Positions 1-64,000 of a stretch of 64,000 bases of DNA are shown here, in pieces. The notes beneath the pieces were generated by a model. That model saw only the letters and a list, made by a program, of their open reading frames with translations, was not told the origin of the DNA and did no database searches. The position numbers and the translations under genes are program-made. Numbering within the stretch: the first letter of the stretch is position 1; each line of letters opens with the position of its first letter. This DNA is from Lotus japonicus (taxonomy: Eukaryota; Streptophyta; Magnoliopsida; Fabales; Fabaceae), in contig NC_080046.1 of NCBI RefSeq assembly GCF_012489685.1, positions 43,983,176 to 44,047,175 of the forward strand, given 5' to 3'.

Positions 1-170
1 GTTGCTCGTATGTGTCACTTACACTTCCACCTTAACTAATCATTTTGTTTGAATACTTTGCCCTGATTTTGTTAGATTTGTCTCATAGTTTTGTCCTCGG
101 CTTTACTATGAGACAACATTCTTGGCCTAGTTCTGTACTGAAACCTTAACACAATTTTTTTGTCACTAAG

Positions 171-1915
171 TTCTCAAGAAAGAAGAAGAGGAAAGGAAAG
201 CCAAAGAAGGAAGTACAGGCAAACGTGTCAGCACTGGTCAGATGCTTTTATTGGTGCTTCAATATTCTCCAATACTTATTCTGAGAAGCTATTAACTAAT
301 TTATATTTCCTTGCAGGAAAAGTTAGTGGTCCAGACTTGAAAAGTTTTGTTCAGCAACTACGAGACCCTTCAGAAGGTCATCTTACTGTTGTTTTTTCTT
401 CGACAGAAATATTGAGTACCTTTTTTCTTTCAAAAGAAATTATTTGGATAAATTTAATTAAGCATATACTGAAGCTTGATTTTGATTTCAAGGCAGTAGA
501 ACGTTCCCCCACCCCTCAAAACAACACAAAACAAAGAATTTTATTACTCTATTCAAGTGAGATTATGTATAATTTCACTTGTTCTTCATAAATCGCCTTC
601 TAAGATTTCTGATTTGTTTTTTGATAGGCAAATGTTAGTAAATTAGTCTCTCCTCAGGGTTCGAACCTTGGAGCCTTCACCCTTCATCCCACCCAACCCT
701 TATGTCCCCTAGCTCTTACCACTTGAGCTAACCTTCGGGGACTCTAAGATTTCTGATAACAGGCTTCCTAAAAGAAGAGATAAAGCCTTCCAGAGAGAGG
801 ATTCTTACCATACATCTATATACTACTTATTCTTTAAATAAAGCTTTTGACATGTTTTCTCATCTATAGGTGTCAAGGTTGAAGAATCATCTGGTGCAAT
901 GGATGGCTTACGGTGAGTCGTATGAAGTTGATAGTTCAATACCTAAATATCTTGTTTAAAATGCAGGTTTTATGTACAGCCACTGTCCCTCCCAAAAAAG
1001 TACATGCTCTTTGGAGAAATTTCTGTATTGTAGTATGTGGCTTTTATTATTTTCTTATGCAGTGTACATTTATCCGAGTTTGATGGTAATTAAGTTTCCA
1101 CCCCCCGGCTGCAAACCCTGGCTGCCTTTTGGGAGCACCTGCCTCCCATCAATCCAGCCCCCCCATCCTTTTATTGAATTGTCAGGAAGTTGTCAGGGAG
1201 TCATTTCTTAGTTCCTGTTGCAATATTTTGGTTTAACTTCCCTAAGGAGTATACTCTGATCAGAGGAATAAATCCAGTGTCTAAATATGAACTGTTAGAA
1301 CAATAACATTTCTGATAGTGTACTCTGGAAATGACATTCTTTGGTCAAAGAACTTTGGTCCTCAATGTTGTGGTCATAAAATCCAGATTTTCTGCTTCAT
1401 TCTGTTTTGGATGTTCTTTAAACTATAGTTGTTAGTGCCTTCTATGTTCTATTTGCTGTGACGCATGCTTTTTCTTCTCTTTTGCAATTAAAATAGTTTA
1501 GGACAGAACAAACTATTCACCTTAAAGTAATCATATGATCTTTCTGCAGGGATTCTCAAGACAACGCAGGTGAGAAAGAAAAAGTGGAACTTGAGTAAGT
1601 CAAAATGTGTATATACTTTGTGTCAATGAGCACTGTGATTAAGCAAAGCTTCTATGAATCCTAACTTTTTGTAAATGAAACAAAATCTATGCTCTTATCC
1701 CTAAACCTGGAGCCATAATATAAGCAAAGCAATTTTGAGAAGTTAAATGGCCTTATGAGATATATCATTTCCCAAGTTGTTAAACCACTTATATCATATC
1801 GGTATTCATTACTTTACTAATTGTTATCTGTTCCTAAAATTTTGCTTTCAGGTCTTCAGAGCCAACAGGATCTGGTCCATCTTTTAGACCAGGAACCTGG
1901 CAACCTCCAACTTGA
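171..1915 (+). CDS. C-terminal part of an unidentified multi-exon gene (last five exons)
   Basis: Five short exons join in phase with GT/AG borders: 171-236, 317-376, 870-912, 1550-1594 and 1852-1915, ending in TGA at 1913-1915. The first exon encodes a charged stretch beginning LKKEEEERKAKEG. The second contains GPDLKSFVQQLRDP. The tail is acidic and polar and ends FRPGTWQPPT. The gene begins outside the window on the left, so its family could not be named. A charged, probably disordered C-terminal tail is all that can be seen. A 129-bp SINE sits inside the intron between exons two and three. The exon structure is convincing because four junctions keep one open frame; the function is unknown. 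Confidence 0.7.
599..757 (-). mobile_element. tRNA-derived SINE with perfect 15-bp target site duplication
   Basis: Read on the minus strand, the element starts GTCCCCGAAGG at 742. It carries a box A (TTAGCTCAAGTGGTAAGAGC), a box B (GGTTCGAACCC) and ends in a short A-rich tail near 614. Identical 15-bp copies of TCTAAGATTTCTGAT flank it at 599-613 and 743-757. This is a full-length, little-decayed plant SINE in an intron. Confidence 0.93.
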
Positions 1916-2756
1916 GCTTTCATTACAATGAGGGAGCCTTGCTGACACCAAACTTGCGTCTTAGCCTCATGCTCTGTTTTGAAAAGCCATGCGTGATGTC
2001 TTCAAGTTTTTTGGTAGAATTCTAGTTCATCGATTAACAAAGAATATGACCACTAAGACAACCTGGTGCATCATGCATTTACAGTGATTCTTTCAAACAC
2101 AATTGGCAGTTATGGCCAAGGAGAAAAAATCTTCCCTTCAAACTTCATTGGGGTTTGTATCAAATGTTGTTTGTGGTGGTTGAAAGCTAAAACAAACAGA
2201 CTGACCTAGTTCTTTCCAAATAAAAATCTCTTACATGGTTTTGATGCATTATGATGCTGCATTCTCTCAATCTTAGATGCATTGTGGATTTGGGTCCTCT
2301 GCATTTGAATTGTTGGTGCAATGAGACAAGAAGGTGACTTTCATAGTTTTTGAAATTGTGAGAACTGTAAAGTAGGATTACCTTGAGTCCTGGTTCCATC
2401 CATCATATATTCATCTTACATAATGGATCCATAAATCATTTAAAAGGCTGAGTTGAAAATATTAAGTTAAGATATTTTATTGTTTGATTAAATTTTATAA
2501 GTGAGATGCAATTTTGTAAATAGAAATACTCAACTTATCATCATTCGAAGATGAGTTAAGATGTTTTATTATTTAACTAAACTTGATAAGTGAGTGTCAA
2601 GTTTTGTGAAACTCTATTGCCTAATGAGAGGGTCCAGATCCTTCCCATACGAAGAGGGACTCAGAAAAATAAGAGCTAATTCCACATTTTTTATTTACAA
2701 TAATTAGGAAAATAATGAAAGGGGCAAGAAACGTGCTTACCCTACCCTCTTCACCC
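1916..2756. other. 3'UTR and AT-rich spacer with a diverged direct duplication
   Basis: The first few hundred bases are probably the 3'UTR of the gene ending at 1915. Near 2455-2520 and 2555-2612 two similar segments follow one another, both containing GTTAAGAT, TTTTATT and AAGTGAG. This is an old local duplication. No coding signal was seen on either strand. Confidence 0.5.
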
Positions 2757-3228
2757 GTTACTCCATTATACAATATGTCTGGTAATTGGTGATTTTAATG
2801 ACTTGCTTTCACCAGCTGATAAATTGGGGGGTGACCGGCCGGATCTTGGACATATGCAGTGGGTGACTCAAATGTGCAATAGCTGTGATCTTCATGAGGT
2901 TGACTTCTAGGGTTATCGATACACTTGGTCTATTAAGAGGGAGGCACCTCACACCATTCGAGAGAGGATTGATTTTGCTTTGGCTAATAGCACGTGGGAC
3001 TCTTTGTGGCCTTCTTCTTTCCTCTCCCACTGGCAGAAACACCGATTTGATCATAATAGCCCTTTGCTGCTTTCTTGTGGTTCTTCTAGAGGAAGGAAGG
3101 AATTAGCTAGAACTAGAATGTTTGAGGAGATGTGGCTTAAGGAGGGAGCAGAATGTGAAGAATTGGTAACGGAGAAGTGGTGTCAAGGGGGGGACAATGT
3201 GATGGAAAAACTGTCAATGGTTGCGTAA
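2757..3228 (+). pseudogene. LINE (L1-type) endonuclease fragment
   Basis: Conceptual translation shows the apurinic endonuclease domain of plant non-LTR retrotransposons: LVIGDFNDLLSP, then a tryptophan-rich segment, then RIDFALANSTW and a DHNSPLLL-like end. The segment is interrupted by an in-frame TAG at about 2908-2910. The remaining ORF2 parts (reverse transcriptase, RNase H) do not follow, so this is a short broken remnant. Confidence 0.85.
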
Positions 3229-4276
3229 TTAGATTGCTGGATTTATTCAACCTCCATGATTGCATAACATCAAAAATAAGAGCAAGACAGCTAAATTATA
3301 TAGGCTGCATATTTAGGACTTGTTATAAAATTTCTTTGATATCTTATCATTTTAATTAGTGGATGGAAATTAGAATTGTAAAAAATATAGAAAGATTTAA
3401 TCCACTCATACAATAGTCCTTACAACGCCACCCAAATCTTCCAACATCATTTGTAAAGTAGTTAGATTTTAACCCATAGTTAACCATATAGCAGCAAAAA
3501 AAATACAAACACAGCACATAGCTATCTCTGATATCTGTTATGCTTATTTCTATTATCTCCACTCCTAGTGATTTGTTGGATTGGAATGTTAGCAAGCACC
3601 AACAAGTCCTAGGTTCGAATCTAGCATGAAGTAACATCCCCACTTCTTTTGTATTAAGATAAAATGGGGAAACAATTAAAAACAAAGGAATAACAATGAT
3701 GTTCAAAATTTTGAGTTTTTCCTTCCCAAACTATTCCCTCTGTTCTTGTTCAGATACCAATATAAATACTACTATCTATAACAGCAACATTTGACAGAAG
3801 TATATAGTACATAATTGTTCATGCACTAAAGAGTTGATAATTGGATAAACATTATGTTGTGTGCATCTCATAAAACAACCAAAGGAACATAAAAAATACA
3901 AGGCAGATGAGGCGAAAAGCCAACACCAACAAACTACATTAAAATCAAACAGCAGCAACTACCTAACACTGAATGTGATCCCACCTCTATGCGCATACAG
4001 CAAGCAATTGCAGCAGCTACAAAATAGGAATTGCACTCCAGCAAGCAAAACGCAGCAAATTCCAATTCAGCAGACCTTGTCAAAACAGCACCACTCCATA
4101 GCAACAGCCTTCAAGACCAATGGAGCTCCAATCACCAATTCGAACCAGCTCATAGCCTTGCAACTTGCCTCAGCAACCCAGATATTGCAGTAGCAGAGAA
4201 AGAAAACAGACCCGAGAGCAGCACCAGATCTCTAAGAATAGAGCAATTCTTGCTCCATTGTTAAAACCAGTAAGTA
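3229..4276. other. AT-rich spacer without a recognisable gene
   Basis: Only short chance reading frames are present. Near 3595-3625 there is a weak tRNA box-B-like match (GGTTCGAATCT) that may be the remnant of a SINE, but no convincing box A or target duplication was found. Confidence 0.45.
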
Positions 4277-6073
4277 CTATGGATTGGCTATGGCTACAAT
4301 AGTTTCAACCTTAGACCCGAATTTGGCTGCTTTAAGCTTAGCAATCAACCTTTCCAGCATACAAATCCGGTTTTTAAGATTAAATGCTTCACCTACTGTA
4401 CAAGAACTGACACCTTCTCCTTCCATATCATTAACACTATTTCTAACATAAAATCTGTCAGTGATCTTTGATTCATCAGCATTATCCCCAGAATTCCCTA
4501 CTTGACATGTTCCAAACTTGCAAGTAAAATCAGGAAGTGGGCCAAAAGATAATTCACATTTTACCTCCCTAGTTAAAGCTGGTGACATATGTTGTGAGCT
4601 GTTTTTGCTTATCAGACAACGATCATAGCCTTTCATTGCATCTCCTTCCTTGCCTGAATTCAATTGCTTCCACCAGTTATACCTAGAAGTAACCTTTGGC
4701 TGGGAGGAACATAATGCAGTGCACAAATTAATATTCATTATTGGTTGGCTATAACTCATCCAAGGATCCTTGTTACAAGGAGAAACCACACCAGGGATAT
4801 CCTGATCCATCTTGAATTGCATACCAACCCTATGTGGGTGGTATTGCTCCACACACCCCATACCAACTAGCTCAGAGACCCTCAAACTTCGACCAAAGGA
4901 TTGCAACTCATAATCAAAACAGGGGTTTTGACACATCCACATATCCTTTTCATTGTAAAGGTACAAGGGTGGAGAATTTTGGTATGGGCGCCACAGAACA
5001 CCATTTGTATTCCCAGCAGCATCCAAAATCAAATTCAAGTTGTTATTTTTCAGCATTTCCACATTGTGCCATTTAGCCATTATGGGTTGGCCTTGCCCAG
5101 ATGAACTTGCACATGGAATTGGCAGCAGTGCTGGAAATCTCTCCAAAGCCCATACTTGAACCAGCTGAAAAGGAGCCCATAGTGTGACACTCAAATTCAT
5201 TGTTGCAGAACTTCTCACACTGTTGCTCAGCAAACTCAAATCCCTATAAATGCTCGCTAAAACAGCAGGTGCAAGAGCTACTCGGGTCCCTTGAGCTAAA
5301 TGTATGGCAATAGAAAAGACGCTCTTCAAAATGGTTTCAAATGGATTTGCAGGAAATACAAACCTCGACAACCAACAGACCAGAAAGGCCTCGTGTTCCA
5401 CACTGCTTTCATTCTTCATAAAATGCAGCATCCATGGCTTATGAAGCATCATTTTGGCTGTAGAGTTATTAAACATTCTTCTTACCTCAATTAATTTTGC
5501 TTCTATTTCCTTATGCTCATTCGTCTCGAGAGGGCTAGAAACAGGAGCTCCTATAACAGAATAACCCCAACAAACCTTCAAATCTTCCAATGTGATGGTT
5601 GCTTCTCCCCAAGGGAAGATGAACGTTTTGGTCTTGGAACACCATCGCTGAGTAAGAGCATGAATCAACTCATCATTCCTGTTGAACTCATATGTAGAAG
5701 CTTGGATTGCATTGTCTATTCCAGCTTTTACCCACAAATGTTCATACTTGAGTTGCATCTTTTGGACCCATGTTTTCCACTCCTCTGGTGGCTTTTGCCA
5801 ACCATTGTATCTTACTTCCTGAATTGCCTCTGCATGGTTAGATGTAAAAGGAAGTGAAAAATCACAAAGTGACTCTTGGATGGCACAAGGTTTCAGAAAA
5901 TAAGCAATTCTAGTAGTTGGGTTTTGAGCTGAATATGGCTGTGAAATCATCAACTCTTGTCGAACATCAATAATTTCCTCCTCTGATTCCTCTTCTGATT
6001 CTGGAGTGCAAGAAAAATGAATGAGTTGATGCAAGTGAAGAGCTTCTTCAATTTCAGCTTGGATGAACAGTGG
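4277..6073 (-). CDS. Plant mobile domain (MAIN-like) protein, large 3' exon
   Basis: A 599-codon open stretch runs from a good splice acceptor (pyrimidine-rich, ending TAG, exon from 6073) to TAG at 4277-4279. The central part matches the plant mobile domain: a conserved WCSKTKTF segment followed by FPWGEATITLEDLKVCWG at about codons 140-175, then tryptophan-rich helices and the segment LWAPFQLVQVWALERFP. Proteins with this domain include MAIN/MAIL1 of Arabidopsis and are related to sequences carried by MULE and Ty3 elements. The ORF has no internal stop over 1.8 kb, so it is either active or a recent loss. In-frame ATG occurs only at 5950, so either that is the start, or an upstream exon not identified here supplies the N-terminus. 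A frame stop lies directly before the acceptor. Downstream of the domain the chain is polar and ends with a short leucine/lysine-rich helix. Confidence 0.8.
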   Translation of the reverse strand, partial: PLFIQAEIEEALHLHQLIHFSCTPESEEESEEEIIDVRQELMISQPYSAQNPTTRIAYFLKPCAIQESLCDFSLPFTSNHAEAIQEVRYNGWQKPPEEWKTWVQKMQLKYEHLWVKAGIDNAIQASTYEFNRNDELIHALTQRWCSKTKTFIFPWGEATITLEDLKVCWGYSVIGAPVSSPLETNEHKEIEAKLIEVRRMFNNSTAKMMLHKPWMLHFMKNESSVEHEAFLVCWLSRFVFPANPFETILKSVFSIAIHLAQGTRVALAPAVLASIYRDLSLLSNSVRSSATMNLSVTLWAPFQLVQVWALERFPALLPIPCASSSGQGQPIMAKWHNVEMLKNNNLNLILDAAGNTNGVLWRPYQNSPPLYLYNEKDMWMCQNPCFDYELQSFGRSLRVSELVGMGCVEQYHPHRVGMQFKMDQDIPGVVSPCNKDPWMSYSQPIMNINLCTALCSSQPKVTSRYNWWKQLNSGKEGDAMKGYDRCLISKNSSQHMSPALTREVKCELSFGPLPDFTCKFGTCQVGNSGDNADESKITDRFYVRNSVNDMEGEGVSSCTVGEAFNLKNRICMLERLIAKLKAAKFGSKVETIVAIANP

Positions 6074-7435
6074 CTACATGAAAATGCAAACAAAAAGGAA
6101 CTGTGTGAGTTGATAATGATGGTGTAATTAATTTGAAGCAATTAAGTTACTACAACTGAAACAATTAGTTAACAAAAAGGATGAAGCAATTAAATTAATA
6201 AGTAACTAAAATGGGGCATCAATACATATAAAGAAAAGAAATGCAGATAGCCTCACTCCATAGAACTAACCTCTAACTAAAAAATCTTCAAACTATTTAA
6301 CTAGCAGAAGCATTTTAGTTTCAATTCCAAAGAACAAGGCTACCAGAGGTTTTTTTAAAAGGAAAAAAGCTACAAGAGGTAAAGTCCTCACTGCTATGTT
6401 TAATTGATATTGGTGCTTTTAGAAAAATAGTTTAGTTAAGTGCTTATTGTGTAGTGCTTACTCATAAACTAATTTAAGAAATTTACTGGAATAAGTTGAA
6501 AATATGTGATAAATAAGTATAAGCTCTTTTTCATATGTTATTCTAAACAACTTATAAAAATAAGCTCAAAACAGCTTATAGGTAAATCATAAACTATTTA
6601 CATAACATCTCATATACACTTGTATAAGCGTTTATGTTATATGAAGTAAGCTCTACCAAACGGGTCATTTCACTTAATATTTTTACTATTGATCTAGATA
6701 TTCCACAACATAGTCGTGAGACTAATTTATTATCATGCCGGCAGCGGACTAAGTAATAGAGGATGGCCAATAAAGCTTTTTCATTCACATGAGTTGAGGT
6801 TTGAACGCCTAACTACGCGTATACTAACCCGACCACTTGCTTCCAATTCATTTATTCTACATCCCACATTAATCCGGTGCATGCTCTGGTACCCACAATT
6901 ACAAATGAGTGTAGGTATAGGAGTGACATGTACTAATAATATTAAGACACCTGAGATGAATTTACTCTTGTTCTAATATATCCTTATTATTTTATTAATT
7001 GTGTAAAGACCCCAAATTTATTCTAAATTACATGCTTCAATCACTAGAGTGTTGTTCATCTTCATATTCTTCAAAACTCATTACCAGAACCGAACACAGT
7101 AATCTCACTCCAGTTTTCAATTTCTTAATCTTGTTCTTTCTTCCCACCCAAAATCAAACAAAACTGATAAACCCTTCAAACCAAAATCCCATACCATAAA
7201 CCAGAATCTATTTTTTTTTTCAAAAATAGATGAAAGAATGTAATCTGAGAACAAATAACTAACTCAAAAAGAGCCATAGTCAAGTAAAAACAGAAAAAAA
7301 CAACTGATAAAAACAGAAACAGTAATTATCAGAAGCAACAATGACTAGTCATGTAAGCATTAAAATATAGAACTTCTTTTCAAAAAAAAAAAATATAGAA
7401 CTTTGACATACCATGTCATTGAGATTATTTTGATC
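6074..7435. other. Upstream/intron DNA of the mobile-domain gene, repeat-like
   Basis: No coding exon recognised. The stretch 6385-6670 (with TTATAAAAATAAGCT and a GTAAGCTCTACCAAACGGG end) looks like a common legume interspersed repeat, but its ends were not defined. Near 6790-6815 a weak box-B-like GAGGTTTGAACGCC is visible. Confidence 0.4.
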
Positions 7436-7714
7436 CTAAGAGAGCTTCAGGTTCTTGTTGATCTTGTTCACCATTCTGCAAACAGCAACGTGCTTAATCT
7501 TCATCTTTCTCGCCATTTTGCAAACAGGCACAGCGACCACGTCGTACTCATAGTCCTTCTTGCGCTTGTTATTGTGATGACGCCGTTGCAGGTGGTGAAT
7601 CTCGCACATCTTCTTGTTCGCCATCACTCTCCGCCGGCAGCGCCATTTCCGGCCGTTGCTGCGGTTGCACCGGAGATGCTTAGGCACAGCCTCCTCCTCC
7701 TCATTTTGCACCAT
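7436..7714 (-). CDS. Isolated WRC-domain exon, like the N-terminus of KDM3/JMJ25-type histone demethylases
   Basis: From ATG at 7712-7714 the frame encodes 92 residues. Residues about 13-55 form a WRC zinc-binding module with spacing C-x9-C-x10-C-x2-H: LRCNRSNGRKWRCRRR followed by KKMCEIHHLQRRH. This wording (CEIHxLQxRH) is typical of the first exon of plant JmjC demethylases of the IBM1/JMJ25 group, where it precedes a RING-like region and the JmjC domain. A polyacidic run (NEEEEA) precedes it. No RING or JmjC exons follow on the same strand; the next gene-like unit is the mobile-domain exon. It is therefore a truncated gene copy or a short WRC-only gene. The local base composition is far more GC-rich than the flanks, which supports real coding sequence. 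Confidence 0.6.
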   Translation of the reverse strand: MVQNEEEEAVPKHLRCNRSNGRKWRCRRRVMANKKMCEIHHLQRRHHNNKRKKDYEYDVVAVPVCKMARKMKIKHVAVCRMVNKINKNLKLS

Positions 7715-8497
7715 GAATTTAATTTGGATGATGAGCGTCACAGAACGCAGGGAAGGAAATGGAAACGTTTTTGTAGTGAGGCGTGAGGAGTGAGGAGTGC
7801 AGTACTATTTTGTTTTGTTTGTATTATTATGACAGAATCAATGGAGCTAGCTAGCTAGCTGGCAATAGGTTTGTTTCACAAAAATGGGTCTTTCTTTCTT
7901 TCTTTCTTTCTCAAGGATTGGTTCACTATCCAGTATCCTCATCAGGTGAATGTAACCATCAAGTCTCCATCACCTCCTTCATGGCTCTTTCATGGGTACC
8001 ACTACCACACTATTTTTTATTCTTGTTTTTCAAGCTTTAACTTTATGGTGATCTATCTATAACTATCATAAAAGTGGGGTCATGACACATCTAGTTATTC
8101 ATGTATAACCGCTGCTGATGATGGTTGAGAGTTGAGACACAATGCATACAACATACATAATGCAAAACAAGTTGGATAAAGAAAACAAGGTACCCTTTTC
8201 CTTAGGCTTCAGAAGTGGTGTATTTTTTAACCTTTACATATTCCCAAAAAAAGAAATCCGCTAGCATGGATTTGGTTATGGTAGCTTGTACACCCCACTT
8301 AATTTGCTTCTTAGCTATGATTGTCATGATTTCCAGTTTTATGAAAGTAGTGAAGTACTACAGTCAAAAGTCATTGTCTGATAGAGTGAGTTTTGGATAT
8401 GCCAGCAATATGGCATTTCATTGCGTTTCGGTCTGTTTATAACTTCAATCTAATGAAATGACAGCAAACATCAACCTATCTTAGGCAATTCATTAAA
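7715..8497. other. Spacer; presumed 5' side of the WRC exon
   Basis: Contains a GCTAGC-type run near 7848-7860 and a CTTT microsatellite at about 7889-7911. No gene, TATA box or transposon ends were recognised with confidence. Confidence 0.4.
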
Positions 8498-9186
8498 GGC
8501 TTAAATAAGTTTTTAGTCACTAACCTTTACCATATGTTTGATATTGGTCCCTCATCAGAGTGAATGTGGGTTTTAGTCCCTAACCTTATTTTTCTCCATT
8601 TTCACACCGCTGGCTTTGTGTTTGTGAGTTTATCTCAACAAATCTCAAAATTAAAGGGAAATAGGTTGTGTTTTGTTTCTCAAAATTAAAATTACTTCAA
8701 TATGGTGGAGAATTTAGCAGAGATTTCAAGCATTTGCTCTATCTTCCTTGATTTTTCGTTTTCCTAGACATTGAATTTTATTTTATGAGAATTAGAGTTT
8801 ATTTTCTGGGTTTTTTTGAAGATGAGGGATGAAGATGGTGAAGAAGGATTAGAGTTAAAAAAATTTAGGACTAAAATTAAAGATTTGATAAGGGATTAAA
8901 GTTAAATAAATTAAGTTTTTTTTAAACAATTTCTTTTTTTTAATTAATTAGGTTTTTTTAAATATAAAATAAAAAAAATTCCACGTCAACTCATTAATCC
9001 CACGTGGCCATGTCACATGGGCCATCAGAGCTCCGGCGTTGACCTAGAGCTCCGGATGGACCAAAACCAAACATTTTGACAAAGGTTAGGGACTAAAGCC
9101 CACATTTACTCTGACGAGGGACCAATGCCAAACATATGGTAAAGGTTAGGGACCAAAAATTTATTTAAGTCTTAGCCTTCATTGAA
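8489..9186. mobile_element. Non-autonomous TIR element, probably MULE-type
   Basis: The ends at 8498 and 9177 form a long imperfect inverted repeat of about 85 bp. The left end reads GGCTTAAATAAGTTTTTAG, and the reverse complement of the right end reads GGCTAAGACTTAAATAAA; both continue through a shared CCTAACCTTTACCATATGTT block. Flanks TTCATTAAA (8489-8497) and TTCATTGAA (9178-9186) fit a 9-bp target duplication with one change, the size made by Mutator-like elements. No transposase is present. Confidence 0.75.
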
Positions 9187-9639
9187 TGACTAGAGTGGTA
9201 ATTCTGAACGTTCTGCTGCTTTTTTACACATTTAAGGGCATTTTTTGTTTTCAACTTTTTTTCTGTATGCTAAAATGGTGATAAATTACATGACATCCTA
9301 GTTGTCTTAACTTGCAACTGCTGACATGAGGTTTAATCCATTTAAATATTTTAAATTTCGTTTGTTAAACTCTGTAAAACTCGACTCACTTCTATAATGT
9401 TCACGTGTTAGAAGCAGAACTTTAGTTTTTACTCATCAACTAACCATAAACTTCTTCAAGGCAAGCATTTTTTCAGATGATATTTATGATACTTGAAAGT
9501 TCATCATTGATTGGGGTGAAAATGGGTTGGGCTGGGATAGGCTTTACGAGGCATAGGCCACGTCGCCACTAGAAGAATCAGAGAAGAACAATAGAATTAT
9601 GATATAAATAAATCTTTGTTCATAAATTCACTAATTGAT

Positions 9640-9705
9640 TGTGTAGCTCAACTGGTAATGTGTGTGTTTTACCACTATAAGGTCGATGACCGGGATTTTG
9701 TCCTA
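9640..9705 (+). repeat. tRNA-like head, probable decayed SINE
   Basis: A box A match (TAGCTCAACTGGTA) at 9644-9657 is followed after 23 bases by a degenerate box B (GGTCGATGACCGGG). The fold and 3' end of a real tRNA are missing, so this is a SINE or tRNA pseudogene. Confidence 0.55.
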
Positions 9706-10982
9706 GTTTTTAGGGTATTTTATTTGTTTCCTTTTTAGTCATTTTCTTTGTCTCATGTAGTGTTTTATACATTTTCATGCATTTTTTCTTTTATTTGTGC
9801 AATTGCATTAGTTTAGTAGTTTTGTTGTTTTATGGGGACCTTTTTCATATTTTAGCATAGTTTTGTGTTTTTTTGCATTTGTCTTTGTTCTGAGGTCTCT
9901 TGTGTCAATAAACCTTTGCTATTTTTGATATTTTCCTTGAGCTTTGATGAGAATAATCAGGTGAAACTGTAGAAGAAGGAAAGTCAAGATCTTGGTTTGG
10001 AGGTTTAAAGTTTGCATTGAAGTGAAGTTAAGTTGGAATTCTGAAGGATTTTGGGCGAGCAATGGTGCCTGGGCGCTCAGTACTAGCGCTCGAGCACCCA
10101 GCACACAGAAGCAAGAAAGCTGAAAAAAGTCAAGTCAGGCGCTCGAGAGCCCAACACTAGCGCTTGAACGCCCAGCACTCTGAAGCCAACATAAACTTTT
10201 CATGTAATTGGCGCTCAAGCATGCTTTCCCAGTGCTTGAGCGTCGAGACACGTATGAAAACTCTTTAAATAGGTGTTTACTTATTTTTTTCATATCTTTT
10301 GCATCATTACATACTTTGTAAACCTCAGAAGGAGAGGAACATCTAGGAGAGTGTGAGAGGGCTTCCAAGCTTGTAATCCAGGTTCTTAGCCATTGTCATG
10401 CTTGACTAATCTCTCTTCTATGACTTTGATTTTCTTGTAAGACTTTTCATATTTAAGTTATAATTTTAAGTTCTTTCCCACATGTTCTTCTTCTATCCTT
10501 GAATCCCATTTTCTGAATTTCAATCTAAGCTTGTGTGCATGCTTGCTTTATGTTTTTCTATAATCAGAACGAAAGTTTGTTATAGATTAGGGAACTGATT
10601 TGGGATTACCCTTTCTATATTTGCTACTAGGAATAGAGGAATGATTGAAGTTTGTTGGCCTGAACATTGTAATCTTTATGCTTCAAACAAATGTTTAAGT
10701 ACACAAGGAATTGAGCTTATCTTTTGGTTTGAAAGAATTATCTATGCGAGGCATCGATAGGTAGTTGTTTAGGCTATAACATCAAGGAGAGATTCATGAG
10801 TTCATATGCATAGGATGATGTGCTTAAATTGACTTGTTGAGCAAGAACCCAAAGTATCTTTCCTTTCTGAATTTACTTACTTTTTTCCTTATTACTACTT
10901 CGACATATGTTTATCTCAATAAAACAAACCTTCAAACTTAAGACTTAAACCGAATTTATTCACTCACAATCCATGTGGTTCG

Positions 10983-10985
<3 letters not shown>
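9706..10985. repeat. Noncoding retroelement-like region (LTR/UTR style) left of the integrated virus
   Basis: No ORF of note. Between 10050 and 10260 the motif GCGCTCGAGC and variants (GCGCTTGAACGCCCAGC, GCGCTCAAGC) recur in both orientations, a pattern seen in legume LTRs. The stretch ends CCATGTGGTTCGATA, wording often found next to retrotransposon junctions. Family and ends could not be fixed. Confidence 0.4.

Positions 10986-11018
<33 letters not shown>
10985..11018. repeat. (TA)n microsatellite, left insertion flank of the endogenous virus
   Basis: About 16 TA units run directly into the first base of the viral terminal repeat. The right end of the virus also abuts a TA tract, so this is the likely integration target. 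Confidence 0.9.
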
Positions 11019-11019
<1 letters not shown>

Positions 11020-11157
11020 TCTGATCTCTGCATTTCATCTCATTAATAATATGAACTTTATTTATATCTTCCGCAAACTCTGGTATCAGAGCCTTTTCCC
11101 GTGAGGGAAGGGTTCTGGGATCAGACTGGTTGTTATTGGATTTGATCTATTGTTTTT
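11017..11157 (+). repeat. Left copy of the 141-bp viral terminal redundancy
   Basis: Base-for-base identical, by eye, to 18249-18389. It contains the primer binding site at about 11081-11092. The left side is microsatellite and the right side continues into the viral leader. Confidence 0.93.
11080..11092 (+). promoter_or_regulatory. Primer binding site for minus-strand synthesis (initiator Met-tRNA type)
   Basis: TGGTATCAGAGC matches the consensus Met-tRNA complementary site of caulimovirids. It lies about 260 bp upstream of the first viral ATG. A second copy is at about 18312-18324 in the right redundancy. Confidence 0.85.
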
Positions 11158-11350
11158 CTAAAAATTTATTTCTGCTTACCGTTTTCATTAATCACCCCTG
11201 TTATTATCCTCAAGGCCTTAAGAACTTAGTGTGAGGTATCCCTGGAGTCTAGTGGTCCCCGGCAGTAAAGCCTGAGATAGGTAGTGAGACCGTTGGTTTA
11301 GCTAGATTGGGAAGAAGCATTATCACTCTTAGGATCTTTTAGATAATAAT

Positions 11351-14300
11351 ATGGCTAGATTAATTAAAACCTTAAGTGAAATGAGTTTAGGGAAAAATAA
11401 CAAGATTATGATTCCATCAACAACCACAGCTGGTTCTAGTAACCAAGATCAAGACTTCTCTAGGATAGCCCAACAAGAATTAGAAATAGCTTCAATAGAA
11501 AGAGCACTTCAAAATTGGTCAATCCCTATAGTCAAGAAAAAAGAAATTTATAAGCAACATACTTTATTCAATAGATCGGATGATTATATTTTTACCATAG
11601 AATGTTGTCAACATAGTTCTGATCATACAAGTACTATAAAATTATTAAATGAAGACATTCTAGATCAACATATTAAGAATGGTTTTAATTTTATTCATAT
11701 AGGCTTAATACAAGTAGCTGCAAAACCTAATTTTCGTTTAGGAATTAATTCCCAATAATTGTAATGTTACGAGATATGAGACTATTAAAACCTCAAGATT
11801 CACTAATCGCAGTCTTAGAGTCAAATCTTCATGATGGTCCTGTTTTCTTTAACTGCTATCCAAATTACGCCATGAATCTTCAAAATAGTTGGACTATGAA
11901 TGCTTTACAATTAGATTTATTAGCAAATAATGACATATTTGCAGAAGAAAGTGATCATTTCTCAATAATATATAGAATATATTATAAACTTTCAAAAATT
12001 AATTATAATTTTAAAGCCTTAAGATCATCACCAAAACAAGAAACCATAATGTTAGAAGCAAATTTAAAAAGATCTTCAGTACAGGTTCCTAAGAAGCTTA
12101 CTCATAAAGAAGTTATGAGTAAAATTCCTGAGGAATGGGTGTTCAAGAACTCATTACCTCAACCAAAGGTTCATAATACCCAAGTAAGAGAATTATTTCA
12201 AGAGGGAGCAAATCTGACTTTAAGAATGAATAGATCAAATTCATTTAGTATTAGAACCCCACAACAATTATACAAAGTAGACCTTCCAAGATCTTCTGTA
12301 TCATCAAAACTTAAAGGAATAGATACAACTTCTAGCCCTAGTATAGCCACGCCTATATATCAAGATGAAGAATCTAGTTCAAATAACTATTCTCCAACCC
12401 CATCTCAGATTAACATGTTAAGTAGGGAAAAATCTAGTTTTGAAATAGACAAGGATTTCATTAGACAAGATTTTATGGCTAATTACAACAAAGATAAAAG
12501 GTTATGGTACTTCAAAAAATTTAGTAAACAAGAAGTTGAAACTTTTAGAACCTTATATTATAAGGAAATGGAAGTTTCTGAAATAAACATCTATTTTTTT
12601 GACTGGTTCGATAATTATTGTACCAAAAATACTATTAACTATCCTTTCAAAAAGAAAATAAACCCGATCACAAAAATAGATACAGTTTGGAAAACTCCTG
12701 ATAATAATACCATTACTTCCGAATACCCTCCACACACTGGAGTAAAACTAGCAATAAAAGATGGTCAAGAAATTGAAGCGTCTCCTTACAAGGCAGAGGC
12801 TAATAAAATTCATCAACAATTAAATTTCACCAATACCATGTTAACAGTAATGTCAAAACAACTAGGAAGAATAGAGGTTCAAAAACCCGAACCCTCTGTT
12901 ATACACAAGGAATCTCCTTCATCATTTACCTTAGGAAACCCTTTGCAAACTCCCATTTTTAAAATTCCTCAATATACCAAGGAAGAGTTTAATTCCTTCA
13001 ATCTTTCAGGAAGCGTAGAAAAGTGAAAAGAAAAATTAACTAAACTCTCCTTAAATCATCTAGAAAATGATCTAAATATAAACAAAATTAGAAAATTTGG
13101 GCCAGAAAGTAATACAAAAGCTTACTATTCTAGACCCACATACCCTGACATGAGATTTGAAGAACGAAGAGAATTTATTCAAAATACTTTTAGTGGAACT
13201 AGCCTCGACGAATGGAATATCGATGGCTTCAGTGAACAAAATATATTAGATATTACTCATCAGATGATTATGGCCGCTACAGCCTATAGGGTTCATAACA
13301 ATACAGATAGAAATGCAGCCTAAATGATTACTCATGGTTTCACTGGTCAATTACGTGGCTGGTGGGATAATATCATGACTCCTGAAGATAAACTAACTAT
13401 ATTAAACAAGAAAAAAGAAAATGGAGAAGAGGATGTTGTAGCAACGTTAGTATATACCATTATACTTCATTTCATAGGAGACCCTAGTATATTTAGAGAA
13501 AGAGCTTCAAGCCAGCTCTCTAATCTCTATTGTCCTACCATGTCAGATTACAGATGGTATAAGGATACCTTCTTTTCAAAAGTAACCTTAAGAGAAGATG
13601 GCAACAACGCCTTCTGGAAAGAGCGCTTTATTGCCGGATTACCTAGATTAATGCAATCAAAAGTATTAAGTAATCTATCTCTTTTTAATCAAGGAAATCC
13701 AGTAAATTTTAATTCTCTATCACTTGGACAACTTCATAATACTGTAGTTTATACAGGAATACAAGTATGTACTGACTTTAAACTTCAAAATAAAATGCAA
13801 AAAGATATGCAAATTTCAAGAAAAGAAGTAGGTAGTTTCTGTGAGCAATACGGAGTAGAACCTTTACAGGCTCCAAGTTCAAAAGCTAGACGAATCATTA
13901 AATCTCAAACAAGGCCATCTCAAGGCTATAAAAAAAGAAAACTATTTCAAAAGAAATCATACGAACAAAGTCCTTCGACTCAAAAATCTCTAATTAAGAA
14001 AATTGTCAACCCAAAGAAAAAGAAGAGTGTATGTTGGAAATGTGGGAAGCCAGGTCATTATGCAAACAAATGTAAAACTCAACAGAAAATAAATGAGTTA
14101 GAACTAGATCAAAAAATCAAGGATAGCCTAATCAGTGTTCTTATTAATACTGAAGATCCTCAGTACTCTTCAGGATATGAATATGAAGGAGATGAAGATC
14201 AAGATGTAAATCTGGTCGAATATTCATCAGACTCTCATTCAGAGGAAGAAGAAGAAAAAGAATGTGTCAAAGATAGTTCAGGATTCTGTGACTGTGCAGG

Positions 14301-16670
14301 ATGCTTAGGACGAAGTGTTAATATGTTAACACAAGATCAAACTATGAGTCTAATTTCCATAATAGACAAAATGGAAGACTCTCCTTTAAGAGATGAGTTT
14401 TTACAACAATTAAATCTTCTAGTAAAAAAGGAAGAATCATTAAAGAAAGATATTAGTCCTCCCATAAATAGTATGAATGAAATCTTTAACAGATTCAGAC
14501 CGAAACCCACCATAACCTTGACATATCTTCAAGAAGAAGTAAAAATATTAAAAGAAGAGATCAATCAACTTAAGCAAAATGATCTTAACTTAGAATTCAG
14601 ATTAATGGAATTAGCTGGAATAGAAATTATCAAAACCCAAGAAACTCTAGCCAGTACTTCAGGAACGAAACAAACTCATAATAACAAAGAAGAAGAACCA
14701 GACGAGAGTTATCTTAATCTCCTTAGTTTAGTCATAACTCATAAATGGCATTCTGAGATAACCTTAGTCATTAATGATTTTCGAATCAATATAGTAGCCT
14801 TGATAGACAGTGGCGCTGATATTAACTGTATTCAAGAAGGATTAAATCCTACCCAGTTTTATGAAAAAACCAAAGAAGGAGTTAATAGTGCAAATGGATC
14901 AAAAATGAATATTCAATATAAGCTATCAAATGCCAAGATTTGTAAAGATCAAGTCTGTTTTAAAACTTCCTTTGTATTAGTCAAAAATATGACAGAGCAG
15001 GTCATTTTAGGAACACCCTTCATTTGTCTTTTATATCCTATCGATAAAATAGACGAAAAGGGAATAGTTACGCAAGTCTTAGGAAAGACTGTTACCTTTC
15101 CTTTTATAAAACCTCCACAAGTAAAAGAACTGCATTTATTAAAGGAAATCTCCACCTCTAGAATAAATATGATTTCTAGAAAAAAGAAACATATTAATTC
15201 TTTACAAAAAGAAATTAAATATTACAAAATATAAGAACAGCTCAAAAGATCTAATATCCAAAAAATTATTAAGAATTTTCAAGACCAAATAGAAAAAGAT
15301 TTATGTGATTTAAATCCCATGGCCTTTCATCATAGAAAGATACATACCATAGAATTACCTTATGTAGACGGGTTTAATGAGAAAGATATACCTACAAAAG
15401 CCCGGCCCATTCAAATGAACGAGCAATATTTAATGTATTGTAGAGAAGAAATAGGAGAGTATCTCAATAAAGGGCTAATTCGCCCCTCCAAATCCCCTTG
15501 GAGTTGTACGGGATTTTATGTCATGAATGCCTCCGAGTTAGAAAGAGGAGCTCCTAGATTTATAAACCCCTAAACAAAGTATTAAAATGGATAAGATATC
15601 CATTACCCAATAAAACTGATCTTATTAAAAGACCACATAAAGCAACAATATTCTCAAAATTTGATATGAAATCAGGATATTATCAAATTTCGATGAGGGA
15701 GGAAGACAGGTATAAAACTGCTTTTGTCGTCCCTTTTGGTCATTATGAGTGGAATGCCATGCCACAGGGTCTAAAGAATGCCCCTAGTGAATATCAAAAC
15801 ATCATGAATGATATATTTTATCCATATATGGATTTCACCATTGTATATTTAGATGATGTACTAGTATTCTCAAAAAGTATAGACCAACATATTCAACATG
15901 TAGAAAAATTCATAGAAATTATTAAAGAAAATGGATTGGTAGTTTCAGCAAAAAAGATGAAAATCTTTGAAACTAAAACAAGATTTTTAGGTTACGAAAT
16001 TCATCAGGGCCAAGTTACTCCGATACAAAGATCATTGGAATTTGCAAAAAACTTTCCAGATGAATTAAAAGAAAAAACTCAATTACAGAGATTTTTAGGA
16101 TGTGTTAATTATGTAGCAGATTTTATCCCAAATATAAGAATAATCTGTGCCCCCTTGTTCAAAAGACTTAGAAAAAACTCCCCACCTTGGACCAAAGAAA
16201 TGAGCCATAGTGTTAGGGAAGTTAAGAAATTAGTACAAAGCTTACCATGTTTAGGAATACCAGATCCAGAGGCCTCATTAGTCATAGAAACCGATGCCTC
16301 AGAGTTAGGATATGGTGGGAAGGTAAAACCCCAGTCTTCAAGAGAACAAGTTGTTAGATATCATTCAGGTATTTGACACCCAGCTCAACAAAAATATTCC
16401 ACAGTCAAAAAGGAAATTCTTTCAATAGTTTTATGTGTTCAAAAATTTCAAGATGATGTTTTTAATAAAAAGTTTTTGATAAAAACTGATTGTAAAGCAG
16501 CACCTTCAGTATTGCAAAAGGATGTTCAAAACTTAGTTTCAAAACATATCTTTGCTAGATGGCAATCATTACTTTCTTGTTTTGATTTTGAAATAACTCA
16601 TATTAAAGGAGACAATAACTCCCTTCCAGATTTCCTGACAAGAGAATTTTTACAGGGAAAACATGAGTGA
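11351..16670 (+). pseudogene. Viral ORF1: movement-coat-protease-RT-RNase H polyprotein, broken
   Basis: Starts at ATG 11351. The movement protein spans about 11351-12300, with the family-typical segment SNLHDGPVFFNCYPN. A coat region follows, with zinc knuckle CWKCGKPGHYANKC at about 14032-14073 after a lysine-rich stretch. The aspartic protease motif is ALIDSGADI at about 14797-14823. The reverse transcriptase has KFDMKSGYYQI near 15661 and the catalytic YLDDV at about 15846-15860. RNase H has IETDASELGYG near 16287, and ORF1 ends at TGA 16668. Breaks: a frame change at about 11755-11763; stops at 13024, 13321 and 15232; a frame change at about 15565-15573; and a stop at 16374. It cannot make a full polyprotein. 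In the living family this product would be cut by its own protease. Confidence 0.93.
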
Positions 16671-17736
16671 GAAACCAAAATCAAAAGATCAATATGGACC
16701 CCCACTGGGTTCGTCATCATCATCAAGTTCAAAGGCAATTGCAGTAACGCCTCTTAAGATTGCTGGGTCCTCAACACCAGCTACCCCTTCAAAATCTTCT
16801 CAAAAACTCACTACCTCCCAAATTGTCAAAACGCCTCCTCAAAAAATCTCGTTAGTCCCACTGACTAACAAATACACAGTATTAACTCAAAACTCTTCAA
16901 AATCCCCTGTCAAACCAGAACAAACCGAATATCTGGAAAAACCAGAAGGTTTGCCTTCCCTCATTATAGAAAAAGAATATTTCCATCTAAATCCAAGAGA
17001 GATAGCCACCCAGATATTTCCTCCTAACTTTCATTATGTCCAAGGACACCCTAAAAAGACCAGATTATTTTATGAATTCATTCTAGTCGATTCTGATTCT
17101 ATCGAAGTCACCCATACTCCAGATAAACAAGGAGAAATAGCTTTCTCCAAAATCAAAATTCTCAAAGTACTTTCAGCTCAAGACTGGAATGCTCCCCTTC
17201 ATTACTTTAAACAATTTTCCAGACAGTTTGATCCTCCTAGTTATAATTATTTTGATTATACGGATGCTTGGTATTACGCCCTGTATCTAAGACCATTTCA
17301 ACATTCCTGGTTCATCTGGTTCCAAAAGGGAATTTCTTTAAAATTTCCGCAGTGGTTTAAAGTCTGGTTCTGTCAATTAGGACTGGATGAATCTATCTTT
17401 CCTGAAGAAGTTAAACCATTATTCAAATACTTTGTTCAAAGAACCAATTTCATTATGGAAGATCAACACCTTATTTTCACAGCTTCTCAAGCCATATCAT
17501 GGATTACAGCTTGGGACTAGAAAACTGTTCAAATTTTTTAAGACACTGAGCTCTATCAACTTTATCGTATCATTAGGATAAAGTGGTGGGCAAAATTCAA
17601 TATTTCCTTAATTCAACAGACCAAGATTGAAGCATGGATAAGAACTTATCATCTTACTCAACAAAGCAAGAAACAGTTAACAACTACATCCATTCCTCAT
17701 CTCACTCAAGAAGCCTCATTTTTGCAAGAAAAATAA
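16663..17736 (+). pseudogene. Viral ORF2, function unknown, with two stops
   Basis: ATG at 16663 overlaps the last codons of ORF1, a reinitiation-type junction. The frame is open for 285 codons to TAG at 17518, then continues past a TAA at 17539 to TAA at 17734-17736. The N-terminal 60 residues are serine/threonine/proline-rich. The rest is aromatic, with many WF and YF pairs (SWFIWFQKG, PQWFKVWF). Florendoviruses carry a second ORF of unknown role here. No catalytic motif was recognised. Confidence 0.75.
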
Positions 17737-17742
17737 AAAATC

Positions 17743-17904
17743 ATGGCAGAGTTAGCATCAGCCAGCTCACCAGAAGAGTTCCAGAAAAGATTAGATATGG
17801 TATCTCAAAAGTCGAATTCAGATACTTCATCAGTTAACAGTCAAAATTACCTTCAAGAAAATGAAGATGACTGTTTAGGAATCAATTATCATCCGTTTAC
17901 CTGA
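17743..17904 (+). CDS. Possible small third viral ORF (53 codons)
   Basis: The frame runs from ATG at 17743, six bases after the ORF2 stop, to TGA at 17902-17904 without interruption. The product would be polar and acidic, rich in S, N, E and D, beginning MAELASASSPEEF. Its tight spacing after ORF2 suggests it is real, but at this length chance cannot be excluded. Confidence 0.4.
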   Translation: MAELASASSPEEFQKRLDMVSQKSNSDTSSVNSQNYLQENEDDCLGINYHPFT

Positions 17905-17999
17905 TAGGGAGATATGATTGCAAAAAGACAAAGAGGTCATCATCAAAGTTCTTCATCATGGCAGACAAAGAATCTGCTTTTATCATTATTAAAGTTCCT

Positions 18000-18230
18000 A
18001 CTGTTGTAACTATAGTTACTTTATGAAAACCGTAGTTACTTTTTGTATAACCCTAGTTACCTTTGCAAAAACTGGAGTTACTTTTCACAAGTAACCATGG
18101 TTATGGCTTGTATAAATAGGTATCTAGGAATTGAAGAAGGCATCGGGTTCTTTCCCTAGCTCTCTTCTCTCTCTCTCTCTCTCTATCTTATATATTTTGG
18201 TATGCTTGTAACTTTGATCTTTGAATAAGA
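18000..18230 (+). promoter_or_regulatory. Viral promoter region: repeated AGTTACTTT boxes, TATA box and poly(A)-like signal
   Basis: Five variants of TAGTTACTTT occur between 18008 and 18095, roughly every 20 bases, upstream of a strong TATA box (TATAAATAGG, 18111-18120). A CT-rich tract follows at about 18160-18184 and AATAAG at 18224. This matches the layout of a pregenomic RNA promoter followed by a terminator just before the terminal repeat. Confidence 0.7.
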
Positions 18231-18248
18231 AAAGCTTGTTTCAGTAAG

Positions 18249-18384
18249 TACTCTGATCTCTGCATTTCATCTCATTAATAATATGAACTTTATTTATATC
18301 TTCCGCAAACTCTGGTATCAGAGCCTTTTCCCGTGAGGGAAGGGTTCTGGGATCAGACTGGTTGTTATTGGATTTGATCTATTG

Positions 18385-18389
<5 letters not shown>
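18249..18389 (+). repeat. Right copy of the 141-bp viral terminal redundancy
   Basis: Identical to 11017-11157. Upstream it continues from the viral poly(A)-signal region; downstream it stops at a (TA)n tract beginning at 18390. Confidence 0.93.

Positions 18390-18422
<33 letters not shown>
18390..18422. repeat. (TA)n microsatellite between two viral insertions
   Basis: About 16 TA units separate the full-length viral insert from the second, divergent viral fragment. Confidence 0.9.
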
Positions 18423-18424
<2 letters not shown>

Positions 18425-19058
18425 TCCAAGAAAAATTCTATGGGTTCCTTGAGAAAACCCAGCAAAACATCTTCTGATGGCGATGATACTTACGGGTGAG
18501 GAAGGTTTGCTTTTTATGATGCTTCGCTCTTTTTCCTCCAAGCTTTCTTTCAAATCTTCCCAACCCTCTTCTTCTTCCATTGATCATCATCATCATCCCA
18601 ATCAATTATCCAAATCTGTCTTCAAAGAAGAAATTCATTTTGAAGATATCAATCAAGATCTTGACAACTGGGAAATTCCAAAAATTTCTCATGCTGAGAT
18701 CTACAAACCAAACGGATCCTTTTTCAAACGATCAGATTTCATTATCAAAACCGTTGAGCAAACCTACAAGCTCAGATCCGATGATGGTTCGCAAGAAATA
18801 AGATTTGATGGAGTTCATTACCTTGTATTGAACCCTGTAGATTAAGGAGATGGGAATGGAATCCTCCTTCATATCAAGGCCGTGAAGCTTGATATTTAGG
18901 AAGAGGACATCAAGGATGTTTTTATCTTCCAGACTAACAGTTAGATCTGGGAAGCAATTGAAAAAGATTGGTCCATTACTCAGGCTGGTTTCAACCGTTC
19001 CTAAGAGGGAGTCATGGAATTGATTATGTCTAACATCCCTAAGACAAAGGAGTACAAC

Positions 19059-19061
<3 letters not shown>
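18423..19061 (+). pseudogene. Fragment of a second, divergent caulimovirid (movement protein N-terminus)
   Basis: An ORF from ATG 18477 to TAA 18843 encodes 122 residues. Its centre, LDNWEIPKISHAEIYK followed by FKRSDFIIKTVE, aligns with the movement-protein start of the neighbouring virus, LQNWSIPIVKKKEIYK followed by FNRSDDYIFTIE. The shared pattern is NW-IP-EIYK-F-RSD. The two are related but clearly different at both protein and DNA level, so this is a different virus lineage. After 18845 the frame is broken by several stops. The fragment lies between TA tracts (18390-18422 and 19062-19092). Histidine-rich and serine-rich runs precede the conserved part. Confidence 0.75.

Positions 19062-19092
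<31 letters not shown>
19062..19092. repeat. (TA)n microsatellite, right flank of the second viral fragment
   Basis: About 15 TA units follow the end of the second viral fragment. Confidence 0.9.
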
Positions 19093-19095
<3 letters not shown>

Positions 19096-19154
19096 AATCA
19101 TACTTTTAGTTACTGTTCATGGCAATCTTTTTTCTGGTTCGATAACACTAGCAT

Positions 19155-19870
19155 GTGGGCTGGGCATTTGAACTTGAAAAAACTTATGATAGTGTCTCTT
19201 GGAAGTTTCTTCAAGAGTCAATGGAGTTGTTTGGGTTCCCTGCAAATTTGTTGAGCCTTATTATGTGCTGTGTGGGTGGATCTGAGTTATCTACTATGTG
19301 GAATGGTTCCTGTCTCCCAGGCTTTCATCCAGGTTGTGGGCTAAGACAAGGGGATTTGTTACCTCCTTACCTGTTTGTGTTGTGCATGGAGCGATTATCT
19401 TTGATGATTCACCAACTGGTGGACTCGGGTGATTGGAATCCAATCAGAATTTCACCCCAGGGTTCTCCTATTTCTCATCTCTTTTTGTAGATGACATTCT
19501 TCACTTTTGTCAGGCTTCCACAGCTCAGGTGCAACAGGTGGCAGACACTCTCCAGAAGTTATGTGCTTGTTTAGGCCTTAAGATTATCATGACTAAATCA
19601 AAGGCCATGGCTTTGAAAGGGGTTCGAGCCTAGATTAGAGATTATGTCAGAAGTATTACGTCTATCCCTTTCGTTAGGGACCTTGGAAGATATTTGAGTT
19701 TTACTCTCTCTAGTGGAAGAAAGGTGAAGGGGCATTTCAATTTCCTACTTGATGACATTGAAAAGAAGATGACTTCTTGGAAGACAAACCTCCTCAATAT
19801 AATAGGGAGAGTGTGTCTTGCTAAATCCGTAATCCCTTCAACACATATCATGCTTAAGGAATCAAATTGA
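19155..19870 (+). pseudogene. LINE reverse transcriptase fragment
   Basis: Translation in two frames gives LEKTYDSVSWKFL, CGLRQGDLLPPYLFVLCME and, after a frame change near 19485, VDDILHFCQAS (standing for the catalytic FADD box), then LGLKIIMTKSKAM and DLGRYLSF. These are the fingers-to-palm blocks of plant L1-type reverse transcriptase. The second catalytic block has V for A, the frame is broken, and both ends are missing. Confidence 0.9.
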
Positions 19871-20065
19871 ATAATATTTTTTTTACTATAAGTGAATAAA
19901 TTTAATCTTGATTAGAATTTTTATTATAAAATATAAGTGCATAATAATAATTTATAAATTGAATGAATATTGAGAGGAAGCAAAACAGTGTCTCTGTATT
20001 CAACGTGGGAGTGTGACTCTCTCTGAAGCATTCGCTCCTCTTCCTTCATCCATAACCACAACAAC
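19871..20065 (+). other. 5' region of the SYP61 gene
   Basis: AT-rich stretch followed by a C-rich leader (CTCTCTCTGAAGC to CATAACCACAACAAC) typical of a plant 5'UTR. No clear TATA box was seen. Confidence 0.4.
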
Positions 20066-23000
20066 ATGCCCTCAGCTCAGGATCCATTCTACGTTGTCAA
20101 GGCCGAGATTCAAGAATCTGTAAGTTTTTACTTTTCATTTTTTTGAATTTTTTTTCTCAATCAAATGACCTAGCTAGGGTTCACTTTCTGTCTAATTCGA
20201 TTACCAAAGTTTACTTATTAATCTGATTATGCTTTTTACTGTCTAAATTTGGGATATTTAGCAGACCCCAATTGCAATCTGTGAGTTTTCTTTCAGATGT
20301 ATATGTAATTGGAGCATAAATCACTGAAATTTAGGGTTTTTGAGTAAAACTTGAAATGGGATCTGTAATACTGCTAAAAAGACATGTTAGCTGATAAATT
20401 GGTATGGTGATGAAATTTGTTTTTGGCAGGATGAGTTTTTTTAGTCGAACGCTAGGTTTTTAATTGTCTGATTATTCGTCGATTTCTGCTCAGATTGACA
20501 AGTTGCAATCTGTATTTCGCCAATGGGAACGCGCTCCTGATGCTGTGGAGCGAGGACATCTTACAAAGGAGGTTCTTGCGGGATGTGGGAGCATAGAATG
20601 GCAGGTAAACTATTATATGATTATGAAGAATCAGTGACAAATTGGCTTGTCTTTAAATGAGGCTTCCTATTCTTCCAGCATGTTTTGTCAGTTGTTCGCT
20701 TGAATTCAGAATTATCGGACACGCTTTGGTGGGGTTTGGTGCACTGACTTTTGGATGATTTCTGGATGGGAAAGAATTTGAAAGATTTGAGCTTAACCCT
20801 CCTAAATCCTCAATGCTTACATTACTAGGCTCCTTTAATTTGAAGTATGTTGAAGGATTAATGAGCTAAGTAATTAAAATGCACTTCAAAATTTTCCTAA
20901 ATTTATTTATTCTAAATAACATTGTTGGAATATGATTATAAATTTATAATTAATATAATAATTATTAGTAAAAATAAATTTGTAAATATGTGTCTTAATT
21001 ACTTCATTTTAAAAAAAATCTCCTTTTTCCTGCCCCACCTAGCTTAAGGAAAAGGAAATCATTGTCATCTATCCTCTCAATCGCTTACCCCTTGCTTTGC
21101 CATCCAAATCCCAAACAATGCGGGCTTACTAGAGAATGTTGAAATGTGGAGTCGATTTTAAATAGTGTATGAAATGATTGACTTCCACTCATCTTTGCTT
21201 GGTGAAGGGTGGAAATGAATAAATGTTACTTTTAGCTTATTTGTATTTTTATGCTATACAAGAAAGAGTCCCAAAATTGTGTGTGGAGTGAAAATGAATT
21301 GCACTTCACTTTTGATTGTCCACTAATTTCATAGTGCTAAGCTAGTTTAAATTAGTTTTCAATTCAAAATTTCAACCTTCTTCATTTCTGCCAGCAGACA
21401 TACACAGTCTATTAGGTTAATGTTTACCGTGAATCCTTTTTGTTGCATATGTCTTTTCGTCTGCAACCCGATCTATGTACAATTGCTGACGTGTGATTTT
21501 TTGATAGAAAGGTGGATGAATTGGACAAAGCAATTGCTGTTGCATCTAAAGAACCTTCTTGGTATGGCATTGATGAAGTGGAGATTGAAAACCGGAGGAG
21601 ATGGACAAGCAGTGCTCGTACTCAGGTATCCAAAATGTATGCCATATGTTTTGGTACAAAAGGTCAATGGGGAATGTATGCCATATTTTAGTTAGTAGGG
21701 AAGATGCAATAAAATTATTTTCACTTCATTTTACAGGCTGTATATTTGTTATAATCTTATTAGGATCATGTGTAATAGATTCCTTCCTTGCATATTAAGG
21801 TTGGCGCAGTGAAGAAAACAGTGGAAGGTGGAAAGGGATCAAGTACAACAAGCCATCAAAGTGTTAGAGGGATGCACCAAGAATTAATGAGGCTACCGAA
21901 TTCCCATCAAACTAATACATCCAACCATTATGCTGCCGAAGATGATGATTTCATACAATCAGAATCAGATAGGCAGATGCTTCTTATAAAGTACTTCTTT
22001 CCTCCCCCTTGCTCTCTCATGCATGTGGAACTGGATTTTGCATTTGTTTTACTTTTCTATGGCATAATATTTCTCATTTTAATCGATTTTTGTATATGAA
22101 GCTCTAATCATGGCTACTTTTCTGCATATTCAGTTGAAAAGAATGTTTGATTGTTACCTCTTAAGTGGATTCAATTACATTGTCCACTCTTCTCTTATGC
22201 TTTCTGAGATAGAAGTGCGATCCTTTCTATATGCATGAACTTGTGCAAAAATACACATTTCTTTGTGTTGATTGAACTGTGATTTTAAATTTAAGTGATC
22301 GCGTTCTGCCTGTAAGTGTGTGTGACTGCATGCAACTTCCCTCTTTGATCATTTCATTAACTACTTCTATAATTTTGTGTGAAGAAAATTTTATCATCAT
22401 TTAATATTTGTTCGATATTTGGATCTACTACTTTTATTAATTAAGACTCATAACTGAAATGATTCATTTCCTTTTTCTTTCTTGTGGAAAAGAAAAAAAT
22501 AAGAAACATAAAAAAGGAATAAGCCCACTGGTAGTTAACCATAACAAAATTAAAAACATGAAAAACACTGCACAATAGATAGAAAACCTTCTAGCATTCT
22601 TATCCTTGCTGGAAATACAATCTACCTCTATATGCTAGTTTAGTTTTGATTATGTATTATATACCTATTTGGGCTGATAGGAGACAGGATGAGGAGTTGG
22701 ATGAGCTTAGTTCAAGTGTGCAAAGAATTGGAGGTGTTGGACTTACAATACATGATGAACTCATCGCACAGGTAAGGGTCTGAAAAATTTACTATAATCT
22801 TATATATGATTCCTGATATGACTAGGTTAGGTAACAGGTGTGTCTTCATGTGTTTCCTTTAATATTTTTCAATAGAACTTCAATAGAAGTAATTTCTCAT
22901 GCATCTGCGACTTAAACTTTTTTCTGTTAGAATGTCTCATTCTAAAACTATCAAAATATTTACACTTCAGGAAAGGATTGTAGATGAACTTGGTAATGAG

Positions 23001-23389
23001 ATGGACAGCACAACAAATCGTCTAGATTTCGTCCAAGTGAGTTTCTGTATCTACCACTAGTTTTGATTTTCTCATTCAAATTGAAACGGTATGATTATCT
23101 GACTTATAGAAAATTGTTATGTGGCGGCTCCGGCTTCACCAAAAAGACGTTTGTTAGACAAATTTTCACTATAAGATAGCTGTTTATTAATTGATAATAA
23201 TTAAATGAAAAAATTGTAAAGTTAATAGTGATACTTAAATTGAAGAGGTAAAACGTTGCTCCTTTATTATGCTTGCAGAAAAAAGTGGCAATGGTCATGA
23301 AGAAGGCTAGTGCAAAGGGCCAGCTCATGATGATATTGGGTTTGTTGGCCCTGTTTATTTTCCTCTTTATCTTGGTGTTCTTCACCTAG
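20066..23389 (+). CDS. SYP61: Syntaxin of plants 61-type Qc-SNARE, complete gene
   Basis: Seven exons: 20066-20119, 20494-20604, 21512-21625, 21800-21990, 22681-22771, 22971-23036 and 23279-23389. All have GT/AG borders and correct phase, giving 245 residues, the same length as Arabidopsis SYP61. The N-terminus (MPSAQDPFYVVKAEI) begins the syntaxin-6-type three-helix domain, residues about 1-100, with WYGIDEVEIENRRRW inside. The SNARE helix covers about 160-217, including VGLTIHDELIAQ. A hydrophobic tail anchor fills residues about 225-245 (LGLLALFIFLFILVFF). The protein acts at the trans-Golgi network and early endosome with SYP4 and VTI partners in membrane fusion. Known Arabidopsis roles include osmotic and ABA responses and aquaporin traffic. 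Confidence 0.96.
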
Positions 23390-24479
23390 TCATGGAGACG
23401 AGGCCAGTCTCTGCGCTGTTTGTACATGGAAAAGGGATATCATTTTTTGTGGAGATGCACATGTCTTAGTTAAATGGAAGCCTTCTTGTTGTTGGTTTCT
23501 CTAGCCATAGGCAGTAGAAAATTCTGATTATGATGGAAAAAGGGGGAATGTACTTCCAGATTTATAGGATTTTGACTATGGACAAGGTGGATTTGCATAA
23601 ATGGTGTTAGTGGTATCGTTTTTTAAACCATTTTCTTCTGCATGTAATGTTTATTTTTCAGTTTATTATTCCTTTGTAAATATTTTGGCACATTTACTGA
23701 AACAACGAGACAGGACACAGGATAGTATACCAGTAGATTTATTGAACACTTTTTGAAATAATAATCTGATGACAAAACTAATGCTATGTATATCAGTTAC
23801 TTATTTCCTTTTATATATGTTATGACGTTTCTTCCAGGCACATGTGATATGTGTATTTTATTCTTATTGTATATAATTGCAGACCAAATAACACTTATTG
23901 GAGTTTATCAGCTTAACTAGCATATTTTGTAGTAGTAAAGCTTGTGCTCTTTGATTCGTAACCAAACGACTTTGAGTAACTATATATGCGCATTAAACAC
24001 TTCATTCGTTTTGATTTTTTCAAATGCTTTTCGTGGTACATAAAATCAATGTTTAAATATGTTTAGACCCGAACTTATATGGGTGGGTGAATCTAAGGTG
24101 GTTCCTGAAAGTTTTAGAAACTTTTGATCTTGCAATTTTTTGTTTGAAATAAGACCAATGACGTTATAATGCATATGTGACTTATTCACCGGGCATGTAA
24201 GTTGTCCATGTGAACTTTTCACATTTGTTATGGTCTCTCAAATTTCTTTCATCAAATTGCCATTCTCCCTTTTCCCATGTCCATGTCTCCCCCTCTCTCT
24301 TCCATACCAGCCACCCTTGACCTCCTCTTTCCCACCTCATTCCACCATTAATTTTGGCATCACAAAACCCTCACCCCTAATGGCCCCAACTAAATGAAAA
24401 AATGTGATCTTTACTAAACCCTAGTATTACTCAGGGGAGGATCCATCGTCTCTCGTTCTTCTCCTTTAAATACCAATTG
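23390..24479. other. 3' flank of SYP61 and spacer
   Basis: Contains the 3'UTR of SYP61 and AT-rich DNA. No ORF, tRNA head or transposon ends were recognised. Confidence 0.4.
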
Positions 24480-24806
24480 TCAAGTTAATGTATGAACTTG
24501 TTTCAAGAATCTAAAAAAAAGGAAGTTTGTATCGTATCGTTGAGTGCCCAAAGTACATCCAAAGGACATGGGTGAGCCTATGGCTTCCCCTTCCAACTTC
24601 AACAAACTCATTGAATCAGGGTGCAAATCTTTGCATAGATCATGAAAGTTATCACCACTGAGACCATGTTGATTCCACTTATGATCCACATGAGCAATGT
24701 TCCTAGCAAAGACAAGCAAAAATGGTGGCAGAGAACCTGATTCATAGATTCTCACTCTTTTCTGAAGCTCCATCCACTCATCAATCATGGTTGTGTAATC
24801 CCCTGC
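24480..24806 (-). pseudogene. GATL (galacturonosyltransferase-like, GT8) C-terminal fragment
   Basis: The minus-strand translation gives [41 protein letters not shown] and [10 protein letters not shown]. These match the end of GATL proteins, whose consensus runs [34 protein letters not shown] and LHPGPVSLLHWSG. The family synthesises cell-wall polysaccharides in the Golgi. Here the catalytic N-terminal part is missing, the HWSGKGKPW end is lost, and a stop lies just upstream of 24806. It is a transposed or residual scrap, not a gene. Confidence 0.75.
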
Positions 24807-26012
24807 TAACTAACGCTCTAAATCGTTGTGTTGAAATAGCAGTGCTCCCCGTTGGCAAATGTGAGTGAAAGAGAGAGGATTGTCTTATTATATTTATCAT
24901 ATTATTTAACAATCATATTATATTTTTTAAACAAAAATGGTAGGGCTTCAAGAGGAACATCTAGACATGTTCTAATTGCATACTCAGAATTTTCGGTAGG
25001 GAGGATTGTCTCCTCTTTTACCTTGTAGTAGAGTCTCGTAGAGGCTCACTCCAGTGGTATGTTGGAGCGTGATGAGATCTCCTTAAGTACGATGTGCTCC
25101 AACATGCGATTGCTATCGCAAGGAGATTCGGACCCACTCCGTTAGGGTGATGCTCAAACTCAAGTCTTGTTGGTCAGTTGTGTCAACTCATATCGGCATA
25201 AAACTTATTATATTCATTTCTTGTAAAAAGTTACTAGCATAATAAGTTGAGTATTTTCTCTCATACAAGTGGGTCAACTCTTCCGACATAAACTTTTCCC
25301 CACACAAGACCTTAACCACATATCTTGTTTAAGGACAATTAAGCATGTCTCGTTGAAGATTTTTTAAATTTACTTCTATTTTTAGAAAGCAAAACAATTG
25401 GATTACTTACACGCATAAAAGAAAAATGTATTTTATAAATGTTAAAATTAGTGGAAAAAATATAACCACCTTGAAAATTAGTGTTTTTTAAAATAATAGA
25501 TACCATGGATTTTTTATTTGATCCCAAATTATTTTTAAACTCTTACTATTACTCATGGTTAGTAAATATATATATCTTTTACCACTATTAAACAAATAGT
25601 ATAAAATAACATTTGTTTTACGGGATTAGTATAAAATAACATTAGACTTTGTACTTTTTATAAATAATTGAAATCTCACTTGTTCATTATAATCAATCTA
25701 GAAACTCATATTAATAATGAATTAAAGGATCTATTCTACTATAGAGGTGGTTATTGGGTAGACCAAAGTAAAAGTATTTTGATCCACCACTGCACTCAAA
25801 GGTATTTTGCACTGTAAATGATTTTTATTAGAGTAAATTACATTTCACCTATTATTGAAGTTTCTCTATATTACCCTAAACTCCAAACTTACTTAAATAT
25901 TACACTCTACTTCATTTTTTATTATATCAACCAAATTGATTTAGAAGAGGTTTCATTAGCCGTAGTTTCTTTGATTGATGCAGATGTAATGAACTCTTTG
26001 CCTTCTGACCAT
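24807..26012. other. AT-rich spacer
   Basis: No gene seen. The segment 25020-25290 has moderate complexity (GGAGCGTGATGAGATCTCC and similar) and may be an old repeat, but no ends were found. Confidence 0.35.
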
Positions 26013-27060
26013 TAATATATTGAGTAAAATACACTCACCCCCCTCAAGGTTTGCCAGAATGACACTCCACCCCATTCTTTTTTTAAATCTACACTCCACC
26101 CCATTTTTTATAAAGGCAAAATTTAGTGACGAAAACAAATTCGTCACTAATAAAAAATAATTACTAATTAGTTAAAATTTAAATAAGTTTAATGCATATA
26201 CACTATCATACATTAATTTATGAAAATAATTTTACTGAATTAAATTTAAAAAAACAATCCACTCTGTCTGTTAAGTCCACGTCCCATCTGTCTCCAAATC
26301 ATATTTCTCACCACAAACGGTCACCACCAAGCCTTTGCTCCCTTTAACACGACGGCCACTGTCCCAGAATGTGAAACCCCATGGCACCACCATGCATCAA
26401 AGTTTTGTTGCGACCTGAACCACAGAACATGAATCGCACATTCCCAAAGCTATATGTTCAACTACTTCTTGTGAACTTCACCCCCTTTAAGTTGCAAGCG
26501 AACGCTCTGTTGGTTTAAGATGTCGTTGGATTTTGTTAAAAAAGGTGCTCCACCGCATCGTTGGGTTCTAATAACCTCCGATCCACTTCATATTTCTTAA
26601 TTTTGTTTCTCTATTTTCTTCACCCATTTGTCTTGCTTTTTGGGTCTACAATCCAATTTTCAAAATTTGAGGTATAAAGAGATTATTTTGATTAAAATTG
26701 AATTATTACCAAATATGAAAACACAAGCATGTTTCCCTATGTTCGAGATATGGTTTGTAAACCGGTCGGGTGTGCTATTGCAGAATTTGCATTTTGAATT
26801 TATGGAGGAAGACCGCGATTGAGAGAATGAGGAGGACTGTGATGTTTTCATTTTTAAATTTATTGGATTATATTGAAAATATTTTTTGAAATAATTGATT
26901 AACAATTTAAATAATAACTAATTATTAATGAAGAATATTTTTCGTCACTAAATTTGCATCTATATAAAATGGGGTGGGGTGTAGATTTTAGACAAGAATG
27001 GGGTGGAATGTAATTCTAACAAACCTTGAGAGGGATGAGTGTACTTTACTCTAATATATT
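26013..27060. mobile_element. Non-autonomous MULE-type element with 9-bp target duplication
   Basis: The element spans 26022-27051 (1,030 bp). Its left end GAGTAAAATACACTCACCC mirrors the right end (reverse complement GAGTAAAGTACACTCATCC). The inverted repeat extends inward about 150 bp with imperfections, including AGTGACGAAAA and TTCGTCACTAA blocks. Perfect TAATATATT duplications lie at 26013-26021 and 27052-27060. No transposase is present; the internal 700 bp holds no recognisable gene fragment. Confidence 0.88.
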
Positions 27061-27124
27061 TGATGTGGAATTTCAAAAAAAAAAAACAAATTGAATTAGA
27101 AATGTGAGATCAATGATTTTTTGT

Positions 27125-27248
27125 CTATTTTTTTTATATCAGAAAAATAAATTGCACATTCCAATTTTCAAGGATGGATCCCGGGACATTCTCACCCAAC
27201 CCATATGTATCATAACTCTTACCACTTGAGATATTATTCAAGGACATT
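27125..27248 (-). mobile_element. Decayed tRNA-derived SINE
   Basis: On the minus strand a box A (CTCAAGTGGTAAGAG) is preceded by TGTCCTTGAA and followed by GGGTTGGGTGAG, then a weak box B, then GTGCAATTTATTTTTCTGAT and an A-rich tail. It shares this tail with the two copies near 36.2 kb, so they belong to one family. Confidence 0.7.
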
Positions 27249-27544
27249 TAATTGTTCTATTTAACACAATATTGAAATCTAATTGGTTGAAAATGTAAAT
27301 TTTTTTTGGTGACTATAATGTATATATTTATATTATACTAAAAATGATTTTTTAAAAGGAATTGTTAAAAGTTAGAATATTTTCGTGAAAAAATGCAAGA
27401 AAAAGGAGGGAATTTTCTCCTACCCAACAAAACAAATAGATGCTTGATTTTGAAATTCATTCATGGATGATTGATTTGGTGGTTTGAGTTTTGAGTGAGA
27501 ATTGAGAGATCTTCCTTCAACTTGCTACGACGCCGTTTCCGTCA

Positions 27545-27674
27545 ATGGTGAAGGGGCTGCACAGCCAGAACCTCCCCGCCGATGTGGCGCAGGTCGTCGA
27601 TCAGCTCGAGCGCCACTGCTTGGCTCCCGATGGATCTCTCATGTCCAAACCTCTCTACAACGATCTCCAACTCG

Positions 27675-27726
<52 letters not shown>

Positions 27727-30700
27727 GATTCATTGAGTGTTTTGTGAAATTTCATTTCCCTTCAGAATTGGAAAATGGGTGCTCCATTTTCTCCCAAAAA
27801 ATTCAAACTTTTTTCGACCCATTTTGTCAAATGTCCAGAAAGTTGAGTAAAATCTATCTGGGTATTGATTTTCTGTGTTACTTTGCAGGCCAGAGAGGAA
27901 ATGTGCAGGGAAAGATTGCGTTACCTGGAAGCCATGGTAAGGACTTATCAAAGATAAGTTCAAGTGTTCATAAAAATAGGGATTTTGTTTAATTTTTACA
28001 ATGCTTTGTGATGATTGGATCGAAAATTGTGATTCGTGACTAAATATTTGGTTTTTGGTATTGGTGGAATGAGTTGGTTAGGTTCTAATTTGGTGTGTTG
28101 GTTGCTTGCAGGCTATATATTCTGAGGCTATTGCAATGGTGGAAGAGTATCAGCAAGCCATTTCCATGTCTAGCCTTGGTGGAATTAGAGATACCGGCGG
28201 TCTTTATCCACAGCTTGGGTTGAGGAACTCTCCTCAGGTTTTGAATTATTATTACTGGAAAGCTAGTTTGATATAGAAACAAATATGAGACCTATGTGAA
28301 AATGCTGTTGATTTTGGTATTAGGAAATTTTAATTATGAACATGGAGAGAACGACAGGATTCATTACCAAATACTCTTTGTTGGGATTGTGTGTTATATG
28401 GTTCATCTCCTTTTCCTTCATACGTTAAATGATAGGTTTCAGGGCGGGAAGTGATTTTCAAACAGCATAATAGTTAGGGTAGTGTGGATTTTAATGTAGG
28501 TGTTGCAAAATTGAGAAACTGAAAGATTAATCTATTGAGAACCTCATGAAATTATGTTGGCTCTAGTCAAGCCAGAGATTCTTGGAGATAGGTGCAAGAA
28601 GGTAGTATAAACTCAAATTCTCTAAACTGAACTTGGGGGATTCGGATTCCAGAACAAATGATGCCTATTGATCCTGCAGGCTATGCTGCATATGTATGGT
28701 CCCTGTTCAACAATCTTCAGAAGATAGTTATTTAGTGCTCCATGGGATCTTAGAAGTTAGGAGTTGGGGCATACACATTACCTCTTCCTCAGTTCCTCTT
28801 GACAATTTTGACTTGACTAAGTTTGTTTCAAATACTTTAAGAGTCTAATATGTTGACTAGGTTATATTCCGTAAATGTGAAGGCTAGGTCTGTCCTTCTG
28901 CTTGCAGAAACTATTCATGATTTATAGGAGAGGATTTTACAAATAACAAGGAAAGTTTCTTGCATGTTTACATTGCTTGATAATGTTAAAGGTCATTGAC
29001 TGCCTTAGAGGTAGAGAAGACTGGACTTATTTCTTATAGAAATACATATATTATTGCCTGCTATGTTTTTTTTCAATTCTTGATATTTCAAGCTTTCATT
29101 ATTTATGGATTGTGCATTATGTGCTTTTATACTTTTTTGGGCCCACTGATCTACATTGATTTAAACCAAATCTACATGTCTATATATTGTCAGGTTTACC
29201 AAACTTTAGAGCATCAAATGGTTGTGGCTGAGGCAGCTCAACGATTGAGACTACCCCTTATTTCTAAAGATGGAGAAGTTCATGATGAAGATATTGAAAA
29301 ACTGAGTGTAGTGTCTCGAAGCTCCCTTGACAGCACTAGCACCAGTGCTATGATCAACTCAAGCATGAATTCTTCTAATTATACCACTCCAAATAGCTCT
29401 GTTAGTGGGGCTAATTCATCTCTTGCTGCTATGGATCCAGTGGAACCTGGAGTGGGTGGAGTTCCCAGTCGTTTTCTTGGAATTACACCTTCTTATTTGT
29501 GGCAAACTCAGCATCAACAAACACCATTATCTGTGGTAAGATATGTAACAATATATTCCAGTCAGCTTCCAAGTATTCTCTTTCTATGATATGTTTTATT
29601 TTGAAGTGATTAGCTTGGTTATGTTTTTCATTATTGACACAAGCGACATCTTTAGGATATGACAGAGTATCGGATGTCTCTCTCGCGTGAGGTAGAGGCC
29701 CGCTTGAAAATGAAATGTGATATGTTATTAGAAGCCTTTATATTGGATGACAGCGGTAAGTGTGAATTGCGTATTACTGATCTAATGTGGGGATGTGATG
29801 GTGAATTGATGATTTCTACAGTCTATCATTTTGTTTTTATCTGCTTGATGATTTCTTCTTTCCTGATTCAGACTCTTCATCTGGAAGTCAAAGTTCAAGT
29901 TCTCGGCTTCCGGAAAGGTTTGTGCTCATTCATGTAGTCAAATCCTTTTAATATTTAGAAAACTCTTATTCACTTCTGAGTTTTAGTATGAAGAATCCTC
30001 AATTATTATTATTATTTTACTGGATATAGGGATATAAGTATACAACCTAGGGATTCTACATTAGAATTGCATATATTTAAGGGCATAAATGGCTACTGCC
30101 CAGTTTCCTTTTTTTTCCTTCAGAGTTGAGACATGTTAGTCTCTCTGTATAGATAGTCAACTCTGGTTTATTGACCCACAAAATCATGTCTATAATTTTG
30201 TGAAAATTGTTGGATGAGGTCATATCTATCTGTACGATTTAGATTATAGTATTGATGGAGATGACCAAGGCAACTGATATGACTACTAGGCTCAAGGTTT
30301 GCTTTTAATTTTGGTGAGCTATGTGGGATTTCTGGTTTCTTTAGCTCCACAAGATGTAGAGTTTTTCTTTAAAAAATAATCTGTTTCAGTTTGGATTTTA
30401 GGTGAGGATCTAGCTTATATTCTCTTGCTTTTGTCTTATGCCAACAACAGATATTTGAGCTGGGAAAGGTCTTTTTCTGTATGAAGTAGACAGCATAGCA
30501 CTAATGTATACAGTGCATACTTCAGTATTTAAGTTCCATATTGGACATATATCTGTTGACTAAAGTTTCTTACTCTTCATATCTGTTATTTTTATTAGGG
30601 TGAAGTTGTTGATTGAGGAGATTGAAAGAGAAGAAGCAGCACTGCGGGATGACCTTTATTCTGCTGATAGGAAATTTGCTGAATATTATAATGTATGTGC

Positions 30701-33700
30701 ATAAGCATTCAGTACAAGAACCATCTTTCTTGATGTCACGAGCAATTTCAAAGCTCCCACTCTGAATTTGACTGTGATAGACAGAAAAAGAGTGTGTGCC
30801 TGTGTTTTGTCATGCATTACAAGTTATGTTTCTATTTTGGCCACATACTCTTGGTGGCATGTAGATGTAGTTACTGAATGCCATTATTCTTCTTTAGGTC
30901 TTGGAGCAGATACTAGGGGTGCTCATTAAACTTGTCAAAGATTTGAAGTTGGAGCATCAACATAAATATGTGAGTATTTATTATTCAATAAATTCTACTA
31001 TTTTGATAGCAAATGGCATATCTTGAATTCCAATTTATTTGTAGGATGAGCTGCAGAAGACATGGCTCTGTAAACGATGTGCGACCATGAGTGCAAAATT
31101 GAGGTTTGTCTGCTATCTCTTACTTTCATTGTTCTTCATTCTTCAATATTAAAATACTGTCACGGGTTTTGAACTTTGAAATAATGAGATAGTAATAGAA
31201 AATTCCAGAAGAGATTCTTTTGACAAAAGGATAGCTTTTGCTTTCCTTTTTTTCAGTGTCTGTTTAACATTCCAATGGATGTTATCTTTTACAACAGTTG
31301 GATACAAAACATTTTCTCTACTCAAGGGTTAAGATAATAGAAAATAAGTTAATTTTATAGTATTGTAAATTTGTAACATCTAGACAATGTAAGGTTTGTC
31401 TAATTTACAAAAAGGCAAAGTGATTTTGGTTCTAAACTTTATACTTCTTTTGTGTTTAAGTGATTTGAGCATATTTTGTTGTGTCGCATATGCTTCTGTG
31501 GTTCTAGGTTTATGTAAATTTCTTATTCAACAGCTTTCTAAATTATACACGATTTAAAAAACTTACAAAGCTCTATATACTAACTTGAATAGTATACATG
31601 CACATTGGTAATTAATTAACTTTGAGAAGATTACATGTATAATGGGAAACCTGAATGAAACATCGAACAAACATAAAATATTTTGAGTTCTTAAACCAAT
31701 ATTAGAACATATTTTCTATTTTTTTCTTATTCTAATAGTATCTCAGTTAACTTGTTTTGTCACTTCAGTTAAAATGCAAAATCTAAGATTAATGGGTTCT
31801 CGTAATATGGTTTCAGTATTTTATCCGCTGATAATTCTTAAAACTTTGCTGAAATATATGTTGCTTAATTCTAAATCAAATTTGAATTGGTTGTTGAGCT
31901 GGATGATAGCAGTATATTATAATTAGCTGTTTTGAGTGGTTATAGTTTAATGAGGACAAAAGGAAAAAAGTGGCAAAAGAATTGGATGGATTGAGTTGTA
32001 GTTAGAAGGGGGTTCAATCTGAACTTCAAGGCATAATTCTTCTGTTTAACTCCTTATTTTTTTGTCTGTCAGTTTAACTGTTTTCCATTTCATATATGAA
32101 TTACAACTTTTGTTGATGTACCTCTCCACCTTGAAACAAAGGGAAGCATGATTTGTCTATTTAGCCAAAATGGTAGTCAGAGTATTAGTCCAATGTTGGC
32201 TGGTTTACTTCATACGTAGTTAACATATTTATTTTCTATTATATTAGCAGCAATTTGTTAATTTTGCAAGTTTCTGTTGTCTTATTACTGTATTATCCAC
32301 AATTGCATGTCAGGGTTCTACAACATGTTCTCCTGCTTGAAACTTACACAAAGGACTCTATACCTGCCCTTCATAAGATAAGGTATGAATGATGAAACCT
32401 CTGTAAGGCTGTTAACAATTCCTGATCTAGTGTTAATCAACCGTTTTTCCTTCTAACTTTAGGAAGTATCTCGTTGAGGCTACTGAAGAAGCTTCTATTG
32501 CATACAATAAAGCGGTATGTTTCTTTTATATTTCCACATTCATGTTTTAGCATTGGGTAATCTGGTGGTCATTTAGAATTTTGGATGACATATGCCAGGA
32601 ATTGGTCTTTTCACATTTAGAAATGTGAATGTAGTGAGACACGAAGTTACTTTGTGAAATTAGCTCAGAACATGTCATCACTGTTGAGACTTGAGATCAT
32701 CTTGCCATTTGTTATGCATGGAAGATAATGGATTGTTACTTGTTTGGCAAGGTCATTTTTGTTTCTAGATGTTCCACCTCAATAGATATAAATGGGCCAA
32801 GAACTTTTAATGAGCTCATAGTAGCTCATCTATTCAAATTCAAATCTATATGCACCTTATTGAGTGTTATTGGGAAGCATGACAATCAATTTCGAACTCG
32901 TGGGTAGCCAAACCAACCTCGACCTGAATTCAACAAGGGAAATACACTTTGACTGGGTTTAGGGAAAACTCAAAACACAACCCAATTTATAAAACCCTTT
33001 GGCTGGGTCAAATTGTGAAGTAGTACTATCATCTGCATCATAAAAATGCGAAATTGCTGGTGCAGAAGAGTAAGAAAATTCTAGCGGGTGTTAATGCTGC
33101 ATATTGGATTATAACGTCCGTGCCAATTGCCAAGGGTTGACAGTCAATGTCTTATCCAATACTAAAAACAGTTATCAAATCTTTGTTCTGGCTTTGTAAT
33201 GATTTCAGAATAGTGTCTTGGTTAGTGGTCACATAGAGCCATCTAGTATCAACGTCATGATTACTATCATTGTGGTTGTCGTTTTCTCCATTATTTGATC
33301 ACTGTTTGTTATTTTTTCACCCTTGTACCAGGTTACTCGCCTGCGTGAGTACCAGGGTGTTGATCCTCACTTCGACAACATTGCAAGGCAGTACCATGAC
33401 ATTGTAAAGGTGATACTTATTTTGCTAAAATATATACTTAAATGCAAACTAACTACTATATGATAGATATTAGATATATCAATCAAATTCCATTCAATTC
33501 TGAAAACATTTTTGGTTTGCATTGAAACTTGAAACTTTCCTTATTCGGGATGATAATACTGGTGAAGTAAGAAATTTGAGGATGCAATGGATGAAAACAA
33601 CACATATAGTTGATTGAATCAAATTGGAACTATTTGAACTTCAGGGTTAAAGCACAGTTCTACTTCTATCATTTCAATTGCCTCAGTTTATCTTTTTCAA

Positions 33701-33805
33701 ATTCATTACGTTGATGATATTGTGCAGAAATTGGAGAACATGCAGTGGACAATCCACCAAGTTGAAATGGACCTGAAACGCTTGCCAGATAACCCCAGCA
33801 CATAG
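27545..33805 (+). CDS. AUG4: AUGMIN subunit 4, complete gene
   Basis: Thirteen exons: 27545-27673, 27889-27936, 28112-28237, 29194-29535, 29656-29755, 29872-29917, 30599-30692, 30898-30969, 31045-31103, 32314-32382, 32463-32514, 33332-33409 and 33728-33805. All are in phase, giving 430 residues. Diagnostic segments are DVAQVVDQLERHCLAPDGS at the N-terminus, GGLYPQLGLRNSPQVYQTL, RFLGITPSYLWQTQ, KFAEYYNVLEQILGVLIK and NMQWTIHQVEMDLK near the C-terminus. Much of the chain is predicted coiled coil. It is a HAUS1-like subunit name in animals but AUG4 in plants; the eight-subunit augmin complex recruits gamma-tubulin to existing microtubules for branching nucleation in spindle, phragmoplast and cortical arrays. 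Residues about 135-175 form a serine/asparagine-rich linker. Intron 1 begins with a long CT microsatellite right after the GT donor. Confidence 0.96.
27677..27720 (+). repeat. (TC)n microsatellite at the AUG4 intron 1 donor
   Basis: About 21 TC units start three bases after the donor GTATC. Length variation here could influence splicing, but nothing in the sequence shows that it does. Confidence 0.9.
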
Positions 33806-34235
33806 AAACTTCATGTTTAGTCCCCTTAACACGGATGTAAATGGTATTAAAGATATCCCCCTCCCTTAACTCTGCATTCATCTAGTCACTCATGATTAAT
33901 GTAATCTTTAATTTGTGTGCTTGTTTAATTATTTGGACTACCCTTTTGTTGGGTTCCTTCAATATGAAGTGCAGGGTGATAGATAGCATTTACCTGCTGG
34001 AGGGGGACAGAAAAAGAAATCATGCTGTTACTGCTTGTTTGTGATGATGTGAGATTTCAGTCTTAGGATTTTGGAGATTTTGGTGTTCATATGTTTTCAA
34101 GGCTATAGCATAGTTGCTCAATAGTATTTGTTTATTTATTTTTTAAGATGAGTAATTTACAGTTTACAGAACATTGTGACAGAATTCAGTTGTGTTTTAT
34201 CAAGGTTTAAGAGTAGTTCTTTTCTTGTGGCTTTC
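33806..34235 (+). other. AUG4 3'UTR and downstream flank
   Basis: No coding sequence. Probable 3'UTR, then AT-rich DNA up to the hAT-like element. Confidence 0.4.
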
Positions 34236-35041
34236 ATGTTATCCAGTGTTATCAAATAGCGGCTATAGCGGCCGCGACCCGCTATAGCGTAGCGGATTTT
34301 AGGGCCACCGCAATCGCTACACCGCGACATAGCGGCCACCGCGAGAAACGCAATTGCGGCCGTGACGGCCGTAGCGGTGCTGGAAGCTAAACGGAAATAG
34401 CGGATTTTGAGGAATACTGCACGTTTTTTTTTTTATTTTTTAGGGTTTTTAAATATGATAATTCTTGACTAGTGGGCCACCAACTGCCCAATTAACTCCC
34501 CATTAATTCGTTTTTGTTGCATTTCCTTTTTCTGTTTCACTGCTTTACTGCCCAATTAACTCCCCATTAATTATTTTTTTCTATATTTACGCTTCATCAT
34601 GAAGAATCACGGCAGAATTGAAAAGGTTTCCAAAATCCTAATTCTCCTTCTCTCATCCTCCTTCTACAAGCCCAATTAACTCCCCATTAATTCGTTTTTG
34701 TTGCATTTCCTTTTTCTGTTTCACTGTTTTATGACTTGTGTTTGGTTTATGTTGTTTTAAGTCTTTTGACATTTGTTTTGAGCTGGTGGCAGCCTTTAAT
34801 AATTAAATTTTGGTTGTTAAAAATGATGATTTTATGCAGTTTTTATTGTTATGTGATAAGCTGTTGTTTTTTATGCACTGACGTATGGTTCGGTCACTGC
34901 TGTTTTTTTATAATATTTTACTTATTTTAACCGCTATGTGGTTATCGCTATTTGCCCGCGATGCTATCCGCTAAACGCAATAGCGGATTTTAGCCTCGCC
35001 GCGATTTTTCGCGATCGCGATTTGACAACACTGATGTTATC
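34236..35041. mobile_element. Non-autonomous hAT-type element with 8-bp target duplication
   Basis: The element spans 34244-35033 (790 bp). It begins CAGTGTTATCAAATAGCGG and its reversed right end reads CAGTGTTGTCAAATCGCGA. Perfect ATGTTATC copies lie at 34236-34243 and 35034-35041, the size made by hAT transposases. Both subterminal regions are packed with short TAGCGG/CCGCTA repeats, the usual transposase-binding layout. Inside, GCCCAATTAACTCCCCATTA occurs three times. No transposase is present. Confidence 0.88.
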
Positions 35042-35380
35042 TAACTATGAGTGTGGCGTGGTGGTCGCTCACATCATTACTTAACCATAGGGTCAGGTGT
35101 TTGATCATTGTCTATGAAAATAAAACATATTTCGTGTCTATTCGTTTACTATTTAGTGTGAGCACCGTAACGAGGGGATTAGTTCCTACTGTTAATGGAT
35201 AGATACAGAAAAGTGGTTCTTTTGCTATGTGATAATGGGGAACAGTATTCATCTATATCCATCAAGAATCATATGTGGTGACATAATTATAATTATTTTG
35301 ATTCCTAAAAAGTTTAATCAGTCACTTTAATTTTCTAAAGATAAAAAATGTAATTTTGACATAGAAAAGGATATTAAATT

Positions 35381-35770
35381 GAGTTTAATTTTGATGCACC
35401 GACGGTGTAAAGTTTTTTTACACCGTCAACCAATCAGATTTCAAGGATGTGAGAAAATCTCTCTTTTCATTTAATTTCATTAATTGACGTGGCACATCCT
35501 TGAAATCTGATTGGTTGACGGTGTAAAGAAACTTTACACCGTCGGTGCATCAAACTTTTTCTCTATAGTCGTTTCAAAAAGAGTTTAATTTTGATGCACC
35601 GACGGTGTAAAGTTTTTTTACACTTTACACCGTCAACCAATCAGATTTCAAGGATGTGACATGTCAATTAATGAAATTAAATAAAAAGAGAAATTTTCTC
35701 ACATCCTTAAAATCTGATTGGTTGACGGTGTAAAAAAACTTTACACCGTCGGTGCATCAAACTTTTTCTT
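35381..35770. mobile_element. Head-to-head pair of foldback MITEs
   Basis: Two copies, 35381-35562 and 35581-35770, each begin AGTTTAATTTTGATGCACC and end in the reverse complement. Each is itself an almost complete hairpin built on CGACGGTGTAAAG and CAACCAATCAGATTTCAAGG. The asymmetric centres (TGAGAAAATCTCTC versus GAGAAATTTTCTCA) show that the second copy is inverted relative to the first. No coding capacity. Confidence 0.85.
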
Positions 35771-36142
35771 TTTCAAAAATTGTATTTTCTTTTTTTTCGC
35801 AAATTGAACACTTTTAATGATTAAGGATGAAAGAATTAGCATGACCGATTGAAGGATAAAATTAATAATTAACTGTTTTGACAAGATATTTTATTCTTCT
35901 CTGAAAATATGTTGGCAAATGAGCTTGCATAACGGCTCTGAGCTATCATGAGAGTCAAAGATCAACTTGTTGCTACCAACTGTCATGTTATACTTTTTTT
36001 TTGATTACATAGTGTTATTTTTTAATATGAATTGGTAAATATTATGTAGAATGAATGGAAATCCATATGAAAAGTTAAATTAATAAAATCAATGTAAGGC
36101 GCAATTAAAATTTAAGTACGTGTCTCAATTTTCATTACATTT

Positions 36143-36247
36143 ATTAGCTCAAGTGCTAAGAGTTAGATGACATATGAGTTGAGGTGGGAAGGTCAAAGAC
36201 GATATCCTTAGAGAGTGCAATTTATTTTTCCGATTTACCAAAAAATT
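36143..36247 (+). mobile_element. SINE copy, plus strand
   Basis: Box A-like TTAGCTCAAGTGCTAAGAG starts the copy; the end is GTGCAATTTATTTTTCCGAT followed by an A-rich tail. The box B region is degraded. Confidence 0.65.
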
Positions 36248-36283
36248 TATTGTGAAATATGAATTTAAGTTAAATTGATTTTC

Positions 36284-36370
36284 TTTTTTTGTTTAGTATA
36301 TCGAAAAGATAAATTGCACCCGTCAGGAATTGAACCCTGAACCTCCCCAACCCAACCCACATGTCCCCAA
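36284..36370 (-). mobile_element. SINE copy, minus strand, 5'-truncated
   Basis: On the minus strand the copy reads GGGGACATGTGGGTTGG, then box B GGTTCAATTCC, then GTGCAATTTATCTTTTCGAT and the tail. It belongs to the same family as the plus-strand copy 40 bases away; the box A end is missing. Confidence 0.7.
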
Positions 36371-36657
36371 ATTATAAAAACATAATCACTTATTTTTTGT
36401 TAAAATAATTTGGGAATTAAAATAATGGTTGATGACAAATTGTGTGGGTCATGTTATCTCTGTTCTGGATTATTCTGTATCTTTCTCATTCATTCCCCTT
36501 CTAGATTTTGCATCTCCCCTGCCCCATTGCAGGCCCCTCAAATACACTATCCTTTGTCCATTTCTCCTAATCCATCATATTAATTTCTGAGACCATCTTA
36601 AATCTAAACAAGTCACATTATATAGTACCATATTTCAATCATATCATAACGTGGTAT

Positions 36658-37819
36658 GTTTTTTTTTTAACAGAACATCATTCATAAATTAAGAAGGCAC
36701 AGAGGCCAATACATCAGAGTTCAAAATAGCAGTTAAACCTGGAGGACCTTCCTCCACCCAAACCACATTCGATAGAGAGGAAGCATTCCGTGCCATAAAG
36801 TCCGCCGCAGAATTTCCTTCTCTACGAACAAAACTAAGGTCTACATAATCAAATAAATGCATTAAATTAAAACAATATGCAATAACAGTAAATAAAATAG
36901 ATGAGCCTCTTCTTTTCTTCCAAGCCCGATGAAGCAATAAACTATCAGTTTCAAATTGCACCCTCCTAAAGCCAAGTTGTGTTGCCAAAACCATTGCCCA
37001 CCTTAAGCTGAGAGCTTCTCCTAGAGTAGCCGAGAGAACCACAGTAGGAAACAAAGATGCAGCAGCCAAAATATCACCATTATAGTCCCTTGCTACACAC
37101 CCAAACCCTGCAATCTTGCTCTGATTTGTTGCAGCATCAATGTTCATCTTCACGCGACCCCGTGGTGGTCTTCTCCACCTGGTTGTGTGCGCTCGACGGT
37201 CGCCTGCATCCCTTGTTGTACCAGCTCCTGGATCAAAAGGGCACACTAGAGATTGGAAGCGCGAGACCACGTTCCTCCACCTGAATTCATAGCCCTCGAA
37301 CACCACCTTATTCCTGGCTTCCCAAATGGCACATAAAACTGTTTGAACCGCAGCCACCACCTCCTTATCACGGGTTTGCAGAACCTGCCCCATGAAAGCA
37401 TGGAATGAAACTCCGTCATCAATCCTCACTCCAAGTTCCGTCCCAAACCACGTCGCACGCACCACCTCACAACGCAGGAACAAGTGGTCCAGCGTCTCTT
37501 CCTCGACCCCACAAATGGCGCAACACGGGTCGATATCTAGTCCCCGCCTGCGAAGAGAGTGTCTAACTGGTACAGCTCCAACCCAGACTCTCCAAGCTAG
37601 TTGTTTACAGCGAGGAAACGCTGGAGATTTCCAAAACAAACACCACTGGGCTTCCGACAAAGTAGGTGCACTAGAAGATGAAGGAGAGCTCCTTGACACC
37701 TTTTCCTGTAAAAATTGATAACCTGATTTTGCGCAGTAAATTCCATCTTGTGCAGCAGCCCAAAACAAAGCATCTTCCATTTGATGAAGAGGAAGAGGGA
37801 CGGAAATAGGAATTTTCAA
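36658..37819 (-). mobile_element. 5'-truncated LINE with open C-terminal zinc-finger and RNase H region
   Basis: A frame without stops runs from at least 37819 to 36689; the first ATG is at 37780, giving 363 residues. The N-terminal half is the zf-RVT module of plant L1 elements: WKSPAFPRCKQLAWRVW, then CCAICGVEEETLDHLFLRC. The second half is an RNase H domain with all four acidic residues present: KMNIDAATNQ, GEALSLRWA, FETDSLLL and NSAADFMARN. A run of ten T's at 36661-36670 is the poly(A) tail seen from the other strand. Reverse transcriptase is absent, so this is a 5'-truncated copy. It is GC-richer than its surroundings, fitting a recent arrival or retained coding constraint. Confidence 0.85.
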
Positions 37820-38240
37820 TCAATTTGTTGCAACCTTTTTTAGTATTTATTCAAATAAATATAAATATAAATATATTATTATCTTCAATCTTCTTCTCTT
37901 TTTATATTTTTTTCAATTAATCAACATTAAATTCAAAAAAATCAAAATATTGACAAGATTTGATGTTGATTGAGTAAATCATAAAAATTTAAATCAAAAT
38001 CAAATTATCTTTGAAATCAAATAATTGATCATATACCTACCCAAAAAAAATTGATCATATCACATAAAAAATGTGCATATATGAGAATAGATAGTTGGCA
38101 TATGTTTGGTTGGCATATGTTTCCGTATTGCGTTGAAGTTACGCGTGAATAATGGATAGGATTCTGAGCATTAAAGCTATTTAATATCCACCGTCCACGT
38201 GTACAACACTACCCCACTTGCACCGCCTCTCCCTACCCCC
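37820..38240. other. AT-rich spacer and eIF1 upstream region
   Basis: AT-rich until about 38190, then a more complex stretch with CCACGTGT (G-box core) at about 38195-38202, upstream of the eIF1 TATA box. Confidence 0.45.
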
Positions 38241-38250
38241 TATAAATACA
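38241..38250 (+). promoter_or_regulatory. TATA box of the eIF1 gene
   Basis: TATAAATACA in a C-rich context, followed about 30 bases later by a CT-rich leader (CTTCACACAATACAATTTCC). The expected transcription start is near 38275. Confidence 0.7.
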
Positions 38251-38274
38251 CGCAAACCCCTCCACCTTGTTCTT

Positions 38275-39418
38275 CACACAATACAATTTCCCTTTTCAGA
38301 ACTCTCTAGAGTCTTTCAGGTTCCTCTCTCTCTCTCTCTCTTTGAATTTTTGTTGATTCTTGTTTTCTATGATCCTCTTTCAATTTTGTTTGTGATTTTT
38401 TCTGGGACTAAAATCTAATTTCGTTGAATATTGTGTACCAATTTGTATGAATTGTAGCTCAGGATCATCTTAGGAATAAAAATTATGTGTTAAGATTTGA
38501 TCCATGATTCACAACAAGGAAGCTTTTAGTGTGAGTTTGGTTTTCAGTTCACACGTTTTTCAAGAATGAAAAACCCAAATTTCAAATATATAAATGTGAA
38601 AGTAACTTCTAGGTTCCGTTTGATCTCAACTGGAATCTAAACACACCCTTAATTGGTGGATGACATGTTGTAATTAATTGTTTTTCATGTTTCAAGTCTA
38701 AAATTGACATGCTATATGGGTGTTTGAATGTTGGTGATCATCATAAATCTTAAATTTGGTCATGAAGATGGTTTTTTTCATTCTATATATATATATATAT
38801 ATTCCTCGTATGTTGTTTCTTTTTTGTGGGGTGTGATTGAATGTTTGCAATTGTGCACTTAGCTTAAGATCATCATATAGGAACGAATATTATGTGTTAA
38901 TCTTTGATTCATGATCCACAATGAGGAAGCTTGTAATTGTTGACAAGGGGATTGATCTGTTTTCATTAGGAAATTTTATTTTTGTCATGTTTGGGGTCTA
39001 AAGTTAACATGGTATATGGATGTTTGATCCTTGCAGTAATCAGCCTTCGGTCACTACAAGTTTTCAACAAGCAAAGTACATGGTTGAGTTGGAAATCCAG
39101 GTCCCAACCCCTTTTGATCCATTTGCTGAGGCTAAAGAAGCGGATGCCCCCGGAGCCAAGGAGTATGTGCATATACGCATTCAGCAAAGGAATGGAAAGA
39201 AAAGCTTGACCACAGTGCAAGGGCTGAAGAAGGAGTTCAGCTACGAGAAGATCCTCAAGGATCTTAAGAAGGAGTTTTGCTGCAACGGGAATGTTGTGCA
39301 GGATAAGGAGCTGGGGAAGATAATTCAGCTCCAAGGTGATCAGCGCAAGAAGGTGTCTCAGTTTCTGGTTCAGGCTGGCCTTGTCAGGAAAGAACAGATT
39401 AAGATTCATGGTTTTTGA
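38275..39418 (+). CDS. Translation initiation factor eIF1 (SUI1), complete
   Basis: Coding sequence lies in one exon, ATG 39080 to TGA 39416-39418, 112 residues, the family's usual size. An intron of about 700 bp splits the 5'UTR, with acceptor TTGCAG ending at 39036, as in many plant eIF1 genes. The SUI1 fold is marked by KEYVHIRIQQRNGKKSLTTV, KKEFSYEKILKDLKKEFCC, the basic KELGKIIQLQGDQRKKV loop and the conserved ending KEQIKIHGF. eIF1 binds the 40S subunit near the P site and enforces start-codon selection. The N-terminus reads MVELEIQVPTPFDPF, slightly different from the common MSDLDIQIPTAFDPF form. The given start 38275 is an estimated transcript start. Confidence 0.95.
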
Positions 39419-41329
39419 AGTTGTTGGTTTTTGAGTCTGGATTTTCTTTTATATGATTCTAGTGGGTGAATTTTATTATTAAATAAGTCCTGGTTTTCTT
39501 TTATGATTGAATTCCATGGATATTGTTGGTGAGCTTGAATGTCTGAGAACTATATTATATATTAATGATTTGGTTTTTAGAATATGTTGTCTCTTTGTTA
39601 TATTTGATTTTGAGCTGATTTCTTTACCATTCAACATGGGTGCCATGCTTAACCTGTTAGTCATTTTAACATACTAATAGCCATAATCACAGGACTGTTA
39701 CTTAAGTTGCTTTGAGTCAAAAAGACCATGGGGATTGCCGGAGTGACAAAAGCTAGCATGCATATAAACCTGGTAGAATCAATAAAATGTAAATGAACAC
39801 TAGTGATATCAATTTGAAAATGAACTTCGTTGTTCATGTGGTTCCAAACAAAATAGAATTTAACCCTTCCAAAGTGAAGGTTTTATGGAACCTCAGTAGG
39901 GACTTGGATGAAGTCCTTTCTTTACCTTCTCCGCTCTCTGCCTGTTTTTCCACCTGCAAGGTCACTTGATGAGACCACTTCAGTTATTTCCTTTAAGTGG
40001 CTTGTCAACAAGCTTTCCTCCCTCAAAATAATGCTCCCCAAGGACTTAAATGCTTTTGTTACACCTCTTATAATATGTGATGTTCACTGCAATTGAGAAG
40101 TCGGATTAAATAAATAATCTTCTTTTATAACATGATTAAATTGCTTTTACTAGAATTTTTAAGTGAATATTGTTCATGTCGAGAACTAACAATTCTTACT
40201 ACTTAATTTAAAATTGAATGGTATGAAGAAGTTAGTGAGGATGTGAGGGATTTCTACTAGCTAGACTTGTTCATTTAGAATTAGTTATGCGAGCCAAATT
40301 ATGAACTATACCAAACTGAGCTGTTTTATTTCTGAACTACTTGTCAATTAGTGAATTGCCTCTTTCTTTCAAATCTAATTTCGAACCGAACAAAACTAAA
40401 ATCTAGATTAAGTTAACTGTTATTAACCAGTTTGAGTCTTGAACTACACAATTGACCATAAACTTGACCTGAGAACTGTGAAATCGGTTGAAAACCTAAA
40501 ATTGGCCCAAAATCCTATAACATACATAACATCCTTTTACCAACAAAATAATTAATATTTGATGCATTGAAAATTAAATTAAAATAAAATAATAAGTCAT
40601 GTAAGTGTTTAAGCTTATGTGGCGTGAAATTGGATAGCCACCATCTCGCTACTGTCTTTTCCAGGTTTTCTAACACTGGTGTGTTTGGATTTTCTTTGAA
40701 CTATTAATCAATGTTGAACTTAACGTGACAAAATTATGCTTCTTTTATCCACGTTAAGTTGAATATGTTAAATTCTAATTTCTCTGTTGATATCTTGAGA
40801 TACATGAAATCACGTTAGCATTTGCACCAACGCAAACAACCATGTCCTAGGGCAAAGCAATCTAACTCTAGTAATCTTGGTGTGGCATCAAGTGGTTGTC
40901 ATTACATATCGAGCTGAGGTTACACCAGTTGCTACTTATCGCAATCGATACCCAACAAGTTTGCTGAACTACAAAATCAAGAACAAGACATGGTAACCAA
41001 AACAAGGTTTGGTTTAATTTCCAAACCGATCTTCTTGTAGCAACTAGCAAACAATCCTTAATAAAAAACACCAGATAAGGACCTCAAGGTGCAAAAACTT
41101 GCATCCATTGAGATATCACATTTGCTATGTGTTTTTATACTGTAGTGTCAAAACAAATTTAAAAAGAACTGCTTGGAGAGAAAGAAACCAAAACTGAAAC
41201 CAGATAGTTGATTAAACAGTTATTGGAAATAGTAACTCAAAAAAATCTAAATCCGAAGCTTTACATGCCTATGAATGATATAAATCTTTTCCCTCAGTGG
41301 GGTTTTGGATATTGGTTAGGCGGTGTGAT
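39419..41329. other. Intergenic DNA between the convergent eIF1 and CDPK genes
   Basis: Holds the 3' ends of both genes. Short frames near 39908 and 40868 have no family resemblance. No mobile element with visible ends was found. Confidence 0.45.
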
Positions 41330-47823
<6,494 letters not shown>

Positions 47824-50040
47824 GTCTCAAAATTCTCAAATCCAAGTGTTATGACAAAAAAAAAACAGCAAAAAAGATGGGATTTTTTTTCACTTGAGAC
47901 TGATTCAGTCAAAACTGGATTGAACCCAGATGAGAATTCAAGGAGAGTGAGCACACTAACTAAAGATTTGGATCAGAAATCATTATGAAAATTTTGATGA
48001 AAAATTATCAAACAGTTGGAGTGCAGAGAATGTGAAGAGAGAGAGAAGAAGGGTTAGGTGATGATATGAAGAAATGTAAAAGCTACTATAAAGGTGTGTG
48101 TGAAAGAGTTGAAAAAAGCATAATTTTTATAGTGATATTGGTATGAACATTGATTGATTGATATATTGATAAATAGTATAAGAAAAAAAAGTATGGAAAT
48201 ATTTTGTATAATGAATGGTGATCCCTATTTTTGTGGGTAGGTGCTTTTCCGTGTATGTGATTAATAAAAAGAGGGAAGAAAACAAAAAGACATGAGAAGT
48301 CAACTATTTCCATGAATGTTATGAGTAAGGAGTTGAAGTCGTTGGTTTCACAAGAAGCCACCAAAGAGACAGACAGAGAAGAGAAGTGAAGCTTCCTTGA
48401 CAGAGGGAGGATGTATCCACAACACGTCATTCTCCTTCTTGACTCATTGAGTTAATTCATAATATTTTTTAATTGCATGTTTTTTAAGGAAATAAAAGAT
48501 TGTCATCCTTTTCCAAGTTGGACCTTCATTGTTAGTATTTGTTAATTGAGGAAAATAATTGCTTTTAATGCAGTGATCGGCAATTTAGCCTTGTTTCCTT
48601 TAGACGTGTTTAGGTTTATAAATCTTATCTCTTATATATTCTTTAATTAGTTTATTCTTAGATCATGTATGACTTTGAATTCACTATTATTTTTCAATAT
48701 TTTTCCCTTAATGTGAATTACACATCATACTTAACATTTAGATTATTAATATTTTTAACATGAAATGTTAGTCACAATGAAAGAGTCACATCCTCAATGG
48801 AAGTTACATGTCACCGCTTGCACTACCACTTATTTCAGGAGGGGGTGTGGATTTCTCCACATATCATATCATATTACTAATAAAGAATACCCTCAAAAGA
48901 CACACGATATTCCTTTCCCTAAAATCTTAAAATATTTTTATGATCCTTATCTCTTATATAGTTTTCAACTAGCTCATTTTTAAACAATATGGAACTCAGA
49001 ACTCACTTAATTTCGTAACTTTTATCAAATATGTAAAATTAACATTTGGGTGAGGAGCAGTGACGAAATGAAGTCTTAAAATAATAACCCCTAAATTTTC
49101 TTTTCTTTTCTTCATCAAAAAACTACATATTATAAGACATTAAGGAATAGACAATGAATCTCTCAATATGAGAGTCTCTAAGACTCTAACTCATACGACG
49201 GCGCCTCAAGCACTCTAACATAAGGGGTGGATAGCATAGCCCCAGCTCGAGCTAAATTTTCAACACATAGTTAACATTGCAAAGTAACCAAAGTAAAATC
49301 TCTTACCCCCAATTCATTGGAGTTCATAACTCATTTTTAGGTTAAAAGACTAGTTGGTCGTTATTTATAAGGGAGTGAATCACCAATTTAATTTAGAATT
49401 TGTTTGGGCAATAATATTCTCTCTTAATTTAGATTAACAAAATAGAAAAGTAAAAACTAGCTACTTCTATTAAACTTGTATTGGAATGCAACATTTGCTC
49501 ATTTCTTGTTTTAACGGGCTCTTATCTTATGCTTTGTTTTTATCTAATGAACACAGAGGGAAAGAAAATAAGGGTGTGAGTAAAATTGACATGAAAACAA
49601 TGTTCTAGCTTATTTGCTTCATAGTAGAAAACTCACATAAAAAAGTTTTCATCATTGAAGAGGTGTAAAAACTAACAAAACAAGAAAACTGAAGAACTTT
49701 TTAGTCTCCCAATGTTGCCCTCCTCTTCCCAATACATGTTCTCTAAATTTAATAGATCAAAAACCTTACACTTTGTTCATTGCAACTTTAATCACAAAAG
49801 GGTATAAAGGTAATGCAATATTACATTATTTTTCTTTTTCTCGATCACTTTCTCTTTTTTTTTCCCAATCAAAAAACTAAAATCCACCTTATTTTTTAGT
49901 ATTTGTTTTCTTGCCTTGATTTCATTCTATCATATAGTATTGTTTTTCTTCCACTTATTTTCACTCTTACATTCAAATATAGTGTTCAAGTTTCGCCACT
50001 TCAAGTTTCAATGATGTTTTGTACTAGTCACTAAATTATA
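47824..50040. other. CDPK upstream region and AT-rich spacer
   Basis: The CDPK 5'UTR and promoter lie just above 47823, with A-rich and GAGAGAGAGA stretches. Beyond about 48450 the DNA is AT-rich without recognisable genes or transposon ends. Confidence 0.4.
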
Positions 50041-51223
50041 TAAAGTAGTGGTGCCCACTAGGGTGGACCATTAATATTTTGGTCGACCGGTGCACCATCA
50101 TTTATCACCATTAAATCTCAGCATCTTAAAATATTATTTGATTGAATGGTGAGGATTTGATGAATGTAAAAAGGGTAAAACTATAAATGACTCAAACACT
50201 TCTTCCCCACCCTTCCCCTCCTTGCTGGAGAAGTGAATCACGGTGACACCTTCCATGAGGTACTACTTCCATCAATTCCATGAACCACCATTTCCATATT
50301 TTTGGGTAAAGACAAAAAAGAAAACCAATGCAGAACACTGGTTGCAAACACATGGGAGAATTTACAAAGCAAACTAACGAGCTCAAAAGAAAAACCCAAT
50401 TGCTATTCATGCCTAGCTTTCCCCACCCAGTACAGAACTCGACGTGCAGCTGGAAGTTGAAATTAAAAAAGAAATAAAATCCCACAAGATGCAAAAAAAA
50501 ATCTCAACCTCATTCAACCCTTCAAATTCCAAATACCCTTGATCAAGCCTCTCAAATACATCCAAACTCAGAAAAAAAAATTAAAGCTTTCTGAAACCCA
50601 TAAAACATAAAAAAAAAAAAAAAAAACGGATCTGGTTCACCAAGAGAGATTGAGAGCGATCTGGGTCAGAGTTTTGAGTCAAAGCTTCAAAAGGGAAGGG
50701 AACCAGACGTGTATTGAGACTGAAACTCACTGAGGTGTGTATTGAGACTGAAACAGTAGGAGAAATTGAGATCTACTAAAACTCACTGACACTGAAACGC
50801 ACATGAAGGAGAAGATGAAGAAGAGAACCAAACACAAACCCAGATTTCTCCGCTCCTTGTCAATGAGAGGCGGACCAGATTGCCTCATGGTGTGTCAGAC
50901 CAGATCTACCACTCTCCCCTTCCATCCACTCCTCTGCAATGTCATGCTTTGGTGAGGGGGAACTCTCCCCTTCCATCAAAATTGAAAAGAAAAAAAAAAC
51001 AAAAGGAGAAATCAAAGGTGATTTTTGACGTTTTCTTCACGGTGGTGCTGATGGTGTTTGTGAGTGTTGTTGGAGATGACCGAAGTGAGAGGAGGGGAGA
51101 GTGGGAGGGAGAAAGAGGAGAAGGGAAAAGTCTAAAATACCCACAGTAAAAAGTCAGAAATGCCCCGGGTGCATCGGTGAACCAAAATACTAATAGTCCA
51201 CCCTAGTGGGCACCTAAAGTAGT
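50041..51223. mobile_element. Non-autonomous MULE-type element with perfect 9-bp target duplication
   Basis: The element spans 50050-51214 (1,165 bp). Ends GGTGCCCACTAGGGTGGACC and, reversed, GGTGCCCACTAGGGTGGACT form an inverted repeat of about 45 bp. TAAAGTAGT occurs at 50041-50049 and 51215-51223. The interior has two similar AGACTGAAAC/CTCACTGA segments near 50710-50790 and purine-rich runs, but no recognisable gene. Confidence 0.88.
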
Positions 51224-51828
51224 AAATTAAACATCAGAATTATGGTCATTTTAGTCTTTCTTCCATCACCTCCTTTTCACGAGTCTTATCCTAATTGCTT
51301 ATCTAGCACATTAAAAATGTTTTTGGATGAGAATTATAGAAATTAATTAAAAATATTTAAAATTCTTGAATTGATTCCCTAAATTTGTAAATCAATTCAC
51401 TTCTTTCAGTTTCTCTCACAAAACAAACAAAGCATAGTTGAATTAAGAATATATTTTTACAGACGTCATTATATGTTTGCCAATGCCTTATTTTTATCTC
51501 AAAAAAAATCGCCATGATAATTAAAGAATACTATATATATATTTCTTCGATCTTTCTTTTCATTAATTAAAACTTCTTATTTATTTCATCTCCAAATGAA
51601 AATAGCGTGTTGCATGATCATTGCCATGTCAGTTTGCAGAAAAACACGTAATCAGAGGGTGAATATTCTTTATGACGTTAGATTTAGATCAGAAAAAGTG
51701 TCCAATACTCCAACACTCCAATGTGCATTCACAGACGCAGGATGAAAGCGCGTACACAAGTATTATTTGAAGCGCGTACACTTAAAATTGGCTTCTACGC
51801 GCTTTTCGTTGGAATTTTAACTCTTGAA
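51224..51828. other. AT-rich spacer
   Basis: Nothing recognised beyond a short direct repeat of GCGCGTACAC near 51750-51780. Confidence 0.4.
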
Positions 51829-52452
51829 TTGGAGTGCGGGGTGTTCGCGGTTTGGATTGGTTCGGTTTTGAGGGAAAAATTCATTCGATCCAATTACTTC
51901 AGTTTTGTCAGTACATCATCCAATCGGTTTTTTTCTTTTTGTAAATCCAAACCAATCCAATCCAATTTTTATCGGTTTGAATTGGATTAGATTTCGGTTT
52001 TTCAAAGAAGCTATAAATATCAAGTACCTCTAAAATAATAAGAATAAATTTTTTTATCCTCTATAATAGATGACATATTTTCAAATATATGTTCACTCTA
52101 ACGCATATTTTTCAAATTATGACTTGAAATTTTATTTACTCAAATATATCTTTATATAAATAAGCATGTGTTATATAATAACTCTATAAACATATAAAGA
52201 CATAAATATGTAAGTACGAATGATATGATATATGTACAAATAAAATTATATGTATTTGTAAATATTCGGTTTGGATTGGATTGGTTCAATTTTAAAAATC
52301 AAATCCGAAATCCGATCCAATCCAATAAAAAAAAATTGATTTTCTTAATTTTGGATCCGTTTGGTTTTCGGTTTGATTGAATTTCGATTTTTTTGGATCG
52401 ATTTTTCGGTTTGTATTGGATTGGTTCGGTTATGAACACCCCTATTGGAGGG
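51829..52452. mobile_element. hAT-like MITE built from GGTTTGGATTGG repeats
   Basis: The element spans about 51837-52444. The left end is CGGGGTGTTCGCGG; the right end reversed is TAGGGGTGTTCATAACCG. The flanks TTGGAGTG and TTGGAGGG fit an 8-bp duplication with one change. Both subterminal regions carry many forms of CGGTTTGGATTGGTTCGG in both orientations. No coding sequence. Confidence 0.65.
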
Positions 52453-52769
52453 AATCGTATAAGTATTATTTGTTCTTATTTACATATATCATATATGCTA
52501 GCCACTTCTCAATAATTTTTGACATATTGGTCTCAATAAATAAAAATAAATGAGCTTTTCCTTTTCTCCCTTTTCTTGAATGAAACTATGACACGAAAGT
52601 TATCTATTTTTATTTTATTTTATTAATTAAAAAACAATTGAAATTTGATTGAAAAAGTCATCAATATCATTAGGCCACTAGGATTGGGATAATAGTGAGT
52701 TTGTATGAAGTCAAACCTCATCAAATTTGACCAATTTAAAACTGTAGTTATAGAAAATGAGATGACAGC

Positions 52770-53790
52770 GTGGGGAGGAGAGAGAGAGGCTTTGCTAGGG
52801 CTCGGAAGTATTGGCGTTTTCGACAGCCTCGACAGCGGTGGGGTGATGCACGATGGGGGGAGTTCAAAGAGGGTGAGCAAGGAGAGGTGTTTGATGAAAA
52901 TAGATATAGTAGGAAACATGGGGAGGAGGGGGTCTTTGAGTCTTCATCAACTGCTTCTTTTTCGGTGTTTGTAGGGTTAAGTGATAATGTTAGCAGGGAT
53001 ATGGTGGGGGCTGCCTTCTCAAAGGCGGGGAGGATCAAGGAATGCTATGTTCAAGTTCGCAGAAAGGAGGGTTGTTGTTTTCGATTTGGCTTTCTACGCT
53101 ATAGTACAGATCATGAAGCCTGGCAAGCAATTCACATGTTCAATGGTGTGAGGTTTGAGGGGGCTTATTTGGAGGTGAAGAAGGCAAAGTTTCAGACAAA
53201 AGGAAGCATGTATAGCTCTTTCATTCCAACCAAGGGGACATGAAAGAACTACATTGTTCGCGGGAGGGTGTGGAGGAGGAAGATCTCTGGGGAGTTTCAA
53301 AAGGAGCCTGATGTCAAGGAGTGTAATACAAATGAGGTTTATACCATTGATGAGGAAGAAAAAGCGTGGATTCAGAGGTGTGCTTGTGCTACCATGTATA
53401 GTGTTCAATCAGTTGAGAGTGTTCAGGAGAGAATGCAGATGTAGGGTCTAACGAGTTTTAAGATCAAATTGATGGGAGCACGTGACGTTCTGGAGTTTGA
53501 GAAGAAGGATGAGATGGAATTCATACTGTCAGAGGCTTCTGGGATTTTGGAAGGTGCGTTCGAATGGGTGAAGCCATGTTCAAGTGTCATGGTAAGCAAG
53601 TCCTTTTTAGCATGGGTGCGGGTATGGAAGGTGTCGTTGGGTGCATGAATACACGTTTCTTTGAGACAGTAGGAAATGACTTGGGTCATTTTGTTTGTGT
53701 TGATGGAATCACGTCTCGGAGGGAACGTTTGGATTATGAAAGGGTGTTAGTGGACGCACCGAATCCGCTAATCGAGCAATAATATATGGA
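52770..53790 (+). pseudogene. LINE ORF1-like gene with RRM and DUF4283-like region, broken
   Basis: The first frame (52770-53243) holds an RRM: SVFVGLSDNVSRDMVGAAF, GRIKECYVQVRRKEGCCFRF and GAYLEVKKAKF. After a stop at 53241 other frames continue with SFKIKLMGARDVLEFEKKD and then GHFVCVDGITSRRERLDYE, the typical end of plant LINE ORF1 nucleic-acid-binding proteins. At least two frame changes and several stops separate these parts. ORF2 does not follow, so the unit is a decayed fragment. Confidence 0.8.
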
Positions 53791-54065
53791 CATTGACGTT
53801 TATGGTACGGTATATTGTGTATTAGTAGAAAAAAGAGGTTCCAATTTATCAAGATTGGACTGATTTAAAGATTGACCCCAAAGTGAAAGCTAGTTCTGGT
53901 TCTGGTTCGGATTCTAGAGATCATGAGGATATTGCAGAAGATGATTTCAATCATGATCAAAATTTTGCCCAAGAGTCAGAGGAGCCCACTTGAGGAATAT
54001 AATTTTAATGGATTTCAAAATAATGTAACGAAAAAAAATATTTTAAATACTCGTCTACAAATGGG

Positions 54066-55690
54066 GTAAATGGATATCTGCATTCTTGTACCCGCAGGGG
54101 TAAGTGGATATTTTAAATGGGGTAAGTGAGAGGAAGAACTGAAAAAAATATTGAGAACAAACACCTTGGGTTGTTATCATTGATCATCAACAGTGAACAA
54201 ATATCAAACATAAACACTTAAGGAAGGCAAGTTTAGAGCATACACAGAGAGCATATACAAGAAGCATACAATCATAGCATGTACAAGGAGTCATCAAGCA
54301 AGTAAGCACACAAAGGCGGAAGAAGGAAGAAATTAACTTCAACCAATCCAAGTAGTCATACTCTTCTTTTGTAATTCTTGTTTGTCTAAAAAAATTGGTA
54401 TGGTTGATTTCATGATGATTGTAATACTGATATATAATGTCAACTATTAAGCTTTAAGGAACATGATACAAGTGAACTGAAAAATAAAAAAATGAACAGA
54501 AAAACCCAGTCCAGCTAAAATGTTCATTTGAAATAAAAGCTGCTTTATTTTACAAAGGGGATAAAAATACTCGGTTGAAAGGAGAAAGCGAAAGGAAGAA
54601 CGGGAGAAAAATACTATGAGCAAACCTTGAGTTGTTATCATTGATCCTCAGCAGTGAACAAATATCAAACATATACACTTAGGGAAGGCAAGTTCATAGC
54701 ATACATGAAGAGCATATACAAGAAGCATATATTCATAGCACGCACAAGGAGTCATCAAGCAAGTAAGCACGCAAAGGCGGAAGAAGGAAGAAGAAGAAAT
54801 TAACTTCATCCAATCCAAGTAGTCATACTCTTCTTCTGTAATTCTTGTTTGGCTATAAAAATTGGTATGGTTGATTTCATGATGATTGTAATACTGATAT
54901 ATAATTTAACTATTAAGCTTTGAGGAACATGATACAAGTGAACTGAAAAATAAGAAAGTGAACTGAAAAAACCAGTCCAGCTAAAATGTTCCTTTGAATA
55001 AAAGCTGATTTTTTTTTACAAAGGAGATAAAAATACACGGTTGAAAGGAGAAAGCGAGAGGAAGAACTGCAGAAAAATACTGTGAGCAAACACCTTGGGT
55101 TGTTATCATTGATCCTAAGCAGTGAAAAAATATCAAACGTAAACACTTAGGAAAGGCAAGTTCAGAGCATACACAGAGAGCATATATAAGAAGCATACAT
55201 TCATAGCATGCACAAGGAGTCATCAAGCAAGTAAGAACACAAAGGCCGAAGAAGGAAGAAGTAGAAATTAACTTCATCCAATCCAAGTAGTCATACTCTT
55301 CTTTAACTCTTGTTTGGCTCAAAAAAATTGGTATGTTTGATTTCATGCTGATTGTAATATTGATATATAATGCCAACCATTAAGCTTTAAGGAACATGAT
55401 ACAAGTGAACTGAAAAAACCAGTCCAGCTAAAATGTTCCTTTGAATCAAAGTTGATTTATTTTACAGTTCAATACAATCTTACATAAATATGTATGAAAA
55501 TAACAAGAAAAATCATTTTATAGATACAATCTTATAGTTCACTTAAAATAGATACAAATATCCACGGGTACCCACCGGTATCAAAACTCATTTAATATTC
55601 GTTAAACAAGTACCCGTTTGACACGAAACAAGTATGGGCACAGGTAGACTACCCGCGAGTAGCGAGCGGGTGCAGATATCCATTATGTTA
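54066..55690. mobile_element. Putative TIR element filled by a three-copy tandem repeat
   Basis: AATGGATATCTGCA near 54069 recurs inverted at about 55672-55685, and both sides carry TACCCGC/GCGGGT motifs, as in a common legume non-autonomous repeat. Target duplications could not be identified. Confidence 0.5.
54125..55467. repeat. Tandem repeat, about 465-bp unit, nearly three copies
   Basis: The marker TTGTTATCATTGATC occurs at 54171, 54632 and 55100, giving periods of 461 and 468 bp. Each unit carries AAGGAGTCATCAAGCAAGTA, CCAATCCAAGTAGTCATACT and CCAGTCCAGCTAAAATGTTC. Units differ by scattered substitutions and small indels. No conserved reading frame. Confidence 0.92.
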
Positions 55691-57084
55691 TCATCCCTAC
55701 TTGCAACAGGTGTTGCATAGTGTAACGCCCCGATTTCCAAGGGTTACTTAGTGATTCAAAAGTAAATCAATCATGCTAATGAACTTTCGAAATCATAATA
55801 ATGCAGGTATATATATTTTTTTTCCTTCTGAAACATAATACTTTGTAATACTTTCCAAAACATGCTCTACGATGAGTAATAAATACCCAATAATAAGTAC
55901 CCTTACATCAATGTATATAATTACAACATATACTCCAAAAGGAAAATAAACTAAAAGCCTCATATGCCCATCGAGCTCCCCGCAATCTCCACACGGCTAA
56001 TCTCTGAATCGGTAGCTCGTCGTCACATCATTTCCTTGCGGCGTCTCCTCGCATGCGTCCATCGGTCTCTTGCTCATCCTTTAGAGCGGCGTCGTCGAAC
56101 ATTTATAACAGAGAAAAGGTGCAAGGGTCAACTTCTTATACCACAAGGCCATAATTAGGACGTGCACACATACGAGCAAGTAAGAGCATGCATATTCACA
56201 TATATAATCACCTATCAAGAATCTTACCAACGGCATACTAATACATCCCTAAGGAATTCTAGATGTAGCATAAGATAAGGAAAACACTTCAACAAGCAAG
56301 GCACAAGGCCCACAGCCACACGTTGCACCTTATAGGGAATCGTCTAACACAAGCCACAAGACAACAGCCAATGTTCTTACGTCAACGACGTTCAAGGGAA
56401 CCTATGTGTCTCTATATTGTTAGCGTATGCTATATGCTCAATGCTCAATGCACACCATGATCCGGATAAACGCCAACTCCATACCAGGCAGGCGGGACAA
56501 AGACCCATCCAGCAGTCAATTGCCACTTATCTAATGACCCTTCCCATGCAGTCATTAGCCAACACCTCGGTGTACCCTATCCAAGCAGTACCCTCGGTCA
56601 ATGCAATGATATGCTCCATGAATTAGTCAAACAACGAAGTTATAGTCTTCTGTCGTTCGATGACGACTTTAGCACACCTCAACATGAGTGATCGGGGTCA
56701 CCGACTCATAGGTGTCACCAGCTATCCGCCGCCACGGTAGCCCAACCATCGTAGGTTCAACATTCGATCTCATTCGATCAACATCGCCCATACAACGCAT
56801 ATCATTCGATAAATATCAGGGCATACTATATCATGTATCATAGGAACATGATTCAAGACTTACATTCATCATAAACATACTAAGAGTTCATCATGTCATA
56901 TTCAACAAGTAGTCATGCATTCAACAAGTAAGCATGTTCTCAACAAGTAAGCATGTTCTCAACAAGTAATCATGTTGTCAACATCAAGGCACTTAAACAT
57001 GTTATCATTCACCATGTTCATAAGCAATTTCTCATGTTAATCAAGCATTCTTAACTCATAAAATTCATGTATATCATGCATATA

Positions 57085-57615
57085 ATTCAGGGCAACAAAA
57101 CAGCAGAAAATGGTAGAATTAAAATTTAAAACTGTATTAAACTAGCAATCTAAAAATTATGAAACTTTCACAGATATACGGAATTTAAGTTAGCTTTCAA
57201 ATAAAATTGGTTTCACCCGATTTGGACTCATATCCAAGGAGTTATGCCCAAAACAATACGAACTGTCCAGCTTACTCGGCAGCAGAAAAAGGGGTGAACT
57301 AAAATTAAAACCTGTATTGATATAGCAATCCAAAATTTATGAAACTTTTAATGATTGCAGCCCTTTAAGTTAGCGTTCAAATAAAATTAGTTTCACACCA
57401 TTTGGACTCATATCCAAGGAGTTATGCCCAAAACATTACGAACTGTCCAGCTTACTCGGCAGCAGAAAAGGGATGAGATAAAATTGCAAACTGTATTAAA
57501 CCAGCAGTCCAAAAATTATGAAACTTTGACAGATTGAAGCCCTTTAAGTTAGCTTTCAAATAAAATTGGTTTCACCCGTTTTGGACTCATAATCAAGGAG
57601 TTATGCCCAAAACAG
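57085..57615. repeat. Three-copy 180-bp tandem repeat inside the LTR-like element
   Basis: GGAGTTATGCCCAAAACA-type sequence recurs at about 57237, 57417 and 57596. Each unit also contains ACTGTATTAAAC-like, AATTATGAAACTTT and TTTCACCC-TTTGGACTCAT segments. Confidence 0.9.
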
Positions 57616-57659
57616 TACAAAGTAGCAAAAAACAACGTCACTTGGCGCTGGAGGGACAG

Positions 57660-57755
57660 AAGTCCCACGCATGTGCGTCGTCTATCCACGCACATGCGCC
57701 CATAGCTGCAGGTTCCCCACGCATGTGCGCCAGCTTCCCACGCACATGCGTCGCG
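57660..57755. repeat. Cluster of four CACGCATGTGCG-type palindromic boxes
   Basis: CCACGCATGTGCG and CCACGCACATGCG alternate four times within 90 bases, in a GC-rich island within AT-rich DNA. Hairpin formation is possible. Confidence 0.8.
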
Positions 57756-59407
57756 GTTCTGTACCTCATCCGAGTTTCATACATTTTCTCACTTTTAACT
57801 TGATTTTTAGCCCAAGACTTAACCTTTAAGTTCCCATTCATGATTATAAGGATCATACAACATACTAAGCTCATTTACATAAGTCTTCCAAGGTCTTAAC
57901 ATATTCATAGTCATCAAACAAGTTCATGCAATCCTAACACACAATTCGTGCACGCTAAAGTCCAAGACCCGAAGTGCCCTTACCTCGATCGGTGGCTTTC
58001 TCCTTAACTCCTCTAGTCTGATTTCCTTCCTAGCCTTTAGCTCCTCGTAATGAAATGAACAAGGTGTTCTTCACCTTCACACAAGCACACAATGCACACA
58101 ACCATCATTCATCAAAATCAAATAGAAATCACACACACTCTTAACTAAGTCTAGCACTCCTCATGAATGAACTTAGTCTTAAGAGTTCATGGGTTCTGAG
58201 TTTTGAAACAACACTTTGAATGATCTTTGAGAGTTAAAAACTGAACTTTTAGCCTCAAGGCTCTTAAGAAACAAGCTTGGAAACCTACTCTTGAAGTCTT
58301 TACTTCATGAGAACATTAAAACATCAAGATTCAACCTTTTGAACAAGAAAAGGTTTTATGATGAGTAGTTTTCTTCCTTGGCTCTCCATTTTCGAAATCT
58401 AAGGTTCAAAACACAAGAGATTGAAGCCTTAACATCAAGCTTCAACCTTTTTCAAAACACTTTTCACATGCATGAAGCCAAGGAGATCACAAGCACAACA
58501 ACAACATCAACTCGGTTTTTTTTGAAAAGATGAAGAGAAAGATAGCTCCTTTTTAAATTTGGAAACCATCACCATGATCCTCACCTTGAATGCTAACTCT
58601 TTTGTGAAGGAATGGAAGACAAAAGATGATTTCTTGGTGGTGTTTAGAGATGATGAAGATTTCAGTTTTTTGGTAAGAAGGATGAAGATAAGATGAAGAT
58701 GATGTTCACTCTCTCTCACTTATCTCTCTAAAGTCCTCTCATTTCCTTTACTTTGGTTCAGAAATCTGATGGGAAGCTTCTATGATAAGGTGATGAATGT
58801 TTCCCTAGGTGAAAGGTGGCTTGCACTTTTGGCTTTGGTTTATCTTCCTATGCACACTACTTATGGTAAAGCAATCATGATACTAACCTTTTTGACCTTG
58901 GTTCATGAGCCTACCCTAATAGCCTTTCTCTCCACACTCAACATCTGAACACTCAACCCCAAGATCAGATATTTTCTGGCCAATTTCGTGATTGGCTCGT
59001 TTACGAGTCGAACTCGACTCGTTTTCGAGCCGAAAACACTACCGGGCGAGATTTTTGGCCTTATATCGATATTACAGTCAAAATTCTCGAAATTACGCGT
59101 AGATCATCGTAATGATAAGGAAAATATTTATTTCACATTCGAATAATAATTCGATGACAAAAGGGCGCTCTCGACGAAACTCGTCGGTTCGACCGTTTTC
59201 CGTAGTGCAGCCGAATTCTCCGACGAACGAAGAATGAAACACTTGGAAAATAACTTCGATATTAATAATCAAAATACTACATTCCTAAGATAAAATTCAT
59301 CGTACAAGGTCACACCCATAAACATCACATTAGCCGAGCATTAAAGCACTAAACCGAGAAATTGACTGAGCTTATTTCTCTTAAACTTTCACGGGTCTTA
59401 CACATAG

Positions 59408-59645
59408 TCTCTTCAACAACAGTAATTCTCCTCTTGTTCAATCATCTCTTCTTCCCCTAATCTCCTTTCTCTTAGCCTCATGCGAATGGTTCTTTCTAGT
59501 TTTGGAAAAAAAATACTATCCTAAGACTCATCCTCATAAATTTCAAGGATAATATTATTCAATTCTAAAATATAAGAATATAAGGAAAGTTTTCCTTAAA
59601 CTAATTAAACGATTAAATTACTTATATTAGATGTTGTCTCCAGTA
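59408..59645. other. Short spacer between the solo LTR and the CACTA element
   Basis: AT-rich; nothing recognised. Confidence 0.4.
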
Positions 59646-60004
59646 CACTACTACATAATTGGCATTTTACCACGCCTCTGTTACATCAATTAAACACGGA
59701 ACCGTGGTGAAAGAAGGAGTAAAGCTCAGTTACCACGGTTCCACCCCCAACTGTGGTGAAGTAGGCCATTTGTTACCAGGGTTCAATTTTAACCGTTATA
59801 ATAGTTAAATTAATATTTTTTTACCAAATTTATCAATCACTTCAGTTATAGCTTGAACTATGGTCATCGTCTTAAAAAAAAGAACCTCGCTGCTTTAATT
59901 TCACTACACGCTCTACATCCTTTCTAATTCTAAACTCTATATTCCCAAATTCAATCTTCTCTCGTATTTGCAATAAAAAAATCCATCTTCGCTATCCTCT
60001 CACA

Positions 60005-60415
60005 ATGAATGATGAGCTCCTTCAAGCCCCTGCGTATTTATCTTCACGCTCTCCTCTCACGGTGAATGGTGAGATCCTTCAAGCCATTGTGTTCCCATCC
60101 ATTGAACTCCTTCAAGCCTTGCGTGGGCATCCACTGAATTCCTTCAAGCTCTTGCGTTCTCATCTGCAACAAAAAACCAGCACCCTCTTACAAGCTAGCT
60201 TCTTCAGATCTGGAACCATATCCACTGTGGGGTCATTGAGTTCGCTTGCCATTGGTCAAGTACGAACGCGACAGATCCTTTGCCGCATCGCCACCACCAG
60301 TCACAACAGTCCTGTCGCGGAGAGTCTGTCGTCACGATGTCGTAGTCATCATCCTCACGAAGTCTCTGTCATCCAACAGTCTCTAAAATGTAAAGATTAT
60401 CTTTTACTTTTCTAG
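60005..60415 (+). CDS. Unidentified 136-codon frame in the CACTA 5' region
   Basis: ATG at 60005 to TAG at 60413-60415. The first half is built from an imperfect repeat encoding LLQA-type units (underlying CTCCTTCAAGCC). No family resemblance. It may be chance coding through the repeat or a captured host fragment; a protein is not shown. Confidence 0.25.
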   Translation: MNDELLQAPAYLSSRSPLTVNGEILQAIVFPSIELLQALRGHPLNSFKLLRSHLQQKTSTLLQASFFRSGTISTVGSLSSLAIGQVRTRQILCRIATTSHNSPVAESLSSRCRSHHPHEVSVIQQSLKCKDYLLLF

Positions 60416-61960
60416 TGGCCTTTGTGCTTTAAATAGAGAACGGACAAAGTTATAGTAGCCTATGATAAAATTTTCACCTTTCTATCACTTGGCTAAGCTG
60501 AATAACAATACCCATTTGTTAATTTTATTCCTATCTTTCATTTTTATGGCCAATCAATTGGAATGAGCATGTAAAAATGTAGCAAGATAACTAAGATGCT
60601 TATATGTTGGTTTTAAGTTTGAGGAATTGGTTGTTGTTTGTTGATGACAGGTGCTTTAGGTGTTAAAGGGATTATTTAACCTTGGAGTATCGTGAGCCTT
60701 GATGTGTTGGCGGGGGATTGGGTGTTTTTTTTATTGTTGTTGAGAGCTTTCCTATTGGATCACTATCTCTTAAGTACTTGTAACATGTTATGCTTCTCTT
60801 AAGTACTAGAACTCCTTGTGTTATCCATAATACACAATTTCTTATAAAAAAAACTAGGCCATGTAAACCTATTTCCTTTTTTTTCCTTCCCCATGCCTTT
60901 GGATTAAGTATGGATTTAATGTAGTTTGAGTCCAATTATTACTGGTATGCCAAAATATTGACTCAAATGGTGTGCTAGATTAATGGTTAATGGAAGAATA
61001 TGAATGTCAAATGGTCCCAGTTGAGAAGATCTTAATTTGGAACTTAAATTACCACCTTGTTTGAGTGTACTGTTGTGGCCACCTTGCTTGATGTTCCCAA
61101 GAGCACAAAACTGTTACATAATAGAAATGTTTGGCCCGTTAAACTTGGGAAATGATTTTTTATCCAACCTTAGCTACAAAGGCAATCACATAATTGTTTG
61201 GTGCAGAATAATACTCCCAATTGTAAAACTACAAAAATGCGTTACATAAAGGCATGTGAAGAAACAAATTGTTCATTTTTTCAAAAAAAAAAAATTATGT
61301 TATTGTCTTGCATCAGTTAAAGGAAGCTTAAAATGTGGTTGACATAAATTAAAAGAGACAAAAAAGAAATTCATTCTTGAAATTCATATTTTAGTCCACC
61401 TTCTAATCTCGAATCTTGCATGCGAAACTAGTATACACTACCTTTTATTTTCCGTTTGTTCTTGCTTTGGGCACATGAAGGCTACATAAGTTATCTAATT
61501 GAGGTTTCATTTGGGCATATGCTAGTCCTTTTGTACTAGCTGAGTTGCAGGATTGTTAAATTGTATTAGTTTGGTTTGTTTGTGACTTAATCTTTACTTA
61601 CTCCGCCTCCTTCTTTTTTATTGTATTAAGGGATTGGTGCACTCCTTATGCTTCATTATGACTTATCAAACACCATTACTTTAAGGTATTTACTAACTTT
61701 AAAACTCTAATGATTAACAGTGTGATCGAGTTGATACTGAGGTTTCTAAAGTTAGTGCGCCTGGTTCATCAATTTCTTTTATCCTTTTATTTTAGGTATA
61801 TCTTTTGTCATGAATCCATTTGTGTTTGCTAATTTTACAATAATATAATACAGATCTTATAATCTTTGATAAAGTATGACCATCTCCCTCTATATAATGG
61901 TTTTTACTTCAAACATATTTTAATTGGACGTAGTCAATAACCTCTAATTATTAGGCAAGT

Positions 61961-63269
61961 ATGGATCGAAAATGGATGTATGCTAACCGCTTATCCGATG
62001 AATATGCGAACGAAGTGAAAGAGTTCATTACTTTTGCAGTTAAGCATGAAAGGAACTGAAATAGTATTTTATGCCCCTGTTTATATTGTTGTCATGGAAT
62101 TCAAGTTAATCCAATTGAATTGGATGGACATCTAGTTTGCAATGGAATTTATCAAACTTAAATAAGTGGAAAAATCATGGTGAGTCAAGAATTGGTTCTA
62201 CCAAAGCAGGGGCTAGTGTGAGATCTCCCTTACCTTCCATGGAGGCAGATACATTTGAGGGTGACCATGTTGATGAAATTGTAAAGGCGTTTGAAGAGGA
62301 ACTTTGTGATTGTCCTGAAACGTTTGAGAGGTTGAAAAGTGATGCAGAGAAACTTCTTTATAATGGATGCTCTAAATTCACAAGATTGCCCGCGGTTTTA
62401 AAATTGTACAACTTGAAAGCTGGCAATGGATAGACTGATAAGAGTTTCACCGACCTACTTACTCTATTGAAAGGTATGCTTCCGGAGGAAAATGTTTTTC
62501 CTGGTCGAACATATGAGGCTAAACAAATGTTATGCTCTATTGGAATGAGTTATGAGAAGATGCATGTGTGTCCTTACAATAGCATTTTATTTTGAAATGA
62601 ATATGCATCACTTAAGACATGTCCTAAATGTAAAGCTTGTCGATACAAGAATGAATAATCAATTCCTTTAAAAGTACTATGGTATTTTCCCATTATACCT
62701 AGATTTAGGCGCATGTATGAAACTGTGAAACCTTTGACATGGCACGATACAAGGAAGAAGATAGATGGAAAGCTCCGGCACCCAGCAGATTCTCCTCAAT
62801 GGATCAAAATTAATGATGACTATCATAAATTTGACAAAAAGGAAAGAAACATACGCTTTGCATTGTCTACTGGTGGAATAAATCCTCATAGCCTTCAAAG
62901 TCACACCCACATTACATGGCCAGTGATACTAGTGATCTACAACCTACCTCGATGATTGTGTATGAAGTGCAAGTTTATGATGTTATCTATGTTAATTTAT
63001 GGACCTCAACAACCCGAAATGATATAGGCATATACTTGGCTCATTTAATTGAAGATCTGAAGCTATTATGAGATGTAGGTGTGGAGGTGTATGATGGGTC
63101 AAGGGAAGAAACTATCAACTTGAGGGCAATGTTGTTTGGTACCATTAATGATTTTCTGGCATATGATAATTTGTCAGGATATAATATAAAGGGACAACTC
63201 GCATGCCCTACATGTGAAGATGGTACGACTTCAATGCGATTAGAGAATTGTAAAAGGAAATTGAAATAA
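61961..63269 (+). pseudogene. CACTA transposase Tnp2 (Transposase-associated plus Transposase_21 domains), broken
   Basis: ATG 61961 opens the transposase-associated domain (MDRKWMYANRLSDEYANEV, then CPCLYCCHGIQVNPIELD). After a frame change near 62130 the frame continues with GRTYEAKQMLCSIGMSYE and KTCPKCKACRY. Next come VLWYFPIIPRFRRMYE, PADSPQWIKINDDY and GINPHSLQS, then in another frame NDIGIYLAHLIEDLK, GVEVYDGSREETINLRAML and GQLACPTCEDGT. This order is that of plant Tnp2. At least two frame changes and five stops are present, and the C-terminal two-thirds of the domain is absent. Confidence 0.88.
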
Positions 63270-63365
63270 AATTTGACGTATGAGGCGTGGAAGGACAATC
63301 TTTGTCACTTACATGTAATTTGTTTATTATCTATATTTATTTAATATTTAATTGCATTAGGTTTG

Positions 63366-63964
63366 TTGGAATGCAGAGAATGTACCAATTGACCCAAACA
63401 AACAAAACTTTGTTGGTTACATTGGGTATCTTGTCTTAACACAAGTACCAATTACTTGTAATTGGTGGCCAGAGGTCTCGCTTTCTATCAAAGACCACAT
63501 ATGCGAACATACTTTTTATTAATAGAAAATGTTGTATTGCAGGCTGGTTTTATCATTGACGAGTGACATAAGAATTACGTACTTAATGAAGCAGGAGACT
63601 TAGCTACATATTTTAGGGTAAATCTAGCAAAGCTTATTCATCATAAAGATGGTAATGTCATTGATCAACCACCGACATCTTATGCACGTGTGAATAATGA
63701 AAGTGACTAGATCGAATTTGTTGCTCAACATCAATATGAGAAATTCAAGGTGAAATAACTTTTTATGTGAAGTGTCATGTTACTAACTTATTTCTTATTA
63801 TAATTTGTGTAATGATACATGTATTGTGTTTTGAAATAGAAATTGTTCAAAAATAAAAGAAACATAAATTGAGTGAACAAAATAGGAAAAGAGGGTTGAA
63901 GCTTAAATATCCATACAGTTTATCGCGTATAAGATGCGCTTGCCAAGAGAAAAAGATGGTATAT
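63366..63964 (+). pseudogene. Transposase_24-like (plant En/Spm second protein) fragment
   Basis: Translated pieces read WNAENVPIDPNKQNFVGYIG, LTQVPITCNWWPEVS and KDHICEHTFY. After an intron-like gap comes NLAKLIHHKDGNVIDQPPTS, and near the end LKLKYPYSLSRIRCACQEK. These resemble the C-terminal DNA-binding protein of plant CACTA elements. Frames are interrupted. Confidence 0.6.
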
Positions 63965-64000
63965 ACAAACACGCATAAACCACTTTTAACTCTCTTTGTT

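What the first reader, a model, noticed from the sequence alone, without database searches (positions are those of the whole stretch)
11017..18389. Near-complete florendovirus-like endogenous pararetrovirus with identical 141-bp terminal redundancy
The identical segments at 11017-11157 and 18249-18389 are offset by exactly 7,232 bp, which gives the length of the ancestral circular genome. Because both copies were the same at insertion, their identity suggests a fairly recent integration, yet the coding region already has several stops. This may be an undescribed virus species in this host.
Basis: partly seen in the sequence, partly recalled or inferred. Interest (0 to 1): 0.9.

Follow-up and report, generated by a model that had tools for sequence, protein, structure and literature searches.

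The report
Broken florendovirus copy inside TA repeats
A plant chromosome, likely from a legume related to Lotus, carries a full-length but broken copy of a florendovirus-like DNA virus between two TA-repeat tracts, where it was likely captured as filler when the tract broke; this is one more example of a well-known kind of viral fossil.

Summary
In detail: 11017-11157 and 18249-18389 are identical over 141 bp, 7,232 bp apart. The element is a permuted caulimovirid genome, 1.02 units long: movement protein, coat with zinc knuckle, aspartic protease, reverse transcriptase, RNase H, then ORF2 in another frame. The tRNA-Met primer site lies inside the repeat, no integrase was found, and the repeat does not run TG...CA, so it is no LTR retrotransposon. 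ORF2, reported in print as florendovirus-specific, is 84% identical to a Lotus japonicus protein; the reverse transcriptase is 91% identical to an unnamed record. Both ends meet (TA)n tracts, the published florendovirus signature. Up to seven in-frame stops and two frame steps break the genes; the identical repeats limit change since insertion to about 1.1% per copy, so the lesion count is mildly high (P 0.009-0.049), but amino-acid changes show no excess. Whether the virus species is undescribed cannot be told: Lotus japonicus A virus is in print, its sequence was out of reach. Real and well read, but ordinary in kind.

The parts
10988..11018 (.). Left (TA)n tract, 31 bp
11017..11157 (+). Left copy of the 141-bp terminal redundancy
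   Evidence: identical to 18249-18389
11081..11092 (+). tRNA-Met primer binding motif TGGTATCAGAGC, left copy (motif name recalled; PMC4241990 uses the tRNA-Met consensus as genome start)
   Evidence: only two exact matches in the window, 11081 and 18313
11333..11758 (+). ORF1 piece: movement protein, first part
   Evidence: PF01107 profile 10-94, E 0.0011, below the family cut-off
11749..13026 (+). ORF1 piece: movement protein, second part, and DUF7588; frame step against the previous piece
   Evidence: PF01107 profile 96-177, E 1e-9; PF24496 E 1.6e-20
13027..13323 (+). ORF1 piece: first half of DUF7746, cut by a stop
   Evidence: PF24925 profile 1-45, E 1e-13
13324..15234 (+). ORF1 piece: second half of DUF7746, coat domain, zinc knuckle, aspartic protease
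   Evidence: PF24925, PF22909 (2.6e-9), PF00098 (4e-5), PF00077 (5.3e-7)
15235..15573 (+). ORF1 piece: start of the reverse transcriptase region
   Evidence: aligned over residues 1-110 to RT-bearing relatives, best 62-65%
15558..16376 (+). ORF1 piece: reverse transcriptase and start of RNase H; frame step against the previous piece, ends in a stop inside RNase H
   Evidence: PF00078 E 1.1e-34; 91% identical to P0001
16377..16670 (+). ORF1 piece: rest of RNase H
   Evidence: PF17917 E 3.1e-11; 98% identical to P0001
16663..17904 (+). ORF2, interrupted by three in-frame stops
   Evidence: 31 relatives, best Lotus japonicus P0121 84%; later pieces 80% and 82% to P0121; stops
18013..18084 (+). 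21-bp direct repeats, 3.5 copies, upstream of a TATA-like motif (predicted promoter region)
   Evidence: TATAAATA at 18111 and AATAAG at 18224 read
18249..18389 (+). Right copy of the terminal redundancy, primer motif at 18313-18324
18389..18422 (.). Middle (TA)n tract, 34 bp
18423..19060 (.). Fragment of a second, different virus: movement-protein N part on + (18618-18758) and movement-protein core on - (19061-18819)
   Evidence: 38% and 35% identical to the element's own parts; - piece PF01107 E 5e-14, + piece no Pfam match
19061..19093 (.). Right (TA)n tract, 33 bp

Best explanation
The stretch 11017-18389 is a full-length but broken endogenous copy of a florendovirus-like plant pararetrovirus that was likely captured as filler DNA during repair of a break in a TA dinucleotide tract. 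Shown: the domain order, the 141-bp terminal redundancy that contains the primer site, the TA tracts at both edges with two bases (left) and one base (right) of possible overlap, and the stops and frame steps. Inferred: the captured molecule was replicating viral DNA whose two ends overlapped around the start point of minus-strand synthesis; host end joining, not a viral integrase, sealed it in; a fragment of a second virus entered the same TA array in the same or another event; the genes decayed mostly afterwards.
For: Identical repeats 7,232 bp apart; caulimovirid domains in florendovirus order and no integrase; primer motif inside the repeat; ORF2 in another frame with 31 relatives, the 12 with a named organism all legume; RT profile closer to a caulimovirus enzyme (402 bits) than to Ty3 (293 bits); RT paired with P0001 at 100/99 inside a 12-row clade whose four named rows are Cajanus or Mucuna; the three TA tracts above 30 bp in the window all border viral DNA; TA bias, 7.2-8.5 kb genomes and filler-DNA model in PMC4241990, junctions at the intergenic region and discontinuities and 93% AT-repeat flanks in rice (PMC526188).
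Against: No tree row carries a published florendovirus label, and three other legume-named rows (Cajanus, Trifolium, Mucuna) sit in a separate clade. The redundancy stretches both sides of the primer site, which simple strand displacement at one discontinuity does not predict. Seven stops with no difference between the repeats is mildly unexpected (P 0.009-0.049). No empty site and no sibling copies were seen, as the own-genome search did not complete.
Confidence: 0.88

Rival explanations
1. The insert is a trimmed piece of a longer head-to-tail viral concatemer or a later recombination product, and the overlap at the primer site is accidental.
For: Multimers and a 1.2-mer are reported for florendoviruses and concatemers are a proposed source of arrays.
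Against: Only 1.02 units are present and the overlap contains the primer motif; by arithmetic 130 of 7,232 placements of a 141-bp overlap would (1.8%), one locus, noted after the fact.
Confidence: 0.25
2. The captured molecule was already defective, copied in trans from an older decayed copy, so that the lesions are older than the insertion.
For: Seven stops imply 1.8-3.6% change and 3.8-6.7 repeat differences, none seen. Non-autonomous pararetroviruses are proposed in grasses (PMC5491270, passages).
Against: No excess of amino-acid change in the window copy: 10 against 7 in 353 RT-RNase H positions, 9 against 22 in 404 ORF2 positions, 40 undecided. Gene conversion or sequence polishing could also keep the repeats alike.
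Confidence: 0.15
3. A Ty3-type LTR retrotransposon with short LTRs.
For: Related RT and RNase H, direct terminal repeats.
Against: Movement protein and caulimovirid coat domains, no integrase in 11 + strand pieces inside the element and one across its right edge, repeat begins TACT and ends TTTT, primer motif inside instead of after the repeat, no target duplication that can be told from the TA tract.
Confidence: 0.01
4. A caulimovirid of another genus, such as a petuvirus-like one.
For: No labelled genus references were available for the tree.
Against: ORF2 relatives, including Cajanus and Arachis proteins that join ORF2-like sequence to caulimovirid RT or RNase H domains (P0131, P0143, P0144); two reports call ORF2 florendovirus-specific or without caulimovirid homologues.
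Confidence: 0.07

Closest known systems
Lotus japonicus florendoviruses, including Lotus japonicus A virus (PMC4241990; 77 and 11 identical RT copies listed in PMC9794742)
   Same: Two-ORF layout, size range, likely close host; best ORF2 relative is a Lotus japonicus protein, 84%
Florendovirus insertions in TA tracts of grape, citrus, rice and others (PMC4241990)
   Same: TA-flanked insertion without integrase; longer than unit length loci are known
   Different: Only a 141-bp overlap, placed around the primer site; next to it a second, different virus in the same array
[quoted passage not shown]
   Same: AT-repeat flanks; junctions gathered at the intergenic region and discontinuities
   Different: Another genus-level group by the paper's account; those are mostly segments
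Ty3 LTR retrotransposons
   Same: Related RT and RNase H
   Different: No integrase found, no LTR-type ends, primer motif inside the repeat, movement protein present

Membership tests
Florendovirus (proposed genus, Caulimoviridae) | Genome of 7.2-8.5 kb | tested here: met
   7,232 bp from the repeat offset (range)
Florendovirus (proposed genus, Caulimoviridae) | ORF1 with MP, CP plus zinc finger, AP, RT, RNase H in this order | tested here: met
   Pfam order in the broken pieces; the first MP piece is below the family cut-off
Florendovirus (proposed genus, Caulimoviridae) | ORF2 in another frame, protein specific to the group | tested here: met
   Frame differs; 31 relatives, 12 named, all legume; specificity taken
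Florendovirus (proposed genus, Caulimoviridae) | RT groups with published florendoviruses | tested here: inconclusive
   Groups with legume sequences, away from CaMV and Ty3, but no row is a labelled florendovirus
Florendovirus (proposed genus, Caulimoviridae) | Frequent location in TA tracts (a bias, not strictly defining) | tested here: met
   TA tracts at both ends
Caulimoviridae | tRNA-Met primer site at the genome start, in the non-coding region | tested here: met
   TGGTATCAGAGC at 11081 and 18313; the motif's name is recalled, its use as start is
Lotus japonicus A virus (species) | At least 80% nucleotide identity in RT-RNase H | not testable with these tools
LTR retrotransposon (Ty3 type) | Integrase | tested here: not met
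   None at E 1 or better in 11 + strand pieces inside and one across the right edge
LTR retrotransposon (Ty3 type) | TG...CA repeat ends with the primer site just after the left repeat | tested here: not met
   Ends TACT...TTTT, primer motif inside the repeat

The most novel reading that the evidence does not exclude
One TA array captured two different viruses, and the main copy came from a molecule that was already defective and whose two ends overlapped evenly across the minus-strand start: a trace of helper-dependent re-amplification of decayed endogenous florendoviruses, with the strand discontinuity marking the point of integration.
Probability: 0.08. Interest if true: 0.5.

Novelty: new member of a known kind. 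Interest (0 to 1): 0.22.

Why it matters
It is a clean example of how plant DNA viruses without an integrase enter chromosomes: a full circle, a short overlap at the replication start, TA tracts at each edge, and a second virus in the same array. With sibling copies from the host genome it could test whether viral ends gather at the minus-strand discontinuity and whether broken copies are still copied in trans. On its own it adds one locus to a large known class.

Tried and rejected
LTR retrotransposon: rejected on repeat ends, primer motif position, missing integrase and RT affinity. Viral contig collection: a scan with the RT alignment gave 16 pattern matches, none confirmed by tblastn. Further copies in the window: blastn with 30 overlapping pieces gave only a 26-bp match near 25354-25378 besides the pieces' own overhang past the element, and tblastn of eight protein pieces found only the second fragment. 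Further copies in the own genome: seven identical requests, none answered. Defect older than insertion: suggested, weakened, kept as a rival. Leader folding: not clearly more stable than shuffles (z -1.16, 28 of 200 as good), so no claim on leader structure. (bacterial promoter and terminator patterns) is not informative for a plant sequence. A LINE on the left of the TA tract was looked for by eye in + strand pieces of 25 residues or more from 9600 to 10985; none was recognised. Host by gene: the plant mobile domain gene 4280-6073 gave Lotus japonicus at 73% and 62% as its two best of 786 hits, 120 listed; the host is likely a legume near Lotus but is not identified.

Full report
Observation. 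The segments 11017-11157 and 18249-18389 are identical over 141 bp with an offset of 7,232 bp, and the exact match stops at both edges. The first two bases and the last base may also belong to the flanking TA tracts.

Anatomy. Stop-to-stop pieces on the + strand match Pfam in this order: movement protein in two pieces (E 0.0011, below the family cut-off, and 1e-9), DUF7588 (1.6e-20), DUF7746 split by a stop (profile 1-45 and 47-85), caulimovirus coat domain (2.6e-9), CCHC knuckle (4e-5), retropepsin (5.3e-7), reverse transcriptase (1.1e-34), RNase H (3.1e-11). No integrase appeared at E 1 in 11 + strand pieces inside the element and one across its right edge. ORF2 (16663-17904) overlaps the end of ORF1 in another frame and has no Pfam match. 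Upstream of the right repeat stand 21-bp repeats (18013-18084), TATAAATA at 18111 and AATAAG at 18224 (read; promoter and poly(A) roles are predictions). The primer motif TGGTATCAGAGC occurs in the window only at 11081 and 18313, near the centre of each repeat copy, with 64 bp before it and 65 bp after it. This centring is a single-locus observation made after the fact.

Relatives. The RT piece has 992 relatives at E 0.001, 120 of them listed. The best, P0001 (source 'lgn', no organism), is 91% identical over 260 aligned positions with a three-residue gap and 98% in RNase H; P0002 and P0003 follow at 75%. Organisms named in the list are plants (among them Cajanus, Mucuna, Cucumis, Vitis, Helianthus, Solanum, Trifolium, Prunus), save one labelled Corynebacterium. 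A profile of 23 sequences (window and 22 of the 120) scores the cauliflower mosaic virus enzyme 402 bits and Ty3 293 bits. A tree of 53 rows (window, 50 hand-chosen of the 120, CaMV, Ty3) pairs the window with P0001 (100/99) inside a 12-row clade (100/98) whose four named rows are Cajanus or Mucuna; CaMV and Ty3 fall outside on long branches, and three other legume-named rows sit in a separate clade. No row bears a published florendovirus label, so the genus rests on layout and ORF2 more than on the tree. ORF2 has 31 relatives; the best is a Lotus japonicus protein (P0121, 84%), and the 12 with a named organism are all legume (Lotus, Cajanus, Trifolium, Arachis, Mucuna).

Literature. Geering et al. 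2014 (PMC4241990; outline, passages and sections 6, 10 and 24 seen) give genomes of 7.2-8.5 kb, two ORFs, an ORF2 that appears florendovirus-specific, a TA-tract bias, an 80% nucleotide species threshold, longer than unit length loci, and Lotus japonicus A virus. The 2023 review (PMC10377300; passages and section 12) repeats that ORF2 lacks homology to caulimovirid proteins and that break repair is the leading but unproven model. De Tomas and Vicient 2022 (PMC9794742; passages and section 9) list 77 and 11 identical Florendovirus-01 RT copies in Lotus japonicus, so recent insertions in Lotus kin are expected. PMC526188 (passages) reports AT repeats at 93% of rice element ends and junctions at the intergenic region and discontinuities. 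PMC13308828 (passages) still calls Florendovirus a proposed genus. 'Lotus japonicus A virus' occurs in 2 papers of the library.

Host. No call names it. The plant mobile domain gene at 4280-6073 is closest to Lotus japonicus proteins (73%, 62%), then to other legumes. A legume near Lotus is likely; the modest identity argues against, but does not exclude, L. japonicus itself.

Integration site. Of six TA tracts of 10 bp or more in the window, the three above 30 bp (10988-11018, 18389-18422, 19061-19093) all border viral DNA. Capture as filler DNA during break repair is the published model; here it is inferred, not shown.

Second virus. Between the second and third TA tracts (18423-19060) lie two movement-protein parts, 38% (18618-18758, +) and 35% (19061-18819, -) identical to the element's own; the - piece matches PF01107 at 5e-14, the + piece has no Pfam match. 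This is a rearranged fragment of a different caulimovirid whose genus was not determined.

Lesions and age. In the standing frames there are seven in-frame stops (13024, 13321, 15232, 16374 in ORF1; 17518, 17539, 17734 in ORF2) and two frame steps near 11750 and 15560. Relatives read on across 15560 and 16374 and upstream of 15235; 13321 cuts DUF7746 and the step near 11750 cuts the movement-protein domain. For 13024 no relative was compared, and a natural split of ORF1 after the movement protein is known in Glycine max virus, so that stop may be natural. No difference in 282 repeat positions bounds change since insertion at 1.06% per copy (95%), under about 1.8 million years at 6e-9 per site per year (rate recalled). 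Seven stops would imply 1.8-3.6% change and 3.8-6.7 repeat differences; the chance that all seven events fall in coding sites is 0.009-0.049 over four models. Against a strong reading, the window copy has no excess of its own amino-acid changes: 10 against 7 in 353 RT-RNase H positions, 9 against 22 in 404 ORF2 positions, 40 undecided. Decay after a fairly recent insertion stays the default; a molecule already defective when captured, gene conversion or polishing of the repeats stay open.

Verdict. The species claim cannot be tested here. It is a new member of a known kind; the compound second capture and the repeat's place around the primer site are its unusual local features.

Noticed in passing
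18423-19060: Fragment of a second caulimovirid in the same TA array, its two movement-protein parts facing each other.
   Followed up: partly
11017-11157: The repeat is centred on the primer motif within a base (64 bp before, 65 after), and the left end lies about 20 bp past an AATAAG motif in the right copy.
   Followed up: partly
4277-6073 (-): Intact plant mobile domain gene, closest to Lotus japonicus proteins at 73% and 62%.
   Followed up: partly
19152-19630 (+) and 36689-37819 (-): Remains of LINE-type reverse transcriptase elements (LINE label is my reading of the domains).
   Followed up: no
8496-9173: Inverted repeat with 92-bp arms, 90% complementary, 494 bp apart, like a small DNA transposon.
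   Followed up: no
54124-55417 and 57101-57618: Tandem arrays of a 466-bp unit (2.8 copies) and a 180-bp unit (2.9 copies).
   Followed up: no
46969-47826 (-), 39008-39418 (+), 52761-53243 (+): Host gene pieces: protein kinase, SUI1 initiation factor, RRM protein.
   Followed up: no
protein P0065: An RT labelled Corynebacterium sp. MC-10 groups with a Solanum verrucosum row in the tree, likely plant contamination of a bacterial assembly.
   Followed up: no
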